DNA of 64,000 nt. Source: Lachnoanaerobaculum gingivalis. GTDB lineage: Bacteria; Bacillota; Clostridia; Lachnospirales; Lachnospiraceae. Below are positions 1-64,000 of this stretch, piece after piece. Below the pieces are notes generated by a model, which saw only the letters and a list, made by a program, of their open reading frames with translations, searched no databases and had not been told where the DNA came from. The position numbers were made by a program, and so were the translations under genes. Where the stretch lies: contig NZ_RRCO01000001.1 in the NCBI RefSeq assembly GCF_003862475.1, positions 744,001 to 808,000 on the forward strand, given 5' to 3'. Every line of letters begins with the position of its first letter. The first letter of the stretch is position 1.

Positions 1-662
1 GCAGTTTCCACTTCTCCGAGACATTCGCTTGGATCTTTTCCACTGTTTTCAAAAATCTTATCAATTTCTCCCTCGGACACATTTTCCCAAATGCCCTTTG
101 TATAGAGAATTAAAATATCTGTATCAAAAAGCTTTATTTTCCCTGATATCACAGGTGAAAAATTCTTCTGCCCCAAGTATGCATATAGATTACTTCTTTG
201 TTCATGCCTTGATAGGGCATCTTCACTAAGTAACTCCTTTGATACCATCTCAGTACTTAGAGATGTATCGGTACTTTTGTAAAAAACCTTATTATTTCTG
301 TATAACCTTATTCTTGCATTTCCGGCATAGGCTAAACGTAAACTTTCATAATCAGTTATTGCAACTACTATTGACGCTTTCAATCTCATGTACTTTTCAG
401 CCTTTAAAAGTACTTCATTGGCATATTTTAGGTACTTATGTATACTCGTCTTTGACATTGACGGTTTTTCCTGAAATTTTGCAATTATACTTTCAACCGC
501 TTCCTTTGCAGACTCGGTATCTGCTATATCCTCAATACCGTCTGCCAATACATAACAGGCAAAATTATCAAGCTCTGCATAAGCAAAATAATCACTGTTT
601 TTAAGTGCACTGCCCTCTTCTGAAATAAAGTTTGTATTAAATCTGCTGTTTTGCTTACGCAT
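1..662 (-). CDS. PP2C-type protein phosphatase-like protein, partial (C-terminus outside window)
   Basis: The gene starts at ATG 662, preceded by GGAGGGGAC, and runs off the left edge, so only about 220 N-terminal residues are visible. The translation has the PP2C layout: an early FAYAELDNFACYVLADGIED stretch in the place of the usual D-G-MGG metal motif, then a helix rich in K/E, then strands around VVAITDYESLRLAYAGNARI, which match the PP2C core where the substrate is presented. PP2C enzymes remove phosphate from serine and threonine. It lies 10 bp after a second PP2C-like gene and downstream of two FHA genes, so it probably reverses the phosphorylation read by those FHA domains. The metal motif is DGIED rather than DGMGG, so activity is uncertain. 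Confidence 0.6.
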   Translation of the reverse strand, partial: MRKQNSRFNTNFISEEGSALKNSDYFAYAELDNFACYVLADGIEDIADTESAKEAVESIIAKFQEKPSMSKTSIHKYLKYANEVLLKAEKYMRLKASIVVAITDYESLRLAYAGNARIRLYRNNKVFYKSTDTSLSTEMVSKELLSEDALSRHEQRSNLYAYLGQKNFSPVISGKIKLFDTDILILYTKGIWENVSEGEIDKIFENSGKDPSECLGEVET

Positions 663-671
663 TGTCCCCTC

Positions 672-1487
672 CTATATTCCAATAAGTATCAGTCCCAGAT
701 TAGCCGTTTCTTCATCTTTATTCTTGATAACTTCTATAATCTCTCTCGCTTTTTCTTTGCATCCATTCTTTTTTACAAGAACCTCTTCAATTTCCCTAAC
801 TGAAATACTGTTTTGTACACTTTCAGTTATCATAACAACTATATCTTTTTTCTTTAATTTTATCTCGCTACTACTTACAAGAGGAGACATATAATCATCT
901 CTTCCTACAAAGTTATATGCCCTGTTTATATCTGAAATTCTAAGTGCCGCCTCTTTACTTAAAAGTCCCTTATTTACTTTTTCTTTTATAAGTTCCTCCA
1001 TAATCTGTCCCCTACTAAGAAGTATCAGTTCCTTACCACGAAATACATAAACATTCATATGTCCGACAATACCATACTTTAGTATATTTCTATTAAGTAT
1101 AAGACAACCTGCATATGCTTTTCCTGTCTCCAGTGTATTTAAAACATTTGTATTAGCTAATTTAAATGCCTTTTCAAAGAAATTATCCGGACTTTGTGTA
1201 CTGTCATATTGATTATATAATTTAGTAAAAGTTCTGACTGTTGTCAGTGCTGCAACTTTTCCGACATAATCTCTTCCTTCTCCTGCTGTAAGAATCGCCA
1301 TCATACCGGTATTCATTCTTTTAAGTCCATATGCATTTGCCTGAATCTGTCTTTTTCCTATATCAAGCACAGCCTCTGCATCAAATATCCGTTTTTTTTC
1401 TTCCGTAATTTTTATACATATTCTCATGATTAAAATTCCAAAAGCAATTGTAATGCAGATTACATCTGCCCAAAAAGCAGTTCCCAT
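672..1487 (-). CDS. Membrane-anchored PP2C-like (possibly degenerate) protein
   Basis: 271 residues. A single N-terminal hydrophobic helix (about residues 5-25) is followed by a cytoplasmic domain with PP2C-like order: ANAYGLKRMNTGMMAILTAG (short strand pair), a helix with AALTTVRTFTKLY, then GCLILNRNILKYGIVGHMNV, which resembles the PP2C core AxVGDS region, then GKELILLSRGQIMEELI and a late LKKKDIVVMITESV. The acidic metal ligands expected of an active PP2C are not obvious: GHMNV stands where GDSR-type sequence is expected. It may therefore be a pseudophosphatase or sensor. RBS AAGAGGTAAATA precedes the ATG. It sits between the zinc-ribbon FHA gene and the PP2C gene in one operon. Confidence 0.5.
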   Translation of the reverse strand: MGTAFWADVICITIAFGILIMRICIKITEEKKRIFDAEAVLDIGKRQIQANAYGLKRMNTGMMAILTAGEGRDYVGKVAALTTVRTFTKLYNQYDSTQSPDNFFEKAFKLANTNVLNTLETGKAYAGCLILNRNILKYGIVGHMNVYVFRGKELILLSRGQIMEELIKEKVNKGLLSKEAALRISDINRAYNFVGRDDYMSPLVSSSEIKLKKKDIVVMITESVQNSISVREIEEVLVKKNGCKEKAREIIEVIKNKDEETANLGLILIGI

Positions 1488-1516
1488 ATTTATTTACCTC
1501 TTATTGTTCTTAGTTT

Positions 1517-2008
1517 CTACCATGAAAACTGCTTACCACATAAAGCAATATATAAAAACTCGCTCTCACCCATGGTAATTACATCATATGTTTCCAAAAC
1601 CTGAGGTGTATACACAGCTTTTCCATTTAAATAGGTAATCCCTCCTCCTTCGGTACATATCAAAGTTCCTTCAAGGTCTCTTTCATCAAAGGATAAAATA
1701 GCATGATTTTCCTGTTTTATTGCATTATCACCTATAATTTGAATATCCATAGCATCTGTTCTTCCTATATAGTTTTTCCCAAATACTACTCTATAATCCT
1801 TTCCATACCTCGGTCCTTTAATGCATACCAACCATGCACACACAGGCTTTGTTTTTATTCTGATTAGACTTTCTTCAAGTTCCTCGTCATCAAAAGATTC
1901 CTCAATTTCTTTTCTTTCAGTCATATCCATGTTACAGTATGGACATATATTTCCATATCTTCTCTTTGAAAACATATGTCCATTTTTGCATCGTATTAAA
2001 TTTCCCAT
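1517..2008 (-). CDS. Zinc-ribbon plus FHA-domain protein
   Basis: 163 residues. The N-terminus carries a zinc-ribbon pattern, CKNGHMFSKRRYGNICPYC (about residues 7-25), followed by an acidic linker. An FHA domain (about 65-155) has GKNYIGRTDAMDIQI as the GR strand and loop, a QENHAILSFDE stretch corresponding to the conserved S-x-x-H turn, and a late TYLNGKAV in place of the usual N-G. FHA domains bind phosphothreonine peptides. The usual SxxH serine is replaced (QENHA), so binding may be altered. It begins 5 bp after the preceding FHA gene and is clearly cotranscribed with it. Such zinc-ribbon/FHA fusions fit a signalling adaptor for the kinase/phosphatase pathway implied by the neighbouring PP2C genes; no kinase lies in the window. 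Confidence 0.65.
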   Translation of the reverse strand: MGNLIRCKNGHMFSKRRYGNICPYCNMDMTERKEIEESFDDEELEESLIRIKTKPVCAWLVCIKGPRYGKDYRVVFGKNYIGRTDAMDIQIIGDNAIKQENHAILSFDERDLEGTLICTEGGGITYLNGKAVYTPQVLETYDVITMGESEFLYIALCGKQFSW

Positions 2009-2013
2009 AACTC

Positions 2014-2541
2014 TTACCTTATCTGTAATTTATTCAGTCCAATAAAAATATAGTCGTTTTTTACAAGTCTACTTTGTCCGTCTCTTATATTATAAAGTTT
2101 ATCCTCTAAAAAACCTTTAATCTGTGTTCCGTTCTTACTCTGCATATCTTCTATATACCAGAGCCCCTCCACATAATTAAGTACTGCATGAATATCACTT
2201 ACCGTTCCACCAAAAGCAGTATCGCACAGGTCTATATCTATATCTTCCTCACTATTTTTCTTTCCTATTACAACCGAATTCTTCCCTAATATACTCCAAC
2301 TTCTTATAACTGTATTTTCCTCGCTTAAAAGTACAAGTTCTGACAAAAATGTATCTTGTATCTTTTCTCTTTTTAAAGAAAAGTCCTTTATCAAAAAATA
2401 AATCAAAGAACCTGAAACTAAAAAAGAAAACATATAAAATATATATCCGCCATTCCATGCTCTTCCAAAGATCCCTGTAATTATGGCGCACAATATAGCC
2501 ATAGTTATACCTAAAATATCAATTAAACATCTTTTATTCAT
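2014..2541 (-). CDS. Membrane protein with C-terminal FHA domain
   Basis: 175 residues. Two hydrophobic helices (about residues 8-25 and 31-50) form a hairpin anchor, so the remainder is cytoplasmic. The FHA domain follows: VVIGKKNSEEDIDIDL, VSDIHAVLNYVEGLWYIEDM with the S-x-x-H-like SDIHA, and the classic QSKNGTQIKG loop, all strong FHA hallmarks. It recruits phosphothreonine partners to the membrane. It is the first gene after a terminator that ends the sheath/tube transcript, and its ribosome site is buried in a hairpin (2550-2573). In type VI systems and in T7SSb, FHA proteins link the machine to Thr phosphorylation; here the same role is inferred from context. Confidence 0.7.
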   Translation of the reverse strand: MNKRCLIDILGITMAILCAIITGIFGRAWNGGYIFYMFSFLVSGSLIYFLIKDFSLKREKIQDTFLSELVLLSEENTVIRSWSILGKNSVVIGKKNSEEDIDIDLCDTAFGGTVSDIHAVLNYVEGLWYIEDMQSKNGTQIKGFLEDKLYNIRDGQSRLVKNDYIFIGLNKLQIR

Positions 2542-2549
2542 ATATCTCT

Positions 2550-2573
2550 CCCCTACTTTTATTCAAGTAGGGG
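2550..2573 (-). promoter_or_regulatory. Hairpin sequestering the FHA gene ribosome site
   Basis: A perfect 9-bp inverted repeat, CCCCTACTT ... AAGTAGGGG with a 6-nt loop, ends 8 bp upstream of the ATG at 2541. On the minus-strand RNA the 3' arm supplies the GGGG of the ribosome site (GGGGAGAG), so folding would hide it. There is no T-run after it, so it is not a terminator. Confidence 0.5.
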
Positions 2574-2644
2574 TGATTTATTCTCCCTACTCGTCTACAT
2601 GACGGTATTTGCTGCAAGGCGATAATTCCCTGACGCCAACACTA

Positions 2645-2680
2645 TAAAAAAACAAGGCTGCATGACAAGTCATACAGCCT
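2645..2680 (-). terminator. Rho-independent terminator after the tube genes
   Basis: On the minus strand, AGGCTGTATGAC and GTCATGCAGCCT pair with one mismatch around a 2-nt loop and are followed by a run of seven T. It lies 25 bp after the stop of the second tube-like gene and separates highly expressed structural genes from the FHA/PP2C genes. Confidence 0.8.
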
Positions 2681-2704
2681 ACATTTCTAACGGCTGATTA
2701 TCTG

Positions 2705-3133
2705 TTATTCGGCTGCATAACCGCCTTCCACTATCAGACCTGCCATTTTATCTTTTTTCTGTTTTATTACAAGAGTAAAGTTTCCAACGCCTTCCTCATC
2801 TCCATGCCTCTCTGTATAAGCAACTACAAATGCATTAGGAAATACATATTTTCTTTTTGTAATTCCTGCTACAATCTGCTCTACAGTAACCTTTCTGTAG
2901 CAATCTTTGCTCTGTGCAGGAACCATTGACCAAAGTGCCATGTTTTTTGTAGAATCAAAAGGATCTCCATCTACCGCAGTCAGAATCTTTCCTGTGATTT
3001 CCATGGTAGCACCGGCATCATTGGTACGTGCATTTGAATCAATCGGAATATCAGTAGATAAAAACACACTGTTTACGCATTCCTTTGCCAGTTCAAAACT
3101 TTCATTACCCTCAATTTTTACTTTATATGCCAT
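2705..3133 (-). CDS. Hcp/tail-tube-like structural protein, copy 2
   Basis: 142 residues, no signal peptide, no membrane segment. It is a clear paralogue of the preceding gene: both share DSNA.{1,3}TD-type sequence near residue 40, LALWS/LAKWS-P near 70-75, DCYR, then RKYVFPNAFVVAYTE, a GxFxLxIxQKKDK strand and a terminal EGGYA. The all-beta pattern with an N-terminal strand and a conserved C-terminal strand fits a ring-forming tube subunit of a contractile machine. Some databases give such proteins an uninformative protease name; I see no protease motif. A strong RBS (TAGGAGGGT) lies ahead of the ATG. The tube assignment is inferred from size, duplication and its place directly after a sheath-like gene. 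Confidence 0.45.
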   Translation of the reverse strand: MAYKVKIEGNESFELAKECVNSVFLSTDIPIDSNARTNDAGATMEITGKILTAVDGDPFDSTKNMALWSMVPAQSKDCYRKVTVEQIVAGITKRKYVFPNAFVVAYTERHGDEEGVGNFTLVIKQKKDKMAGLIVEGGYAAE

Positions 3134-3152
3134 GCTTAAACCCTCCTATTCC

Positions 3153-3578
3153 TTATTCTCCGGCATATCCGCCTTCTACAGTCACTTTCGCATTATTATC
3201 CTTCTTTTGACGGATATGAATGTAAAACTCTCCTGTTCCGTTCACATCATCTGCCCTCTCAGAATACTCTACAACAAAAGCATTTGGAATGACATACTTC
3301 CTTACAACAGCTCCTGCTGAAACTACTGTAACCTCTGCCACTCTGTAACAATCTGCATTTTCAGATGGTATTTGAGACCATTTTGCCAACTTTAATACGT
3401 CATCACTGTCAGCTCCGACATTGTACAAAACTCGTCCCCATACCTTGACTCCTAAGCCATAATCTGTCGCCTTAGCATTGGAATCTTTCGGTGACTCTGA
3501 TAAAAATTCAGCATTTACAATACTTCTCTCATCAAAGTCCGCTACTTCTGAACCGGTTACTCTGAATCTAATTCCCAT
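3153..3578 (-). CDS. Hcp/tail-tube-like structural protein, copy 1
   Basis: 141 residues, paralogous to the next gene and separated from it by 19 bp. Signature blocks are KDSNAKATDYGLGVKVWGRV, LAKWSQIPSENADCYRVAEV, VRKYVIPNAFVVEYSE and FYIHIRQKKDNNAKVTVEGG. The ordered beta strands and absence of catalytic residues favour a structural subunit. Two tube paralogues side by side would allow a mixed or staged tube, or one could be an adaptor. About 100 bp separate it from the upstream sheath-like gene. Identification as Hcp-like is inference; a structure prediction would decide it. Confidence 0.45.
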   Translation of the reverse strand: MGIRFRVTGSEVADFDERSIVNAEFLSESPKDSNAKATDYGLGVKVWGRVLYNVGADSDDVLKLAKWSQIPSENADCYRVAEVTVVSAGAVVRKYVIPNAFVVEYSERADDVNGTGEFYIHIRQKKDNNAKVTVEGGYAGE

Positions 3579-3679
3579 TGTGCTACCTCCTATAAAAGTA
3601 TTATTATAGTAAAACCTCTTAAAATATTATAAAAATATTTTTCGACTAACAAAGTTGCAGGTATATTACTTTATGTAAT

Positions 3680-5851
3680 TTATTCTCCTGCACGGTTTAA
3701 CGGTACTTCAAGTCTCTTTATTGCATTACCGAAGCTTATTTCTATTGTGCATACACCTGCTGTTTCATCCGCTTCATAGGTAATATCATCACCTGCACCA
3801 AGTATAGCATTAATATTTGACCTCTTTGAAAGCCAAACACTCTTTTGACTTGAAGGATTATTAGAGAAAAACTTACCTATATTCTCTGATTTGAAGTCAC
3901 CTGTTGCATGTCTTAAAATTCTTTCAATATAATTAGCTGTTTGTGTTTTATAAATCGGCTCATAACTTCCACCCGACAGTTTTAAATTTCTTGCTTTGTA
4001 AACCATTATATGGCTGATATTTTCTCCATCTAATACCGCATTCTCAGAAGAAAATACAAATCCGAATCCTCTTTTGTTAATATCATCTTTAACACTATTA
4101 GTAAACCCGGTTATCTCTTTAGACATTGTAGTATGTACCTTAAGTGAATTGTTCTTAGCCTCAATATCAAATCTCACTCCCGGTAAATCAGTATCAACAT
4201 CTTTTTTAAAGTACTCTTTTAAATACTCCGGAGACTGATAACTTGCCACAAATCCGGCCGCCACATAAGCTGCGCCTATATATACTCCATCTATCCAGAG
4301 TTTCATAATATCTTCTTTCGCCTTAGAAAGTTCTGCCGCCTCGTTTTCATTGATTATCATCTTGCTTTCAAGCTTTACCCCCGACTTATCCTTTGGAATA
4401 ATGGTAAAGTTAGGCACACATGGAATCAAATATTCTGAATAAGGCTTTCCGCTAAGACCTGAACATCTATCATCAAAAAATCCTACACCGGTCATTGCCA
4501 TACTGTTAAATGTTGTCTTATCTCCGGTTTCATATGAATAAAAACACTGTACACCATAGTCCTTTAGTGCATCCGCAATCCTTGCCAATGATTCAACGCT
4601 TATATTCTCTGATTTTACACTGTCTTTATTACCTTTAAACCTCTCTCTTGTTACATTCATCTTTGATTTTTCATCTAAAGACACACCTGCAACAATTGCA
4701 TACCATACAGTATTACTGTAATCATTTTTTTCATTCACTGTATTCAGATATGCACAAAGTTTTGGTACATTTAAACTGTTTGCCATAACTTCATTTTTTA
4801 CATTTGCAATAAGCAGTGTCGGTTTCATACCTTTTACCTGCTTTGGATACTGCTCAAAAAATGCCCATACACCTAAAATTTTTTCAACTAAAGGTTTTAC
4901 AACTTTTATAAAATCATCCTTTGCATTCTTATAAAATTCAAGATATGTATTATAGTTTGCCACTTCTTTTTTGACATCTATCTGACTTTGCATAGTTGAA
5001 TTTAAAGGACAAAATGTTCTTACTACCAGCTGCTTTACATAGCTGTTACCCTCAGCATTAAGTGCATCATAATCCTCCTCAAGGGCTTCTATCAAGCCGG
5101 CATTTGAGTTATCATCTGCAAGAACAAGTCTGCTCTCTTCCACTTTCGGTGCTTCAATTACTGTAAGTTCTCCCTCAGAAGACATTGTTAGAAGCCCTAA
5201 TGTTAATGCGTCATTACTCTTTGACTCTTCTGATTCCCCCAATAAAAGTCTTGTTTTTATATCGGAAATTGCCAACGGAATCATAGCCATAAGGTTTTGA
5301 TAATTTGCACTTGCCTCTTCAAACATTGAATTAAGTTTATCCCCGAGATCAAGCTTATGAGGGTCTCCGTCTTCAAGCTTTGCATACTCTGCATATGTAT
5401 ACTGAAGTTCTTTTCTAACCTGCTTGATATCATCCATTACTTTTGACGGTGAAATCATCTCTGTAAGCTTTTCAAATTTAAAATCTGCATTTATAATTCC
5501 CTGACTTCTTTTTGTCTCCACCAAGGTCATAAGCATTTTCAAAAAATCATTATGTGCATTTAGATGAACTATGCTTAGCATATTCTCCGGAACACCTGCA
5601 GGTTTCTCTTTTGAATATACAATTTTCCCCGTTGATGCATTAAAAAAAGAGTATACTGTAGGGTCAAACTTTTCTAAAAACTCATCAAAATCTTTAACCA
5701 AAAGTGCTTCATTGATTTCCTTTACTTTATCATCACTTAGACTATCCAACCCTCTTACATCACCTACTAAAGTGAGTAAGTTCAGTTTCTCCGGATTAAT
5801 CTCTTCAATCAATAAAGTACGATTCGTTTGCCTTATAATACTCTCTGCCAT
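3680..5851 (-). CDS. Large sheath-like protein (possible fused TssB/TssC-type contractile sheath)
   Basis: 723 residues from ATG 5851, chosen because AAAGGAGACGCAAGG sits just upstream; the longer frame to 5893 has no ribosome site. No signal peptide or membrane helix. The N-terminus (LNLLTLVGDVRGLDSLSDD, then LLVKDFDEFLEKFDP) resembles the small-sheath TssB pattern of a strand followed by an NF-DEVL-type helix. The central part contains long helices. The C-terminus (YIERILRHATGD, then DITYEADETAGVCTIEISFG and a final LEVPLN) resembles the TssC C-terminal handshake strands. The size equals TssB plus TssC fused with an insertion. Two tube-like genes follow in the same operon. The sheath call is inference from layout and weak similarity; an unrelated large structural protein is the alternative. 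Confidence 0.4.
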   Translation of the reverse strand: MAESIIRQTNRTLLIEEINPEKLNLLTLVGDVRGLDSLSDDKVKEINEALLVKDFDEFLEKFDPTVYSFFNASTGKIVYSKEKPAGVPENMLSIVHLNAHNDFLKMLMTLVETKRSQGIINADFKFEKLTEMISPSKVMDDIKQVRKELQYTYAEYAKLEDGDPHKLDLGDKLNSMFEEASANYQNLMAMIPLAISDIKTRLLLGESEESKSNDALTLGLLTMSSEGELTVIEAPKVEESRLVLADDNSNAGLIEALEEDYDALNAEGNSYVKQLVVRTFCPLNSTMQSQIDVKKEVANYNTYLEFYKNAKDDFIKVVKPLVEKILGVWAFFEQYPKQVKGMKPTLLIANVKNEVMANSLNVPKLCAYLNTVNEKNDYSNTVWYAIVAGVSLDEKSKMNVTRERFKGNKDSVKSENISVESLARIADALKDYGVQCFYSYETGDKTTFNSMAMTGVGFFDDRCSGLSGKPYSEYLIPCVPNFTIIPKDKSGVKLESKMIINENEAAELSKAKEDIMKLWIDGVYIGAAYVAAGFVASYQSPEYLKEYFKKDVDTDLPGVRFDIEAKNNSLKVHTTMSKEITGFTNSVKDDINKRGFGFVFSSENAVLDGENISHIMVYKARNLKLSGGSYEPIYKTQTANYIERILRHATGDFKSENIGKFFSNNPSSQKSVWLSKRSNINAILGAGDDITYEADETAGVCTIEISFGNAIKRLEVPLNRAGE

Positions 5852-5893
5852 CCTTGCGTCTCCTTTAAAAAATATTAAGTTTTTTACTTGCAC

Positions 5894-6208
5894 CTAATAC
5901 TACCTTCTTAAAAATGCACAAAAATACCCCTCATTTTCTCCTATAATATCACATCAAGCGCAAGACTTTACGTCCACATTTTCTAATATTTGCATTTTAT
6001 ATATTTTTCTTCACACTTTTCTTACTGGTTTAATATTATCATATGAAAACTATATTTTCAATACTAATAATATAAAATTTATTTTCCGGAGTTAAAAATA
6101 TCCTGACAAAGCGGCAAGGCCAAAACACCTTGTATTGTCGGTTGTATAATTAATGTTGGGGTTTGGCATTTGCCAATCTCAACATTTTTTATTACTATAA
6201 ATAAAAAA
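5894..6208. other. Intergenic region with a plus-strand hairpin
   Basis: No coding frame is convincing here. It must contain the promoter of the sheath operon (minus strand); TATTAT at about 5944-5949 is a possible -10 but no good -35 accompanies it. At 6152-6186 a long imperfect hairpin (AATGTTGGG ... CTCAACATT enclosing TTTGGCA/TGCCAA) is followed by six T on the plus strand, so a plus-strand transcript may end here, or the hairpin may act as an attenuator for the micro-ORF at 6257. Confidence 0.4.
6152..6190 (+). terminator. Plus-strand terminator or attenuator hairpin
   Basis: AATGTTGGG pairs with CTCAACATT and the inner TTTGGCA pairs with TGCCAA, followed by TTTTTT. There is no plus-strand gene upstream for it to serve, so it either ends a small RNA or attenuates transcription into the 23-codon frame that starts 70 bp downstream. 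Confidence 0.5.
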
Positions 6209-6246
6209 CCTCCAAGTTCCCGGTTCATGACAATTACACTTGGAGG
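6209..6246 (+). promoter_or_regulatory. Inverted repeat covering the micro-ORF ribosome site
   Basis: CCTCCAAGT at 6209-6217 is a perfect complement of ACTTGGAGG at 6238-6246 with a 20-nt loop. The right arm contains the GGAGG that, with the next bases GAGG, forms the ribosome site of the frame at 6257. Folding would block translation, an arrangement common for small toxic peptides. Confidence 0.5.
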
Positions 6247-6256
6247 AGGTGTTCAT

Positions 6257-6328
6257 ATGAACTACTTAGCTAAAATTTTAGGCATATATGATGCTTATTA
6301 TATCTTTAATTTGATTAAAAAAATATGA
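6257..6328 (+). CDS. 23-residue hydrophobic micro-peptide, candidate
   Basis: ATG AAC TAC ... TGA encodes a 23-residue peptide that is hydrophobic with basic residues near both ends (MNYLAKILGIYDAYYIF, then a lysine-rich end). A very strong ribosome site (GGAGGAGGTG) lies 7 nt upstream, inside a perfect inverted repeat, and a terminator-like hairpin lies about 70 bp further upstream. It is the only plus-strand coding signal in a long minus-strand region and abuts a truncated family A pseudogene. It could be a type I toxin-like membrane peptide or a leader peptide. No family is recognised; expression is unproven. Confidence 0.35.
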   Translation: MNYLAKILGIYDAYYIFNLIKKI

Positions 6329-6329
6329 C

Positions 6330-6659
6330 CTATATTTGAAAGGAGCCAAGGGTAGGTAAATCACCTAAAATATAGGGCTTTGTAACTTCATCATATATAT
6401 CCAGCAGTATCGGTTCAGTTTCTATTATTCTGATATTTCCTTTACTATCTGTATACTCCATATTTGCACCGGCATACAACATCATTCTGTATTTTTTCCA
6501 GCCATCTTCCGTAAATTCGACTGCTTCTGTCCTTCTCATGTCTTCCAATTTTTTTATTCTTTCTTTAAGTAGATGATTTCCTTATATCAATAATACCAAG
6601 GAAAGTATTACTAGGCATAAAATCCACCTAAACTTTAGTCTACTCCTTATCTGAACCAT
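6330..6659 (-). pseudogene. Family A membrane protein, truncated copy
   Basis: From ATG 6659, with the same AAGGAGAAGCTT leader as the next copy, the frame reads the family A start (RLKFRWILC) but has a TAA inside the membrane helix. It resumes with GNHLLKER, RTEAVEFTEDGWKKYRMMLY and ILGDLPTLGSFQI, then stops at 6330, where the intact copies continue with TEGK/TEGE. The NFNDNM half is missing. The break lies against the micro-ORF region, so a deletion or insertion joined the two. It is the 3'-most member of the array. Confidence 0.75.
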
Positions 6660-6669
6660 AAGCTTCTCC

Positions 6670-7341
6670 TTATGACCAATCTTTATACTTATCCTTAAAT
6701 AATTCAAATAAAGTAATCACATTCTCTGATATTTCTTTACTCTCTCCATTACCATAATCATATATAAACTTTCCGGGTTGACCTGTTCTGTCATGTCCAA
6801 CTATATCAAGTTCATTTATATATTTAACTCCTTCATCATTTCGCTTATTCATATATTCCCACAGTTCTTCAAAACTATTTATATCTTTAAACTCTTCCAA
6901 TCCCTCATTCTCAGAAATAGTCATATATCTGCCCTCACGATTATTCCATATCTTTAAGTGCGACATATTATCATTGAAGTTTTGTATAAATTCTGATGTT
7001 CTTTTACCTTCAGTTATCCGAAAGTAGCCGAGGGAAGGTGTCTTACCTAAAATATATGGATCTATAGCTTCATCAAATACATCTAAAAGCACAGGTTCTG
7101 TTTCTATTACTTTGATATTTCCTTTACTATCGGTATACTCCATATTTGCACCTGCATACTTCATCATTCTGTATTTCTTCCAGCCATCTTCCATAAAATC
7201 GAATGCCTCTATCATTCTCATGTCTTCCAATTTTTTAGCTCTTTCTTTAAGTAAATGATTTCCATATATCAATAATACTATGAAAAATATTATGAAGCAT
7301 AAAATCCACCTGAACTTCAGCCTACTCTTTATTCTAACCAC
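6670..7341 (-). CDS. Family A membrane-anchored protein (NFNDNM family)
   Basis: 223 residues starting at GTG 7341, with AAGGAG seven bases upstream. A basic N-terminus is followed by one membrane helix (about 11-29, WILCFIIFFIVLLIYGN), so the bulk is probably outside the cell. Conserved blocks are EDGWKKYRMMKYAGANMEYT, YILGKTPSLGYFRITEG, IQNFNDNMSHLKIWN, FEELWEYMNKRNDEG and a final VGHDRTGQPGKFIYDYGNG. It is highly similar to the next gene, 10 bp away. No known domain is recognised. Tandem multiplication and membrane anchoring suggest an immunity-type or surface-interaction protein; this is inference. Confidence 0.6.
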   Translation of the reverse strand: MVRIKSRLKFRWILCFIIFFIVLLIYGNHLLKERAKKLEDMRMIEAFDFMEDGWKKYRMMKYAGANMEYTDSKGNIKVIETEPVLLDVFDEAIDPYILGKTPSLGYFRITEGKRTSEFIQNFNDNMSHLKIWNNREGRYMTISENEGLEEFKDINSFEELWEYMNKRNDEGVKYINELDIVGHDRTGQPGKFIYDYGNGESKEISENVITLFELFKDKYKDWS

Positions 7342-7351
7342 AAGCTTCTCC

Positions 7352-8023
7352 TTATGACCAATCTTTATACTTTTCTCTAAATAAACTTAATAAACTAACT
7401 ATATTAATTGAAAGTTTTTTGATTTTCCCATCTCCATAATCATATATAAACCTTGCATCTTGTGCTGTTCTGTCATACCCAACTATGTCAAGTTCATTTA
7501 TATATATAACTCCTTCATCATTTCGCTTATTCATATACTCCCACAGTTCTTCAAAACTATTTATATCCTCAAATTCTTCAAACCCCTCATTCTCAGCAAT
7601 CGTTATATATCTATTCTCATGTGCACTCCTTATCTTTATATGTTCCATATTATCATTAAAATTTCGTATCAGTTCTGGTGTTTCTTCACCCTCAGTTATT
7701 TGGAAGGAGCCAAGTGTAGATAAATCACCTAAAATATAAGGTTTTATAACTTCATCATATATATCTAAAAGCACGGGTTCAGTTTCTATTATTCTGATAT
7801 TTCCTTCACTATCTGTATACTCCATGTTTGCACCGGCATACAACATCATTCTGTATTTTTTCCAGCCATCTTCCATAAATTCTAATGATTCTTTTTTTCT
7901 CATATCTTCCAATTTTTTAGCTCTTTCTTTAAGTAAATAATTTCCATATATTAATAATGCTAAGGAAAATATTATGAAGCATAAAATCCACCTAAACTTC
8001 AACCCTCTCTTTATTCTAACCAT
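7352..8023 (-). CDS. Family A membrane-anchored protein (NFNDNM family)
   Basis: 223 residues, the closest relative of the gene after it: the first 100 residues are nearly the same (membrane helix, EDGWKKYRMMLYAGANMEYT, ILGDLSTLGSFQITEG). The part after NFNDNMEHIKIRSAHENRY differs more, and the C-terminus (KLSINIVSLLSLFREKYKDW) is distinct. The pattern of a conserved anchor half and a diversified outer half is what paralogues under selection for different partners would show. Start at ATG 8023 with GAGGTAGAT upstream. It follows the 8029 gene by only 5 bp, so these genes are one operon. Function is not known. Confidence 0.6.
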   Translation of the reverse strand: MVRIKRGLKFRWILCFIIFSLALLIYGNYLLKERAKKLEDMRKKESLEFMEDGWKKYRMMLYAGANMEYTDSEGNIRIIETEPVLLDIYDEVIKPYILGDLSTLGSFQITEGEETPELIRNFNDNMEHIKIRSAHENRYITIAENEGFEEFEDINSFEELWEYMNKRNDEGVIYINELDIVGYDRTAQDARFIYDYGDGKIKKLSINIVSLLSLFREKYKDWS

Positions 8024-8028
8024 ATCAT

Positions 8029-8697
8029 CTACCTCAAGGAGTTATCTTTAAACAAGTCTAATATTCCCATTACATCATTTTCTTCTAAAATCTTCTCTTC
8101 TCCATTTCCATAATCATATATAATCTTTGCCGGTTGTTCAGTCCCATCATATCCTATCGTATCTAATACTCCCATATTAGATAACCCCTCAACCTTTTCA
8201 TGACTTAAATATTCCCACAATTCATTTATATTTTTCACCTCAGTGAACTCCATTATTCTTTCAGTTTCAGCTATTGTTTTATATTTTTCTTCAGCATAAT
8301 TCCATAACTTAATATGTTTCATATTGTCATTAAAATTCTTTATTCTTTCCTGTGTGTATTCTCCTTCTATAAAACGATAGCTACCAAATTTATCCGTTTT
8401 CCCGGCAATATATTCTTCCTCATCTGCATCTATACGTTTCATATCATTGTCCTCTTCTATTATAAATACCTCACCTTTATGATTTGTAAACTCTAATTTT
8501 GCATACACGAATTTTGAAAGTCTATATCGTAAAAGACCTTCACTACTAAAATTATAAGCCTTTTGTTCTCTATCAAATCTCACTTGTTCAATATATGCTT
8601 TTAATTTCTGCACTCCCAATATCAAAATACCTGCAAGAATAAAAAATAAATATATACATATTATATTTCTTAATTTTCTTTTTGCCTCACTACTCAT
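8029..8697 (-). CDS. Family A membrane-anchored protein, subgroup with MSSEAKRK start
   Basis: 222 residues; RBS AAAGGGGAATAAAA ahead of ATG 8697. N-terminus MSSEAKRKLRNIICI, membrane helix to about residue 31 (IYLFFILAGILILGVQKL), then FSSEGLLRYRLSKFVYAKLE, YIAGKTDKFGSYRFIEGEYT, IKNFNDNMKHIKLWNYAEEK, NINELWEYLSHE and IGYDGTEQPAKIIYDYGNGE. Its first 125 residues are almost the same as the copy at 15063-15734, about 7 kb away, whereas the C-terminal parts diverge. Probably an exported, membrane-tethered protein. An immunity role is an inference from the tandem array. Confidence 0.6.
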   Translation of the reverse strand: MSSEAKRKLRNIICIYLFFILAGILILGVQKLKAYIEQVRFDREQKAYNFSSEGLLRYRLSKFVYAKLEFTNHKGEVFIIEEDNDMKRIDADEEEYIAGKTDKFGSYRFIEGEYTQERIKNFNDNMKHIKLWNYAEEKYKTIAETERIMEFTEVKNINELWEYLSHEKVEGLSNMGVLDTIGYDGTEQPAKIIYDYGNGEEKILEENDVMGILDLFKDNSLR

Positions 8698-8716
8698 TTT
8701 TATTCCCCTTTAAAAA

Positions 8717-8905
8717 GTTCCTAAAATAATGCATTTACTGATATAGTACCATTGTCCTAATTTTTGTTTAACCATATTTCTATCTTTAAATATTGTATCC
8801 GGGGTTGAATACCCTTCCTTTTTTGCTTTTGTATCTGTTTTTCCATTATAATTATTTTTATAAGTGTCCCCTGCATCCATTTTATCTTCCGTTTGTTCAA
8901 TGTAT
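8717..8905 (-). pseudogene. Mosaic remnant: unknown EDKMDA element joined to a family A tail
   Basis: The frame reads EQTEDKMDAGDTYKNNYN, then GKTDTKAKKEGYSTPDT, and then passes, in a shifted frame, into the family A C-terminal end (TISVNALF, stop at 8717). The EDKMDA...KEGY element recurs at about 12437-12547 inside another broken family A gene, with roughly three quarters of bases alike. It may be the tail of an upstream toxin-like or linker gene. The piece has no credible start and is best treated as debris between 8697 and 8940. Confidence 0.55.
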
Positions 8906-8939
8906 TTATCTTTTACCAAAAATTTCTTCTTTTTTCACC

Positions 8940-10475
8940 TTATTGTATGTTCAAAACTTCAGGTTCATCATTTGAACTGTCTTCCATACGAACTACTTTA
9001 ATTTTAATATTATTGTTATCATCTATACATAAAGTAAAATCCTTGCCGTATTCTATATATCCTATAATCTCTTCTTGCTCACCCTTCTTTACCCATATTA
9101 TATTCATATCTTTAGTCCAGCCGACCTTATCAAGGCTCTTTACTTGCACATACAGAGGCTCATCATACATAGAAAGTTTGTAGGAAATATCTCGCTCAAG
9201 TTCAGTATTTCCCTTTCCCGTAAGGTTTACTTCACCCTTTACATCTGTGGCAATTTCATTTAATCGTTCTATTCTGTCCATGTATTTGGGAGCATACGTC
9301 ATAGTAAAACCTTCTATTGTTTTATCACTACATGTGCCTGTATAGACACCAATCCCAGCTTCTAAATATAGGGGATCCCTAAATCCATATATTCCATGAA
9401 CTCCATATCCATAAGCATAGTCTCCTCTCTTACGATTTCCAAAAAGTTCAAAATCAACATCAGAAATCTCTTCTCCAAAACCTGTCTTTAAGCTTACAAC
9501 ATACCATTTGGGATCATCTCTTATTTGGCAATACCATACAATACAATATATTTCCTTGCCTCCCTTCTTAAGGGTGATTTCATCCCTTTCTTCATCCTTT
9601 TTCAAATTTTCAGTATATTCCCATCCTTTTGATGTGAGTTCATCTAACGGAAAAGGCATTTGATATAAAGAACCATCCAGTCTGAAAATATAATCGTCTA
9701 TAGAATCTCCCATAGTAAGAGGCTTTCTGTACTCACCCCAAGTATTTCCTTGAAAAAACTCCTCTTTTTCATAAGCTGTTTCTTCAAGCTCTATAGGAGT
9801 AGCCATCATGTAGTCTGCACTATACCCACCAAATACACTTTTCTCATCCTTATGAAGCCTAACCTCCACATACTCTATATCCCTATGAAAAATGGGTTTA
9901 TATATTTTATATCTTACTGTAAGTTTTCCATCTTCTCCCCCTATAAATTTCCAGTCTCTAAATTCTATAAAGTAATCACTTCCTTCTCTTCTATACATTG
10001 GCATTGTAAATATATCTTCAGATTTCATATCATAGCTGTAATTTTGAGAGAGATACTGCCATACATCCTTAGTTCTGGAAGCTCCCGCCATTTTCAGTAT
10101 AATCTCTGCATTCTTACGGTCTATAAGTTTTTTATCATTTTCAAAAATAACATATCCTCCCAAACTATCTTTAAAGATATGTTCATATTCTATTTCGTTT
10201 AAAGTATAAAGAAACTCTGCCTGCTTTTCCTTAGTGTCTAGCACACCTCCCTTTCCTATAATGTTTGATGCACCTTTATGAGATACATACAGAGTCTGCA
10301 TCAGCCATTTAAGCTCTTCAAAATCTAATTCAGACAATTCCTCCACCTTATTACCACACTCTTCATATTGGCTTTTTGCAAATACAGAAGTTTGTTCTAT
10401 AACTTTTTTCCTATTTATAAAACCACAAGATAATAAAACACTTGTGAATGCTATTACTATAAATATTTTTTTCAT
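8940..10475 (-). CDS. Large lipoprotein, unknown function, overlapping a CHAP-domain remnant
   Basis: 511 residues from ATG 10475. An alternative ATG at 10490 exists, but GGAG is correctly spaced only for 10475. Lipoprotein signal: MKKIFIVIAFTSVLLSCGF, with LLSC as the lipobox, so it is anchored outside the membrane. The remainder is rich in beta-type sequence (GGYSADYMM, KWYVVSLKTGFG, FRDPLYLEAGIGVYTG) with no domain I can name. The start codon overlaps the stop of the upstream CHAP-like fragment (ATGA), so the two were translationally coupled. Such coupling is typical of toxin/immunity pairs, and a surface lipoprotein is a plausible immunity protein against a cell-wall enzyme. That role is inference. 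Confidence 0.6.
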   Translation of the reverse strand: MKKIFIVIAFTSVLLSCGFINRKKVIEQTSVFAKSQYEECGNKVEELSELDFEELKWLMQTLYVSHKGASNIIGKGGVLDTKEKQAEFLYTLNEIEYEHIFKDSLGGYVIFENDKKLIDRKNAEIILKMAGASRTKDVWQYLSQNYSYDMKSEDIFTMPMYRREGSDYFIEFRDWKFIGGEDGKLTVRYKIYKPIFHRDIEYVEVRLHKDEKSVFGGYSADYMMATPIELEETAYEKEEFFQGNTWGEYRKPLTMGDSIDDYIFRLDGSLYQMPFPLDELTSKGWEYTENLKKDEERDEITLKKGGKEIYCIVWYCQIRDDPKWYVVSLKTGFGEEISDVDFELFGNRKRGDYAYGYGVHGIYGFRDPLYLEAGIGVYTGTCSDKTIEGFTMTYAPKYMDRIERLNEIATDVKGEVNLTGKGNTELERDISYKLSMYDEPLYVQVKSLDKVGWTKDMNIIWVKKGEQEEIIGYIEYGKDFTLCIDDNNNIKIKVVRMEDSSNDEPEVLNIQ

Positions 10476-10723
10476 TTTTCTATTCTCCAATATCCTGATA
10501 TCCTGCCATATAACTCAGATTTTGTTCTTAGTGCCGGCAATGATTTATAAACTTTACCCCATGACCAAACTTTATCCTCTTTCCCATCATATGAATCCAC
10601 TATCTCAACATGTTTAACATTCTCTTTTCCATAATGTTCATGCTGTACTAATATGTCTCCTCTCTTTGGAATATACTTAGCATCTTTTGTATGCCAAACA
10701 AAACCGGCTTTTTCTAAAATACT
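10472..10723 (-). pseudogene. C-terminal fragment of a CHAP-like peptidoglycan amidase/peptidase domain
   Basis: The minus strand reads ILEKAGFVWHTKDAKYIPKR, then GDILVQHEH, ENVKHVEIVDSYDGKED, VWSWGKVYKSL and GRISGYWRIEK, ending in TGA that overlaps the lipoprotein start. P-x-x-GDI(L)V followed by HVEIV is the CHAP/NlpC-type pattern containing the catalytic His. The catalytic Cys half is absent, since an in-frame TAA lies just upstream at 10724-10726. It is therefore the tail of a cell-wall hydrolase, probably a toxin C-terminal domain, that lost its delivery part. Confidence 0.6.
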
Positions 10724-10841
10724 TTAATGTGTTTTACCGACATTGTCTGGATTTAGTTCACCATACTACAGACCTCTCATTTATCTCCCGTCATTTTGCC
10801 GCTTTAAGAAACTTTTATTTATACACTCTACTTCTTATTTT

Positions 10842-10940
10842 ATAAATATTTTTACACGCTCATAATATTATCTTAATTATATCAAATCATATTTTATTTT
10901 TCATTTGTTTTTTGTTCTTTTTTATAATATATATATTCAA
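10842..10940. repeat. 99-bp direct repeat, copy 1 (left border of array segment)
   Basis: Begins ATAAATATT..ACACGCTCATAATAT and ends TATATTCAAA. It matches 30320-30418 in the same orientation with only a handful of differences. Sequences outside both copies are unrelated. In copy 2 it supplies a likely promoter for the tryptophan synthase gene; here the same TTCATT/TATAAT elements point at nothing. The remainder of 10724-11110 holds no gene that I can see. Confidence 0.7.
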
Positions 10941-10989
10941 ACAAACCTTGTATAAGGCTGTTATAATTCATAAACTTTTATATGCTAAA

Positions 10990-11024
10990 AAGACGATAAA
11001 GTTACAAGTTTTCTCTATCGCCTT
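10990..11024 (-). terminator. Bidirectional terminator hairpin
   Basis: AAGACGATAAAG pairs (with wobbles) with CTCTATCGCCTT around an 11-nt loop. T-runs follow on both strands (CTTTTTT on plus, TCTTTTT on minus). On the minus strand it would end the transcript from the 11111-12106 genes. Confidence 0.65.
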
Positions 11025-11110
11025 CTTTTTTATATTTAATTTTTAAATCACTTATTAGATATTAAATTGATATATAATTTTATACTACCACGATTCAAGC
11101 TATCATTTCT

Positions 11111-11560
11111 TTATTCTAACTTTATTGACTTTATTATTTCAAGAGCTGCTCTTTTCCACTCATCCATATCATTATACTTACAGTTAAATGCTCCCTGAAT
11201 AATATATTTATCTATGCTGACTAGATATATTATGTTATAAGCAGCTTCATCAATTCCATAGCTTTTAAATTGTATTAAACTTATACTGTTACCTGCAGCA
11301 CTTTCAATTGTTTTATCTTCAAAAAAGATATATGCCGGATTCATATTTTTTATCATTGTTTTTAACATATTTATGGCATAACTCATATCCTTTTCACCCG
11401 ATGAAGTTACTAATAAATTAAATGAAAAATTTACGCTTCCATCAAGACTTGTATATATAATATCCGGTTTTTTTCAGATATGTACTTAGTCCCTATAAGT
11501 TCAGGTAACATAATTACAAATTCATTTGTCTTCTATATTACCGTACTCTTCCCTCCTCTT
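11111..11560 (-). pseudogene. Broken DcrB/PsbP-like small protein
   Basis: The longest frame (11386-11111, 91 residues) lacks its N-terminal half. Upstream, in another frame, the sequence reads FVIMLPELIGTKYISEK and, after a frameshift, NPDIIYTSLDGSVNFSFN, then LLVTSSGEKDMSYAINMLK. Joined, this gives a roughly 140-residue protein with an F-x-I-x-x-P opening, a central amphipathic helix, and alternating strands (IYLVSIDKYIIQGAFNCKY) ending WKRAALEIIKSI, a plan seen in DcrB/DUF1795-type proteins and several immunity families. At least one frameshift is present. It follows the lipoprotein gene closely. Confidence 0.5.
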
Positions 11561-11584
11561 TACATGCATTGCACTTTTCTCACC

Positions 11585-12106
11585 TCACTCACCTGTTGCT
11601 TCATTTATCTCCTGTAATGATGTATAAGGTATTTTTATATCTTCTATATTTTTTTTAATAAATTCTCCATTTACAAGCTCATAAATCATGCCATCATAAA
11701 TAACTGCCTCATCAAATGTTCTGTACATTATATCTATCGGCCTATTATATGAATAATATATAGGATATGTATAGTATTCTTTTAATGTCGTTACATATAT
11801 ATAACCATCTATAAAATAATATTCTGAAGTCGATTTTTCATTTTCTCCGTAAATTATTACAGTACATCTTGACACCTTATTATTTGCATCAATATATTCT
11901 ACTACTTCCCCATCCCGGCCTATTATATCTTTATTAACAACTGTTATCTCTTCATCTAAATAATCAGCCGAAAACTTTTGATAAAATCCACTTATATCAC
12001 TATTTATATTATCGATATTTATTTTTTTTAATGAGGAGTCCATACATCCTGTTATTAATATACATAATACAAAAAATAAACTTAGAACTTTAATATTACT
12101 CTTCAT
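11585..12106 (-). CDS. Small lipoprotein, unknown
   Basis: 173 residues. Lipoprotein signal KVLSLFFVLCILITGCM, with LITGC as the lipobox, so it is anchored to the outside of the membrane. The mature part is polar with many tyrosines (KEYYTYPIYYSYNRP) and contains short strand pairs such as TVIIYGENEKSTSEYYFIDG, TFDEAVIYDGMIYELVNGEF. No family is recognised. It sits in the array between a broken DcrB-like gene and a broken family A gene. An immunity lipoprotein is possible from context only. Confidence 0.55.
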   Translation of the reverse strand: MKSNIKVLSLFFVLCILITGCMDSSLKKINIDNINSDISGFYQKFSADYLDEEITVVNKDIIGRDGEVVEYIDANNKVSRCTVIIYGENEKSTSEYYFIDGYIYVTTLKEYYTYPIYYSYNRPIDIMYRTFDEAVIYDGMIYELVNGEFIKKNIEDIKIPYTSLQEINEATGE

Positions 12107-12124
12107 GCCAATCTCTATCCTCTA

Positions 12125-12722
12125 TTAATTCCAGGTTTTTTCAAATTCATCCGGTGTTCCATAGTACAGATAATATTCTTTATTTGTAGTTAATTTGTTC
12201 ATATAGGCTATTAGCTCCTCTAAATTCTTTATTTCTTGTAACTTTTCCATTCCTCTCCCTCAGACATATTCTTTGGTGGTATAGGAATTCCAGCTCCGCT
12301 CTCTCCACTTATTCTTATATGCATCATATTGTCGTTAAAGTTCTTCAATCTCTGAATAGTATCCTTGGCATCAATAACACTTATACTTTAGCTGTAACTT
12401 TCACCCCATTTTCGTTTCACCACATCTTCACCCTTCGATGTGGTATCCTGTGTTGCATATCCCTCTTTTCTTGCTTTTACATCTGTTTTTCCTTTATAAT
12501 TCTTTTTATAGTTATCACATGCATCCATTTTATCTTCCGGTTGATAATATTGTTACTGCATTCCAAATCCATTTCCATATCTACCAAAATGACTGTGGTA
12601 GATATTTCTTTATAGTATTTAAGTGCTCTTTCTCTTCTTTTATTACAATACTCTAAGTTAACGATTACTATGAAGAGTAATGTCAATATTTATGTTACAG
12701 AGATAATTGCTATTAACTTTTT
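12125..12722 (-). pseudogene. Family A copy broken by an inserted mosaic element and frameshifts
   Basis: The N-terminal part (ILTLLFIVIVNLEY, then KRRERALKYYKEISTTVI, ECSNN) is family A, with a stop in the helix and no start codon. The frame then enters EDKMDACDNYKKNYKGKTD and KARKEGYATQDT, the same element as at 8717-8905. Family A resumes at DTIQRLKNFNDNMMHIRISG and GIPIPPKN, and a frameshift precedes a C-terminal part that ends YYGTPDEFEKTWN at 12125. The end does not match other family members. Confidence 0.7.
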
Positions 12723-12731
12723 TCAAAATTT

Positions 12732-13433
12732 TCATTCACCTCCAACTTTTACATCTCTCTGATATTCATAGGTTCTATATGTCATAGTAAATAATTCTCT
12801 AATACCTATTGTTCCACTCTCATGTATAACATTTTCTGTTCCATCACCCATATCAAATGTTATCCTCCCATTTAAGCCTGAACCATCTAATCCTATTACT
12901 GAAAGAGCATACAGATAATATTCACCATTTTTTGTTAGTTTGTGCATGTATGCTATGAGTTCCTCCAAATTCTTTATCTCTTTAAACTCCTCCATTCCCT
13001 CTCCCTCAGATATAGTCTTTGGTGGGATAGGAATTCCTGCTCCGTTCTCTCCACTTATCCTTATATGTTTCATATTGTCATTAAAATTATCTATATATTT
13101 CTGCATATTTTCATTTTCTATGATTTTGTAGTTATAAAGGCTACGTTTCTTCCCTGATATATATTCTGCAATATCTTGGCTGACTATATCGGTAAAGCTT
13201 TCATTCTGATTCGTAATTATCCAACTTTTCCCTGTATTATCACTGCATTCCAATTCCATTTCCAGCATATCTGCCAAAGTTACTGTAATAGCTATTTCTT
13301 CATAGTATTTAAGTGCTCTATCTCTTCTTTTTTCATCCAAATACTCTATGCCAACTATCACTATAAACACTAAAGTCAATATACTTGTAATTACTAGGAT
13401 TACCTTAAGTTTATTTTTCTCAACCACATTCAT
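12732..13433 (-). CDS. Family A membrane-anchored protein (GIPIPPKT subgroup)
   Basis: 233 residues. The start MNVVEKNKLKVILVITSILT leads into one membrane helix (about 9-28), then KRRDRALKYYEEIAITVTLA, LECSDNTGKSWII, YISGKKRSLYNYKII, IDNFNDNMKHIRISGENGAG, IPIPPKTISEGEGMEEF, LEELIAYMHKLTKNGEYYLY and SVIGLDGSGLNGRITFDMGD. The last 15 residues (MTYRTYEYQRDVKVGGE) are longer than in the sister copies. It is upstream of the broken copy and downstream of two near-identical copies. Predicted to face outward; function unknown, immunity-like by context. Confidence 0.6.
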   Translation of the reverse strand: MNVVEKNKLKVILVITSILTLVFIVIVGIEYLDEKRRDRALKYYEEIAITVTLADMLEMELECSDNTGKSWIITNQNESFTDIVSQDIAEYISGKKRSLYNYKIIENENMQKYIDNFNDNMKHIRISGENGAGIPIPPKTISEGEGMEEFKEIKNLEELIAYMHKLTKNGEYYLYALSVIGLDGSGLNGRITFDMGDGTENVIHESGTIGIRELFTMTYRTYEYQRDVKVGGE

Positions 13434-13457
13434 ATATTCTCCTTAGCCAAAACTGCT

Positions 13458-14114
13458 TTAATACTTTTGGAATAGATCTCCTAAATACAATACACCATAT
13501 TCATCTATGATTTTTTCTTCTCCATTATCTGATTCATATGTTATTCTACCACTAAATCCCGTTCCGTCTAATCCAACCACATAAAGAGCATACAGATAAT
13601 ATTCACCATTTTTTGTTAATTTGTGCATATATGTTGTCAGTTCATCTAAACTCTTTATTTCTTGAAACTCCTCCATTCCCTCTCCCTCAGATATAGTCTT
13701 TGGTGGGATAGGAATTCCTGCTCCGTTCTCTCCACTTATTCTTATATGCTTCATATTGTCATTAAAATTATCTATATATTTCTGTATATATTCATTTTTT
13801 ATAATTTTGTAGTTGTAAAGACTCTGCTTCTCCCCTGATATATAATCTGTAATATCCTTAGTAACTATGTCAAGTAAACTTATATCACTCCCATTTATAA
13901 CCCAAGTATTCCCTTTATTATCACTGCATTCCAAGTCCATTCCCAGTGTACCTGCCAAAATTACTGTAGTAGATATTTCATTATAGTATTTAAGTGCTCT
14001 ATCTCTTCTTTTTTCATCCAAATACTCTATGCCAACTATCACTATAAACACTAAAGTCAATATACTTGTAATTACTAGGATTACCTTAAGTTTATTTTTC
14101 TCAACCACATTCAT
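13458..14114 (-). CDS. Family A membrane-anchored protein, tandem duplicate 1
   Basis: 218 residues, identical to the following copy apart from the fourth residue from the end (LFQKY against LFKKY). Membrane helix at about 9-28, then LECSDNKGNTWVINGSDISL, NFNDNMKHIRISGENGAG, GIPIPPKTISEGEGMEEFQE and GRITYESDNGEEKIIDEYG. The RBS (AAGGAGAATAT) and the 24-bp spacer are also duplicated. Such a recent duplication means the copy number of this locus is still changing. Function is not known. Confidence 0.6.
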   Translation of the reverse strand: MNVVEKNKLKVILVITSILTLVFIVIVGIEYLDEKRRDRALKYYNEISTTVILAGTLGMDLECSDNKGNTWVINGSDISLLDIVTKDITDYISGEKQSLYNYKIIKNEYIQKYIDNFNDNMKHIRISGENGAGIPIPPKTISEGEGMEEFQEIKSLDELTTYMHKLTKNGEYYLYALYVVGLDGTGFSGRITYESDNGEEKIIDEYGVLYLGDLFQKY

Positions 14115-14138
14115 ATATTCTCCTTAGCCAAAACTGCT

Positions 14139-14795
14139 TTAATACTTTTTGAATAGATCTCCTAAATACAATACACCATATTCATCTATGATTTTTTCTT
14201 CTCCATTATCTGATTCATATGTTATTCTACCACTAAATCCCGTTCCGTCTAATCCAACCACATAAAGAGCATACAGATAATATTCACCATTTTTTGTTAA
14301 TTTGTGCATATATGTTGTCAGTTCATCTAAACTCTTTATTTCTTGAAACTCCTCCATTCCCTCTCCCTCAGATATAGTCTTTGGTGGGATAGGAATTCCT
14401 GCTCCGTTCTCTCCACTTATTCTTATATGTTTCATATTGTCATTAAAATTATCTATATATTTCTGTATATATTCATTTTTTATAATTTTGTAGTTGTAAA
14501 GACTCTGCTTCTCCCCTGATATATAATCTGTAATATCCTTAGTAACTATGTCAAGTAAACTTATATCACTCCCATTTATAACCCAAGTATTCCCTTTATT
14601 ATCACTGCATTCCAAGTCCATTCCCAGTGTACCTGCCAAAATTACTGTAGTAGATATTTCATTATAGTATTTAAGTGCTCTATCTCTTCTTTTTTCATCC
14701 AAATACTCTATGCCAACTATCACTATAAACACTAAAGTCAATATACTTGTAATTACTAGGATTACCTTAAGTTTATTTTTCTCAACCACATTCAT
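14139..14795 (-). CDS. Family A membrane-anchored protein, tandem duplicate 2
   Basis: 218 residues; sister of the gene at 13458-14114 (one residue different; few nucleotide differences, including a silent one before the NFNDNM codons). Same anchor, same GIPIPPKT block, same C-terminal GDLF-KKY. Because the two are almost the same at DNA level, one may have arisen from the other by unequal crossing-over. Assembly collapse or expansion could also affect the true number of copies. Confidence 0.6.
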   Translation of the reverse strand: MNVVEKNKLKVILVITSILTLVFIVIVGIEYLDEKRRDRALKYYNEISTTVILAGTLGMDLECSDNKGNTWVINGSDISLLDIVTKDITDYISGEKQSLYNYKIIKNEYIQKYIDNFNDNMKHIRISGENGAGIPIPPKTISEGEGMEEFQEIKSLDELTTYMHKLTKNGEYYLYALYVVGLDGTGFSGRITYESDNGEEKIIDEYGVLYLGDLFKKY

Positions 14796-14819
14796 ATATT
14801 CTCCTTAGCCAAAACTGCT

Positions 14820-15050
14820 TTAATACTTTTTGAATAGATCTCCCAAATACAATACCTCATATTCATCTATGATTTTTTCTTCTCCATTGATTGCCATTTT
14901 AGTGGTCAAATCCACTACCGACTTATCTCCTTGTTTCCCATAAAGATTACCTGCTGTAACCATCGTTTCCAATATCTTTACATGCTTGCAAACATAGAGT
15001 CATATAGTTAACATCACCTTTACTTTTTATATTACAGGATGTAACAATAC
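14820..15050 (-). pseudogene. Chimeric remnant: unknown gene fused to a family A C-terminus
   Basis: From about 14990 the minus strand reads MVTAGNLYGKQGDKSVVDLT, then TKMAINGEEKIIDEYE and VLYLGDLFKKY, stopping at 14820. The last part is the family A tail, the first part is not family A. Upstream, in another frame, GDVNYMTLCLQACKDIGND is visible. This is a fusion produced by recombination between array members and a lost neighbour. No start codon with a ribosome site was found. Confidence 0.55.
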
Positions 15051-15062
15051 CACAAAATATCA

Positions 15063-15734
15063 CTATATATCTTTAAGATAATTCTCAAATAATATCCCAA
15101 GTGATAAAGTACCTGACTCTGTTATAATATGACTCTCCCCATTTCCATAATCATATATAATCTTTGTAGGCTGATTGGTTCCGTCATAACCAATTATGTC
15201 CAGCTTCCCTATATTTGATATCCCATCAGGAGCTTCAGTAATCATATATTCATATAATTCATCTATATTTTTCACTTCAATGAACTCTTCCATTTTCTCA
15301 TTCTCGGTTATTGTTACATATTTTTTTTCAGAATAATCCCATAACCTAATATGTTTCATATTGTCATTAAAATTCTTTATTCTTTCCTGTGTGTATTCTC
15401 CTTCTATAAAACGATAGCTACCAAATTTATCCGTTTTCCCGGCAATATATTCTTCCTCCTCTGCATCTATACGTTTCATATCATTTTCGTCTTCTATTAT
15501 AAATGCCTCTCCTTTATGGTTTGTAAACTCTAATTTTGTATACACGAATTTTGAAAGTCTATATCGTAAAAGACCTTCACTACTAAAATTATAAGCCTTT
15601 TGTTCTCTATCAAATCTCACTTGTTCAATATATGCTTTTAATTTCTGCACTCCCAATATCAAAATACCTGAAAGAATAAAAAATACATATATACATATTA
15701 TATTTTTTAATTTTCTTTTTGCCTCACTACTCAT
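15063..15734 (-). CDS. Family A membrane-anchored protein, MSSEAKRK subgroup
   Basis: 223 residues from ATG 15734, the start conserved in the 8029 paralogue; an in-frame ATG at 15746 is possible. Membrane helix IYVFFILSGILILGVQKL, then SEGLLRYRLSKFVYTKLE, YIAGKTDKFGSYRFIEGEYT, IKNFNDNMKHIRLWDYSEKK and TNQPTKIIYDYGNGESHI. The first 125 residues are almost the same as the 8029 copy, and then the two diverge, so the conserved half and variable half are again visible. Function unknown; probably surface-exposed. Confidence 0.6.
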   Translation of the reverse strand: MSSEAKRKLKNIICIYVFFILSGILILGVQKLKAYIEQVRFDREQKAYNFSSEGLLRYRLSKFVYTKLEFTNHKGEAFIIEDENDMKRIDAEEEEYIAGKTDKFGSYRFIEGEYTQERIKNFNDNMKHIRLWDYSEKKYVTITENEKMEEFIEVKNIDELYEYMITEAPDGISNIGKLDIIGYDGTNQPTKIIYDYGNGESHIITESGTLSLGILFENYLKDI

Positions 15735-15757
15735 TTTTATTCCCATTTAAAAAGTTC

Positions 15758-16082
15758 CTAAAATAATACATTTACTGATATAGTACCTGGTTCTAAAATA
15801 GTTTTAAACTTTCCATTTCCATAATCATATATTATCTTGCCGGTTGCTCAGTTCCGGCATACCCTACTTTTTTATTTTTTGTCCTTTCATTGATTCTGAA
15901 ATAAAGAGTTTCATGTTTATCCCAAATGCAAGATTTACATTTATAAATCTTTTATTTTCAATTTTACTTACATGCTTTAAATCATCAATATATAACTTTA
16001 GTTTCTGTATTTCAAAAAAACAAAAAAGCTATATTTATTGTCATTAGAATTACCTTAAGTTTCTTTTTCTCAACCACATTCA
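15758..16082 (-). pseudogene. Degenerate family A copy
   Basis: It begins at 16082 with the family start (ATG..GTGGTTGAG, reading MNVVEKKKLKVILMT), then stops after a few helix residues. The middle is unreadable, with several stops in all frames. It ends with GYAGTEQPA, KIIYDYGNGKFKTILEPG and TISVNVLF, stop at 15758, in the MSSEAKRK-subgroup style. The start is of one subgroup and the end of the other, so recombination joined two paralogues before decay. Confidence 0.65.
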
Positions 16083-16132
16083 TATCTTATCCTTAGCTAA
16101 AATATATTAATTATATCTTAACAAAAATCACT

Positions 16133-16480
16133 CTAATACTTTTTAAACAATTCCATCAAATACAATACGCCATCTTCATCTATAACTTTCTCTTCACCGT
16201 TATCTGATACATATGTTATTCTGCCATTAAATCCCGATCCATCTAATTTTCCACTTGGCTTACCTTTGTAAATAATGCCGCACCTATAAGTTTTTCATTC
16301 TGATACGCTCTAGTCTTTACATCACTTTCTTTCATTAACATATACTCATTAATCACTTCTCTATGCTCAAGTCTGCTGACTCTTGCTACAACAGCCAATT
16401 TCTCATCAAGAAATGTCAGTCTTCCCCTATATCATAATATTCCCTTACAGCAATCTTATACTATACTTTACCTGAATCAA
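16133..16480 (-). pseudogene. Family A C-terminal fragment plus unidentified debris
   Basis: 16133-16245 reads GSGFNGRITYVSDNGEEKVI, DEDGVLYLMELFKKY and stop, a family A tail without a body. Upstream (16250-16430) another frame gives LAVVARVSRLEHREVINEY and MLMKESDVKTRAYQNEKLIG, which belongs to some other lost protein I do not recognise. Between 16083 and 16495 there is no intact gene. Confidence 0.5.
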
Positions 16481-16494
16481 CTTCTAAATACCTG

Positions 16495-17484
16495 CTAAAA
16501 ACTTTCAATATACTCAGACAATATCTTTAAATTTTCTTTTTCAATGTCATTTAAATTATTCTCACTGAAATTTTCATTTTCTTCATACCATATTTTTTTT
16601 ATAAAGTAGTTAAATTCTATACTAAACTTGGGGTATATCTTTCCATGTCTTGCATATATCTCTTCACGAGCCATACATGCTGCCAGCTTAGAAAGTTTTT
16701 TCAACTTTTCTAAATTCGATGCTTCACTAATAAGCTCAGTATCACTTCCCTGAAATATCTCATCATTATCATCTGTACTTATATACATACTTATTCTATT
16801 TCCCTTTGAGTCATACCCATATTTTTCTATAAATCTTTCATAGTCCGACAGCAAACTATATTCCGGGTCAAAGAATGTCTTCATCATATATCCCAAATCA
16901 TAGTATGCCAAATCATCATACCATTGAGAAACTTTAGATATTCTCCACTTATTATCCTCACACAGTTCTAAATACACCTCACCATCGCTGATTTCCGGCA
17001 TATCCTCAGCCAATATTACCTTTTTTACAAATTGAATTTGAACACATATACTCTTTTTACTTCTACTCTTTACACTAAACTCACCATCTGTATAAATTTT
17101 ATAGTATAAGCAGCTACTTAAACTGCTCCTTGATGTTCTTGACTGTGTACATCTCCCTCTATAAAACCTTATATCATACATTTCACACAGATAATCATAG
17201 GCTGCATCTTTAATATAATCTCTATGGTATTTATATAGTTTTTCTTCATCCTCCTTATTTTTAAAGTAATAATCATTATATCCATCCGACTCTCTGCAAG
17301 ATATCTCATCACCAATCTTTTCTCCTGAATCCATAAAATCGGCAATCTCTTTTATAATCTCTATAGCTCTTTCATCAGTCATTTCAGGATTGTTATCTTT
17401 ATTTTCAATGGCAACAGTTTTAACATTGAATAACAGAAGTAATATAAAACTTATGCTAATTACACTTAATAATTTATGTTTCAT
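16495..17484 (-). CDS. Exported protein with C-terminal YARHG domain
   Basis: 329 residues. Signal peptide KHKLLSVISISFILLLLFNV with no lipobox, so secreted or N-terminally anchored. The middle is an NTF2-like or unknown domain with DNKWRISKVSQWYDDLAYYD. The C-terminal 60 residues match YARHG: REEIYARHGKIYPKFSIEFN, then YFIKKIWYEENENFS, LNDIEKENLKIL. YARHG domains are extracellular and usually near the wall. It is a paralogue of the next gene (same DERAIEIIKEIADFMDSG-like start). RBS AGGAGAAAAGAGT. Its role is not known; presence in the array suggests an immunity or surface function. Confidence 0.7.
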   Translation of the reverse strand: MKHKLLSVISISFILLLLFNVKTVAIENKDNNPEMTDERAIEIIKEIADFMDSGEKIGDEISCRESDGYNDYYFKNKEDEEKLYKYHRDYIKDAAYDYLCEMYDIRFYRGRCTQSRTSRSSLSSCLYYKIYTDGEFSVKSRSKKSICVQIQFVKKVILAEDMPEISDGEVYLELCEDNKWRISKVSQWYDDLAYYDLGYMMKTFFDPEYSLLSDYERFIEKYGYDSKGNRISMYISTDDNDEIFQGSDTELISEASNLEKLKKLSKLAACMAREEIYARHGKIYPKFSIEFNYFIKKIWYEENENFSENNLNDIEKENLKILSEYIESF

Positions 17485-17495
17485 ACTCTTTTCTC

Positions 17496-18500
17496 CTAAA
17501 ACTCTTCCAAATGTGACTTTATAATCTCTAAATTATGCCTTTCAATATCACTTAAATCATCCTCACTGAATTTTTTATTCTCTTTATATCAGCTCAATCC
17601 ATTGAAATAATTATATTCTATAGAATATTTCGGATACATTTTCCCATGCCTGGCATATATCTCTTCATAAGCAATATAGGTTGCAAGTTTAGAAAGATGT
17701 TTCAATATATAACTGTCATCTAAATTCTCCAACACATCAAAACTGCTGCTCGCTAAAATCGCGTCCTTTAAAGAATATCTTAACATCTGCATAGGTATTC
17801 TATTCCCATTTTTATCGTACCCATAATCCCTAATAAAAGTATCATAATCCTCTTTTACATTATTTTGACTGTCAAAAAATTCATCTATATATTCTTCCAA
17901 TTCATAAAACACTAAATCATCATACCATTGAGAGATCTTAGAAATTCTCCATTTATTGTCATCACAAAGAGTGAGAAATATCTGACCCTTATCTGTATCC
18001 GGCATCCCGTCTCCAAGACTGCTGTCTTTATTAAAAACAGCTTCAATACATATTTCATTATTTCTTCTCGACAGAATGTTGTAATCTTCTTCAGCTTCCA
18101 ATTTATACCTGATGGTTCCACCGTCAAATCCTGTTTTCGCCTTTCCCATGCCGGAATTAAACCTTGTGATTCTATACATTGCAGTCAAATAATTATAAGC
18201 ACTATCTTTTATATAATTTCTATGATAGATTTCTAATCTACCTTCATCTTCTTTGTTCTTAAAATAGGCAAAGTTTTCCCCATTAATACCTTCGACAGCT
18301 TCACCCGTTTCTATACCTGTATCCATAAAAGATACTATTTCTTTTACAAGCTTTATTGCATCTTCATCTGAAAGATTTTCTACACCATAATTATAATCAA
18401 TGAATTTTTCTGTTTTTGAATATGTATTTATCCCGCATCCATAAATAAAACACATCAGCAAGAGTATTATTGTGAATATATGTATTTTTTTATCTATCAC
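17496..18500 (-). pseudogene. YARHG-domain lipoprotein with in-frame TGA at a conserved Trp
   Basis: Lipoprotein signal KIHIFTIILLLMCFIYGCG, with IYGC as the lipobox. It aligns over its length with the 16495-17484 gene: NKEDEGRLEIYHRNYIKDSA, DDNKWRISKISQWYDDLVFY, YEEIYARHGKMYPKYSIEYN. The frame then meets TGA at 17589, exactly where the sister has Trp (IKKIWYEEN against NGLS-stop-YKEN), and continues with KENKKFSEDDLSDIERHN and a normal end TAG at 17496. A TGG-to-TGA change is the simplest explanation. The truncated product would lack the last half of YARHG. Confidence 0.75.
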
Positions 18501-18539
18501 TTTCTTCTCCTCTCAATAACGGTCTATCCGGTTCATAAA

Positions 18540-18810
18540 TAAAATATCTTCTAACTTTGCTTATTTATGACTTCGTCAATTCCCCCATAAACTCTTGGTT
18601 TTTCAAGATTTTCTTTTATATAAAAATATGGCAAGTTTCCTTTCATAGTTTCTCCATAATTACATACATAGTATCAATTTCCAACTATATGTTCAGTATG
18701 GTAATTATAATTTATAAATTCATGATAATCATTTCCATCTTTAAAGGTATCATTCCAATAAAACACATCACCATAATTCCTATGTGTTTTTATACCCTTA
18801 ATAGCCCTCT
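18540..18810 (-). pseudogene. Unidentified gene debris upstream of the YARHG lipoprotein
   Basis: The minus strand reads ERAIKGIKTHRNYGDVFYWN, DTFKDGNDYHEFINYNYH, TEHIVGN then a stop, then GETMKGNLPYFYIKENLEKP, RVYGGIDEVINKQS and a stop. This is coding-like but interrupted. It looks like the C-terminal part of a protein that preceded the lipoprotein. No start codon and no recognised family. The remaining bases to 18887 show no gene. Confidence 0.4.
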
Positions 18811-18887
18811 CAATGATTAACTATTTTTTATGTTTTGAAATATCAAATGATATAACTTTGGTCTTTTTTACATAGCCATAATATATT

Positions 18888-20153
18888 TCATTTTATTCTA
18901 ACTATGCCATAGTTCATATCTGTTCCATTCTTTATGTCAGCAACTATCATATATCTTCCATATATGTCTTTTATGTAATCAAATATTGGTTTTAATACTT
19001 CCTCTCCCTCTAAATTTAAAAGACCGTACTTTCTAATCTTCATACTTGAATCTGAATAAATGTAGCCAATCATTGCTGAATGTTCTTTATAATATTTCGC
19101 TTTTGAAACAAAAAACAATGAATTACCTCGAAAAATATTTTCTCCATTCTTCCCTATAACAGATACTAAATCTTTTGTTACAAAGGCTTTCCCATCATGA
19201 AATTCACCAATAATTAAAGGAACTCCACTTATAGCACTGTATGAGTAAAAAGGAATCACAATGTCTCCCTTAGTATCTATGTAAGCCCATGCAATATAAC
19301 CGTCACCCAAATAATTATTAATTGCAACAGCAGCAAGACCTTCACTAAAATTATGTGCATCATCATATTTACATTCTATGACCTCTTTACCATTTTTGTC
19401 TATATAGCCCCATTTATCTTGCCTTTTTACAGCGGCAAAACCTTCATATAAATCACTAATTTCATCATAAAAAGTATTTGTTACTACAATTCCTTTCTTG
19501 TTTATAAAAGTCCATTTATCCCCCTGCCTAACAGCTGCCAAACCTTCATGAAAATTCATTACTTCATCATATTGAAAGTCTATTACTACATTTTCATTTA
19601 TATCTATAAACCCCCACTTATTATCCTTATCCATAACCGCAGCATAATTTTCATAAAATAAATGTACATCATAAAAATTAAAATCAATAACCTGATTGAA
19701 GTTTTTATCTATGAATCCCCACAAACCCTTAAATTTAACTGCTGATAAACCATCTTTAAAAGAATATATGTTTTCATAAGTTTTATCCGATAACTTGTTG
19801 CCTGATTTATCAACATAGAAAAAAGAAGAATTTTTATTTGCAATAAATACATTTTCTCTATCAAAATCAATATCATCAAAAAGCGGATACTCATAGATAT
19901 CTTTGGTACTTGCATCAATAATACAAACTTCTCCACTGTTCTTATAAAATTTAAATAAGTTCCCCTCTAAAAAACTTATATCTTTATATAAACTTGGTTT
20001 GATTACCCACTCCCATTGAGTATTTGTTTTATTAATCAAATTTGATACCATAGTACTAGAAAATATTAGAAACAAAGCAAATATTAAAAGTGAGATTTTT
20101 TTTCTATTTAGTAAATAATTGTGCCTCTCCTTCCCTTCTGTCCTTATAATCAT
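18888..20153 (-). CDS. Membrane-anchored WG-repeat protein
   Basis: 421 residues. Basic N-terminus, then a membrane helix (about 19-38, ISLLIFALFLIFSSTMVSNL), then at least five WG repeats of the type GLSAVKFKGLWGFIDKN, AAVMDKDNKWGFIDINENVV, GLAAVRQGDKWTFINKKG, GFAAVKRQDKWGYIDKNGKE, GLAAVAINNY. WG repeats form a beta-rich, propeller-like binding surface, here outside the cell. The start overlaps the end of a broken upstream gene (stop at 20104), so it was translationally coupled with it. An IS3-type element sits 38 bp upstream and may have cut it from its original promoter. Confidence 0.75.
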   Translation of the reverse strand: MIIRTEGKERHNYLLNRKKISLLIFALFLIFSSTMVSNLINKTNTQWEWVIKPSLYKDISFLEGNLFKFYKNSGEVCIIDASTKDIYEYPLFDDIDFDRENVFIANKNSSFFYVDKSGNKLSDKTYENIYSFKDGLSAVKFKGLWGFIDKNFNQVIDFNFYDVHLFYENYAAVMDKDNKWGFIDINENVVIDFQYDEVMNFHEGLAAVRQGDKWTFINKKGIVVTNTFYDEISDLYEGFAAVKRQDKWGYIDKNGKEVIECKYDDAHNFSEGLAAVAINNYLGDGYIAWAYIDTKGDIVIPFYSYSAISGVPLIIGEFHDGKAFVTKDLVSVIGKNGENIFRGNSLFFVSKAKYYKEHSAMIGYIYSDSSMKIRKYGLLNLEGEEVLKPIFDYIKDIYGRYMIVADIKNGTDMNYGIVRIK

Positions 20154-20271
20154 ATTTAATATTACCCCCTTTGCTATTTATAAATAACTCTGGTGTTAGA
20201 ATATAATTAGTACAAAACAAAATGAGATATTTCCTTATTTGTTATATAATAAACCTTAGGAGGAACTCATT

Positions 20272-20571
20272 ATGTCAAGTAAAAGAAACCATCACTCAAA
20301 ACAGTTTAAGCTGGATGCTATCAACTATCGAAATGAACATCCTGATCTTACTCAAGTTGAATGTGCCAAGAATCTTGGTATCGGTGTTAGCACACTTGCC
20401 AAATGGGAAAGTCAATTTCGTGATAATAACGGTGACATTCCCGTTCGTGGCTCAGGTAACTATCAGTCTGATGATGCAAAAGAAATAGCTCGTCTTAAAC
20501 GTGAGCTTCGTGATGCTCAGGATGCTCTTGATGTACTAAAAAAAGCCATAAGCATTCTGGGGAAAAGCTAA
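20272..20571 (+). CDS. IS3-family transposase OrfA
   Basis: 99 residues. Helix-turn-helix (LTQVECAKNLGIGVSTLAKW, about 25-45), which binds the IS ends, followed by a leucine zipper (EIARLKRELRDAQDALDVLK). RBS AGGAGGAACTC. Near its end lie slippery runs (A7 followed by G at about 20538, and GGGGAAAAGC at about 20559) where a -1 shift would enter the orfB frame, giving the fused OrfAB transposase typical of the family. Low AT relative to the array around it fits arrival by transfer. Confidence 0.9.
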   Translation: MSSKRNHHSKQFKLDAINYRNEHPDLTQVECAKNLGIGVSTLAKWESQFRDNNGDIPVRGSGNYQSDDAKEIARLKRELRDAQDALDVLKKAISILGKS

Positions 20572-20648
20572 CTATTGCTATCTATACAGAGGTTTCTGCA
20601 AAGGTAGAGGCAGCTAAAGTAAATGGACACCGTGTCTCTACTTCCGGA

Positions 20649-21473
20649 ATGCTTAAATTTTTAGGTGTGTCTCGATCCGGATATCATTCTTTTCTTAATA
20701 GAAAACTATCTTCTACTATTCAGAGGAAGGAAGCTATTAAGAAGAATATCCGGCTTATTTATGATGCTTCAAAACAAAACTATGGTGCTCCTAAAATAAC
20801 CAAAGAACTTCGTAAGTCAGGTGAAACTATTGCTGAGCGCACTGTAGGAAAATATATGCGTGAAATGGGTATTAAAGCCCAATGGATTAAGCCTTTTACT
20901 ACCACCACCAGAGACTCTGATTTTAGTACTGAACTTACAAACATACTTGATGAACAATTTAACCCGGAACGCCCTAATGCCGTATGGTGTACAGATATTA
21001 CCTATATATGGACTCAAAACGGCTTTGTTTACCTTAATTGTGTTATGGACTTATTTGCTAGGAAAATAATAGCCTGGACACTTTCTGATACTATGGAAGT
21101 ATCAACAGTTGTAGCAACCATTAATAAAGCAAAGACTTATCGTAACACCGAATCGCCTTTAATAATACATTCTGATCGTGGCAGCCAGTATGTATCAAAT
21201 GCTTGGCGTGAAGCCACTAAAACTATGCAACGAAGCTATTCTCGTTGTGCCTATCCATATGACAATGCGTGCATTGAATCATTTCATTCATTGATTAAAA
21301 GAGAATGGCTAAACAGATTCAGTATTCAAGACCACAGCCACGCATATAGGCTTGTATTTGAGTACATTGAAGCCTTTTATAACACGGTAAGGATTCATAG
21401 TCATTGTGATTATATGTCTCCTGACGAGTTTGAAAAGCTATATAATAAGGCACTTGTTCTTACAGCATCTTAG
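20649..21473 (+). CDS. IS3-family transposase OrfB (DDE integrase core)
   Basis: 274 residues from the first ATG; the frame is open upstream to about 20574 and joins orfA by a -1 shift. HTH_21-type start (YDASKQNYGAPKITKELRKS), then the rve integrase core with WCTDITYIWTQNG (first D), IIHSDRGSQYVS (second D) and ACIESFHSLIKREW (catalytic E), ending NTVRIHSHCDYMSP-EF. All three DDE residues are present. It makes the strand cuts in transposition. Confidence 0.92.
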   Translation: MLKFLGVSRSGYHSFLNRKLSSTIQRKEAIKKNIRLIYDASKQNYGAPKITKELRKSGETIAERTVGKYMREMGIKAQWIKPFTTTTRDSDFSTELTNILDEQFNPERPNAVWCTDITYIWTQNGFVYLNCVMDLFARKIIAWTLSDTMEVSTVVATINKAKTYRNTESPLIIHSDRGSQYVSNAWREATKTMQRSYSRCAYPYDNACIESFHSLIKREWLNRFSIQDHSHAYRLVFEYIEAFYNTVRIHSHCDYMSPDEFEKLYNKALVLTAS

Positions 21474-22081
21474 CCGGTAGAACCTCTCATTTTAATTTGT
21501 ACTAAATCTTGACATAGGACCACTCTTTTATTTTTTTCGGATCATATTTTCCATTGTTATTTATAATATAATCTCTAAGTTCTTTCCTCGCCTCTTACTT
21601 GTACTTGTATATCTATTATCTTTATATATATCTATCTTTATAAGTTTTCCTCCCCAATCTATCATTATTATAAACAGACATTTGTTTAAGCAATATATCA
21701 ATTTCTGACTCAAAAAAATTTGTTGCTAAAAGCCTATTGCAGTAGCGTAAACCCCTACTGCTGCATTATATAATCCTGCTGTAGTAATAACTGTTGTTTT
21801 TACTCCTCCCACTATAATATCTTTCAACTTATCTTTAGATTCCTTTATAAATTGTTCATCTTCTAATGCCTTTTGAAAAAAATAGGCATTCACTTCATCT
21901 AAGCAAACAATATATCCTACATTTTTTCTTCCAAAAGCTCCTCTAAATCCTTAAAAATCCATTGTTCATACTCATCTTTTTTGTATTAAAATCTTTTAAA
22001 AACTCTTCTCTCAGAAAATAACTGATTTTGCATGTTTTCGATATCCATTATTACCTTACTCTCCATAAAAATATAGTATTT

Positions 22082-22282
22082 TTACTCCAACTTCTCAAAT
22101 AGATCAAACAAGCTAAGTCTTCCTGAATCTCTCAGTATTTTTTCATATCCATTATCTAATACATATGTTATTTTACCGTTAGATCCGGATCCATCTAAGC
22201 CAACCACCGAAAGAGCATACAAATAATATTCACCATTTTTTGTTACTTTATGCGTATAAGTTACCAGCTCCATTTTCTCCAC
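22082..22282 (-). pseudogene. Family A C-terminal fragment
   Basis: 66 residues: ELVTYTHKVTKNGEYYLYAL, SVVGLDGSGSNGKITYVLDN, GYEKILRDSGRLSLFDLFEK. This is the end of a GIPIPPKT-subgroup protein; the anchor and the NFNDNM block are missing. Just upstream (22283-22300) only the stump of the GEN block (GGAGAAAATG) remains. It was probably cut by the event that created the debris on its 5' side. Confidence 0.65.
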
Positions 22283-22321
22283 TTATTAAAATATTAGTTT
22301 AAAAATAAAAATTCTATATAC

Positions 22322-23734
22322 TTATTGAATGGGTTTCATAACAACTTCACCGTTTTCATCCATTACTAATATAGGATTGCTTCCATCCTTATCAAGTCTA
22401 ATTATACGCAATGTAGTGCTTTCCTCTATTTTATATTGATATAAGAAAACGTAATCATCACTGCAATATATCCCCGGTGTATATATGTCATCACTCAATT
22501 CCCGACAATCATAAATATTTCTGGTAGTACCTTTTTCTATATCTGTAACCAAAACCTTTATTTCTTTCGTTGTAGCATTATTCACATTTGAAATACTATA
22601 TATATAATTATCATTTACTTCAAATACTTCTATCTCGTCATCAGTGTCTATTGGGTACATCGGCACATCTAGTATTTCATACTCAAGTTGAGAAGTATCC
22701 CCTGCATTTTCTATATTTTCAATATCAACTCTAAACATTACATAAACATAAGCTTTAAATTCTACTCTGGTTTTTTCTTTTTCATCAAAATTACCTGTAC
22801 TGTCAAATGAAATTTTATTTTTGTAGTTTTTATCTCTATAACATAATTCCAATGCATGATAAAAATATATATATCCATCTACTGCTCGATAGTAATCCGG
22901 ATTTTGTTTGGATAAACCTATACTGACCAGTTCATAATCTTCCATATTTCTGTTTTTAGTATTTCTTAATTTATTTTTATTTTCTCTTATTTTGTTATCC
23001 CAGCCTTCTGCCCATTCATCATATTGTTCCAAATTTCTGAAATTATTATTATAATCCCATATTGACGGCACCTTATAATAATGCACTGTATATAAAACTT
23101 TTGGCATATACTTAACTCTATTCCAATCAAATATATAATGGTATGGCACATCCACTCCCATCCCATAATTTGAAAGTTCCTCCCTTAGCATACGCATATT
23201 GTAATCATTGAATATAATACCACCAACACCTCCGGCCATTAACTGACCATAATACATCTTTGAAGAATAGATTTTTTTACCGTCTAAGTTATATTTACTT
23301 ATTGTATTATTATCATATACATAATTATATATATATCTACCATCTATATAAATTCTATCTCCACTTCTCTTAATTATTGGCTTTGTTTCATTATTTTGGT
23401 TGACTTTATATATATCATATACACTATTATCCAAAAAGAATATATTCGAATTATCAGGTATAATCCATGCTATTTGTTTTAAACCTACTTCTTTCACCTC
23501 TGTACCAACACTATTCATATACATAAGTCTGCCCCTATACAAAAAATATATACCTTCTTTTGTTTGGCAAACCCTTCCTATGCTTCTTACAGTTACTTTT
23601 TCATTATCATGAAAGAACATTTTTCTGATAATATTCGGATACTTATGTGCAGGAATATACATAAAATCACATAATGACAGTACAAAATATGCTATAGCAA
23701 TTATACTTATACATATAATCCATTTCTTTTTCAT
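22322..23734 (-). CDS. Family B membrane-anchored beta-rich protein
   Basis: 470 residues from ATG 23734, chosen because GGAGGCTTTTAAT precedes it; an ATG five codons earlier lacks one. Membrane helix IICISIIAIAYFVLSLCDF. Then VRSIGRVCQTKEGIYFLYRG, RLMYMNS, a series of short strand repeats (FFLDNSVYDIYKVNQNNE, YIDGRYIYNYVYDNNTISKY), NYELVSIGLSKQNPD, GYIYFYH and a terminal RLDKDGSNPILVMDENGEVV. The repeating strand blocks suggest a beta-propeller-like outer domain. It is most divergent among four paralogues. Function unknown. Confidence 0.6.
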   Translation of the reverse strand: MKKKWIICISIIAIAYFVLSLCDFMYIPAHKYPNIIRKMFFHDNEKVTVRSIGRVCQTKEGIYFLYRGRLMYMNSVGTEVKEVGLKQIAWIIPDNSNIFFLDNSVYDIYKVNQNNETKPIIKRSGDRIYIDGRYIYNYVYDNNTISKYNLDGKKIYSSKMYYGQLMAGGVGGIIFNDYNMRMLREELSNYGMGVDVPYHYIFDWNRVKYMPKVLYTVHYYKVPSIWDYNNNFRNLEQYDEWAEGWDNKIRENKNKLRNTKNRNMEDYELVSIGLSKQNPDYYRAVDGYIYFYHALELCYRDKNYKNKISFDSTGNFDEKEKTRVEFKAYVYVMFRVDIENIENAGDTSQLEYEILDVPMYPIDTDDEIEVFEVNDNYIYSISNVNNATTKEIKVLVTDIEKGTTRNIYDCRELSDDIYTPGIYCSDDYVFLYQYKIEESTTLRIIRLDKDGSNPILVMDENGEVVMKPIQ

Positions 23735-23824
23735 ATTAAAAGCCTCCATTCCACAGGATTCTGTTGTTAATATAAATTGTGATGAAAAATATTTTTCAAA
23801 AAATAAATAAAAATTTCCATATAT

Positions 23825-25219
23825 TTATGGAACAGGTTTCATAACAACTTCACCGTTTTCATCCATTACTAATACAGGGTTGCTTCCGTCGCGATTTATC
23901 CTTGTAATACATTGTTTTTCACCATAATCACCATACTCATATATGAATATGTATTTATCTGTAGCAAATATTTCAGATGAGTCATTCCCAAGGAAAAACC
24001 TCTTCTTTTTATAAACTTCCTTATTCAATCCGGTGTCAACATCTATATAATAAATATATAGATTTCTATATGATTCTTTATCTGTATATTCATCCTCATT
24101 TATTACATATACATTTTTATTATTAACAATGAATCTACTCCAATCTCCCAGTATGTTCGGGCTTTTACTTACTCTTTCATAGTTTACATAAGTTTCATTA
24201 GAGCTGTTTTTTATTTCATCTATACTGATTCTAAATACCGCTTTTACATTAATTTGGTAGGTGAACTTCTCTCTGTTATCATCACTGTATTCTTCTTCCA
24301 AAGTCATCTCTTCCGACTTTCTTTTATATTCCTTGTCCAAATAAGTGATTTTCTGATTTCCATAAAGATAAATATACCCGTCTACTTCATCTGAAAAATT
24401 CCAAACAGATAATTCTATACTCTGTAAGTCGTAATTATCCGGATCTTTCCCATTTACTTGTTCATACATTCCTCCGCTTCTTACTTCTTTATCCACTTCT
24501 TTTGCCAAATCATCATATTCTATAACATTTTCTCTATTATATGAGTCCCATTCCTCCGGTTCTAAATAGTACCTTGAAAACTTTACCTCATGTAGAAGAT
24601 ACTTTATCTTATTTACATCAAGTCTGTAATATTGTGGAACACTAAGAGCTATACGTTCATTTTGATACCATTTATAAAAAATGTAATCATCAAATATAGT
24701 ATGACTTGTCGTAAAATCTAATGCCTCTTTATTGCTAAAAATCATCTTTCCACTAAAATCATATTTTCTTAACCCATGTTTTCCACTTAATGTATATATA
24801 TTTTCACCTTCCATATACATCTTACCTGAATCATTGGCAATTTTTACTATTTCTCCATTTGCATTCACCTTATAAATACTCGCAACATTATCACATTCAC
24901 GCAAAAAAACAGTATTATCTTTTGCTAAAACACCCACAATTTCACTTGGTATTTTGCAGATTTCATTTATATTTCCATCAGAGTTTTCCATATACATAAG
25001 TCTGCCTTTATATACAAAATATATACCGTTTTCTGCCTGCTCCACTTTACTGATTACTTTTACACCAGTTTTTCCATCCTGATTTGATTTATTTTTCCGG
25101 TTATATGTATCTGATGAGATATACATGGAGTTGATTTTAGGCAATGTGTAAAATATTAAAGCAAATATAGGCAATACTATAGCAACCACTACTACCCATG
25201 TGAATATTATTTTTCTCAT
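23825..25219 (-). CDS. Family B membrane-anchored beta-rich protein
   Basis: 464 residues. Membrane helix IFTWVVVVAIVLPIFALIFY, then KVISKVEQAENGIYFVYKGR, LMYMENSDGNINEICKIPSE, GKMYMEGENIYTLSGKHGLR, KYDFSGKMIFSNKE, PDNYDLQSIELSVWNFSDEV, DGYIYLYGNQKITYLDKEYK and the shared tail TRINRDGSNPVLVMDENGEV-VMKP. It ends five bases short of... the next gene begins 4 bp upstream of its start region at 25224, so the copies are cotranscribed. An outward-facing, membrane-tethered protein, role unknown. Confidence 0.6.
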   Translation of the reverse strand: MRKIIFTWVVVVAIVLPIFALIFYTLPKINSMYISSDTYNRKNKSNQDGKTGVKVISKVEQAENGIYFVYKGRLMYMENSDGNINEICKIPSEIVGVLAKDNTVFLRECDNVASIYKVNANGEIVKIANDSGKMYMEGENIYTLSGKHGLRKYDFSGKMIFSNKEALDFTTSHTIFDDYIFYKWYQNERIALSVPQYYRLDVNKIKYLLHEVKFSRYYLEPEEWDSYNRENVIEYDDLAKEVDKEVRSGGMYEQVNGKDPDNYDLQSIELSVWNFSDEVDGYIYLYGNQKITYLDKEYKRKSEEMTLEEEYSDDNREKFTYQINVKAVFRISIDEIKNSSNETYVNYERVSKSPNILGDWSRFIVNNKNVYVINEDEYTDKESYRNLYIYYIDVDTGLNKEVYKKKRFFLGNDSSEIFATDKYIFIYEYGDYGEKQCITRINRDGSNPVLVMDENGEVVMKPVP

Positions 25220-25223
25220 AATT

Positions 25224-26622
25224 CTATTTCTCCAACGCTTGCATTACTACTTCTCCGTTTTCATCCATTACCAGTACAGGGTTACTGCCGTCACGATTAA
25301 CTCGAGTAATACACAGTTTCCCATAATTATCAATATATCTGTAAATAAATATATAATTATCTGTTGCAAAGATTTCTATCATACGTTCATCTGCAGATAG
25401 CCCCTTCATTGTGTAAACTTCTTTTGATATGCCGGTTTCAGCATCTATCTCATATATTTTCAATTCTCTATATTCCTGATTATTCTCTACATAATCTTCA
25501 ATATACGATATATATCTTTTTGTCTCTAATAGTAAAGTCATTCCTATTACGACTATTACTTAACGGCCTATCTATAACATCATAGCTGATAACATCACTG
25601 TCTAATATATTTTTTATATCATCCACTTTAACTCTGCATATAGGATATAGTTTTATCTCATACTTTATTTCGTCTATATACTCTTCATTTTCATATGTAT
25701 TTATATATTCGTTTATCTTTCCTGATAACTTGTCTTTATAATTTTTATCTCTATAAGTAAGTTTCTGCTCTCCAAGAAAATAGATGTATCCATCTGAAAC
25801 CTCTGAAAAATCCCCAATTGATAATTCAATACTTTGGAGTTCATAGTTATCCAAATTTCTATCAATTGTTTCTCCTTTTCTTACCTTTTTATCCATCTCT
25901 TTTGCAAACGAATCATAAGGTATAACTTCTTCTTTCCAATAAGAATCCCACATTTCAGGTGGTAAATAGTATTTTGAAAAATGCAAGGTATATTCTTTAT
26001 ATTTTATTTTATTAATATCAAATAAATAATATTTTGGCGCATAAACTTCTGCTTTTAAAAAATCTATGTTAAAAACATAGTTATTAAATATAGTATTATC
26101 CCTATCAAACCCATTATATCCTAAATCATTTTTAAAAATTCTTTTCCCGTTAAAGTCATATTTTTCAAACTCAGTACCTCCACTTAATGTATATATATTA
26201 TTACCTTCAAGGTACATGATGCCCGAGGCATAAATAATGCTTATTATATCTCCATCTGTGTTCAGTTTGTAAATACTGTTACCGCTTTCCTCTCGTAGAA
26301 AAATATTTTTATCCTTTACTAAAATACCGGAAATATTCCCTTGCATTTTACAAATCTCTCTTATTTCTGCATTTTCATTTTCCATATACATCAGCCTGTT
26401 TTCATAAACAAAATATGTACCATCTACCCCTTGAACAACTTTATTAAGTTCTTTTCCACCTTCACCGGCATCATTATCTGCTATCTTTTCTTTTTGCCAA
26501 TGCTTATCTGCAGATACATACATAAAATCAAATTTGGGCAGTATAGCATAAATTGAAAGTAATATTAAAAATATTAAGACTGCTAAAACCGGTACTATAA
26601 CTTGTATCCTTTTCATTTTCAC
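25224..26622 (-). pseudogene. Family B copy with a single frameshift
   Basis: Two frames cover one gene: 26622-25498 (anchor VIVPVLAVLIFLILLSIYAI through FTIRDKKIYIVY) and 25541-25224 (IEDYVENNQEYRELKIYEID to VMDENGEVVMQALEK). Paralogues read through the junction (KNVYVINEDEYTDKES), so a single-base indel near 25500 splits the gene. The N-terminal half (about 370 residues) could still be made but lacks the conserved DGSNPVLVMDENGEV tail. A sequencing error in this AT-rich stretch is an alternative. Confidence 0.75.
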
Positions 26623-26906
26623 AACTTATCCTTTATATTCTGCAAAGCTTAAATCTATTGATTTTACCGGCTTTGACGACTTTTATTTACAGTAAAACAA
26701 AAGCCCAAAGTTACAGATATTGTAGTTTATCTGTATAGTTCACTATTTCACCTACTCTACTATAACCTTGACCTCTTCGTTTTGCTTCACACCGGATATT
26801 TTTTACTCCTTCTACTCTCAGTTATTTTATATCAGATGATATAACTGATACTTTCAATACTTCCAGTGTGAATGCACAATTTTTAAGATTACGATATATG
26901 TGTAAA
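26623..26906 (-). other. Gene debris between family B copies
   Basis: The minus strand contains short coding-like pieces: NCAFTLEVLKVSVISSDIK and stop, then VEGVKNIRCEAKRRGQGYSR, VGEIVNYTDKLQYL and stop. They do not belong to family A or B. They may be the tail of a lost upstream gene. No ribosome site and no intact frame. Confidence 0.35.
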
Positions 26907-28325
26907 CTATTTCCCACTCTTTTCTTCACTTTTAGATTCCAGCGGCTTCATAACTACTTCACCATTTTCATCCATTACCAATACAGGGTTGCTGCCGTCA
27001 TGATTAATCCTTGTAATACATTCCTTTACGCCATATTCACTACCTTCATAAATGAATATATATTTATCTGTCACAAATATTTTACTGGAATAATTTCCAT
27101 TAAAAAATCTTTTTTTTCTATAAATCTCCTTATATAAACCTGTGTCAACCTCCATAGAATACACATATATATTTCTATCCTCTTTGCTACTGTCAAAATA
27201 TTCGTCTTCTTTTAATACATATGCATTCTTATTGTTAATAATAAAACCTCCCCATTTTTTATTCAGATCATAACATACTATTTCATAATTAATGTAAGTA
27301 TCCTCAGAAGTATCTTTTATATCCTCTATATTAATTCTACATAGTACTCTTGCTATGGTTGTATACGTTACTTTTTTTGTTTTTTCACTTTCCCATTCTT
27401 CTTTAATAACCGACATTTTTTCTTTATAATTCTTATCTCTATACGTAACTTTCTGTTCTCCATAAAGATAAATATATCCGTCTTGTACTTCTGAAAAAGA
27501 CCAAGGAAGCAGCTCTACACTTTGCAGTTCATAATCATCCAAATTTTTCTCAGCTGTATCATCAAATATTTTCCCTTCCCTTACTGTTTTATCCACTTCC
27601 TTAGCAAAAGAATCATAAGGTATAACGTCTTCTTTCCAATATATATCTCCAGCTTCAGGTTGTAGATAATATTTTGAAAGTTTTAATTTCCTTGTCTTAT
27701 AATTTATTTTGTTGGCATCAAAAAAATAATACTTAGGTATGCTGACTTCTACATCATCATCTCCATCATAGCCTCTGTAGAAGATATAGTTATCAAACAC
27801 AGTATTAATTGAGGCAACATCAAATTTTACTTTATTACTAGAAATTCTATTTCCATTAAAATCATATTTTCTTAAACCGTATTTACTGTTTAATGTATAT
27901 ATATTTTCCCCTTCAATATAAGATTTTCCTGAATCAAAAATAAATCTTACTATCTTTCCGCTTGAGTCCACTTTATTGATCCAATCAATATCATCATTTT
28001 TATACAAAAAAATGGTATCGCCCTCTACTAAGCCACCTTGAATCATTCCTATATCCTTACATACTTCCTTTATATTCTCATATTTATCATCAATATACAT
28101 CAACCTATTTTTGTATATAAAATATACACCGTTTTCTCCTTGTGCTACATAGCTAACCCCTTTTCCACCTGTCTTTTCATCCCGGTCCCCAATCTTTTCC
28201 TTCTGCCAGTGCTTTTCTGCGGATATATACATAAAATCAAATCTAGGCAATATAGCGCATATTACTACAATAAATACTAATGTCACAGAAATTAATATAA
28301 AAATTGTTATTCTTTTTTTTGACAA
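26907..28325 (-). CDS. Family B membrane-anchored beta-rich protein
   Basis: 472 residues from TTG 28325, chosen because GGGAGGTTGTATC lies just ahead; the longer frame to 28340 begins inside that ribosome site. Membrane helix TIFILISVTLVFIVVICAIL, then FMYISAEKHWQKEKIGD (a block shared with the frameshifted copy), VSYVAQGENGVYFIYKNRLM, SYIEGENIYTLNSKYGLRKY, LDDYELQSVELLPWSFSEVQ and the common tail ITRINHDGSNPVLVMDENGE. It extends a few residues past the others (KSEEKSGK). Function unknown. Confidence 0.6.
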   Translation of the reverse strand: MSKKRITIFILISVTLVFIVVICAILPRFDFMYISAEKHWQKEKIGDRDEKTGGKGVSYVAQGENGVYFIYKNRLMYIDDKYENIKEVCKDIGMIQGGLVEGDTIFLYKNDDIDWINKVDSSGKIVRFIFDSGKSYIEGENIYTLNSKYGLRKYDFNGNRISSNKVKFDVASINTVFDNYIFYRGYDGDDDVEVSIPKYYFFDANKINYKTRKLKLSKYYLQPEAGDIYWKEDVIPYDSFAKEVDKTVREGKIFDDTAEKNLDDYELQSVELLPWSFSEVQDGYIYLYGEQKVTYRDKNYKEKMSVIKEEWESEKTKKVTYTTIARVLCRINIEDIKDTSEDTYINYEIVCYDLNKKWGGFIINNKNAYVLKEDEYFDSSKEDRNIYVYSMEVDTGLYKEIYRKKRFFNGNYSSKIFVTDKYIFIYEGSEYGVKECITRINHDGSNPVLVMDENGEVVMKPLESKSEEKSGK

Positions 28326-28419
28326 GATACAACCTCCCACTATGTATTATTATATAACTCCTTCAAACAACTGACTAACATTCACCTTGTGGTCTTCATC
28401 TATAATCTTTACTGGCTTG

Positions 28420-28650
28420 TATTATTACCATTCATGACCCAAGTATTCCCTTTATTATCACTGCATTCCAATTCCATTTCCAGCATATCTGCCAAAGTTA
28501 CTGTAATAGCTATTTCTTCATAGTATTTAAGTGCTCTATCTTTTCTTTTTTATCCAAATACTCTACAACAACTATTGCTGTAAACACTAAAGCTAATATA
28601 CTTGTAATTACTAGGATTACCTTAAGTTTATTCTTCTCAATCACATTCAT
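28420..28650 (-). pseudogene. Family A N-terminal fragment
   Basis: From ATG 28650: MNVIEKNKLKVILVITSILA, LVFTAIVVVEYLDKK, then a one-base deletion, then KDRALKYYEEIAITVTLADM, LECSDNKGNTWVMNGN, after which the match ends. The second half of the protein is absent. 28341-28419 shows only scraps of another end (KIIDEDHKVNVSQLFEG-like). It is a partner of the C-terminal fragments elsewhere in the array. Confidence 0.65.
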
Positions 28651-28699
28651 ATATTCCCCTTAGTCAAAATATTTCCATAATACTTTAATCGAAATTATT

Positions 28700-29356
28700 T
28701 TAATACTTTTCGAATAAATCTCCTAAATACAATACCCCATATTCATATATGATTTTTTCTTCTCCATCATCTGATTTATATGTTATTCTGCCACTAAATC
28801 CCGATCCATCTAATCCAACCACAGAAAGAGCATACAAATAATATTCTCTGTCTTTTGTTAATTTATGCATATATGCTATCAACTCATCCAAGTTCATTAT
28901 TTCATGAAACTCATCCATTCCCTCTCCCTCTGATACCGTCTTCGGTGGGATAGGAATTCCTGCTCCGTTCTCTCCACTTATTCTTATATGCTTCATATTG
29001 TCATTAAAATTATCTATATATTTCTGCATATATTCATTTTTTATAATTTTGTAGTTGTAAAGACTCTGCTTATCCCATGATATATAATCTGTAATATCCC
29101 TAGTAACCATGTCAAGTAAACTTGTATCACTCCCATTCATGACCCAGGTATTCCCTTTATTATCACTGCATTCCAAGTCCATTCCCAGTGTATCTGCCAG
29201 AATTACTGTAGTAGATATCTCATTATAGTATTTAAGTGCTCTATCTCTTCTTTTTTCATTCAAATACTCTATGCCAACTATCACTATAAACACTAAAGTC
29301 AATATACTTGTAATTATTAGGATTATCTTAAGTTTATTTTTCTCAACCACATTCAT
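28700..29356 (-). CDS. Family A membrane-anchored protein (GIPIPPKT subgroup)
   Basis: 218 residues, about 90 percent alike to the tandem duplicates at 13.5-14.8 kb although about 14 kb away. Anchor helix LKIILIITSILTLVFIVIVG; then CSDNKGNTWVMNGSDTSLLD, IDNFNDNMKHIRISGENGAG, IPPKTVSEGEGMDEFHEIMN, LDELIAYMHKLTKDREYYLY and GRITYKSDDGEEKIIYEYGV. RBS AAGGAGGATAT. It is the first family A gene in the transcription direction of the array, and the only intact copy upstream of the family B block. Confidence 0.6.
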   Translation of the reverse strand: MNVVEKNKLKIILIITSILTLVFIVIVGIEYLNEKRRDRALKYYNEISTTVILADTLGMDLECSDNKGNTWVMNGSDTSLLDMVTRDITDYISWDKQSLYNYKIIKNEYMQKYIDNFNDNMKHIRISGENGAGIPIPPKTVSEGEGMDEFHEIMNLDELIAYMHKLTKDREYYLYALSVVGLDGSGFSGRITYKSDDGEEKIIYEYGVLYLGDLFEKY

Positions 29357-29369
29357 ATATCCTCCTTAG

Positions 29370-29480
29370 CCAAAACTGCTTTAATACTTTTTGAATAGAT
29401 CCCCCAAATACAATACCCCATATTCATCTATGATTTTTTCTGCTCCATTTTCTCCACTTATCCTTATATGCTTGGAAATC
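29370..29480 (-). pseudogene. Family A C-terminal scrap
   Basis: The stretch is nearly identical to the end of the 14820 copy: EKIIDEYGVLYLGDLFKKY with stop at about 29384, preceded by HIRISGENGAE, so the middle of the gene (between the GEN block and the EKIIDE block) has been deleted. The following bases to 29572 hold nothing recognisable. Confidence 0.55.
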
Positions 29481-29572
29481 CTATAAAAAACTTGACTCCT
29501 TCATTTTGAAAGGTTCTTATATACTCTTATCTTCATAGGTTTTAGCAATTATTTGTGTCAACTTTCTTATTA

Positions 29573-30207
29573 TTAACCTGCCCATGATATTTCTTCTCCA
29601 TCAAAATAATCAACTAATCTCTCTTCCTCTATATAAAATTCACCTGTAGTACTTTCATAATCATCTTTTGTTGCATCAATATATCCCTTATCTCCATTCT
29701 CCGTTTTAAAATATATTAAGTTTTGCATATCTGTTTCGTATAAATACAAAGCCTCCCCTTTCTGATATGTAGTTATTTCATAAACAGCTGTTTTATCATT
29801 ATACTTATATGCTTTAAGCTCTTTCACTAATGTATGCTTAGAATCATTTATAATATAATTACCTTCTAAACTAAGCTTCAAATCAGAATTTATTAAATAT
29901 ATGCCTGTTGTATTTTGAAAACCTATAATATATTTTCTATCTTCCACATATAAACCCAAATTTTGATATGCAGATTTTATATATTTACCTCTACTGATGT
30001 ATAGCCATCCGTATCAATAAATACCTTTACTAAATCTGTCTCGCCATCATTATCAATATCAATTTCGTATTTCTTATCATATTCTATAAAATTTACAGCA
30101 TATCCTTATTTATTAATTTCATTTGCAATATCTTTTTTATATATACTACAGCTGCCTATTATAAATAAAAGCAATATGCTTATTTTCCACTTTTTATAAT
30201 TCACCAT
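29573..30207 (-). pseudogene. Small lipoprotein gene with a stop and a frameshift
   Basis: It opens at ATG 30207: NYKKWKISILLLFIIGSCS is a lipoprotein signal (IGSC lipobox). After DIANEINK a TAA interrupts, then GYAVNFIEYDKKYEIDID, NDGETDLVKVFIDTDGYTSV; a frameshift follows, and the frame continues KYIKSAYQNLGLYVEDRKYI, IGFQNTTGIYLINSDLKL to SWAG, stop at 29573. DIDNDGETDLVKVFID resembles a VCBS/EF-hand-like calcium loop. Two lesions make it non-functional unless sequencing errors are responsible. It is the most upstream member of the array. Confidence 0.6.
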
Positions 30208-30319
30208 TTATTACCTCATATTTATAATATCTGATGCTATCTCTTTTAATTCCTCTATACATATTTAATAGTATCTTATTATATTTAATAACATTTATGC
30301 CATAGCATTCTCCTATCAC

Positions 30320-30418
30320 ATAAATATTTTTTACACGCTCATAATATCACCTTAATTATATCAAATCCTATTCTATTTTTCATTTGTTTTTGTTCTATTT
30401 TTATAATATATATTCAAA
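30320..30418. repeat. 99-bp direct repeat, copy 2 (right border of array segment)
   Basis: Second copy of the sequence at 10842-10940, same orientation, a handful of differences. It lies directly upstream of the tryptophan synthase gene and contains its likely promoter. The interval between the copies (about 19.4 kb) holds most of the array. Confidence 0.7.
30379..30407 (+). promoter_or_regulatory. Putative promoter of the tryptophan synthase gene
   Basis: TTCATT at 30379-30384 and TATAAT at 30402-30407 with a 17-bp gap. The -10 is perfect, the -35 weak. It is 130 bp upstream of the ATG, giving a leader of about 120 bases; no T-box or trp-type leader peptide was identified with confidence. 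Confidence 0.45.
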
Positions 30419-30537
30419 TAAAAGTATCTCTCTATCACAATAATTCTTCACTGGACTTAAATCTGCTATCCATGTATACTTTAGGATATAATATTTGCCG
30501 GTACTTCGGCAGATATACACATGAAAGGAGAGAGTGT

Positions 30538-31902
30538 ATGGAGATACCTTATAAGATTTATTTAGAAGAAAATGAGATGCCGAAATATTGGTACAATGTA
30601 AGAGCTGATATGAAGAATAAACCGGCTCCGCTTTTAAATCCCGGAACACATAAACCTGTGACGTATGAAGAGCTGTCACATGTATTCTGTGACGAACTTG
30701 TTAAACAGGAGCTTGATGATACTACCGCTTATTTTGAGATACCTGAGGCAATCAGATCTTTTTACAGAATGTACAGACCTGCTCCACTTGTAAGAGCATA
30801 CTGTCTGGAAGAAAAGCTTGGCACACCTGCAAAGATTTATTACAAATTTGAGGGAAATAATACCAGTGGAAGCCATAAGTTAAACTCAGCTATAGCTCAA
30901 GCCTACTATGCTAAAGAGCAGGGACTTAAAGGTGTTACTACAGAAACCGGTGCAGGACAATGGGGTACAGCACTTTCTATGGCATGTGCATACTTCGGAC
31001 TTGACTGTAAGGTATATATGGTTAAGGTATCCTATGAGCAGAAGCCTTTCAGACGTGAGGTTATGAGAACATACGGTGCTACCGTCACACCTTCACCATC
31101 CATGGAAACAGAGGTGGGAAGAAGAATCTTAGAAAGGCATCCCGGCACCACAGGAAGTCTTGGATGTGCTATATCTGAGGCTGTAGAAAAGGCCACAACC
31201 ACTGAAGGATACAGATATGTTCTCGGTAGCGTATTAAACCAGGTTTTATTACATCAATCAATTATCGGTCTTGAGACTAAGGCTGCACTTGATAAATATA
31301 ATATCAAACCTGATATTATTATAGGATGTGCAGGTGGCGGTTCAAACCTTGGAGGTCTTATATCTCCTTTCATGGGTGAGAAGCTTAAGGGTGAAAGTGA
31401 TGTAAGAATCATTGCTATAGAGCCTGCATCATGTCCAAGCTTTACAAGAGGTACATTTGCCTATGACTTCTGTGATACTGGTATGATGACTCCGCTTGCA
31501 AAGATGTACACATTGGGAAGTGAGTTCATTCCTTCACCAAGTCATGCCGGCGGTCTCAGATATCATGGAATGAGTTCTACTCTCTCTCAGCTTTATCATG
31601 ACGGTTATATGGAGGCAGCTTCAGTAAACCAGACAGATGTATTTAAGGCTGCAGAGTATTTTGCAAGAACTGAGGGTATACTCCCTGCTCCTGAGAGCTC
31701 ACATGCTATATATGCGGCTATTGAAGAAGCTAAGAAATGTAAAGAGAGCGGTGAAGAAAAGACTATTGTATTCGGACTTACAGGTACAGGCTATTTTGAT
31801 ATGGTTGCTTATGAGAAATTCCATGACGGAAAGATGGATGACACTGTTCCGACAGATGAGGAACTTAAAAAATATGCAGATATGCTGCCGAAGGTAGAGT
31901 AA
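30538..31902 (+). CDS. trpB: TrpB2-type tryptophan synthase beta chain
   Basis: 454 residues from ATG 30538 (AAAGGAGAGAGTGT upstream; the frame starts earlier at 30472 but without a ribosome site). PLP-dependent, fold type II. KFEGNNTSGSHKLNSAIAQA contains the SHK-N lysine that binds PLP; TETGAGQWGTALSMA is the substrate loop; GCAGGGSNLGGLI is the phosphate-binding glycine loop. The long N-terminal extension (about 65 residues before the core) and the length place it in the TrpB2 class, which joins indole to serine without an alpha subunit. No trpA or other trp gene is adjacent, so it probably salvages indole. Confidence 0.9.
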   Translation: MEIPYKIYLEENEMPKYWYNVRADMKNKPAPLLNPGTHKPVTYEELSHVFCDELVKQELDDTTAYFEIPEAIRSFYRMYRPAPLVRAYCLEEKLGTPAKIYYKFEGNNTSGSHKLNSAIAQAYYAKEQGLKGVTTETGAGQWGTALSMACAYFGLDCKVYMVKVSYEQKPFRREVMRTYGATVTPSPSMETEVGRRILERHPGTTGSLGCAISEAVEKATTTEGYRYVLGSVLNQVLLHQSIIGLETKAALDKYNIKPDIIIGCAGGGSNLGGLISPFMGEKLKGESDVRIIAIEPASCPSFTRGTFAYDFCDTGMMTPLAKMYTLGSEFIPSPSHAGGLRYHGMSSTLSQLYHDGYMEAASVNQTDVFKAAEYFARTEGILPAPESSHAIYAAIEEAKKCKESGEEKTIVFGLTGTGYFDMVAYEKFHDGKMDDTVPTDEELKKYADMLPKVE

Positions 31903-31908
31903 AGAATA

Positions 31909-31949
31909 AGAGCTTTATTTCATAGTACGAAATTATGAAATAAAGCTCT
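31909..31949. terminator. Bidirectional terminator between trpB and the ROK gene
   Basis: A 16-bp perfect stem, AGAGCTTTATTTCATA with its complement, around a 9-nt loop. It is followed by ATTTTATTTA on plus. It sits between two convergent genes and ends just before the ROK stop codon at 31953. Confidence 0.85.
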
Positions 31950-31952
31950 ATT

Positions 31953-32903
31953 TTATTTATTCTCTATCAAATAATATATTGCACCGACAAGGCCGGCATC
32001 ATTCCCAAGTTTTGCAGGAACTATTTCAAGGCCTTCCAAAAATCTTGGCATTACCTTTTCATGTACCTTTTTACTAAGATTTTCTATAAACTCTTTTCTG
32101 CCGCTTACTCCACCGCCTATAATAACCTGTTCAGGATTAAAGATATGAACAAGTGAAATGATACCAAGTGAAATATCATCCACCCAATTATCAACCACCT
32201 GACTTAACAGACTGTTTTCATGTAAGGCATCAAATATCTTTCTGCCATTGATATTTTCTTCAAAGTCTTTCGGAAAAGCTGTCGGATTTTCCTTTTGCAG
32301 TTTTGAGACACTCCTTACAAGTGCTGTTGTAGACGCATATCTTTCGAGGCAGCCTACATTACCACATGAACAACTCTCTCCGCTTCCATATATCACAATA
32401 TGTCCTATCTCTCCTGCCAGTCCTCTTTTACCAAGCAGGATTTTGTCATCAACTATAATACCTCCACCGACTCCGGTGCCGATGGTTATAGCAACGATAT
32501 TTTTATATCCTCTTCCTGCTCCTATCCATTTTTCACCGAGGGCTGCACTGTTTGCATCATTTATAACTATAGTTTTGACAGAATATTTCTTTTCAAAGCT
32601 TTCCTTTATCTTTGATCCTACCCAGTTTTTTATATGTCCCGCACTTCCGATAACTTCACCTTTTTCAGAATCTATCTGACCTGTAGCGGATACACCTATT
32701 CCTGATATTTCACTGAAAGCAAGTCCGCTTGAAGCCACAAAATACTCAGTCTTTTCCAAAACAGTCTTAAGTATTGGCGTTTCATATCCGTCAAATGAAA
32801 CCGAGAACTCATCCTTGTGAAGTATGTTGCCGTTTTCATCAACAAGTCCGAACTTTGCTGCGGTTCCTCCTATATCAATTCCCAAATACACTTTATTCAT
32901 CAT
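31953..32903 (-). CDS. ROK-family sugar kinase, probable N-acetylmannosamine kinase
   Basis: 316 residues. LGIDIGGTAAKFGLVDENG is the ATP phosphate-binding loop. The ROK zinc motif SCSCGNVGCLERYAS (about 178-192) is present, as is IGTGVGGGIIVDDKILLGKR, and catalytic D in INDANSAALGE. The gene overlaps the stop of the sialic-acid lyase gene (ATGATG start), so translation is coupled; by context it phosphorylates N-acetylmannosamine, the lyase product, to ManNAc-6-phosphate. A glucokinase is the alternative, since ROK specificity cannot be read from sequence alone. Confidence 0.75.
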   Translation of the reverse strand: MMNKVYLGIDIGGTAAKFGLVDENGNILHKDEFSVSFDGYETPILKTVLEKTEYFVASSGLAFSEISGIGVSATGQIDSEKGEVIGSAGHIKNWVGSKIKESFEKKYSVKTIVINDANSAALGEKWIGAGRGYKNIVAITIGTGVGGGIIVDDKILLGKRGLAGEIGHIVIYGSGESCSCGNVGCLERYASTTALVRSVSKLQKENPTAFPKDFEENINGRKIFDALHENSLLSQVVDNWVDDISLGIISLVHIFNPEQVIIGGGVSGRKEFIENLSKKVHEKVMPRFLEGLEIVPAKLGNDAGLVGAIYYLIENK

Positions 32904-33814
32904 AGGAATTTCTTTTTAGCATCAGCTATCATCTTAGCCGCTGATTTTGCAATCTCTTTATCAGCATCTGTCAATGCCACCAAAGGTTTTCTTACGCTAC
33001 CGATATCAAGTCCCTCATTAATTCTAAGAACTTCCTTTATCATAGCATACATATTTCCATATCCTGAAGTAAGAGCCGCTATAATATCATTTACACAGTA
33101 CTGTATCTCATTTGCGCTTTTCATATCTCCTGAATTTATACACTCATCCATTGCAAGGAAAAGCTCAGGCATTGCTCCATATGTTCCACCGATACCTGCC
33201 TTAGCACCTATTACTCTGCCTGAAACAAACTGCTCATCCGGACCGTTAAATACGATATAATCATCACCACCGTCTCTTACGAAGCCTTGAATGTCAAATA
33301 CAGGCATGGAAGAATTCTTTACACCTATAACATTCTTATTCTCTCTCATCTTTGCATAAAGACCTCTGCTTAAAGCCACTCCGGCAAGCTGTGGAATATT
33401 GTATATAATAAAATCTGTATTCGGTGCGGCACTGCTGTAATCATTCCAATACTGTGCAATGGCATACTCGGGAAGCTTAAAATAAATAGGCGGAATTGCC
33501 GCAATAGCATCTACTTTAAGACTCTCGGCATGGGCTGCAAGCTCCATACCGTCCTTGGTATTGTTACATGCTATATGGTTAATTATTGTAAGATCACCCT
33601 TAACCTTCATTACATTCTCAAGAACAACTTTTCTGTCTTCAACGCTCTGGTAAATACATTCACCTGAAGAACCGTTTACATATACTCCTCTGACCTTTTT
33701 ATCCACAAAGTACTCTGTAAGAGCTCTTACTCTCTCAGGACTGATCTCCCCATTATCATCATAACATGCATAAAATGCCGGAATGACTCCCTTGTACTTA
33801 TCTAAATTTCTCAT
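32900..33814 (-). CDS. nanA: N-acetylneuraminate lyase-like (DapA/NanA family)
   Basis: 304 residues. Class I aldolase of the DHDPS/NAL family: GVYVNGSSGECIYQSVEDRK (carboxylate-binding GS-SGE), IYNIPQLAGVAL (the Tyr that takes part in catalysis, with the Y-N-I-P typical of the lyase rather than DapA) and IGVKNSS (Schiff-base Lys). It splits sialic acid into pyruvate and N-acetylmannosamine. The ROK gene follows with overlap. No epimerase, deacetylase or sialic-acid transporter is in the window, so other steps must be elsewhere. A hairpin of GGGTCAAA/TTTGACCC lies in its leader. Confidence 0.8.
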   Translation of the reverse strand: MRNLDKYKGVIPAFYACYDDNGEISPERVRALTEYFVDKKVRGVYVNGSSGECIYQSVEDRKVVLENVMKVKGDLTIINHIACNNTKDGMELAAHAESLKVDAIAAIPPIYFKLPEYAIAQYWNDYSSAAPNTDFIIYNIPQLAGVALSRGLYAKMRENKNVIGVKNSSMPVFDIQGFVRDGGDDYIVFNGPDEQFVSGRVIGAKAGIGGTYGAMPELFLAMDECINSGDMKSANEIQYCVNDIIAALTSGYGNMYAMIKEVLRINEGLDIGSVRKPLVALTDADKEIAKSAAKMIADAKKKFL

Positions 33815-33846
33815 GATTCCTCCTTATTGTCGGGATAATACCAAGA

Positions 33847-33866
33847 GGGTCAAATATCTTTGACCC
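33847..33866 (-). promoter_or_regulatory. 8-bp inverted repeat in the nanA leader
   Basis: GGGTCAAA, four bases, TTTGACCC: a perfect palindromic arm pair 33 bp upstream of the nanA start. No T-run follows, so it may be an operator or an mRNA hairpin for regulation of nanA rather than a terminator. Confidence 0.4.
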
Positions 33867-33991
33867 CCTATCATATAATTATAAGCTTAGAATATCACTC
33901 ATTGAATAGTTTTTCAATAAAAATAATCATTTTGAAATTATTTTCTAAACTTTCTATGCTTTATTATTTTTATAAATTCAATCCGATACCT

Positions 33992-34342
33992 TTACTGCCA
34001 TTTATTTCCCCACTCGCTCTCTTTAAAACCTACAAAAGCAAAATCGTCTCCCAAAACTATAGGTCTTTTTATCAGCATTCCGTTTTCTGAAAGCAACTTA
34101 AGCTTTTCGTCATCACTCATTGCATCCATTTTTTCTTTTATATTAAGCTCTCTGTATAGCATACCGCTTGTATTAAAAAGCTTCTTTATAGGAAGTCCCG
34201 AATAATCTAACACCTTCCTTAACTCTTCTACACTTGGAGTCTCCTCCACAATATTCTTTTCCGTGAACTCCACATTTTTATCTCTTAACCACTTTCTTGC
34301 CTTCACACATGTGGAACATTTGGGATAATGAAATACTTTCAT
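33992..34342 (-). CDS. ArsC/Spx-family thioredoxin-fold protein
   Basis: 116 residues. The N-terminus FHYPKCSTCVKARKWLRDKN has the CxxC redox motif. The rest follows the ArsC/YffB/Spx pattern: FTEKNIVEETPSVEELRKVL, GLPIKKLFNTSGMLYRELNI, LIKRPIVLGDDFAFVGFKES-EW, the RP-V pairing being the ArsC-type loop. Length is typical of the family (about 115-130). It could act as a thiol reductase; Spx-type binding to RNA polymerase is possible. Not linked to an arsenic operon. About 180 bp separate its stop from nanA. Confidence 0.75.
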   Translation of the reverse strand: MKVFHYPKCSTCVKARKWLRDKNVEFTEKNIVEETPSVEELRKVLDYSGLPIKKLFNTSGMLYRELNIKEKMDAMSDDEKLKLLSENGMLIKRPIVLGDDFAFVGFKESEWGNKWQ

Positions 34343-34409
34343 AAAGCCTCCTTTAAAAACTTAATCTTTAACTGTTATTATAATTCAAATTACAGGTAAA
34401 ATAACAATC

Positions 34410-34447
34410 TAAAAATAGTCCAGCTTAAAATAAAGCTAAACTATTTT
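34410..34447. terminator. Terminator after the SecB-like gene
   Basis: AAAAATAGT / ACTATTTTT outer stem with inner AGCTT/AAGCT; T-run on the minus strand after the stem (ACTATTTTTAGATTG). It closes the toxin-antitoxin-chaperone transcript and also faces the ArsC-like gene leader. Confidence 0.7.
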
Positions 34448-34475
34448 TAAAATTGCTGATTTTAGGTATACCATA

Positions 34476-34853
34476 TCACTTTAACTTCTTAGTATTAATT
34501 GCCGGCAATATAATCGGAATCATACCTGGCTGTGATGTCAATAACGTGACTTGACTTCTAATGAATGGAAACATTATTGCAACTGTATTTGTATTTATTA
34601 TTGACTCTTCTCTCGAATAATCATCCGACTCATATAAAAACTGTGCTTCTGCTACCAATTCTATATTCATGTCATCCTTTTCAATTGTAGTTGTCAATAT
34701 AATATTATATTCATGGTCTCCTTTAGAGATAATATTCTTTTGCAGATCCACATTAAGCTCACCATCTTTAATAACCTTGTCCCTTACGAATGAAAATCTG
34801 CTAAAATAAAAGTCTTTCATTTGCAAGTTTGATCTCATATCCTTAATATCCAT
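34476..34853 (-). CDS. SecB-like chaperone of a toxin-antitoxin-chaperone module
   Basis: 125 residues. The C-terminal half is SecB-like: NTNTVAIMFPFIRSQVTLLT, then SQPGMIPIILPAINTKKL; A-x-x-FP-x-x-R and T-x-x-x-G-x-x-P-x-x-L-P are the SecB hallmarks. The N-terminal half has the long beta strands (EYNIILTTTIEKDDMNIELV, AEAQFLYE). Standard SecB is absent from most Firmicutes, while SecB-like proteins in toxin-antitoxin operons stabilise an antitoxin. Here it is the third gene after a toxin-like and a small gene (10-bp gap), matching the TAC layout of the HigBA-Rv1957 type. Confidence 0.75.
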   Translation of the reverse strand: MDIKDMRSNLQMKDFYFSRFSFVRDKVIKDGELNVDLQKNIISKGDHEYNIILTTTIEKDDMNIELVAEAQFLYESDDYSREESIINTNTVAIMFPFIRSQVTLLTSQPGMIPIILPAINTKKLK

Positions 34854-34863
34854 TCATACCTCA

Positions 34864-35118
34864 CTAAGCAGCTAAGCTGATATCTGATTGTACATAACTC
34901 TCATCTGTATATACTGTATTCATATTCGCTACTATGCCTGACTCATTTTTATATATCAACTTCTCATCATAGGATACTGCCACATTTCCTTCTTGTGTAA
35001 TAAAACTTGCTCCGAATAATGATTCAAATGTATCCGGAGTATCAGCCTCTATTAATGAAATATCATATCCAAACTGTTCTTTTGCATACTTTATAAACTT
35101 GTCCATCAAACTATCCAC
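34864..35118 (-). CDS. Small putative antitoxin with possible chaperone-addiction tail
   Basis: 84 residues from GTG 35118 (AGGAGGTAAGTAGT upstream, the ribosome site lying in the end of the toxin gene); ATG five codons later is possible. Begins DSLMDKFIKYAKEQFGYD, a helix, then a short ESLFGASFITQEGNVAVSYD strand part, and a C-terminal TDESYVQSDISLAA tail with alternating hydrophobic residues. No DNA-binding helix is apparent, so it probably neutralises the toxin directly. The tail is a candidate for the sequence bound by the SecB-like chaperone. The family is not recognised; the call comes from position. Confidence 0.5.
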   Translation of the reverse strand: MDSLMDKFIKYAKEQFGYDISLIEADTPDTFESLFGASFITQEGNVAVSYDEKLIYKNESGIVANMNTVYTDESYVQSDISLAA

Positions 35119-35119
35119 A

Positions 35120-35695
35120 CTACTTACCTCCTATTCGAATATTACTAATTATGCCGGTATCTTTTACACAATATATTGTTTCAATTCCAAAAACCATATC
35201 CAATGAATTTGCAAACTCAATTGCATGTTCATATAGTGGCTGTGGACGCTGCCTAAAGCTATCTATTACCAATTTACACTGTGTTTCTTTAGCATAAAAT
35301 GAAATCAATGCAGACCTTAACCTTATCTTTCTCTCAGCATCATCAATCTCAGAAATAATAATTTTCTTCTTCTTAGGCAAGATTAAATTGACAAACTCTT
35401 CGAATTTCTCTAAATCTTTTTTCACCCTCAAGTCAAATGTATCATCTTTGTATATATTTTCTATATCAGCTAAAATAACAGCCGGTTTCACACCGCTAAA
35501 GCCCTTCTGTTTTAATTCATTGCATTTTCTATCAGCTGCCCACCATGCCTTTGCCTTTATATCATAGAAGTATACACCCTCTCCACACCAACTTGTCTCA
35601 TCTCCACTTAAAACAAAGCCCTTGGTTTTAATATTTTCTGCAGATATCTTATCTGTCCCATGGCTTAAATTATAATAGCTTTCAGTATATCTCAT
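35120..35695 (-). CDS. ADP-ribosyltransferase-like toxin
   Basis: 191 residues. N-terminal YYNLSHGTDKISAENIKTKG gives the H-G-T start of the H-Y-E class of ADP-ribosyltransferases; WCGEGVYFYDIKAKAWWAAD has the G-x-Y-F-Y/D second element (catalytic-type Tyr and following helix), as in DUF3990-like and DarT-like proteins. The remainder is helix and strand with YEHAIEFANSLDMVFGIETI near the end. It would use NAD to modify a cellular target. The first gene of the TAC module; the second starts 1 bp after its stop. Target unknown. An inactive fold is possible, since the third catalytic residue is not certain. Confidence 0.6.
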   Translation of the reverse strand: MRYTESYYNLSHGTDKISAENIKTKGFVLSGDETSWCGEGVYFYDIKAKAWWAADRKCNELKQKGFSGVKPAVILADIENIYKDDTFDLRVKKDLEKFEEFVNLILPKKKKIIISEIDDAERKIRLRSALISFYAKETQCKLVIDSFRQRPQPLYEHAIEFANSLDMVFGIETIYCVKDTGIISNIRIGGK

Positions 35696-35731
35696 TATTT
35701 CTCCATGTGACCAATATTTTCTAAGTAATAT

Positions 35732-35852
35732 ATAGTATATTCTAACATTTTTCTATGTCATTATCTACACAATTAAAAAATTATATCTTTAAGTTCTATT
35801 TTGCAGATAAAAGCTCTATTATAGCCCCCCTTACATATTCATTATCACATAC
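35732..35852. repeat. 121-bp target-site duplication of IS1634-type element, left copy
   Basis: Exact copy of 37938-38058: it starts ATAGTATATTCTAAC and ends TATCACATAC. It contains the -35/-10 pair for the TAC module and the last 57 bp copied from the glucosidase gene (35796-35852). Only the right copy is joined to the intact gene. Confidence 0.95.
35734..35761 (-). promoter_or_regulatory. Putative promoter of the TAC module
   Basis: On the minus strand ATGACA (35756-35761), 16 bp, TATACT (35734-35739), about 40 bp upstream of the toxin ATG. The whole promoter lies inside the duplicated 121 bp, so the insertion left it in place and copied it to the other side of the IS (37940-37967). Confidence 0.5.
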
Positions 35853-35973
35853 GGGTCTTCAACAGTTTGTTACATGCAAACAGCCTCTAAAGCCTTATAA
35901 ATAAAGGGTTTTCTGTGTCAAATTTCTTTTATTTTATTGTTGTATTTTGTTGTATTATATGATATAATGAAGT

Positions 35974-37836
35974 ATGAAACTTTGGTATGACAAAAAATCG
36001 AAGGATCCTACTTATTTTATTCAAAGAGGAATCCGAAACGGAAAAAAGACTACTACTAAAAATGTGGTTCGCATAGGAAAACATTCCGAACTTCTAAAAA
36101 CTACCGCTGACCCTCTGGCTTACGCTCTTGATGAGGTCAAAAGATATAATGAGGAGTTAAAAAACAATAAATCGGTAGCTTTAGATTTTAAGTTTGACTT
36201 TAATGAAAAAATCACCTATCAAGATGATTTAGTATCTAAGTCTAAACTTTTAAACATAGGATATTTTTTCCTTCAGCAAATTTACCATGATCTCAAGATT
36301 GGAGCCTTCTTCAAAAATATAATAAAAGATACTAGAATACAGTTTGACCCAAATCTGGTAAATAGATTCCTCACTTATTCTCGTATACTTAATCCTGACT
36401 CCAAGCTAGGTACTCATCAGAATCTTGTTAGCTTTTATGAGCAACCCACATTTGGTTACGAACACATTCTTCGTACACTTGACATTATGTATGATCATTA
36501 TGATGAGTATATTTCTCATCTATATGATGCAAGTACGAAATTAATAAAGAGAGATACCTCGGTATGTTTTTTTGACTGCTCAAACTATTACTTTGAAATA
36601 GAATCAAATGACGAAGATTATATTGATCCTGTAACCGGTGAAGTGACTAAAGGTCTACGAAAATATGGTGTGAGTAAAGAACATAGACCAAATCCTATTG
36701 TACAAATGGGACTATTTATGGACAAAGACGGTATACCACTATCTATGTGCATTACTTCCGGTTCTGATAATGAGCAAACTACTGCTATTCCTTTAGAACA
36801 AAAGCTAATAACTATGTTTAAGGGCAAAAAGTTTATTTATTGTGCTGATGCCGGTCTTGGGTCTTTAAATATCAGAAATTTTAATTCTATGGGTGGCAGA
36901 GCTTTTATTGTTACTCAATCCATAAAGATGCTTTCTAATACGTTAAAAGAAGCTATTTTTAGTGATATTGATTATCGCCTATTATCTAATGATAAACCTG
37001 CAACTATTCAGCAAATGAAAGATTTTGATAGGTTTGATAAAGTTAATGCAGAACTGTACGATGATAGGATATACAAGATAATCCCTGCTGATAAGGCATT
37101 TGACCTTGGACTTTATGAAGAAAAGGCATGTAAGAATGGTACTATTAAGAAAGTTAAGTCAAAGGCCGTAGTTCCACAAAAAATCATTGTCTCATTCTCA
37201 AGAAAAATGATGGAATATCAAAGATTTATACGAAATCGCCAGATAGAAAGGGCTAAGAAGCTCCTTACTAAGCTGGACCCCGAAACCTATAAAAAAGGGG
37301 CAAATGATATAACTCGTTTTATAAAACGAACCACATCAACATCCTCCGGTGAAAAAGCTGTAGATACCTACGAACTTAACCAAGAAGCCATAAATGAAGA
37401 AGAAAAGTATGATGGATTCTATGCAGTGGCAACAAATCTTGAAGATTCAGCTAAGTATATCTTAGAAATTAGCTCAAACAGATACAAGATAGAAGATTGC
37501 TTTAGAATAATGAAAACCAATTTTTCAGCCAGACCTGTATTTCATCAAAATAGAGAGCGAATAGTAGCACACTTTATGGTCTGTTACACAGCTCTTTTAA
37601 TATATAGGATTCTGGAAAAGAAGCTGGATATGTATGGAACGCATTTCACTGTAGAGAATGTTATAGAAACTTTGAATAACATGCAGGTAGCTAATTTAGA
37701 AGATGTATGCTATATGTCAACATATGATAATTCACAAGTACTAACGTCATTAAATGCTATCTTTAATCTTGAATTGGACAAGAAATACTATCAGCCAAAA
37801 GATTTAAATAAAAAAATAAAAAAGATTTCAACTTGA
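35974..37836 (+). CDS. IS1634-family transposase
   Basis: 620 residues, no other frame. N-terminus MKLWYDKKSKDPTYFIQRGI, typical of this group. The DDE-type core includes VCFFDCSNYYFEIE (first Asp), IYCADAGLGSLNIRN (second Asp) and YKIEDCFRIMKTNF (catalytic Glu, in the Y-(2)-R-x-x-IE-x-x-F-like element). Ends before a hairpin terminator. It appears intact, so the element may be mobile. The antisense copy of the TAC promoter at its right border points back through this gene. Confidence 0.9.
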   Translation: MKLWYDKKSKDPTYFIQRGIRNGKKTTTKNVVRIGKHSELLKTTADPLAYALDEVKRYNEELKNNKSVALDFKFDFNEKITYQDDLVSKSKLLNIGYFFLQQIYHDLKIGAFFKNIIKDTRIQFDPNLVNRFLTYSRILNPDSKLGTHQNLVSFYEQPTFGYEHILRTLDIMYDHYDEYISHLYDASTKLIKRDTSVCFFDCSNYYFEIESNDEDYIDPVTGEVTKGLRKYGVSKEHRPNPIVQMGLFMDKDGIPLSMCITSGSDNEQTTAIPLEQKLITMFKGKKFIYCADAGLGSLNIRNFNSMGGRAFIVTQSIKMLSNTLKEAIFSDIDYRLLSNDKPATIQQMKDFDRFDKVNAELYDDRIYKIIPADKAFDLGLYEEKACKNGTIKKVKSKAVVPQKIIVSFSRKMMEYQRFIRNRQIERAKKLLTKLDPETYKKGANDITRFIKRTTSTSSGEKAVDTYELNQEAINEEEKYDGFYAVATNLEDSAKYILEISSNRYKIEDCFRIMKTNFSARPVFHQNRERIVAHFMVCYTALLIYRILEKKLDMYGTHFTVENVIETLNNMQVANLEDVCYMSTYDNSQVLTSLNAIFNLELDKKYYQPKDLNKKIKKIST

Positions 37837-37868
37837 ACTTTCCATACAACATTTTTTAGATACTTAAA

Positions 37869-37914
37869 AAAGTGGCTAAAGCCTTGTAAATACAGGGTTT
37901 CAAGCCACTTTTCT
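37869..37914 (+). terminator. Terminator hairpin at the right end of the IS
   Basis: AAAGTGGCT pairs with AGCCACTTTT; inner AAAGCCTTGTAAA/TACAGGGTTT also pairs. It follows the transposase stop by about 30 bp and ends in TTTT. Confidence 0.6.
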
Positions 37915-37937
37915 ATTCCCAAACTGTTGAAGATGGG

Positions 37938-38058
37938 ATAGTATATTCTAACATTTTTCTATGTCATTATCTACACAATTAAAAAATTATATCTTTAAGT
38001 TCTATTTTGCAGATAAAAGCTCTATTATAGCCCCCCTTACATATTCATTATCACATAC
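37938..38058. repeat. 121-bp target-site duplication, right copy
   Basis: Original sequence, identical to 35732-35852. Bases 38002-38058 are the 3' end of the GH31 gene including its stop codon; the rest is the promoter region that led leftwards to the toxin gene before insertion. Confidence 0.95.
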
Positions 38059-40383
38059 ACTGTAGATTTCACCGATTACCTTACCTGAGTTTGTAGAATC
38101 GTACTTTCGTACCGCCTCCATTACTTTTGTCTTTAAATCATATTCTATTTGTGCATTGTTAAGAATATTAAATATCCTACCCTGTATACTCTTATATGAG
38201 TAACTGTTCGTTGCGGCAATTTCCACCTCTAAAACAGATACTGTGGAAATTTCGGGCAGTCTAATAATTAAAGCATTTTTTATTTCATCAAATTCAGTAC
38301 TTATTGGATCTATTTTCTTTTTATCAAGTAAAATATTAAACTCGCTTTCACTTCCTGCACCGTAGAAATACAAATTATATTTTCTTTTTTCTCTTGTTGC
38401 ATTTTTATTTCCGGAAACCGGGTGAATCTTAAATATCTGCTTATCATCCTCATCAATCAGCTCATACTTTGTATAAGCCCAATCGGACTCTACATAGGTC
38501 TTATACTCCTTTTCGTCCTCTGCAAGTATAAACCCTCCCGACTTACCTGTAAAAATATTCAAATCAAGCTCTGTCGGGCTTTTAATATCATTTGTACTTA
38601 TATTTACATCAAGAGGCAAGATACTTCCCTCTCTTGCAAATACGGCGATATCTTCCAGATTTCTGTATATTTCCAGCTCACGACTTCCACTGTATCTAAC
38701 TCCGCTAAATATATCAAACCACTCACCATCAGGAAGCCATATCTTAGTCTTTGCCAATCCGCTCTCTGTATCAATTTTTCCTGTCACAGGACATACTATC
38801 AGATTCTCTCCGAAATAATACTCATTTTTATAATTATAAACCTTATCATTTGCAGGTTCATAGTAATAAAGCAGCAATATTAAAGGAAGCTTATCCACAT
38901 GAGCTCTCCTATTCATAGTATAAAGATATGGTATCAATCTGTGGCGAAGTCTCAAATATCTTTTAACTATTCTTTCCGCAATCTGATTGTACTTCCAAGG
39001 TTCTTTTCCCGAAAATTCATTGCAGGTACTGTGCAATCTCATTATAGGTGAGAATACACCAAACTGTACCCATCTTACAAACATCTCATCGTCTCGTACT
39101 CCATTCATATGTCCGCCGATATCATGGCTCCACCATGCATAGCCGATATTTGATGCGGTAGCTGTAAAATAAGGCTGAAAATCAAGACTTTCCCATGTGA
39201 TAATGGTATCTCCCGAAAAACCTATAGGATATTTATGGCTTCCCACTCCTGCATATCGTGAAAGTATAAGGCCTCTTCCACGGTCTTCTCTCTCTGAATC
39301 CTTATAATGAAAGTGGTTTAAGAGCCATAGAGGATCAAGTCCCTTATGTCCTGAATTTTCCCCCTGCTGCCAGTCTATCCACCAGTAATCGACTCCCTGT
39401 TTTTCAAGCGGATGATGAACATGTTTAAAGTATCCTTCTCTGAATTTATTATCGGCAATATCAAAAATTACAGGTTCTTCCTTTTTAATATCTACACCCA
39501 TAAATTCTCCAATATCCTTATAGCAATCTTCATATGCCCTTATACCGTCTGCCGGATGTACATTCAGTAAGACCTTATATCCTCTTGTATGCAATTCACT
39601 TAAAAAATCTCCCGGACTTGGGAAAAGCTCCTTATTCCATGTATAACCTGTCCAGCCTGTACCGAATCTTCCTTCCACATCTGTAATATGCCAGTCCATA
39701 TCGATAACCGCCACACTGAACGGAATATCTTCGCTGTCAAATCTGTCCATCAAATCAAGATATGACTTTTGAGTGTATTTATAATATCTGCTCCACCAGT
39801 TACCAAGAGTGAATCTTGGAAGTAGCGGAAGTTCTCCGCTGAGGGTGTAAAAGTCTTTAAGCGCTGTCAAATAGTCAAGTCCGTAACCAAAGAAATACAG
39901 ATCGAGCGCTTCCTCATCTTCTCTCAGCTTAAATCCGTCCTTTGTTATAAGCATGGAACTGCTGTCATCCACCACAGACCACATCTGCCTTGATATGATT
40001 CCCTCACCAAGTTTTGTCTCACCGTCAATATTATCAAGTGTTCTTGTAGTGCCTTTTAGGCTCTCATTCTTATCTCCGTAATGCCATACACTTGAAGTTG
40101 TTCCGTAGTTTCCGCTTACATTTATCCTTAAGCCTTCACCTGAGAATTCTTTTTTATCATATATTACTCTTAGATAATCTGTAACTATAACCAGTTTGTC
40201 TTCACCGTCTAAAACATCAAACTTTACTTTCGGGAACCTTCTGTTTGTAACAGCCGCCGTCTCTTCATCTACAAATACATTTTTTTTACTGTATTCAAAT
40301 CTTATAAGCCTGTCCGTAAGTATACTTATACGATAATTATTTCCTTTAATTATTGAAGCCTCTGCCGCCTTTGTATTAACCAT
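38002..40383 (-). CDS. Glycoside hydrolase family 31 alpha-glucosidase
   Basis: 793 residues. GH31 catalytic barrel: FSVAVIDMDWHITDVEGRFG, then GVDYWWIDWQQGENS (nucleophile Asp in WWIDW, about residue 345), YPIGFSGDTIITWESLDFQP (acid/base Asp in SGD), ATASNIGYAWWSHDIGGHMN. N-terminal beta sandwich (about 1-170) and C-terminal beta domains follow the family. No signal peptide: cytoplasmic, acting on imported oligosaccharides. Last gene of the LacI-controlled operon. Its final 57 bp are copied at 35796-35852 by the IS insertion but this copy is complete. Substrate probably an alpha-glucoside such as isomaltose, nigerose or kojibiose. Confidence 0.88.
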   Translation of the reverse strand: MVNTKAAEASIIKGNNYRISILTDRLIRFEYSKKNVFVDEETAAVTNRRFPKVKFDVLDGEDKLVIVTDYLRVIYDKKEFSGEGLRINVSGNYGTTSSVWHYGDKNESLKGTTRTLDNIDGETKLGEGIISRQMWSVVDDSSSMLITKDGFKLREDEEALDLYFFGYGLDYLTALKDFYTLSGELPLLPRFTLGNWWSRYYKYTQKSYLDLMDRFDSEDIPFSVAVIDMDWHITDVEGRFGTGWTGYTWNKELFPSPGDFLSELHTRGYKVLLNVHPADGIRAYEDCYKDIGEFMGVDIKKEEPVIFDIADNKFREGYFKHVHHPLEKQGVDYWWIDWQQGENSGHKGLDPLWLLNHFHYKDSEREDRGRGLILSRYAGVGSHKYPIGFSGDTIITWESLDFQPYFTATASNIGYAWWSHDIGGHMNGVRDDEMFVRWVQFGVFSPIMRLHSTCNEFSGKEPWKYNQIAERIVKRYLRLRHRLIPYLYTMNRRAHVDKLPLILLLYYYEPANDKVYNYKNEYYFGENLIVCPVTGKIDTESGLAKTKIWLPDGEWFDIFSGVRYSGSRELEIYRNLEDIAVFAREGSILPLDVNISTNDIKSPTELDLNIFTGKSGGFILAEDEKEYKTYVESDWAYTKYELIDEDDKQIFKIHPVSGNKNATREKRKYNLYFYGAGSESEFNILLDKKKIDPISTEFDEIKNALIIRLPEISTVSVLEVEIAATNSYSYKSIQGRIFNILNNAQIEYDLKTKVMEAVRKYDSTNSGKVIGEIYSVCDNEYVRGAIIELLSAK

Positions 40384-40395
40384 TTTATCCTCTTT

Positions 40396-41040
40396 CTATA
40401 TACAATACTTTTGCAAATCTTCAAAGCTTTCCAAACTGTAACTCACATCCTCAATCCCCTTTGCATCACCAATTCCGGCAACATCCATTCCGGCTCTTTT
40501 TGCCCCTTCTACCCCGGAAGCCGCATCCTCGACTACCAGACAATCATTTGGTAAAAGTTTCAGACCTATACCCGCTTTTTCAAACACTTCTTTGTCAGGC
40601 TTTGAATGTGTAATATCATTACCGTCCACTATAATATCAAAAAAATCTATAAGATTTAATTTTGAGAGTATCAGTCTTGCATTTTTACTTGATGAGGCTA
40701 TAGCTGTTTTATAACCTCTTTCTTTTAAAATATCCAAGGTATCTTTTACCTTTTTATCGAGGTCTTTCTCACTCATCTCATTTAAAAGTTCTTTATACAG
40801 TTCATTTTTTTTATTTGCAAACTCTTCTTTTTCTTTATCGCTGTATGCCTTATCGGATCTTTCAAGTATAATCTCCAGACTCTCCATACGGCTTACTCCT
40901 CTGAGTCTGTTATTTATTTCTTCATCAAAATATATACCCAAGCCGTCTGCCATGTTTTTCCATGCCATATAGTGATACCTGTCTGTGTGACATATTACTC
41001 CGTCAAGGTCGAATATTATACCTTTATATTTTCTTTCCAT
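40396..41040 (-). CDS. pgmB: Beta-phosphoglucomutase
   Basis: 214 residues, HAD superfamily subclass I. FDLDGVICHTDRYHYMAWKN has the catalytic DxD and the cap that holds beta-glucose-1,6-bisphosphate; RLRGVSRMESLEIIL is the beta-PGM substrate loop; AIASSSKNARLIL is motif II (Ser); KPDKEVFEKAG has the motif III Lys and VVEDAASGVEGAKRAGMDV the motif IV acidic pair. It converts beta-glucose-1-phosphate, released by the neighbouring phosphorylase, to glucose-6-phosphate for glycolysis. Gap of 20 bp to the GH65 gene and 12 bp to the GH31 gene. Confidence 0.93.
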   Translation of the reverse strand: MERKYKGIIFDLDGVICHTDRYHYMAWKNMADGLGIYFDEEINNRLRGVSRMESLEIILERSDKAYSDKEKEEFANKKNELYKELLNEMSEKDLDKKVKDTLDILKERGYKTAIASSSKNARLILSKLNLIDFFDIIVDGNDITHSKPDKEVFEKAGIGLKLLPNDCLVVEDAASGVEGAKRAGMDVAGIGDAKGIEDVSYSLESFEDLQKYCI

Positions 41041-41059
41041 TACTACTCCTAAACCGATA

Positions 41060-43348
41060 TTATTGAATAATCAGTTTCTCTCCTTTTACATAAATTTCTA
41101 TGCTTTTACCGTCAAGTTTTTTAACTCTTACCTGATTGTCCTTTTCTACTCTGACTCTTAATCTCGCGCCCTGATATACCAGTGGAAATTCTAAGAAATC
41201 CCAGTCTTTCGGCAGGCACGGTTCTATACTTAAGCCCTTACTCTCAACAGTCACACCGCCAAATCCGAATACATATGCGGCCCATATTCCACCTATTGAA
41301 GCACTGTGTATTCCCTCATCCGATGACTTCATATTTGATCCCAAATCAACACTTATCGCACCCTTAAAGAGCTTATATGACATTTCCTCAAAGTCAAATT
41401 CATTTGCCAAAATAGCATGTGTTGACTTACTCAGTGAAGAGTCATGTAAGGTCTTATCCTCATAGAAAATAAAATTCTTTTTTCTTGTTTCATGGTCAAA
41501 TAAATCTCTGAACAAATACAAAAGCATAACCGTATCAGACTGTTTTGAAACCATGTACTCATTTAGCTGTTTTGTATTATAGTCATTGTAGATTCCCAAT
41601 ACTTCATCAGAGTTTTTATATTTACTTATATCAAGCTTTTTTAATCCTAAGAATGTGTCCGACTGTGGAATTATACCTTCTTCATTTGGTAGAGGTAAGT
41701 AAAGTTTCGGCAATTTCTTTTCTATGCAATCCTTTATATATTTTAAATCAAGTTTGGAATCTAAAATATCAAAAAGTTTCTTATTCTCAGTTTTTAGATA
41801 TTCAGACTTTTCGATTGCAAGTCTCATGGTGTAAGCCGCCATATAATTGGTGTAAGCATTATTATCTACATGTTCCTTATACTCATCAGGTCCTATGACA
41901 TTTCTTATCTCATATCTGTCTTTGTCTGCAATATATTCAAGTCTGCTTGCCCAAAAAAGTGCGGCTTCAAATATTATCTCATATCCGTACTTTTCCATAT
42001 AATCATTATCATTTGTAACTCTGTAATAATTATCTATCGCATACACTATATCGGCTGTTATATGATGCTCTATAATTCCGGTCCAAACCTTTGTTATTTC
42101 ACCTGTCACTATATCGGCTCCCATATAAAGAGGAGTCACCTCTCCGTCATCTACCCATGCACACTCCCATGGATACATTGCTCCTTCATAGCCGTTTTCT
42201 TTGGCTTTCAGTCTTGCACCGTAAAGATTATGATATCTGTATTCCAGAAGTGTCCTTGCAATTTCAGGATGTGTATATGTAAAATAAGGCAGTATGAAAA
42301 GCTCGGTATCCCAGAAAGAATGTCCCTTATATCCTTCACCGCTCAGAGCCTTTGCACCTATTCCAACCCTGTTATCATCCGCTTTTACCATAATCCTTAA
42401 ATGATATAGAGCAAAATTTATTGAAGTTTTTACATATATATCATCTGTACCTATATCTATTTTGCTTTTTTCAAAGTAATCTTGCCATTTTGCTCCGCTT
42501 CTTTTAAAAAGCTCATTATAACTTTGAACTTCCAGCTCTCTTATAAGCTTTGCAGACTCTTTTTTTATTTCATCAAGCCTTTTTTCGATTTTTAAATGTG
42601 CATATTCCTTATCTCTTTCAGAAAAGAATACTGATTTTTTCTCAAACTCAAGCTTTTCATTTGCTTTAATTTTTAAACTGTATTTATTTGCAAGAGTTCT
42701 TCTTCCCATAACAGGTATTATCAAAGCTTCTTTATTAAGGCTGCAAACAGCACCTTGAATGACCTTTACATGTGACTGAGTTGTTTTTGCAATATATTCC
42801 ATATACTTACCGTCATACACTCGTCTTTGTATATCCTCAAAATGCATAGCCCCGCTATTTGTTACAGAACCGTCTATTCCGCTCTCAATAATAATATTTG
42901 CATCTTGATCACAGAGCAGTTCGACTTTTTGTACAAAGATATGCTCATTATCAAGAGACACAAAACGCCTGAACATAAGATCAAGCTTTATTCCCTTTGG
43001 ACTTTCCCATTTAACGATTCTTGTACTCTCGCCTGTAGTTAAGTCGAGGCTTCTCTCATAAGAAGATATCTTTCCCTCTGTAAGGCTGAACTCTTCTTCG
43101 TTTACAATGATTTTAACGGCACTTGCATCCGCAATATTCGGAAGTTCCGTTACTTCCTCCTTTGATGCCTTATTAAATGTACCTGTTATAAAAGTATCTC
43201 TTATTTCGCCTACATAGTGCTCTTCGAGTGCATTTCTGATTCCCAGATACCCGTTTCCCTGTGTAAATATTGCTTCAAATTTATTTATGTTTTTTCTCTC
43301 AAAAAAACATTCTTTGATTACTGTGCCCTTATATTCCAACTGCTGCAT
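41060..43348 (-). CDS. Glycoside hydrolase family 65 disaccharide phosphorylase
   Basis: 762 residues. GHSFWDTELFILPYF (substrate site), GPDEYKEHVDNNAYTNYM with the general acid Glu, and VSKQSDTVMLLYLF, the KQ-D phosphate-binding element that defines phosphorylases. It cleaves an alpha-linked disaccharide with phosphate to beta-glucose-1-phosphate and glucose, without ATP use. Maltose, kojibiose, nigerose and trehalose phosphorylases all share this outline; the exact sugar cannot be read with certainty. Cytoplasmic, between the permease MalG-like gene and pgmB. The neighbour pgmB confirms the beta-anomer product. Confidence 0.9.
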   Translation of the reverse strand: MQQLEYKGTVIKECFFERKNINKFEAIFTQGNGYLGIRNALEEHYVGEIRDTFITGTFNKASKEEVTELPNIADASAVKIIVNEEEFSLTEGKISSYERSLDLTTGESTRIVKWESPKGIKLDLMFRRFVSLDNEHIFVQKVELLCDQDANIIIESGIDGSVTNSGAMHFEDIQRRVYDGKYMEYIAKTTQSHVKVIQGAVCSLNKEALIIPVMGRRTLANKYSLKIKANEKLEFEKKSVFFSERDKEYAHLKIEKRLDEIKKESAKLIRELEVQSYNELFKRSGAKWQDYFEKSKIDIGTDDIYVKTSINFALYHLRIMVKADDNRVGIGAKALSGEGYKGHSFWDTELFILPYFTYTHPEIARTLLEYRYHNLYGARLKAKENGYEGAMYPWECAWVDDGEVTPLYMGADIVTGEITKVWTGIIEHHITADIVYAIDNYYRVTNDNDYMEKYGYEIIFEAALFWASRLEYIADKDRYEIRNVIGPDEYKEHVDNNAYTNYMAAYTMRLAIEKSEYLKTENKKLFDILDSKLDLKYIKDCIEKKLPKLYLPLPNEEGIIPQSDTFLGLKKLDISKYKNSDEVLGIYNDYNTKQLNEYMVSKQSDTVMLLYLFRDLFDHETRKKNFIFYEDKTLHDSSLSKSTHAILANEFDFEEMSYKLFKGAISVDLGSNMKSSDEGIHSASIGGIWAAYVFGFGGVTVESKGLSIEPCLPKDWDFLEFPLVYQGARLRVRVEKDNQVRVKKLDGKSIEIYVKGEKLIIQ

Positions 43349-43359
43349 AATTATCCTCT

Positions 43360-44199
43360 CTAACCCTTTATTCCTGAACTTGCTACAGACGCCTGCACCT
43401 GCTCTTGTGCCAAAATATACAGTACTATTCCCGGAAGTATAACTACTGTTAAAGCCGCAAAAAGCCTTGGATAGTTATATGAAAATGCCTCAGTAAAAAA
43501 CTGCAGTGCCAGCGGTAAAGTCCTTGTAGCGTCTGATGATGTAAGTATGGAAGCATAGAAGTATTCATTCCAGTTTCCTAAAAACATTAAAATCCCTGCT
43601 GTTGCAAGTCCACCCTTTGCAAGCGGTAAATTAATCTTCCAGAATACCGTAAAAAAGTTTGCACCTTCTATTACTGCGGCTTCATCCAAAGATTTGGGAA
43701 CAGCCATAAATGCAGGTTTTAATATAAAAGTTGATATTGCAAGTCCCATGGAAATATATACCAGCGCTACTCCCCATATATTGTCATAAAGTCCAAGCTT
43801 CATGATAAGGGAAAAGATCGGTTGCGCCTTTGATTGCGCAGGCACAAGTAAAGTAACCGTATACAGTATGAAAACCAAATTTTTTCCCGGAAAATCATAC
43901 TTTGCCAGTACATAGCTTCCCATAGCAAAAATTATAAGCGCTACTAAAGTTGAACTTACAGATATCAAAAATGAGTTTACAAAGTATCTCGCAAAATCAT
44001 ATTTTGAAAAGATATACACAAAAGGTTCAAAACTTATCTGTTTCGGTAGTGAAAAAGGATCCGATAAAATCATGGCATTATCTTTAAATGCCGACATAAC
44101 CACCCATATAATCGGAAAAATAGAAATTATCACTGTGAATAAAAGTAAAATATAAGTGAATACTTTTGATAAAATTTTTCCGCTATTTTTAAAATTCAT
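43360..44199 (-). CDS. ABC sugar permease, MalG-like
   Basis: 279 residues, six hydrophobic helices. FSLPKQISFEPFVYIF is the typical sugar-permease loop, and PKSLDEAAVIEGANFFTVFW is the EAA loop that contacts the ATPase (E-A-A---G). It moves the oligosaccharide with the MalF-like partner (12 bp apart). No ATPase gene is in the operon; a shared MsmX-type ATPase from elsewhere probably drives it, as in many Firmicutes. Confidence 0.9.
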   Translation of the reverse strand: MNFKNSGKILSKVFTYILLLFTVIISIFPIIWVVMSAFKDNAMILSDPFSLPKQISFEPFVYIFSKYDFARYFVNSFLISVSSTLVALIIFAMGSYVLAKYDFPGKNLVFILYTVTLLVPAQSKAQPIFSLIMKLGLYDNIWGVALVYISMGLAISTFILKPAFMAVPKSLDEAAVIEGANFFTVFWKINLPLAKGGLATAGILMFLGNWNEYFYASILTSSDATRTLPLALQFFTEAFSYNYPRLFAALTVVILPGIVLYILAQEQVQASVASSGIKG

Positions 44200-44210
44200 A
44201 AAAGCCCTCC

Positions 44211-45113
44211 TTAATATACACTTTCATTCATTTTGAATAATTTGTTTATAAGCCAGAGTATGAAAAGTCCCAGAATAAACATTATCACGCCATTTGCATT
44301 TGCATAACCGTACTTTAAATCCATTATAGATTTTACCAGTATTACCGGTAAATTCATTGTATCATCTCCCGGTCCGCCTGCCGTAGTAAGTGCTATCTGC
44401 TCATACATTGCCACTCTTGCAGTAATTGAAGCTATAATGGATGTTCCTATCGCATTTCTACAAAGTGGAAGCTGTATATATTTTATAAGCTGAAAGTCGG
44501 AAGCACCGTCAACTCTTGCCGCTTCAAACAAATCGCTCGGTATTGCAAACAAATCATTTAATACTATCAAGGTTACAATTACCGCATAAAAAAGCCATGT
44601 CAGAGTTACAGCTATAAAGGCAAATGGCGACTGGTAAAACCACTGTATATGAAAATCCGGGTTGAACTTTCTTATAAGATTATTTATCATACCCATGTCG
44701 TCATGAAACATAAATCTGTAGATCATAGCCCATGCGGCCGCACTTATTACATTCGGTATCATAAAAACAGCTCTGGTAAATTTCCATCCGTATGGCTTTT
44801 TAAAGATGGCAAAAGCCACTAATACTCCAAAACCCACATGAAACACCGCCGCTATAATTGACCATAGCAATAAGTTTTTCAAAGAATATCTGAATGCTGT
44901 ATTGCCGAACATATTTATATAGTTTGTAAAACCGATAAATTTCGGCTTATTAAATCCGTCCCATTTTGTAAATGAAGTGTAAAAAACCGTAAATATCGGC
45001 TGTATATAAAATGTTACAAACACAATGAAAGAGGGAAGTAAAAATAAATATATCCATTTATAATTTTTACGTTCAAGTTTGCTTGGCGCTATTTTCCTCT
45101 TTGAACTCATCAA
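44211..45113 (-). CDS. ABC sugar permease, MalF-like
   Basis: 300 residues; two Met codons at the start, either usable. Six hydrophobic helices, the first at about 20-40 (WIYLFLLPSFIVFVTFYIQP). The EAA loop is IPSDLFEAARVDGASDFQLI, which couples to the ATPase. FNKPKFIGFTNYINMF is the sugar-permease N-terminal loop motif. It forms the channel with the MalG-like protein. Upstream of it is a hairpin (45134-45170) that separates it from the highly expressed binding-protein gene. Confidence 0.9.
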   Translation of the reverse strand: MMSSKRKIAPSKLERKNYKWIYLFLLPSFIVFVTFYIQPIFTVFYTSFTKWDGFNKPKFIGFTNYINMFGNTAFRYSLKNLLLWSIIAAVFHVGFGVLVAFAIFKKPYGWKFTRAVFMIPNVISAAAWAMIYRFMFHDDMGMINNLIRKFNPDFHIQWFYQSPFAFIAVTLTWLFYAVIVTLIVLNDLFAIPSDLFEAARVDGASDFQLIKYIQLPLCRNAIGTSIIASITARVAMYEQIALTTAGGPGDDTMNLPVILVKSIMDLKYGYANANGVIMFILGLFILWLINKLFKMNESVY

Positions 45114-45133
45114 AGTCCTCCTTTATTTTAAAA

Positions 45134-45170
45134 TATGGGACTGCCGTAATAAATAAAACGACAGCCCCAT
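45134..45170 (-). terminator. Intra-operon hairpin after the binding-protein gene
   Basis: ATGGGaCTGcCG pairs with CGaCAGcCCCAT. It lies in the 65-bp gap between the binding-protein and permease genes. Such hairpins protect the upstream mRNA or partly end transcription, so binding protein exceeds permease. There is no strong T-run. Confidence 0.55.
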
Positions 45171-45178
45171 ACAAATAT

Positions 45179-46570
45179 TTATTGCTTAGCTTCTTGTGCT
45201 TTCTTTGTCAGCTCGGCACAGAATTGTTCCGGTGTCAAAGAGTTATCAATCAACTTAGGAAGAAGTTTTCCAAACTCTGTATCAGCTACAGAAGCCGGTA
45301 ATATATCTCCAAGAGTAGCTACGAACTTTGTATCCTTGTTCATACTCTGATCAAGTTGATATAATATATTGTTTTCTTTAAGTTTATTTAAGAAATCATC
45401 GCTGTATTCAATATTAGGCGCATTTCCACCCTCTGCCAAAATATAGGCCTCAATCTCCTCTTTTGAACCTCTAAATGCAAGGAATGCCTTTGCGGCTTCT
45501 TTTTGCTCATCGCTTGCCGCATTTGATATCCAGAAGTCTCCATATGCCTTAGGATTTGCAAGTGCAACATTTCCCGGATATATAGTTGTCTTTACATCTT
45601 TTCCGTCAAAGCCGTTACTCCACTTATCCTTTGCATCTTCATTAAACTCTGATGCCATCCAAGAACCGTTACAAATTAAAGCCGCATTATTGCTCATAAA
45701 TGCATTTGCGGCATCAGCATAAGCCGCTCCTACAGTATTGCTTGATGCATTGTTTTGTAAAAGCTTTTGTAGCTTGCCTACGGCACTTACCATTACAGGT
45801 GTATTATAATCCCAAAGCTTCTCACTTGTATTATTATTTAAAAGGTCTACTCCACCTTCTTCATTTGCAATAAGAGCAGCAAGCATAAGTGATGAAGTCC
45901 ATGCATTTTCAGATGTCATAAATGCAAACTTATTGTCTCCAAGACCTGAAATAAACTCATCCATACTCATATCTCTTATGTCTTTCTCAGGCTTATAAAG
46001 AGACTCATTGTAATATAATCCTATAGGTCTTAGTACTATAAGCGGATTACAAATAATCTTTCCGTCAACTGTACAAAACTCTTTTGAGCCTTCTATCCAT
46101 GAAGCTGACACATCAGGATATTCCTTTGCAAATTCTGTCAAATCATATGCCATATCATTGTCAAGAATAACCTGCTTAAACCACTGTGTATCTATACCGC
46201 CCGAACCCGGTGAATGTACCAAGGTAGGAAGCTTATTCTGTCCTGCAAGCTGCTTGATTTTCTCCGCATATGAATCTTGAACAACTTCTTCAACAACTAC
46301 TTTATATTTACCTGCATATTTTTCATTAAATCTTTCCACCTGCGGTAAGAAGAAAGTAGCACCTACATTCTCTCCTGCTAAATATGTAGGAATCTTAAGC
46401 TCGATTTCCTTTCCGTCAGATTCAGCCTTTGTCTCCTGTGAATTCCCTGACTCTGCAGCCTTTGAGGAGTCACCTGATGTGTTTGATGAAGCTCCTCCTC
46501 CCGAACATGCTGCAAGTCCAAAACAAAGTCCAAGTGCAAGACCTGACTTTAAAAGTTTTGTCAATCTCAT
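45179..46570 (-). CDS. ABC sugar-binding lipoprotein
   Basis: 463 residues. Signal SGLALGLCFGLAACSGGGAS with LAAC lipobox, so it is lipid-anchored outside. The mature part is an extracellular solute-binding protein, family 1 type (maltose-binding fold): VGATFFLPQVERFNEKY, SYAEKIKQLAGQNKLPTLVH, DMAYDLTEFAKEYPDVS, GSWMASEFN, ASDEQKEAAKAFLAF. It captures an oligosaccharide for the adjacent permeases. The gene directly follows lacI (23-bp gap) and is cotranscribed with it. Confidence 0.9.
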   Translation of the reverse strand: MRLTKLLKSGLALGLCFGLAACSGGGASSNTSGDSSKAAESGNSQETKAESDGKEIELKIPTYLAGENVGATFFLPQVERFNEKYAGKYKVVVEEVVQDSYAEKIKQLAGQNKLPTLVHSPGSGGIDTQWFKQVILDNDMAYDLTEFAKEYPDVSASWIEGSKEFCTVDGKIICNPLIVLRPIGLYYNESLYKPEKDIRDMSMDEFISGLGDNKFAFMTSENAWTSSLMLAALIANEEGGVDLLNNNTSEKLWDYNTPVMVSAVGKLQKLLQNNASSNTVGAAYADAANAFMSNNAALICNGSWMASEFNEDAKDKWSNGFDGKDVKTTIYPGNVALANPKAYGDFWISNAASDEQKEAAKAFLAFRGSKEEIEAYILAEGGNAPNIEYSDDFLNKLKENNILYQLDQSMNKDTKFVATLGDILPASVADTEFGKLLPKLIDNSLTPEQFCAELTKKAQEAKQ

Positions 46571-46593
46571 TATATTTACCTCCTAAATAAAAA

Positions 46594-47595
46594 TTATTCA
46601 CCTTCTATAAGTTTATGCTTCACATATATTGTTCTTGGTTTATCTTCACCCTTTATTATTCTCATAAGTAAACGCATACCCTCATAGCCTTTTTTTACTA
46701 TATTTTGATCTATTGTAGCTATTCTCGGCCTAATATAATTTAAAAGCTGTATACCGTCAAATCCTGTAACAATAAAATCCACATTTACACTGTAACCCAG
46801 ATCCTCTATTGCTTTTGCAGCCGCAACAGCCATCAGATCACTCATACATACAAAAGCTCTCCCTTTGTTTTTCTTGTGCTTTTCTATATATGCCTTCACT
46901 TTTTTATAAGCCAGATTTTCATCAAATCTACAATCCAGAACATCTACCGAATTATCGGAAATACCATTATCCTTAAGCGCCTTCTTAAAACCCGAATATC
47001 TCTCATGTGTAACCGAAGCCTCGTTCTTTCCCTTTACGAGTACAAGCTGTGAAAATCCTTTTTCTATAGTATAGTTTGTAATTTCTCTGAAAGCTTCAAT
47101 ATCATTTGTAAGTACGGATGCTCCCATCTTTCCCTCAAGCTTTATATCTATACCTACACATGGTATATCTGTATGTTTTATTTCTTCAATATAAGGATCC
47201 CCAAGTTTTAATCCTGCAAGTATAACCCCTGACAGACTGTATTCTCTGCAAAACTCCGATAATTTCTGATTTGCCTGCATTTCGGAAGAAATACCATACA
47301 TAGCTATAATCATATTCTTACCTTGTATGTATGAATTCAGACCTTTCAAAACATTACCCGTAAACTCATCCACAGGGCTGTTACTTCCTAAACCGGAGAT
47401 AAGTATAGCGACATTCTCTTTTCTTTTTGATGAAAGATTTCTTGCACTTTGGCTTGGCCTGTAACCAAGCTCCTGCGCAATATCCATTATCTTCTTTCTT
47501 GTATCTTCTCTTACATCAGTATAACCGTTTAGGGCTCGCGATACTGTGCTCACGGAAACACCTGCAGCCACGGCTACTTCTTTTATAGATGCCAC
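46594..47595 (-). CDS. LacI-family transcription regulator of the glucoside operon
   Basis: 333 residues. Helix-turn-helix IKEVAVAAGVSVSTVSRALN (residues 3-22) and hinge helix GYRPSQSARNLSSKR; the rest is a periplasmic-binding-type sugar domain (VAILISGLGSNSPVDEFTGN, AFVCMSDLMAVAAAKAIEDL). It is first in the operon, and a perfect palindrome CAAAAACGTTTTTG with the central CG of LacI operators lies 30 bp upstream of its ATG, just after the promoter. So it most likely represses its own operon until a sugar binds. Confidence 0.92.
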   Translation of the reverse strand: MASIKEVAVAAGVSVSTVSRALNGYTDVREDTRKKIMDIAQELGYRPSQSARNLSSKRKENVAILISGLGSNSPVDEFTGNVLKGLNSYIQGKNMIIAMYGISSEMQANQKLSEFCREYSLSGVILAGLKLGDPYIEEIKHTDIPCVGIDIKLEGKMGASVLTNDIEAFREITNYTIEKGFSQLVLVKGKNEASVTHERYSGFKKALKDNGISDNSVDVLDCRFDENLAYKKVKAYIEKHKKNKGRAFVCMSDLMAVAAAKAIEDLGYSVNVDFIVTGFDGIQLLNYIRPRIATIDQNIVKKGYEGMRLLMRIIKGEDKPRTIYVKHKLIEGE

Positions 47596-47624
47596 GCCAA
47601 AATATTCTCCAAAATTTCAAACTA

Positions 47625-47638
47625 CAAAAACGTTTTTG
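47625..47638 (-). promoter_or_regulatory. Putative LacI-type operator
   Basis: Perfect 14-bp palindrome CAAAAACGTTTTTG with a central CG, as in LacI-family operators. It lies about 10 bp downstream of the -10 element and 30 bp upstream of the regulator ATG, where a bound repressor blocks transcription. Confidence 0.7.
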
Positions 47639-47647
47639 GTATTTTTT

Positions 47648-47676
47648 ATGATACTACTTATCCATAAAATAGTCAA
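47648..47676 (-). promoter_or_regulatory. Promoter of the glucoside operon
   Basis: On the minus strand TTGACT (47671-47676), 17 bp, TATCAT (47648-47653). A near-consensus sigma-A promoter. It faces the lacI gene; the operator follows immediately. Confidence 0.75.
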
Positions 47677-47710
47677 TATAATGTTAATTAATATAATTAT
47701 TTTTATCATA

Positions 47711-47748
47711 AATTTAAAAAAGAAAAATCCCGACTGTTTGGTCGAGAT
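47711..47748 (-). terminator. Terminator after the lyxose-isomerase operon
   Basis: ATCTCGACCAAACAGTCGGGAT on the minus strand folds into a GC-bearing stem and is followed by TTTTTCTTTTTT. It lies 11 bp after the stop codon at 47759 and isolates the two sugar operons. Confidence 0.8.
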
Positions 47749-47758
47749 CTTCTTTATA

Positions 47759-48445
47759 TTATATATTTTTAGCCACCGGATACTCATTGCAAAGCAGTCT
47801 GTAAGGCTCTTCATCCTCTTCTATCTCAGGGAATCTGCCTATATCTTCATAGAATCTGTTATCTATATTGTCATCATTACATTGGGAAACTTCACCTATA
47901 AGCACACTTCCGCTTCCCGGCTCCACATGGAACTCATGATATTGATGCGGCCATATGGTGATGCTCTCTCCCGGCAAAAGTTTTACAAGGCTTCCCGCCT
48001 TTACATAGTATGATCTTCCGTCTGAGTTTATAAGTACATCCGAGTCGGCAAGTCCGCCTTTACCGTCATCATTATATACTTTTATAAGAAGTGTACCTCC
48101 ACCTCTGTTTATGATATCCTCCGATTTAAACCAGTGGAAGTGCATAGGTGCCATCATGTCGTCTCTTAAGAACAAAAGCTTCTCTGCATATACTTTTTTA
48201 TACTTCTCATTGTTTCTGTTTCCGTTTCTGAGTGTAATAAGCCCAAAACCTATCTTATCAAAATCTCCGAGTCCGAAGTCTGTGATATCCCATCCGAGCA
48301 TATTATCTCTTATTTCATCATATTCATGACCCTTGTTGTCCCAATCTTTCGGTGTCCAGTTGCAAAATGGCGGCAGATGGAATCCGTTCTCCCTTATAAG
48401 CTCCTCCATCTCTCTTATGATGCTGTTAATTTGTGATCTTTTCAT
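47759..48445 (-). CDS. D-lyxose ketol-isomerase
   Basis: 228 residues, cupin fold. The N-terminus FHLPPFCNWTPKDWDNKGHE is characteristic of the family. Metal-binding residues are in APMHFHWFKSEDIINRGGGT (His, His, Glu) and ITIWPHQYHEFHVEPGSGSV. It interconverts D-lyxose and D-xylulose, and in relatives also D-mannose and D-fructose. It is the last gene of the ribose-type operon and overlaps the upstream binding-protein gene by 4 bp, so the imported sugar is probably a lyxose- or mannose-type aldose that becomes a ketose for the kinase and aldolase. Confidence 0.85.
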   Translation of the reverse strand: MKRSQINSIIREMEELIRENGFHLPPFCNWTPKDWDNKGHEYDEIRDNMLGWDITDFGLGDFDKIGFGLITLRNGNRNNEKYKKVYAEKLLFLRDDMMAPMHFHWFKSEDIINRGGGTLLIKVYNDDGKGGLADSDVLINSDGRSYYVKAGSLVKLLPGESITIWPHQYHEFHVEPGSGSVLIGEVSQCNDDNIDNRFYEDIGRFPEIEEDEEPYRLLCNEYPVAKNI

Positions 48446-49749
48446 GTCTTTCCCCTTTCTTGTATCAAATATTTGCTCATTTGTCTTTGCAATATTCTAA
48501 GCGCATTTTCTATATCATCTCCCAGATTCAGCTTTGAAATTTTTGAATCCACCAGAGATATCGCTCCTTCATAACCGCTAAATTTCGGTTTTGCAATACC
48601 GTTTTCAAGTATATGGCATATCAGTTTTGAATCTATGATATCTTCATCTTCTTTAAATATATTCTCCGACTCCTTACTTTCCATTACTTCCTTAAGCACC
48701 GATGCTACAGGCATCTCATTATACAATGTCTGCTGTATTTCAGTATCATAGGTGAGTGTTTTTAAGAATTCCCATGCCAGCTTCTTCTTATTTGACCTTG
48801 AACTTATTGCAATATCAAGACTGTCTATCATGCTTACATTATTACCCGAATTACCTGCCGGCATAGGTATGCAATCCCATGCAAAGCCGGTGTATTTTTT
48901 TATCTTATAAGGATATGACTTATAAGTCCTATATTCGGCAAGTGACATCTGACTGAAAGCTACCTTTCCGCTGTCAAACTGCTCCTTGGTTATATTCTTA
49001 TTTCCGTTTAATGATTCCAGGCTCTTTACAAATCTTATTGACTCGGCAAACTTATCTTGATTAAAATATGATTTCTTGCCGTCCTTTGAAAAAATTTCGA
49101 CATCATTTGAAAGTGCCGCATTTATCCAGTCATATTTGTATATTCCAAAGTAATCCGGACTTCCGTCCAAGTCTCTGTCCAAAGTTATCATTCTGCATAT
49201 TCTGTAAAAATCATCAAATGTATAGTCATTGCTTGGTATATCAACATGCAGTTTTTCAAGGAGTGTACGGTTTACAAACATAAGAGTAGGCATGGCTTCA
49301 TACGGTAGTGCATATCTATGACCCGAAAAAACTCCCGAATTTGCAATCTCAGTGTAGTATTTGTTTATATCAAAACTTCTGTCTTCCATGACATATCTGT
49401 CCAGATTTTCTATAAGCCCAAGATTTATATAATTTTCAAAATCCTCATCCAGTACCATAAATATGTCCGGCATTTTGTCTTTCAATATTCTCTCAGACAT
49501 CCACTCGCTATAGTCTTCCTTTTGTATTCCTCCGGAGTATTTTATTTTTACACCCTTATGCTCTTTTTCAAACTTCTCTATTGCTTTGTCTATAACTGAA
49601 TAGCTTTCCTGCACCGCAACATCCCAATTGCTTCCGTTAAACATTGCAAATTCTATTACCGTGTCTTTGGGTCTGCATATATAAAAAAATATACCAATTA
49701 CCGCTATAAAAAGAATTGCTGTCAAAAAAACTTTTCTATTCTTTCTCAC
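48442..49749 (-). CDS. ABC-type extracellular sugar-binding protein, membrane-tethered
   Basis: 435 residues. An uncleaved-looking helix KVFLTAILFIAVIGIFFYIC; a Cys at its end may be lipidated. The mature part is family 1 binding protein (VIEFAMFNGSNWDVAVQESY, SERILKDKMPDIFMVLDEDF, AFSQMSLAEYRTYKSY, RSNKKKLAWEFLKTLTYD). No matching permease genes lie nearby; those of the operon are ribose-type. Placed directly after the response regulator, it may belong to sensing rather than transport. Four-base overlaps on both sides show tight coupling. Confidence 0.75.
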   Translation of the reverse strand: MRKNRKVFLTAILFIAVIGIFFYICRPKDTVIEFAMFNGSNWDVAVQESYSVIDKAIEKFEKEHKGVKIKYSGGIQKEDYSEWMSERILKDKMPDIFMVLDEDFENYINLGLIENLDRYVMEDRSFDINKYYTEIANSGVFSGHRYALPYEAMPTLMFVNRTLLEKLHVDIPSNDYTFDDFYRICRMITLDRDLDGSPDYFGIYKYDWINAALSNDVEIFSKDGKKSYFNQDKFAESIRFVKSLESLNGNKNITKEQFDSGKVAFSQMSLAEYRTYKSYPYKIKKYTGFAWDCIPMPAGNSGNNVSMIDSLDIAISSRSNKKKLAWEFLKTLTYDTEIQQTLYNEMPVASVLKEVMESKESENIFKEDEDIIDSKLICHILENGIAKPKFSGYEGAISLVDSKISKLNLGDDIENALRILQRQMSKYLIQERGKT

Positions 49750-50399
49750 AGTTCACCTCTGCCTATTGCCCATATAGCAAGCTGTGTCCTGTCACGAAGT
49801 TCAAGTTTATCAAGTATCGTTGATAAATAATTTCTTACCGTACCTTCGGAAAAACTCAAATCCTTTGCGATTTCTTTATTGCTCTTTCCCTTTGCCACCT
49901 CTTCTATTATGACCCATTCATTCTTTGTAAGAGTTTTTACATTCTCAGATTCTACATGTATGGCTTCATTATTTACAGCCAGTTTTGAGAAAAACTTTAA
50001 GACCTTTGAAGCGATATCGGGATTTATCATCGCCTGCCCCTGATATACCGTATTTATCGCCTCTACAAGACTGTCCATACTTATACCTTTTAAAAGATAA
50101 CCGCTGGCACCGTATTTTAAAGCATTAAAAACATATTCATCATCATCAAATGTGGTGAGTATAATTATTTTTATATCCGGATAACCTTCTTTTATAATCT
50201 TTGTGCAGGACACTCCGTCAAGTCTGGGCATTCTTATATCCAGAAGTATTATGTCGGGTTTATTTTCCCTGACACTCCTTATTACCTCAAGTCCGTCGGA
50301 CACGGCATCCGTTACCTCTATATCAGGTTTACTGTCAAGGATTATCTTTAAGCTTTCTCTTATCAGTTCCTGATCATCTGCAATTAAAACTTTAATCAT
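49746..50399 (-). CDS. NarL/LuxR-family response regulator
   Basis: 217 residues. Receiver domain: IKVLIADDQELIRESLKIIL (acidic pair), IILLDIRMPRLDG (phospho-Asp, about residue 55), IILTTFDDDEYVFNALKYGA, and switch Lys in GYLLKGIS. LuxR-type helix-turn-helix: EVAKGKSNKEIAKDLSFSEG, then TVRNYLSTILDKLELRDRTQ. It binds DNA when phosphorylated by the kinase encoded just upstream (8-bp overlap). It probably controls the sugar operon in which it lies. Confidence 0.93.
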   Translation of the reverse strand: MIKVLIADDQELIRESLKIILDSKPDIEVTDAVSDGLEVIRSVRENKPDIILLDIRMPRLDGVSCTKIIKEGYPDIKIIILTTFDDDEYVFNALKYGASGYLLKGISMDSLVEAINTVYQGQAMINPDIASKVLKFFSKLAVNNEAIHVESENVKTLTKNEWVIIEEVAKGKSNKEIAKDLSFSEGTVRNYLSTILDKLELRDRTQLAIWAIGRGEL

Positions 50400-51723
50400 A
50401 TTCCTCTCCCCATCTTATCGGTATCATAGCTTCCACTTTAAAGCCCTCGTCACTGCCAAAATTCACCTGTCCTTTTAACATATTTACTCTTTCTCTGATA
50501 TGTCTGAGTCCGAATCCCGCCTCTATTTTTTCACAACCTATTCCGTCATCACATATCAAAAGATTGATACTTCCATAGTTTTTCTTAATGGATACATCTA
50601 TATTTTTTGCTTTTCCATGTCTTATGGCATTTGTAAGACTTTCCTGTACTATCCTGTATATTGCCATCTCTTCGTCTTCATCAAACTTTAAATTAATAGT
50701 ATCACAGTCAAGGTTTATATTTACACCGGCAACCCTTTTTGTATTCTCTACAAGCTCTTCTATAGCATTTTTTAAATTCAGTCTTTCAGGTGCATCCGGT
50801 CTTAATGAGCTGACACTCATTCTGATATCTTTTATACCGTTTCTGCTTACCTTTGAAAGTAGATCCAGCTGATTTCTTAGAGCCGGTTTGTCATCTCCCG
50901 CCAATGCTATACAGGCATCTATACCGGCCGCAAGACCTGTAAGAGTATGACCTAAAGTATCGTGAATTTCTCTGGCAATACGGTTTCTCTCTCTGATTTC
51001 GGCAAGTCTTGCATTGTCCATCAAAGACTTCTCAAGTTCTTCATTTGTCCTTTGTAAATCTGTATTTGCTATCTCAAGTCTTTTATTCAACTCTAAATTT
51101 TTTTCTATTATCTCTTCCTTGCTTACTATTATAATAATACAGCATAATATAAAACATACAACAGTCATAAGATTTAGTGCATTGTAGATAAAGTATATTA
51201 ATGTCTGTATACTCTGACTGCATACCTCTATGTAAGATGAAATATCAAAAACATTTATAAAGAGTTTTACCAGCTCATGAGTTGTTAAAAGATAGCTTAT
51301 CATTGCTATAACAACCACTATCGGCATGTACTTATTTCTTTTCATATATATAAGTGCATTTGCAAAAGTCCAAAGCAATATTCCGTTATAATTAAAGTTT
51401 AACAGTATAATGCATATAAGTCCCAATACAAATTCCAAAGCAAAGGTCGCAAATATAATCCTTGTATCATTTGTAATATTGCTGTTTCTTATACAAAATG
51501 TCAGTATAAAGCATATTGATGATATAACTGTAAATATAAATATATGCAGAGTATTGCCGGGCACGTTTACCGCATTTGATAAAAACAGTTTAGCCTCATG
51601 TATACTTACAACACTTTGTGTAACTATCCATATAAAACCTGAAATCAAAATAATGGCGGCGAGAGATATTACCAGCATTGTCTCCAGCACTGTATTTATT
51701 TTTAAATTTCCTATACTTTTCAT
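50392..51723 (-). CDS. Sensor histidine kinase (HisKA_3 type) with a multi-helix membrane domain
   Basis: 443 residues from ATG 51723, one base after the upstream stop codon; an upstream in-frame start at 51747 is less likely. About six or seven membrane helices (residues 1-200) and no sizeable outer domain. A coiled coil (ELNKRLEIANTDLQRTNEEL) leads to the phospho-His box RNRIAREIHDTLGHTLTGLA and the ATPase with YRIVQESLTNAIRHGKAKNI, ICDDGIGCE and GFGLRHIRERVNMLKG. Since it lacks an outer sugar-binding domain, the tethered binding protein encoded just before it is probably its sensor partner, as in XylFII-LytS. Confidence 0.88.
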   Translation of the reverse strand: MKSIGNLKINTVLETMLVISLAAIILISGFIWIVTQSVVSIHEAKLFLSNAVNVPGNTLHIFIFTVISSICFILTFCIRNSNITNDTRIIFATFALEFVLGLICIILLNFNYNGILLWTFANALIYMKRNKYMPIVVVIAMISYLLTTHELVKLFINVFDISSYIEVCSQSIQTLIYFIYNALNLMTVVCFILCCIIIIVSKEEIIEKNLELNKRLEIANTDLQRTNEELEKSLMDNARLAEIRERNRIAREIHDTLGHTLTGLAAGIDACIALAGDDKPALRNQLDLLSKVSRNGIKDIRMSVSSLRPDAPERLNLKNAIEELVENTKRVAGVNINLDCDTINLKFDEDEEMAIYRIVQESLTNAIRHGKAKNIDVSIKKNYGSINLLICDDGIGCEKIEAGFGLRHIRERVNMLKGQVNFGSDEGFKVEAMIPIRWGEEYD

Positions 51724-51724
51724 T

Positions 51725-52687
51725 TTATTGCCACTTCGATATATCAAATCTGGTTAAATTACCTGCATTTATCAAGTCAACATTTATATGTATATCCGAT
51801 TCTATTTCCTTACCCTCCAGATAGTCATATGCCACTTTTGCGGCTTCCTTCCCCATGTATATAGGGTGCTGTGCAACCGTAGCGGTAAAAAGTCCCTGTC
51901 TTATCAGTTCTTTTGCATCCGGAGATCCGTCAACTCCGTAAATCAGAAATTTTTTCTCGCTCTTTTCTCTGAGTGCGGCAATAGCTCCTATCGCTGTAGG
52001 ATCATTCAGTCCGAATATAACATCAAACTCCTTATCGCTTTTTCCCAGATATTGGCTGATTGCCTGATTTACCGTCTCTATCTCGCTTACTCCGTCTATT
52101 TCATCCACTATTTCATATTCGGGGTTGTTTGCTATGGTATCCATAAATCCCTGTCTTCTTTGTACCATGGATGAAGCTATAAGGTTTTCAACGATAAGTA
52201 TCTTTGCACCTTCAGGCTTTTTTCTTATCAAATCCTGTGCCAGGAGTACTCCGGCTTCGTAATTATCCGATTGTATTGCGCTTATTACACCGATTCTGTT
52301 GTCAACATCAGTATCAATCAATATTACCGGAACTCCTCTTTTCTGACATTCAAGCAATGCACTTTCTATACCGCTCTTGTCCACGGCATTTACAAACAGA
52401 AAATCAATTCCTTCATTTAACATATCTATAATTTGAGCATTCTGTCTTTCCTGGCTTTGTGCCGGATCTCTTGTTATAAGTATATCACCGTTTGCTTCAA
52501 TAGTGTCTCTTATATTCTCATTTAGCACATTAAAGTAAGGATTGTTCATTGTCATAAATGTCGATCCGAAAACAATTTTCTTGTCTTCAATTTTTAATTT
52601 AAGCAAAACTACCGATAAACACAATAAAAAAACATATGCTAAGAGCATATAAAATGCCCTTAGCCTGTTTTTGTCAATTTTTTTCAT
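51725..52687 (-). CDS. Membrane-tethered ribose/xylose-type binding protein, probable sensor partner
   Basis: 320 residues. One N-terminal helix (AFYMLLAYVFLLCLSVVLLK) and no lipobox, so it stays anchored. Then a type I sugar-binding fold: VFGSTFMTMNNPYFNVLNEN, DMLNEGIDFLFVNAVDKSGI, VISAIQSDNYEAGVLLAQDL, DVIFGLNDPTAIGAIAALRE, FLIYGVDGSPDAKELIRQG. It is closely related to the soluble binding protein of the same operon (55249-56259) but is placed between the permease gene and the histidine kinase gene. The layout matches XylFII in the XylFII-LytS/YesN sensor described in Clostridium. Confidence 0.8.
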   Translation of the reverse strand: MKKIDKNRLRAFYMLLAYVFLLCLSVVLLKLKIEDKKIVFGSTFMTMNNPYFNVLNENIRDTIEANGDILITRDPAQSQERQNAQIIDMLNEGIDFLFVNAVDKSGIESALLECQKRGVPVILIDTDVDNRIGVISAIQSDNYEAGVLLAQDLIRKKPEGAKILIVENLIASSMVQRRQGFMDTIANNPEYEIVDEIDGVSEIETVNQAISQYLGKSDKEFDVIFGLNDPTAIGAIAALREKSEKKFLIYGVDGSPDAKELIRQGLFTATVAQHPIYMGKEAAKVAYDYLEGKEIESDIHINVDLINAGNLTRFDISKWQ

Positions 52688-53658
52688 TATTTACTCTTTT
52701 TTAAATTTCTAATATAGTCGATAAATACTGCAAGTAATATTACAACACCCTTTACAACAGTTTGCCAGAAAGAGTTTACATTCATAAGGTTAAGTCCGTT
52801 ACTTAAAATTCCTATGATAAGGGCACCTACCAATGTACCACCAAGCTTTCCGTATCCACCTGACATTGATGTTCCGCCGACTACTACCGCAGCTATGGCA
52901 TCCATCTCGGCACCGTCACCTGCTGTAGGCTGTCCGGAATACATACGTGAAGCCAAGATAACTCCTGCAAGGCCTGCCATAAGTCCTGAATAAGTATACA
53001 CCATGAATTTTACTTTTGAAACACTTATACCTGAAAACTTTGCCGCAAGTGTGTTTCCACCGACTGCGTATATATATCTACCGATTTTTGTTCTGTTCAT
53101 TATAAGAACCGATATTATAAATATAATGATCATTATAATAACAGGTACAGGGAAAATACCGATGTATCCGGCACCAAGCCACTGCCATTCTTTGGATACA
53201 ACTCTTACCGGTGAACCTCCTGTATAAACACCTGCAAGACCTCTTGCAATATTCATTGTTGCCAGAGTCACGATAAATGGCGGTATTGTTGTTCTTGAAA
53301 TAACAATACCGTTAAATGCACCTATTACAATTCCTATGATTACTCCGATAATCATGGCAAGGTAAATATTCATGCCGTATCTGGATACACATCCTGCTGC
53401 AAATACACCTGAAAGTGCTATTACGGAACCTACCGACAAGTCAATACCACCAAGTATGATTACCATAGTCATTCCACATGCAAGAAGCATATTTGTGGAT
53501 ATCTGTCTAAGTACATTGAAGACATTCTTTGCTGTAGGGAATGAACTGCTTGTAGCAGGAAATACCGTAAGGAATATTGCCAGCACCAGCAATGCGATTA
53601 TGATTCCCATATTCTCTTTGAAAAAATTTAACGCCTTTAAATTATTCGCTTTTTTCAC
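52687..53658 (-). CDS. Ribose-type ABC permease
   Basis: 323 residues, eight to ten hydrophobic helices. GMTMVIILGGIDLSVGSVIA and LSGVFAAGCVSRYG are RbsC/XylH-type; ATMNIARGLAGVYTGGSPV and AVGGNTLAAKFSGISVSKVK are the family loop that faces the ATPase; DAIAAVVVGGTSMSGGYGKL follows. It transports a monosaccharide. One-base overlap with the sensor partner gene and 12 bp from the ATPase gene. Confidence 0.92.
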   Translation of the reverse strand: MKKANNLKALNFFKENMGIIIALLVLAIFLTVFPATSSSFPTAKNVFNVLRQISTNMLLACGMTMVIILGGIDLSVGSVIALSGVFAAGCVSRYGMNIYLAMIIGVIIGIVIGAFNGIVISRTTIPPFIVTLATMNIARGLAGVYTGGSPVRVVSKEWQWLGAGYIGIFPVPVIIMIIIFIISVLIMNRTKIGRYIYAVGGNTLAAKFSGISVSKVKFMVYTYSGLMAGLAGVILASRMYSGQPTAGDGAEMDAIAAVVVGGTSMSGGYGKLGGTLVGALIIGILSNGLNLMNVNSFWQTVVKGVVILLAVFIDYIRNLKKSK

Positions 53659-53670
53659 TTTCTACCTCCA

Positions 53671-55155
53671 TCATATAGCTGCCAATGCCATAATACTCTC
53701 TTGTGATATTTCTTCATGATCTATACAGCCTCTTATTGTTCCTGCCGCCATAACATATACTCTGTCGCTCATATTAATTATTTCCGGCAGTTCCGAGGAT
53801 ATCATAATGATTGAAACTCCACTTTTTACCAGTTCATTCATTATTTTATATATCTCTGATTTTGCTCCTACATCTATTCCTCTTGTAGGCTCATCCAAAA
53901 TAAGGATTTTAGGATTTGTAGCCAGCCACCTTCCTATCATTACCTTTTGCTGATTTCCACCTGAGAGATTACCGATCACCTGCTCCTGTGAAGGTGTCTT
54001 GGTCGCCATCATGTCTATATATTTTTGGGTTATCTCAGACTCTTTTTTTGAGTTTACATTCAGATTTTTTATAAACTCATCAAGTACTTCAATAGTGGTA
54101 TTGTATTTTATATCCTGTAGTAAATAAAGTCCCTGCTCTTTTCTGCTCTCAGGCACAAGTGCAAGACCGTTTTTTATCGCATCTGTCGGATTTTTTATAT
54201 TTACCTTTTTTCCCTCAATGTATATATCTCCGGAAACATCCTTTGACAGTCCGAATATTGCCTGCATAGCCTCGCTTCTGCCGGCTCCTACAAGCCCTGC
54301 AAAACCTATTATCTCGCCTTTCTTTAACTCAAAGCTGACATTTTTTACCCTATCGCCATCTTTTAAATTCTCTACTTTAAGTATAACTTCCTTAGACGGC
54401 ATAAAATCCCTTACATAGTAGTTTGTCAAAGTTCTTCCAACCATCATGGCTATAAGTTCGTCCTTGTTGGTCTCCTTTACAACCTTTGTTCCTACATACT
54501 CGCCGTCTCTCATTACCGTTACTCTGTCACATATTTCTTCAAGCTCGCTCATCTTATGTGATATGTAGATAATTCCGACACCCTTCTTTGTAAGATCTCT
54601 CATGATGTTAAAGAGATTTTCAACCTCTCTGTCACTTATGGAAGAGGTAGGCTCATCCATAACCAGTATCTTTGCATTTACCGATACCGCCTTTGTTATT
54701 TCCACCATCTGCTGCTTCGCTATAGGAAGATTCATAACAAGTTCTCTTGCATCTATATCCATGCCCAAATCGTCAAGTATCTTTTGAGCATCTTTTTCCA
54801 TTTTTGAAATATTTACAGTAAATCCTTTCCCGGATTCTCTACCCAAATATATATTTTCCGCCACTGTCATATATGGCACCAAAACAAGTTCCTGATGTAT
54901 TATCGCAATATTGTTTTTTGAGGCATCATGAACCGACTCTATCGATACTTTCTTGCCTTCGATCTCTATCTCTCCCTCATCAAGACTGTATATTCCACCA
55001 AGCACTTTTATAAGAGTTGATTTGCCGGCACCATTTTCACCCAACAGTGCATGCACTTCCCCGGACTTTAATTCGAGGTTTACTTTATCTAATGCCTTAA
55101 CTCCCGGAAAGCTCTTAGATATATTTTTCATTTTCAATAAAATATTGTCTGCCAC
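53671..55155 (-). CDS. Ribose-type ABC transporter ATPase (two nucleotide-binding domains)
   Basis: 494 residues in two ABC domains. First: LLGENGAGKSTLIKVLGG (Walker A), ILVMDEPTSSISDREVENLF (Walker B). Second: GLVGAGRSEAMQAIFG (degenerate Walker A lacking the K-S/T order, usual for the RbsA family), NLSGGNQQKVMIGRWL (signature), ILILDEPTRGIDVGAKSEIY (Walker B). It drives import by the permease encoded next. A strong hairpin lies between it and rbsB. Confidence 0.93.
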   Translation of the reverse strand: MADNILLKMKNISKSFPGVKALDKVNLELKSGEVHALLGENGAGKSTLIKVLGGIYSLDEGEIEIEGKKVSIESVHDASKNNIAIIHQELVLVPYMTVAENIYLGRESGKGFTVNISKMEKDAQKILDDLGMDIDARELVMNLPIAKQQMVEITKAVSVNAKILVMDEPTSSISDREVENLFNIMRDLTKKGVGIIYISHKMSELEEICDRVTVMRDGEYVGTKVVKETNKDELIAMMVGRTLTNYYVRDFMPSKEVILKVENLKDGDRVKNVSFELKKGEIIGFAGLVGAGRSEAMQAIFGLSKDVSGDIYIEGKKVNIKNPTDAIKNGLALVPESRKEQGLYLLQDIKYNTTIEVLDEFIKNLNVNSKKESEITQKYIDMMATKTPSQEQVIGNLSGGNQQKVMIGRWLATNPKILILDEPTRGIDVGAKSEIYKIMNELVKSGVSIIMISSELPEIINMSDRVYVMAAGTIRGCIDHEEISQESIMALAAI

Positions 55156-55182
55156 TGTTTCACCTGCTCTTATTTTCTAAAT

Positions 55183-55204
55183 AAGGCATCCCTTGGGATG
55201 CCTT
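55183..55204 (-). terminator. Intra-operon hairpin after the binding-protein gene
   Basis: AAGGCATCCC and GGGATGCCTT are perfectly complementary with a 2-nt loop. It lies between the binding-protein stop and the ATPase start with no long T-run on the minus strand, so it probably stabilises the upstream mRNA and lets part of transcription through. Confidence 0.65.
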
Positions 55205-55248
55205 AAATTGTGTTATTTAATAATAGTTTCGCTAAATACCGCTAAAGC

Positions 55249-56259
55249 TTACTGCCAGCCGTCTGTTCCGTACTGTGCTACATTGTCTGCTGTGATAAGG
55301 AATGTTTCTACAGGGTATCTCTCTTCAACCTGCTTTCCTTCTACATAATCATACATAATCTTAACTGCCTTCTCTGCGATAGAAACAGGAGACTGAGCAC
55401 CGGTACCCTCTATTAAAGAATTACCTGATGCAAGCTCTGACTTGATGTCAGGTGAACCGTCAACACCGTAAATCATACAATTCTTGATGCCTGCCGCATT
55501 TGCAGCCGCCAAAGCTCCTAAAGCTGTAGGATCGTTTCCACCGAAAATTGCTACTACATCAGGATTTGACTGTAAAAGGTCCTCTGCAATACCCATTGCT
55601 ACCTGAAGGTTTCCCTTTGCATCCTGCTGTGCTACAACTTCAAATCCATGATCTTTTATAGCATCCATAAAACCGTTTGTTCTGTCTACAACAGACTGCA
55701 TAGTAGGTGAGTCAAGAACTATAATCTTTCCCCCGTTAGGTGCCTTCTTAACAAGGTCCTCTCCAACTACTTTTCCCGCATTGTAGTTATCTGATCCTGT
55801 GTATGATACAAGATATGACATATCTCCTACTTCAGTATCAAATCCCACCATAGGAACTCCTGCATCCTTTGCAAGATCGAGTGCAGGTATGATACCCTGT
55901 GCATCAACCGGATTCATAAACAATCCGTCAAGATTCTGTGAAAGCATATCTTCAACTTGTGATATCTGCTTTGTAACATCATTTCCCGGATCTGTTACTA
56001 TAAGTTCGTCACCGTTTGCCTCTACCAATTCCTTGATTTTATCCTGAATGGTAACGAAGAACGGGTTTGTTCCGTCCATACATGTGTATCCGAACTTATA
56101 ATGCTTCTTCTCACCGCTTTTGCTTTCACCACTCTGTGCTGTTGTAGCAGCTTCTTTGCTTTCTCCCTCCGATGCGGCCTTTTTTTCTCCGCCTCCACAA
56201 GCTACCAAGCTACCTGCCATTACAAATGCCAATGCACCTGCCATTAATTTTCTTCTCAT
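55249..56259 (-). CDS. Ribose-type sugar-binding lipoprotein
   Basis: 336 residues. Signal LMAGALAFVMAGSLVACGG with LVAC lipobox, then a low-complexity linker of A/S/G/K/E residues. The domain is RbsB-type: YKFGYTCMDGTNPFFVTIQD, DMLSQNLDGLFMNPVDAQGI, VSYTGSDNYNAGKVVGEDLV, DVVAIFGGNDPTALGALAAA, MIYGVDGSPDIKSELASG. It captures the monosaccharide outside. RBS GAGGAGGTCTT. Its paralogue at 51725-52687 shares the DGSPD block. A perfect 18-bp palindrome lies about 90 bp upstream. Confidence 0.92.
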   Translation of the reverse strand: MRRKLMAGALAFVMAGSLVACGGGEKKAASEGESKEAATTAQSGESKSGEKKHYKFGYTCMDGTNPFFVTIQDKIKELVEANGDELIVTDPGNDVTKQISQVEDMLSQNLDGLFMNPVDAQGIIPALDLAKDAGVPMVGFDTEVGDMSYLVSYTGSDNYNAGKVVGEDLVKKAPNGGKIIVLDSPTMQSVVDRTNGFMDAIKDHGFEVVAQQDAKGNLQVAMGIAEDLLQSNPDVVAIFGGNDPTALGALAAANAAGIKNCMIYGVDGSPDIKSELASGNSLIEGTGAQSPVSIAEKAVKIMYDYVEGKQVEERYPVETFLITADNVAQYGTDGWQ

Positions 56260-56345
56260 AAGACCTCCTCATATTACCTTTCGGTTGATATGCTAATAAT
56301 ATCAATAAAAGTTTTTTCACATAATTGTTTTTTGTAACGGGTATC

Positions 56346-56363
56346 ATATGACAATTGTCATAT
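56346..56363. promoter_or_regulatory. Perfect 18-bp palindrome upstream of the binding-protein gene
   Basis: ATATGACAATTGTCATAT, beginning 1 bp after the aldolase stop codon (56365). It could be a regulator operator in front of the transporter part of the operon. It has no GC-rich stem and the bases that follow are not a long T-run, so it is less likely a terminator. TTGTCA within it could also serve as a -35. Confidence 0.45.
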
Positions 56364-56364
56364 T

Positions 56365-57204
56365 CTATTTTTCGTTCTTAAATACTCTTATAGCATCCCC
56401 ATAAGTCTGCTTCATGCTCTCTCTTGCAGTCACAAATACATCATGTGAATACAGATTTCCGCTTGTCTCCTCAGCCATTTTTCTTATCGCATCTCCTGCA
56501 AATTTTGCCGCATATGTATAGAAGTTTATCTTTCTTACTCCACGATCAATACATCTTCTGAAGTCTTCATCACTTATGCCGGATCCTCCATGCATTACAA
56601 CCGGAACTCCTGTCAGTTCTCTGATATTTTCTATTCTTTCAAAGTCAAGCTTGGGTTCACTCTTGTATATTCCGTGAACAGTTCCGAATGAAGCCGCCAG
56701 CGCATCAATGCCTGTTTCCTCTACAAAGATTTTTGCAAGCTCTGGATCCGTATATGCTCCCATAATATTATCCTCTACACCCTCGGCTCCCATAGCACCA
56801 AGCTCAGCCTCTATACTTGCGCCGTATTCGTCTGCAAGAGCCGCCGCATATCTTGTATTTGCCACATTTTCTTTAAAAGGCAATGCGGATCCGTCATACA
56901 TTATTCCTGTAAATCCAAGATCCAGTGCAGTCTTTATCTCAAAAAAATTATTGCCATGATCCATATGTACACATACAGGCACCTTTGCCTCATCGGCAAG
57001 CATTACCATTATTTTTCCAATCTTTTCAAGCGGCACATATTTTCCATGTGCGGCATTGGCAAACTGTAATATTACAGGTGCATTTTCCTCCTCTGCGGCT
57101 TCTATTACAGCCATTATCCCCTCCAGTGAGGTTGCATTAAATGCAGCCACTGCCATATTTTTACTCTCTGCTATATCCAAAATATTCTTTAGTGTTATTA
57201 ACAT
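56365..57204 (-). CDS. Class II fructose/tagatose-bisphosphate aldolase-like
   Basis: 279 residues. PVCVHMDHGNNFFEIKTALD has the catalytic Asp and a zinc His; GFTGIMYDGSALPFKENV and IEAELGAMGAEG are family motifs; DALAASFGTVHGIYK and VVMHGGSGISDEDFRRCIDR supply two more zinc His residues; GVRKINFYTYA is the phosphate site. It splits a ketose bisphosphate or 1-phosphate to dihydroxyacetone phosphate and an aldehyde. The kinase gene lies 4 bp upstream, so it should act on that product. Confidence 0.88.
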   Translation of the reverse strand: MLITLKNILDIAESKNMAVAAFNATSLEGIMAVIEAAEEENAPVILQFANAAHGKYVPLEKIGKIMVMLADEAKVPVCVHMDHGNNFFEIKTALDLGFTGIMYDGSALPFKENVANTRYAAALADEYGASIEAELGAMGAEGVEDNIMGAYTDPELAKIFVEETGIDALAASFGTVHGIYKSEPKLDFERIENIRELTGVPVVMHGGSGISDEDFRRCIDRGVRKINFYTYAAKFAGDAIRKMAEETSGNLYSHDVFVTARESMKQTYGDAIRVFKNEK

Positions 57205-57208
57205 AATC

Positions 57209-58324
57209 TTACTCCTTTATAAAATCATGAGTTTCCCAGTTGTTTTTTATCTTTTCTTCAAGTTCCTTTATATCAATTAAGCCGCTATATGTATCATATT
57301 CCGTAATACACATCGCACCTGTACCTGCCGCTATCTCCATAGCGGATTTTGGTAAGTAGTCATTTACTATTCCGTAAATAAATGCCGCAATAGCAGTATC
57401 CCCTGCTCCTATTGCCGATTTTATCCTGTCAGGTTTAAAGCTCTTTTGAAAACATTTAAAGCTGTCCCATTCTCTGCCAAGTCCGAGCTTTTTTGAAACA
57501 TCATCCGCTGTACAAAGATACATACCTGCCGCACCGCATTTTATAAGCAGTATTGAAACTCCAAATTTCATTACTTCTTTTGCAAGCGGCAACACATCAT
57601 TTTCAAGGCTTAAGCACATGCAAATATCTTCTTCTCCCGCTCTTTCCAAAAGATCTTCATATGCTTCTTTATCCATCATACATAAAAGTTCTTCAATACT
57701 CGGCTCAAATACATCCACAAACGGAAGTACCTGCTTTAGAATTTCTTTCCAGTCAAGTTTTCCGGCATCACCCTCAGGGTCTATGGCTGCCACATCAAGA
57801 CTTGTTATCAGTCCGGCTTCCTTTATGCTCTTATACATTTCTATAAGGTCTTTAGCATTGTTTTTATAAAATCCGGCCATTAATGTAGGATAACCGAAAT
57901 GGAATAGATATCCGCTCTTTATATCTTCCATATTTAAATCCGAAAATTTAAAGGTATCGTTTGTTCCGGGGAAATGTAAGAAGCTTCTGTCAAATCCCGG
58001 TGGTGATAATACTATGGTGTACGAAGTGTCCTCACCCACAGCCTTTATAAAATTTGTCTTTGCGCCCTTTTCTTCACATTTTTCTATTATCTGACGACCG
58101 AACTCATCATCTCCGACCTTGGCAATAAGATCGACATTTGCACCGAATTTATGCAATGCCATACCTGTATTATTTACAGCTCCGCCATTTGCCACTGTTG
58201 CCCTGCCCACATTTATAAGTTTTCCGGGTTTTAAAAGCTTGCCGAAGCTTTTCCATTTTGTATCATATATTTGAGGTGTAATATCATAGGATATATGGCC
58301 TGCAACTATTATTTTTCTGTCCAT
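57209..58324 (-). CDS. PfkB-family sugar kinase
   Basis: 371 residues from ATG 58324 (AAAGGGGGCAAT upstream; the frame to 58339 begins in the ribosome site). PfkB motifs: VANGGAVNNTGMALHKFGAN (motif 1), IKSAIGAGDTAIAAFIYGIV (motif 2 with catalytic Asp in GAGD). The lid and sugar site GRQIIEKCEEKGAKTNFIKA are typical. It phosphorylates a ketose, probably the isomerase product, for the aldolase. First gene of the operon. The exact sugar (fructose, xylulose or a relative) cannot be read. Confidence 0.85.
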   Translation of the reverse strand: MDRKIIVAGHISYDITPQIYDTKWKSFGKLLKPGKLINVGRATVANGGAVNNTGMALHKFGANVDLIAKVGDDEFGRQIIEKCEEKGAKTNFIKAVGEDTSYTIVLSPPGFDRSFLHFPGTNDTFKFSDLNMEDIKSGYLFHFGYPTLMAGFYKNNAKDLIEMYKSIKEAGLITSLDVAAIDPEGDAGKLDWKEILKQVLPFVDVFEPSIEELLCMMDKEAYEDLLERAGEEDICMCLSLENDVLPLAKEVMKFGVSILLIKCGAAGMYLCTADDVSKKLGLGREWDSFKCFQKSFKPDRIKSAIGAGDTAIAAFIYGIVNDYLPKSAMEIAAGTGAMCITEYDTYSGLIDIKELEEKIKNNWETHDFIKE

Positions 58325-58360
58325 ATTGCCCCCTTTCAAAAATAATTTACTAAAATTCGC

Positions 58361-58411
58361 AAAAAAATAATAGTTACATTAGTCATTCTTTTTGACTGAT
58401 ATAACTATTAT
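58361..58411 (-). terminator. Terminator of the corA gene
   Basis: On the minus strand ATAATAGTTA...TCAGTCA pairs with TGACTAATGTAACTATTAT and is followed by TTTTTTT. It starts 6 bp after the corA stop codon and precedes the kinase gene. Confidence 0.8.
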
Positions 58412-58416
58412 CTTTA

Positions 58417-59313
58417 TTAAAGTTTATTCCATATAAATTTCCACATCGCCCATAACAAAACTGCGGTAATTACACTTATAATTATCCATCCGCCTTGCAC
58501 TTTTGCCAGAGGCAAATCAACATTCATACCGAAAAATCCCGATATAACTGTAGGTATTGTCATAAGAAGTGACCATATGGTCATAATACGCATTGTTTCA
58601 TTCAACTTTATATTTATCAGGTTATTGTACATACCGCTCATCTGTTCCACTATACTTGCCGACATATCAGCCATTTCACTTGCCTGCTTGGCCTCTATGT
58701 ATGCATCTTCCAGCTCTTCTTTTTCTGCTTCATTACATTTTTTAATTGCCGAGGTTATCCTCATCTGCCTTATTGCAACAACATTCTGTCTTGTTGCCGC
58801 ACCGAGGTATATAAGACCGACCTCAAGGTCTGAGAGATCCCAAATTCCCTGATTATTTGTGTTCATTCTAAGTCTTCTGTTAAGATGTAATCTCTCTTCA
58901 TTCAACTTATCAAGTATCGGTAAAAATGAATCCGCTATAACAAAAAGACTCAAGAAAAGAAGCATCATCGGACTGTTCGCCTCCTCAGCCTGTATATACT
59001 TTTCTATCTTTGGCACGATATAGTTCGTATCATAGGTAACGAACATAAATATGCTCTCTGAATTTACAAAAAACTTTATTGACCTTGTCTCATAATGTCC
59101 GTTGCTTTGTGTAAATGCCGGCACATGTATTACCACAAGCAGATTTTTTCCGTCATATTCCACTCTTGCTCTTTCATTTGAGTCAAGAACATACTTTGCC
59201 ATTTCCTCCGTCAAATCAAATTTTGTTTCTAAAGTCTGCACATCGGTAATATTACTGACATCTACGACTCTCCAATAATACTTTTTTCCCTCTTCTCCCA
59301 GATACATCTGCAT
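58417..59313 (-). CDS. corA: CorA-family magnesium/divalent cation transporter
   Basis: 298 residues. N-terminal cytoplasmic alpha/beta domain with long helices (DLEVGLIYLGAATRQNVVAI, AYIEAKQASEMADMSASIVE). Two C-terminal membrane helices with the signature SGFFGMNVDLPLA (GMN, the selectivity loop) between them, then WIIISVITAVLLWAMWKFIW. Forms pentameric channels for magnesium or similar ions. Flanked by its own terminator; its promoter must lie in the 30 bp to the YigZ gene or it is cotranscribed with it. Confidence 0.92.
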   Translation of the reverse strand: MQMYLGEEGKKYYWRVVDVSNITDVQTLETKFDLTEEMAKYVLDSNERARVEYDGKNLLVVIHVPAFTQSNGHYETRSIKFFVNSESIFMFVTYDTNYIVPKIEKYIQAEEANSPMMLLFLSLFVIADSFLPILDKLNEERLHLNRRLRMNTNNQGIWDLSDLEVGLIYLGAATRQNVVAIRQMRITSAIKKCNEAEKEELEDAYIEAKQASEMADMSASIVEQMSGMYNNLINIKLNETMRIMTIWSLLMTIPTVISGFFGMNVDLPLAKVQGGWIIISVITAVLLWAMWKFIWNKL

Positions 59314-59342
59314 TTAATTATCCTCAAAGCTCTTAGCTGTTT

Positions 59343-59987
59343 CTATCTATATTCTTTATACCATTTATCTTCAACCGTGATATACTTTATTTTTTCCAAA
59401 AATAATTGTTCTATATTTGCATTGGTCTCTTCCACCAGCTTTTTTTGTAATCTCTCATACCTACTGTCTTCAAATATAAAGCTTATATTTACCATCTCGT
59501 CAAATACGGTATCCTCTATAACTATATTTTCGCTCTCTGCAATATATTTTATTTTTCCGTAAAAATCATATCCGAATCTGTACTTTGCTCTGAAACCGCT
59601 TCTAATCTCTCCACTTTTACTTTTATTAAGCCCTTCTATCACTGCTCCCTGATAAGCACGGATAAGTCCGCCCACTCCAAGCAAAGTTCCGCCAAAATAT
59701 CTTGTTACCACTGCAACTATATCAAAATATCCCTGATTTTCCAATACCTCCATCATGGGCATTCCTGCGCTTCTTTGCGGTTCTCCGTCATCAGAGCATT
59801 TTTTCTTATTTCCATCCTCTCCTATAATATAGGCATAGCAATTATGCCTTGCATCATAGTATTTTTTCTTTATCTTATCTATAAATTCCAAAGCCTCTTC
59901 CTCAGAACCCACCGCCGCTATATTGGCTATAAATCTTGATTTCTTCTCAACAATCTCCGCTTCTTTGCTTTCCAGAATGATTTTCAT
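59343..59987 (-). CDS. YigZ/IMPACT family protein
   Basis: 214 residues. N-terminal UPF0029/IMPACT domain: EKKSRFIANIAAVGSEEEAL, YDARHNCYAYIIGE, KCSDDGEPQRSAGMPMMEVL (the S-D-D-G-E-P signature), VVAVVTRYFGGTLLGVGGLI (RYFGG). The C-terminal half is the ferredoxin-like DUF1949 domain. Ribosome-associated or RNA-linked role suggested for the family; function not settled. RBS GGGGAGAAATCT. Confidence 0.92.
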   Translation of the reverse strand: MKIILESKEAEIVEKKSRFIANIAAVGSEEEALEFIDKIKKKYYDARHNCYAYIIGEDGNKKKCSDDGEPQRSAGMPMMEVLENQGYFDIVAVVTRYFGGTLLGVGGLIRAYQGAVIEGLNKSKSGEIRSGFRAKYRFGYDFYGKIKYIAESENIVIEDTVFDEMVNISFIFEDSRYERLQKKLVEETNANIEQLFLEKIKYITVEDKWYKEYR

Positions 59988-60170
59988 AGATTTCTCCCCT
60001 GTTTTTTAATATAATCATATATCATTCTATTCACCTCATATTTTTGAACAAGGTATTTTCTCTTTTATAATATAATAAAATCTCAAAAAATCAAATACAG
60101 GATACAATTCTGAAATTTCTTAAAGAATCAAATTGTGTCTTACCTGATCTGTAACAATAATCCTATTTTC

Positions 60171-60205
60171 AAAAAAATTAACCGGTCACAATTGTAACCG
60201 ATTAA
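60171..60205 (-). terminator. Terminator of the ABC export operon
   Basis: On the minus strand TTAATCGGTTACAATT and its complement form a nearly perfect 28-bp palindrome (two pairs of mismatches), followed by TTTTTTTG. It lies 35 bp after the HlyD-like stop. Such a palindrome could also be an operator, but the T-run makes termination more likely. Confidence 0.7.
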
Positions 60206-60240
60206 AAATATTAAATACTTATCATAAAATAACTATGCTT

Positions 60241-61584
60241 TTACTTCTTTTCTCTGACCTTACTGCCGTCATTAAGCTTTTCTTCATCCGCATTTATGAT
60301 TACTTTGTCATCTTCTTTCAGACCTTCGCTTATAACTGCCTGTGTTGATGATTTATAAACTATACTTACAGGGGTTTTCTTTGCAGTTTTATTCTCTATT
60401 TTAAATACATAGTCCAACTCATCCTCAGCAAAAACAGCACCTATCGGTACGGCAATCGCATTATCATTTTTATAAAGTGTAAATATCGCATCCACTCCGT
60501 ATCCGTTTTTTAAAATATCATCCCCTGCATTATCTAAAACTGCTACAAGCTTTACCCTATACTCCTTTAACCCAAGAGGTGACTTCTCTTCAGTAGCAAA
60601 ATCATATATTTCACTTATCTTTCCGTCAAAGCTTTTCTTTACTCCTCTAAGGTTAAACTCAGCCTTCATTTCATCCCCTGTTTTTATATAGGGTATAACA
60701 TCCGTTAAAACACTGCACTCCAGTCTGTACTCATTATTATTTGTATCAATTACCGCAAGTTCCTGACCTGCTACAGCCATTGATATATCCTTTGCCGGTA
60801 TCTTAGAGATAATTCCGTCATATTCCGCTTTTACTTCACAATCTTCTATTTGATGTTCCAGCTGTGCTATGGCTGTTTTTTCCGACTCTATCGCCGCCTC
60901 AATCTGCTTTTTTGTACTTTCATAAAACTTCTCACTGATATCCTTTTCGCTTAGACCTTCCGCCTTTAGTGATTGCAGATATTTATTGCTTTCATCAAGC
61001 CTTTTTGATGCAGTTTCATAATTGGATTTTGCATTTTCAAAATTTGCTCTGGATGTTTCAAGCTCAATCAATGATACACTCTGTGCTTCAAAAAGTGCCT
61101 GTTTTGCCGAGTAATCGGTCTGTGCCGCTTCATAGGCGGCTTTTGCAGTATCAAGGCTTGATTTTAATCCGCTTATATACTCCATAGGAGATGTTGCCAT
61201 AAGCTTACCTATATCACTTTCTTCCTTTTTGGCTATATATGAATCCAAGCTGCTCTGTCTTAACTGCTTTTGATATTCAAGATCTCTGCTTGATATTTTT
61301 ATAAGCACATCTCCCTTTTTTACCGGTGAGTTTTCATTTACCAAAACCTCTTCAATACTTCCGTTCACCTTTGAAAGAATATGGTACTCCTTTCCAAGAC
61401 TTATAACCGCATTTTCCTTATATGTATCATTTACCTCTTCTTGCTTTACAGTATAGACCTCCACATCTATAGCCTTATTAAGATTATTTATAATAAAGAC
61501 TGATATAATCACTAAAATAATAATAGAAATCAGTATATATTTTTTTCTTACTTCAAAAAGCTGTGCTAAACTATTTTTTTTCAT
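60241..61584 (-). CDS. HlyD/RND-type membrane-fusion adaptor protein
   Basis: 447 residues. One N-terminal membrane helix (YILISIIILVIISVFIINNL), then a lipoyl-like half motif (GSIEEVLVNENSPVKKGDVL), a long coiled coil (about 110-245, e.g. AKAAYEAAQTDYSAKQALFE), the second half (YDGIISKIPAKDISMAVAGQ), a beta barrel, and the membrane-proximal end (EGLKEDDKVIINADEEKLND). In Firmicutes such adaptors work with MacB-like ABC permeases to export peptides. It starts 2 bp after the FtsX-like gene. Confidence 0.85.
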   Translation of the reverse strand: MKKNSLAQLFEVRKKYILISIIILVIISVFIINNLNKAIDVEVYTVKQEEVNDTYKENAVISLGKEYHILSKVNGSIEEVLVNENSPVKKGDVLIKISSRDLEYQKQLRQSSLDSYIAKKEESDIGKLMATSPMEYISGLKSSLDTAKAAYEAAQTDYSAKQALFEAQSVSLIELETSRANFENAKSNYETASKRLDESNKYLQSLKAEGLSEKDISEKFYESTKKQIEAAIESEKTAIAQLEHQIEDCEVKAEYDGIISKIPAKDISMAVAGQELAVIDTNNNEYRLECSVLTDVIPYIKTGDEMKAEFNLRGVKKSFDGKISEIYDFATEEKSPLGLKEYRVKLVAVLDNAGDDILKNGYGVDAIFTLYKNDNAIAVPIGAVFAEDELDYVFKIENKTAKKTPVSIVYKSSTQAVISEGLKEDDKVIINADEEKLNDGSKVREKK

Positions 61585-61586
61585 AG

Positions 61587-63932
61587 TTAACCTCTTTCTT
61601 TTAAACTGTCATTCGGATTTATTTTATCAATTGTTTTAAGTATAGCCATTCCTGATATATATAGCATCAATATACAAAATATAAGTGAGGATATATACAT
61701 CGACATCCCTATATTTAATTTCAGAGTAAAGGATTCTGAGACCAGCAAACTCTCAAGCAACCATTTGAATAATTTTAAAAGCGGAATACTTAAAATAAGT
61801 CCGCAGATAAGATATACCAGCTGTTCCATAAAAATCATCTGTTTAAGTTCCTTATCCAACACCCCCATAATCTTCATAGTGGCAAATTCCTTTTTTCTCT
61901 CCCTTATACTTATCAAAGAAATATTGTATATAAGTACCACACCTGAAAATAATGCCAGATATATAAACATTCTGAGCATAAATTTGGAGCTTTTCATTCT
62001 ATCCTGATAAATCCTCAAAGTATCTCTCTTACTTGAAAATGAGGTGATCTCTGCACTGTTTTCTGTAAGCTTTTTTTTGATATTATCTTCCATTCCTCTT
62101 TGTGTGTTAAAAAGCAATGTATTTGAAAAGCTTTGTAATGAAAGATATTTATTTATGTTTTGGATATCTACATAGCAACCGCTTCCAAAGGCTTCAAAAA
62201 TCACCTTACTTACCGGCAGTACGGTCTTTTGTCTCGGGGCATATCCCGTACTTATTTCAATACTGTCACCTTTCTTTACATTCAAATCCTTTGCAATCCT
62301 TGAATTTAAAATGATTCCCTCCCTTGGAGGTTCATAAAATACATCATCCACATCAGATATCCTATAAAGCTTTGATCCTCTGCCTATGCCTGTGAGTAAT
62401 GTAGGCTTTGTATGATTTTGAGATTTCAATGTTACAGGTATCTCACAAATAATCTCTCTCTCACCCACTCCTTCTATACCGTCAAGTGAATTAAACATCC
62501 TGTTAAAAGAGGCATAATTTTCCGTAGTTATTTTTACATCATACTTTGCAATATCTTCAAAATATCCTACAAACATCTTATTGACCGCGTTTTCTGATGC
62601 CAGCAAGGCACATGAAAGTGCAAATGGAAAGGCAATCGCAAAGGCAATAAAAAATGTTCTGAACGGACTTCTTAAAATGGAGCGTATACCCATTTTATGC
62701 ATAACATTAAAATGCCTTATTATACTCGGTGAAAAATTATTTCCGACACTCGGTGCGGCTGCCCTCATAGCCTCCGCAGCCTGTATTTTTGTTATACCGC
62801 CCACTCCCAAAATCACAGCTGCAATGCTTGAGGTAGCAGCTATTAAAAATCCTTTAAGCTTTGTGGAAAGCGGATCGATATAGCTTGGCGACGGCAATGA
62901 AAAAAACTCCGCATACTGATTAAACATATACATTCCGAAAGGTCTTGCAAGTATGCAGCCGATAAAAGCACCCATAAAACTTATCATAATCGCCTGTACC
63001 AGATATGCGCCTAAAAGCTCACTGTTTCTAAGCCCCATCGCCTTCATTGTTCCAATCAGGCTTCTGTCATTATCAATCATTTTTTTCAGCACCGTATAGA
63101 GCATAAATACCGACATTGACATAAATACAATCGGCAATATGGTACCTGTACCTGTAAGTTCTGTAATCTCACCATCTACCATATTGTAGCTGCTTTGTTT
63201 TTCCTTGTTTGAAAATCCCTGCAATCCGTACTCTGATAGATGCTCCCTTAAACTGTATCTGACTTCCTCATAGGAATAACCGCTTTCCAATTCAAAACTT
63301 ATTTCATTTACTATATTCTCTCTTCCCAGTATCTTTTCAAGCTTATCCGAATTTACAATTGCAATATCATAATCTCTTCCGTCAGATATTACCGCACCGC
63401 TTGGAGGTATGGCATATATATAATTGGGTGCGGATGCAATTCCTGCTATTATAAAATCATAGCTCTCCCCATTATGTATAAGACTTATAGTGTCGCCTTT
63501 TTTTAATTTTCTGGCTTTCATCATCTTTGAGCCTATAAATATCTGCTCACTGTTTGGAGGACTGTCAGGCTTTAAAAGAGGCCTGTTTAAATAAGCTTCT
63601 TCATCATAGGAGAGTACATGCAGATTTGCTATATCACCGATACCCTCTCCGGCAATTCTTAGATCCGCACTCAAAATACCACAAGCTCTCTTTATTCCCG
63701 GATAATCTTCAAATTCCTTTAAGCTTTCCTTAGGCATGGAAATAACATTTGCAAAAATATCAGCCATATTGTTTTCTTTATAATAGCTGTATACCTGACC
63801 TTTAAGATTTATAAATGTATCATTCATTGAAACAAATATAAAAACTCCAAGAGCCATTATAAGAGCGGCACCTATATATGTTCCCAAATTCCTTTTTGCG
63901 GACCTGAATAAATTTTTTGCAAAATATTTCAT
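61587..63932 (-). CDS. FtsX-like ABC transporter permease
   Basis: 781 residues from ATG 63932, which shares its A with the stop of the ATPase gene (TAATG); a GTG at 63938 is possible. Two FtsX domains: the N-terminal helix, a large outer MacB-type domain (about 40-245), three helices (FMSMSVFMLYTVLKKMIDND), and a second set after LGVGGITKIQAAEAMRAA, with another outer part and final helices (LALFSGVVLIYNISLISIRE, KEFATMKIMGVLDKEL). Mechanotransmitting exporter or lipoprotein/peptide release component with the HlyD-like adaptor. Confidence 0.88.
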   Translation of the reverse strand: MKYFAKNLFRSAKRNLGTYIGAALIMALGVFIFVSMNDTFINLKGQVYSYYKENNMADIFANVISMPKESLKEFEDYPGIKRACGILSADLRIAGEGIGDIANLHVLSYDEEAYLNRPLLKPDSPPNSEQIFIGSKMMKARKLKKGDTISLIHNGESYDFIIAGIASAPNYIYAIPPSGAVISDGRDYDIAIVNSDKLEKILGRENIVNEISFELESGYSYEEVRYSLREHLSEYGLQGFSNKEKQSSYNMVDGEITELTGTGTILPIVFMSMSVFMLYTVLKKMIDNDRSLIGTMKAMGLRNSELLGAYLVQAIMISFMGAFIGCILARPFGMYMFNQYAEFFSLPSPSYIDPLSTKLKGFLIAATSSIAAVILGVGGITKIQAAEAMRAAAPSVGNNFSPSIIRHFNVMHKMGIRSILRSPFRTFFIAFAIAFPFALSCALLASENAVNKMFVGYFEDIAKYDVKITTENYASFNRMFNSLDGIEGVGEREIICEIPVTLKSQNHTKPTLLTGIGRGSKLYRISDVDDVFYEPPREGIILNSRIAKDLNVKKGDSIEISTGYAPRQKTVLPVSKVIFEAFGSGCYVDIQNINKYLSLQSFSNTLLFNTQRGMEDNIKKKLTENSAEITSFSSKRDTLRIYQDRMKSSKFMLRMFIYLALFSGVVLIYNISLISIRERKKEFATMKIMGVLDKELKQMIFMEQLVYLICGLILSIPLLKLFKWLLESLLVSESFTLKLNIGMSMYISSLIFCILMLYISGMAILKTIDKINPNDSLKERG

Positions 63933-64000
63933 TACCACACCACCTCATCCGGACTTATGGGATGCTCATTTGTCACTATTTTTCTGATATTACCGTCCTT
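63932..64000 (-). CDS. ABC transporter ATPase, C-terminal end only
   Basis: The last 22 codons, KDGNIRKIVTNEHPISPDEV, then VW and stop at 63932. The form DG-I (loop after the last strand) and the end with P-E-V fit the C-terminus of a MacB/LolD-type ATPase. The body lies outside the window; identification depends on the FtsX-like gene with which it overlaps. Confidence 0.6.
   Translation of the reverse strand, partial: KDGNIRKIVTNEHPISPDEVVW

What the first reader, a model, noticed from the sequence alone, without database searches (positions are those of the whole stretch)
1..5893. Candidate contractile machine with FHA/PP2C phospho-control in a monoderm
Seen: one operon read leftwards with a 723-residue soluble protein, two tandem 141/142-residue beta-rich paralogues (shared PNAFVV-Y, EGGYA), a terminator, then membrane FHA, zinc-ribbon FHA and two PP2C-like genes. 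Known: T6SS clusters pair tube/sheath with FHA and PP2C/PppA-type regulators; contractile systems in Gram-positives are poorly described. Inferred: the two small proteins are tube subunits and the large one a fused sheath. The phospho-relay would be a monoderm version of the threonine phosphorylation pathway. The kinase and baseplate should lie just left of the window.
Basis: partly seen in the sequence, partly recalled or inferred. Interest (0 to 1): 0.85.

Follow-up and report, generated by a model that had tools for sequence, protein, structure and literature searches.

The report
Contractile injection machine in Gram-positive bacteria
A relative of mouth-dwelling Gram-positive bacteria carries genes for a spring-loaded molecular needle like those Gram-negative bacteria use to stab neighbours, and related gene sets occur in many other Firmicutes, so a weapon long suspected in these bacteria can now be tested.

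The parts
3680..5893 (-). single-chain contractile sheath, 723 aa from ATG at 5851 (737 aa from GTG at 5893)
3153..3578 (-). tube protein A (Hcp paralogue, 141 aa)
   Evidence: 40% identical to tube protein B; first-gene clade in 73 two-copy loci; not folded itself
2705..3133 (-). tube protein B (Hcp paralogue, 142 aa)
2655..2680 (-). terminator-like hairpin plus T run after the tube genes
   Evidence: comparable hairpin in 25 of 72 loci
2014..2541 (-). membrane FHA protein, two TM-like stretches
   Evidence: Pfam FHA 4.6e-9; TM-like 3-29 and 32-52; in 62 of 71 loci
1517..2008 (-). zinc-ribbon plus FHA protein
   Evidence: Pfam Yop-YscD_cpl 6.9e-5 and FHA 7e-4, both under cut-off; in 59 of 70 loci
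672..1487 (-). PP2C-like protein with N-terminal TM-like stretch; aspartate columns N/A/E/A here
   Evidence: NCBIfam Stp1 2e-13, under cut-off; TM-like 1-29
1..662 (-). N-terminal, PP2C-like part of a 612-aa TM protein that continues left of the window (to L007:4824)
   Evidence: weak Pfam PP2C_2 0.08 and TPR_21 0.07, all under cut-off; clusters with PP2C-like proteins of other loci; TM-like 253-282

Best explanation
This is the left end of a chromosomal operon for a contractile injection system of a lineage of its own in Bacillota, monoderms included. SHOWN by fold, profile or curated model: a single-chain sheath, a tube of Hcp fold encoded by two fixed paralogues, VgrG-like spikes, DUF4280 tips, an Rhs protein. 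INFERRED: the tube grows inside the extended sheath on a baseplate made of the conserved unknowns F7 (471 aa here), F9 (230 aa) and F21 (258 aa); the membrane FHA protein and the PP2C-like/TM protein with its outer helical part dock it to the membrane; FHA reading of phosphorylated partners gates firing; contraction drives the tube with VgrG, DUF4280 tip and the attached Rhs or DUF4280-fused cargo outwards; an Hsp70-like protein (with an operon J-protein in most relatives, not in this genus) takes the spent sheath apart in place of ClpV. Likely use: antagonism of neighbouring bacteria. The confidence given is for the shown core and its working as a contractile injector; the reset step I hold at about 0.35 and the phospho-gate in this genome at about 0.4.
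For: Sheath fold; tube fold; VgrG profile against solved VgrGs, best E 6e-20, Phage_base_V just over cut-off in this genome's first copy (24.2 against 23.8 bits), second copy found by the profile at 7e-67 though it was not in it; DUF4280 over cut-off twice; Rhs with DUF6531. Gene order read in 25 printed loci and 10 longer regions, counted over 81. Co-occurrence in the same 200 family genomes: sheath 13, tube 13 of 13 and 0 of 187, Hsp70-like 12 of 13 and 0 of 187, F7 11 of 13 and 0 of 187, DUF4280 12 of 13 and 16 of 187, VgrG at E<=1e-29 13 of 13 and 0 of 187; Hsp70-like 13 of 13 and 0 of 385 in the phylum sample; Fisher values (kinship ignored; the profiles were built from cluster members, so far relatives elsewhere could be missed). 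A distant copy in G068 (sheath 28-29% identical) keeps sheath, tube, VgrG, F7, F9, Hsp70-like and F21 in one run. Pelosinus and selenomonad sheaths form one clade (SH-aLRT 97), as expected of a long-held cellular system.
Against: No recognisable baseplate gene: F7, F9 and F21 have no Pfam match over cut-off and no significant PDB-profile match, and no profile match of F7 or F9 to Mu/P2/phiCD27 wedge proteins (thin profiles). No gp25 in the genome. No ClpV model among the operon proteins scanned. The Hsp70-like name rests on motifs and weak Pfam matches (SrfB 0.014, HSP70 0.12, under cut-off); its profile finds no solved structure at E<=0.1. F7, F9 and Hsp70-like are seen in only 35, 25 and 33 of 57 loci, at most 10 kb downstream being held for the named loci; F7 of G068 was seen with a local HMM (8e-9) but not. 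Foldseek alone did not call the sheath. The sheath tree also shows mixing, e.g. a Paenibacillaceae-labelled MAG inside Lacrimispora. No expression, structure or activity data; contraction and secretion are not shown.
Confidence: 0.8

Rival explanations
1. A domesticated prophage tail or R-type tailocin released by lysis, which drills holes in rivals and needs no membrane platform.
For: Sheath, tube and spike are shared with phage tails; the best structural rows include R2 pyocin and phage P1.
Against: Among 10 core proteins the best PHROGs match is E 0.009 (F11) and none is for sheath or tube; no phage-record match for sheath or tube B; of 249 pattern matches in viral contigs none codes for a sheath relative; by eye no capsid, terminase, portal or holin gene in the ORF lists; membrane proteins and Rhs/DUF4280 cargo in the operon.
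Confidence: 0.06
2. An extracellular or cytoplasmic contractile injection system of the eCIS kind (Afp, PVC, Streptomyces CIS), assembled free and released or fired in situ.
For: Single-chain sheath like eCIS, best row is from the Streptomyces CIS; eCIS clusters are known in Bacillota (PMC8213781 and PMC11566945, passages); the Streptomyces CIS, in a monoderm, needs a membrane protein, CisA (PMC12237407, title and abstract start).
Against: No gp25-type baseplate gene in the genome; no eCIS AAA+ ATPase seen among the proteins scanned; DUF4280/Rhs cargo and FHA/PP2C proteins look more T6SS-like (recalled); the survey behind eCIS counts needs ten known core genes.
Confidence: 0.15
3. A true member of the type VI secretion system (a diverged T6SS that lost its outer-membrane parts).
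For: Hcp-like tube with weak TssD signal, VgrG closest to T6SS VgrG 8gra, DUF4280 tip as in Francisella T6SS (PMC5349215, read whole), FHA and PP2C neighbours; a table in PMC3482391 already lists firmicutes under T6SS-linked toxins (passage).
Against: Sheath is one chain, not TssB plus TssC; no gp25 in the genome; no ClpV, TssJLM or TssK model among operon proteins scanned.
Confidence: 0.2
4. The FHA/PP2C genes belong to another process (for example cell-wall or T7SSb control) and merely lie next to the tail genes.
For: Terminator between tube genes and FHA gene; PP2C-like protein degenerate here; the distant copy in G068 lacks them.
Against: FHA-TM and PP2C genes accompany the tube genes in 62 of 71 and 54 of 62 loci.
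Confidence: 0.1

Closest known systems
Type VI secretion system (T6SS i, ii Francisella, iii Bacteroidetes)
   Same: Hcp-fold tube, VgrG spike, PAAR-like DUF4280 tip, Rhs cargo, FHA and PP2C-type neighbours
   Different: single-chain sheath with a largely helical stretch that looks like an insertion, no gp25, no ClpV or TssJLM recognised, an Hsp70-like protein and (in most relatives, not this genus) a J-protein in the operon, found in monoderms
eCIS and Streptomyces CIS (Afp, PVC, CIS-Sc)
   Different: FHA and PP2C-like membrane proteins, DUF4280/Rhs spike cargo, no gp25, no recognised eCIS AAA+ gene
R-type tailocins, diffocin, contractile prophages
   Same: sheath and tube folds
   Different: no phage sequence relatives found, cargo-bearing tips, accompanying signalling genes
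Threonine phosphorylation pathway of T6SS (PpkA, PppA, Fha; recalled)
   Same: FHA and PP2C-like genes, vWA gene in 50 of 68 loci; a Ser/Thr kinase in one relative's operon
   Different: no local kinase, no vWA gene found and a PP2C without its aspartates in this genome

Membership tests
T6SS | Hcp tube | tested here: met
T6SS | two-chain sheath TssB/TssC | tested here: not met
   one 723-aa chain aligns over 7-710 to single-chain sheaths and over about 291-711 to most T6SS sheath chains
T6SS | VgrG with PAAR or PAAR-like tip | tested here: met
T6SS | gp25-like TssE | tested here: not met
   PF04965 not found in the whole genome (99% complete); the control search rang in E. coli and Synechococcus
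T6SS | TssF, TssG, TssK baseplate | tested here: inconclusive
   no significant Pfam or PDB-profile match for F7, F9, F21; structures not predicted
T6SS | ClpV and TssJLM | tested here: inconclusive
   no such model among operon proteins scanned; whole genome not searched for them
T6SS | contact-dependent injection from the cell | not testable with these tools
   needs experiment
eCIS | single-chain sheath | tested here: met
eCIS | gp25-type baseplate gene | tested here: not met
eCIS | Afp12/13/14/16 markers and Cdc48-like AAA+ | not tested
   no model for them was searched genome-wide
prophage or tailocin | phage-related structural genes by sequence | tested here: not met
T7SSb | EssC at the locus | tested here: not met
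   no EssC-like protein among the neighbours; a 1639-aa FHA open frame is on contig C9
threonine phosphorylation pathway | kinase, active PP2C and FHA together | tested here: not met
   FHA present; kinase matches only on C8, C9, C12; PP2C aspartates lost (motif meaning recalled)

The most novel reading that the evidence does not exclude
A third major lineage of cell-borne contractile injection systems, native to Bacillota and working in monoderms: a tube of two obligate Hcp paralogues, a single-chain sheath with a helical insertion, a membrane platform of FHA and PP2C-like/TM proteins that senses phosphorylation, reset by an Hsp70-like ATPase with its own J-protein instead of ClpV, and in some gut lineages switched on by an adjoining AgrD-type quorum-sensing cassette.
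Probability: 0.5. Interest if true: 0.93.

Novelty: new variant of a known kind. Interest (0 to 1): 0.87.

Why it matters
[quoted passage not shown] A 2016 genome survey states that all monoderm genomes lacked diderm-like secretion loci (PMC4793230, passages). A sheath and tube without any curated family match are identified here next to such spike genes, in oral and gut Lachnospiraceae, rumen Selenomonadaceae, Pelosinus and Paenibacillus. Other contractile systems of Gram-positives are known (Streptomyces CIS, eCIS, tailocins), so the novelty lies in this lineage and its parts. It makes a standing question testable in culturable strains, adds a likely means of antagonism among gut Firmicutes, and offers an Hsp70-like protein as a possible alternative to ClpV.

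Tried and rejected

Baseplate: F7, F9, F21 against Pfam and PDB, and F7 and F9 against small Mu/P2/phiCD27 wedge alignments, gave nothing significant; weak and scattered hits (F9 to DpnI E 0.3, F21 to Peptidase_C3 0.0086, one of 24 F7 members to GpP-like 0.11) are taken as chance. The wedge profiles held two or three sequences, so this excludes little. F17 as an Eag-type chaperone: no Pfam or NCBIfam match. PADLOC: no match for 10 proteins. vWA gene: not found in this genome (one-protein query, no positive control).

My first gene calling hid tube genes under antisense frames (tube in 57 of 72 loci); a six-frame repeat gave 74 of 75, and only the latter is used. Loci with too little DNA on the needed side were left out of each count, hence the differing n. 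One of 81 sheaths, under 650 residues, was left out of the tree. The first F21 alignment (A10) held a row from wrong coordinates and was rebuilt without it (A11). For HMMs and alignments X letters were dropped. A search for one fully canonical PP2C reference failed; the column counts are.

Literature: no paper describing this system turned up in searches (open-licence PubMed Central only; no subscription papers, no bioRxiv). Passages only were seen of PMC8651086, PMC11883445, PMC11566945, PMC3482391, PMC9230969, PMC4793230, PMC8213781, PMC10266427; of PMC5014421 a term search that returned no passage; of PMC12237407 the title and the start of the abstract; PMC5349215 was read whole. PMC3482391's table lists firmicutes under T6SS and PVC toxins, which speaks somewhat against full novelty.

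Full report
What is in the window. The window is C1:744001-808000 of a 3.10 Mb genome. Its sheath is 100% identical to that of Lachnoanaerobaculum sp. ICM7 and OBRC5-5, so the organism is of that genus or very near it (inference; that these are oral monoderms is recalled). All genes named in the finding are present on the minus strand. The operon runs on leftwards in L006/L007: 612-aa PP2C-like/TM protein (L007:4824-6662), F7 471 aa (L006:17521-18936), DUF4280 protein 498 aa (15998-17494), two leucine-rich-repeat-like proteins (14350-15981, 13523-14254; by sight), F9 230 aa (12737-13429), Hsp70-like 866 aa (10097-12697), F21 258 aa (9302-10078), double-FHA-like protein 321 aa (8317-9282), F11 175 aa (7796-8323), VgrG-like 450 aa (6447-7799) and 420 aa (5168-6430), a second DUF4280 protein 478 aa (3684-5120), further small genes, and an Rhs gene of 1715 codons that crosses into L008.

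Spike and cargo. The VgrG-like family matches solved VgrG, Afp8 and Pvc8 proteins (8gra E 6.3e-20); this genome's first copy is just over the Phage_base_V cut-off and finds 8gra on its own (E 5e-4); the second has no meaningful Pfam match of its own but is found by the profile at 7e-67. DUF4280, argued by others to be PAAR-like in Francisella IglG (PMC5349215), is over cut-off in two proteins. The Rhs gene has DUF6531 and many RHS repeats.

Spread and linkage. A scan of genome contigs found 379 stretches coding for relatives; the best 80 were kept and examined. Of 79 of them placed in the tree, all but one carry a Bacillota label and that one has no label. The search patterns came from Bacillota sequences, so absence elsewhere is not shown. 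Labelled families include Lachnospiraceae, Clostridiaceae, Oscillospiraceae, Acutalibacteraceae, Paenibacillaceae, Sporomusaceae, Veillonellaceae and Selenomonadaceae. Pelosinus and the selenomonad sheaths form one clade (SH-aLRT 97); elsewhere there is mixing, such as a Paenibacillaceae-labelled MAG inside Lacrimispora. In a sample of 200 genomes of the window's family (own genome included) the sheath is in 13. In the same genomes the tube is in those 13 and no other, VgrG at E<=1e-29 likewise with 11 others showing only weak matches, Hsp70-like in 12 of 13 and 0 of 187, F7 in 11 of 13 and 0 of 187, DUF4280 in 12 of 13 and 16 of 187. In 398 genomes of the phylum, sheath and Hsp70-like are each in the same 13 and in none of 385 others. 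Fisher values run from 6e-11 to 1e-24 but ignore kinship, and the profiles were built from cluster members.

Gene order. A typical order is vWA, sheath, tube A, tube B, J-protein, FHA-TM, FHA-zinc ribbon, PP2C-like, PP2C-like/TM, F7, F9, Hsp70-like, F21, F11, VgrG twice, DUF4280 or Rhs, with variations. Counts in loci with enough DNA: vWA 50 of 68, J-protein 58 of 71, FHA-TM 62 of 71, FHA-zinc ribbon 59 of 70, PP2C 54 of 62, F7 35 of 57, F9 25 of 57, Hsp70-like 33 of 57; vWA and J-protein are missing from the Lachnoanaerobaculum loci, this one included. The distant copy in G068 has sheath, tube, VgrG, F7, F9, Hsp70-like and F21 in a row (F7 there by a local HMM at 8e-9, not), which I take as the core of the machine; that copy is flanked by GTPase-like genes rather than FHA/PP2C. 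F7 and F9 are adjacent in 9 of the 10 regions and split by DUF4280 and repeat-protein genes in the tenth, this genome; with F21 they are my candidates for baseplate parts (inference).

Control. The first PP2C-like protein here has N, A, E, A at four columns that are D in 45, 46, 34 and 45 of 55 relatives, columns that fit the metal-binding motifs of PP2C (recalled): probably a pseudophosphatase here. No kinase is in the cluster; the genome's four kinase matches are on C8, C9 and C12. By motif, a kinase was found in none of the 81 loci and in one of the 10 longer regions, G054, between vWA and sheath (called genes only), confirmed by Pfam (6e-34), with a further PP2C with intact motifs upstream (by sight). 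So a phospho-switch is plausible for the family but not shown for this cluster. Separately, 12 of 81 loci carry LytTR-type regulator, histidine kinase and AgrB-like genes together beside vWA; singly, among loci with 6 kb upstream, they are in 17, 12 and 14 of 51. Three of three small peptides tested from such loci are AgrD over the curated cut-off (36, 34.6 and 28.4 against 19 bits).

Reset. T6SS recycles its sheath with ClpV (recalled). No large Walker-A protein recurs in these loci; four named loci hold one several kb upstream of the sheath, not followed. The one putative ATPase that goes with the sheath almost everywhere is the Hsp70-like protein. Its name rests on motifs resembling Hsp70 phosphate and adenosine signatures (24, 30 and 29 of 32 members) and on weak Pfam matches; no solved structure matched its profile. 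A J-protein with HPD in 46 of 47 called members sits in most of the operons. I propose that this pair disassembles or assembles the sheath; it is untested.

What it is not. No phage relatives were found: PHROGs, phage records and viral contigs gave nothing for the sheath, PHROGs and phage records nothing for tube B, and PHROGs nothing for tube A. Not T7SSb. Not T6SS or eCIS by strict membership: single-chain sheath for the first, no gp25 in the genome for both.

Known before. Two papers guessed at such a system from its tip proteins (PMC5349215; PMC8651086). Contractile systems of other kinds are known in Gram-positives: Streptomyces CIS with membrane protein CisA (PMC12237407, title and abstract start), eCIS in Paenibacillus and Ruminiclostridium (PMC8213781), diffocin (PMC9230969). 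I found no description of this machine in the searches listed under Tried and rejected; papers outside that library could exist.

Noticed in passing
upstream of the vWA gene in L034, L035, L037, L041, L052, L054, L056, L068, L073, L075, L076, L081: LytTR-type regulator, histidine kinase and AgrB-like genes adjoin the operon in these 12 of 81 loci, and the three small peptides tested (L034, L041, L081) are AgrD-like: a quorum-sensing cassette may control the machine.
   Followed up: partly
G080:C22:463215-474236 and similar places in G085, G104, G129, G188: Sheath-negative genomes of the family carry a short DUF4280 gene (16 of 187), some with a weak VgrG-like match about 10 kb away: probably a second, different phage-tail-like system.
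   Followed up: no
window 6670-8697, 12732-15746, 28700-29356: Paralogues of about 220 aa, several in tandem, sharing a motif like FNDNMKHI (by sight): gene amplification beside the operon.
   Followed up: no
L008:4271-10452: Further repeated genes (about 340 aa) downstream of the Rhs gene, and a shorter Rhs piece at L008:10457-12763.
   Followed up: no
G000:C9:76181-85613 and C8:57644-59405: Other FHA genes lie near Ser/Thr kinases, one in a 1639-aa open frame that may be EssC of a T7SSb.
   Followed up: no
G054:C34 (L114:15956-16861): A Ser/Thr kinase between vWA and sheath and an extra PP2C upstream, the only kinase seen inside such an operon.
   Followed up: partly
window 16246-16419: A 62-aa frame with a weak VgrG match (E 1.5e-5), perhaps a remnant or chance.
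   Followed up: no
window 20649-21473 and 35974-37836: Two transposase-like genes near the operon (by sight).
   Followed up: no
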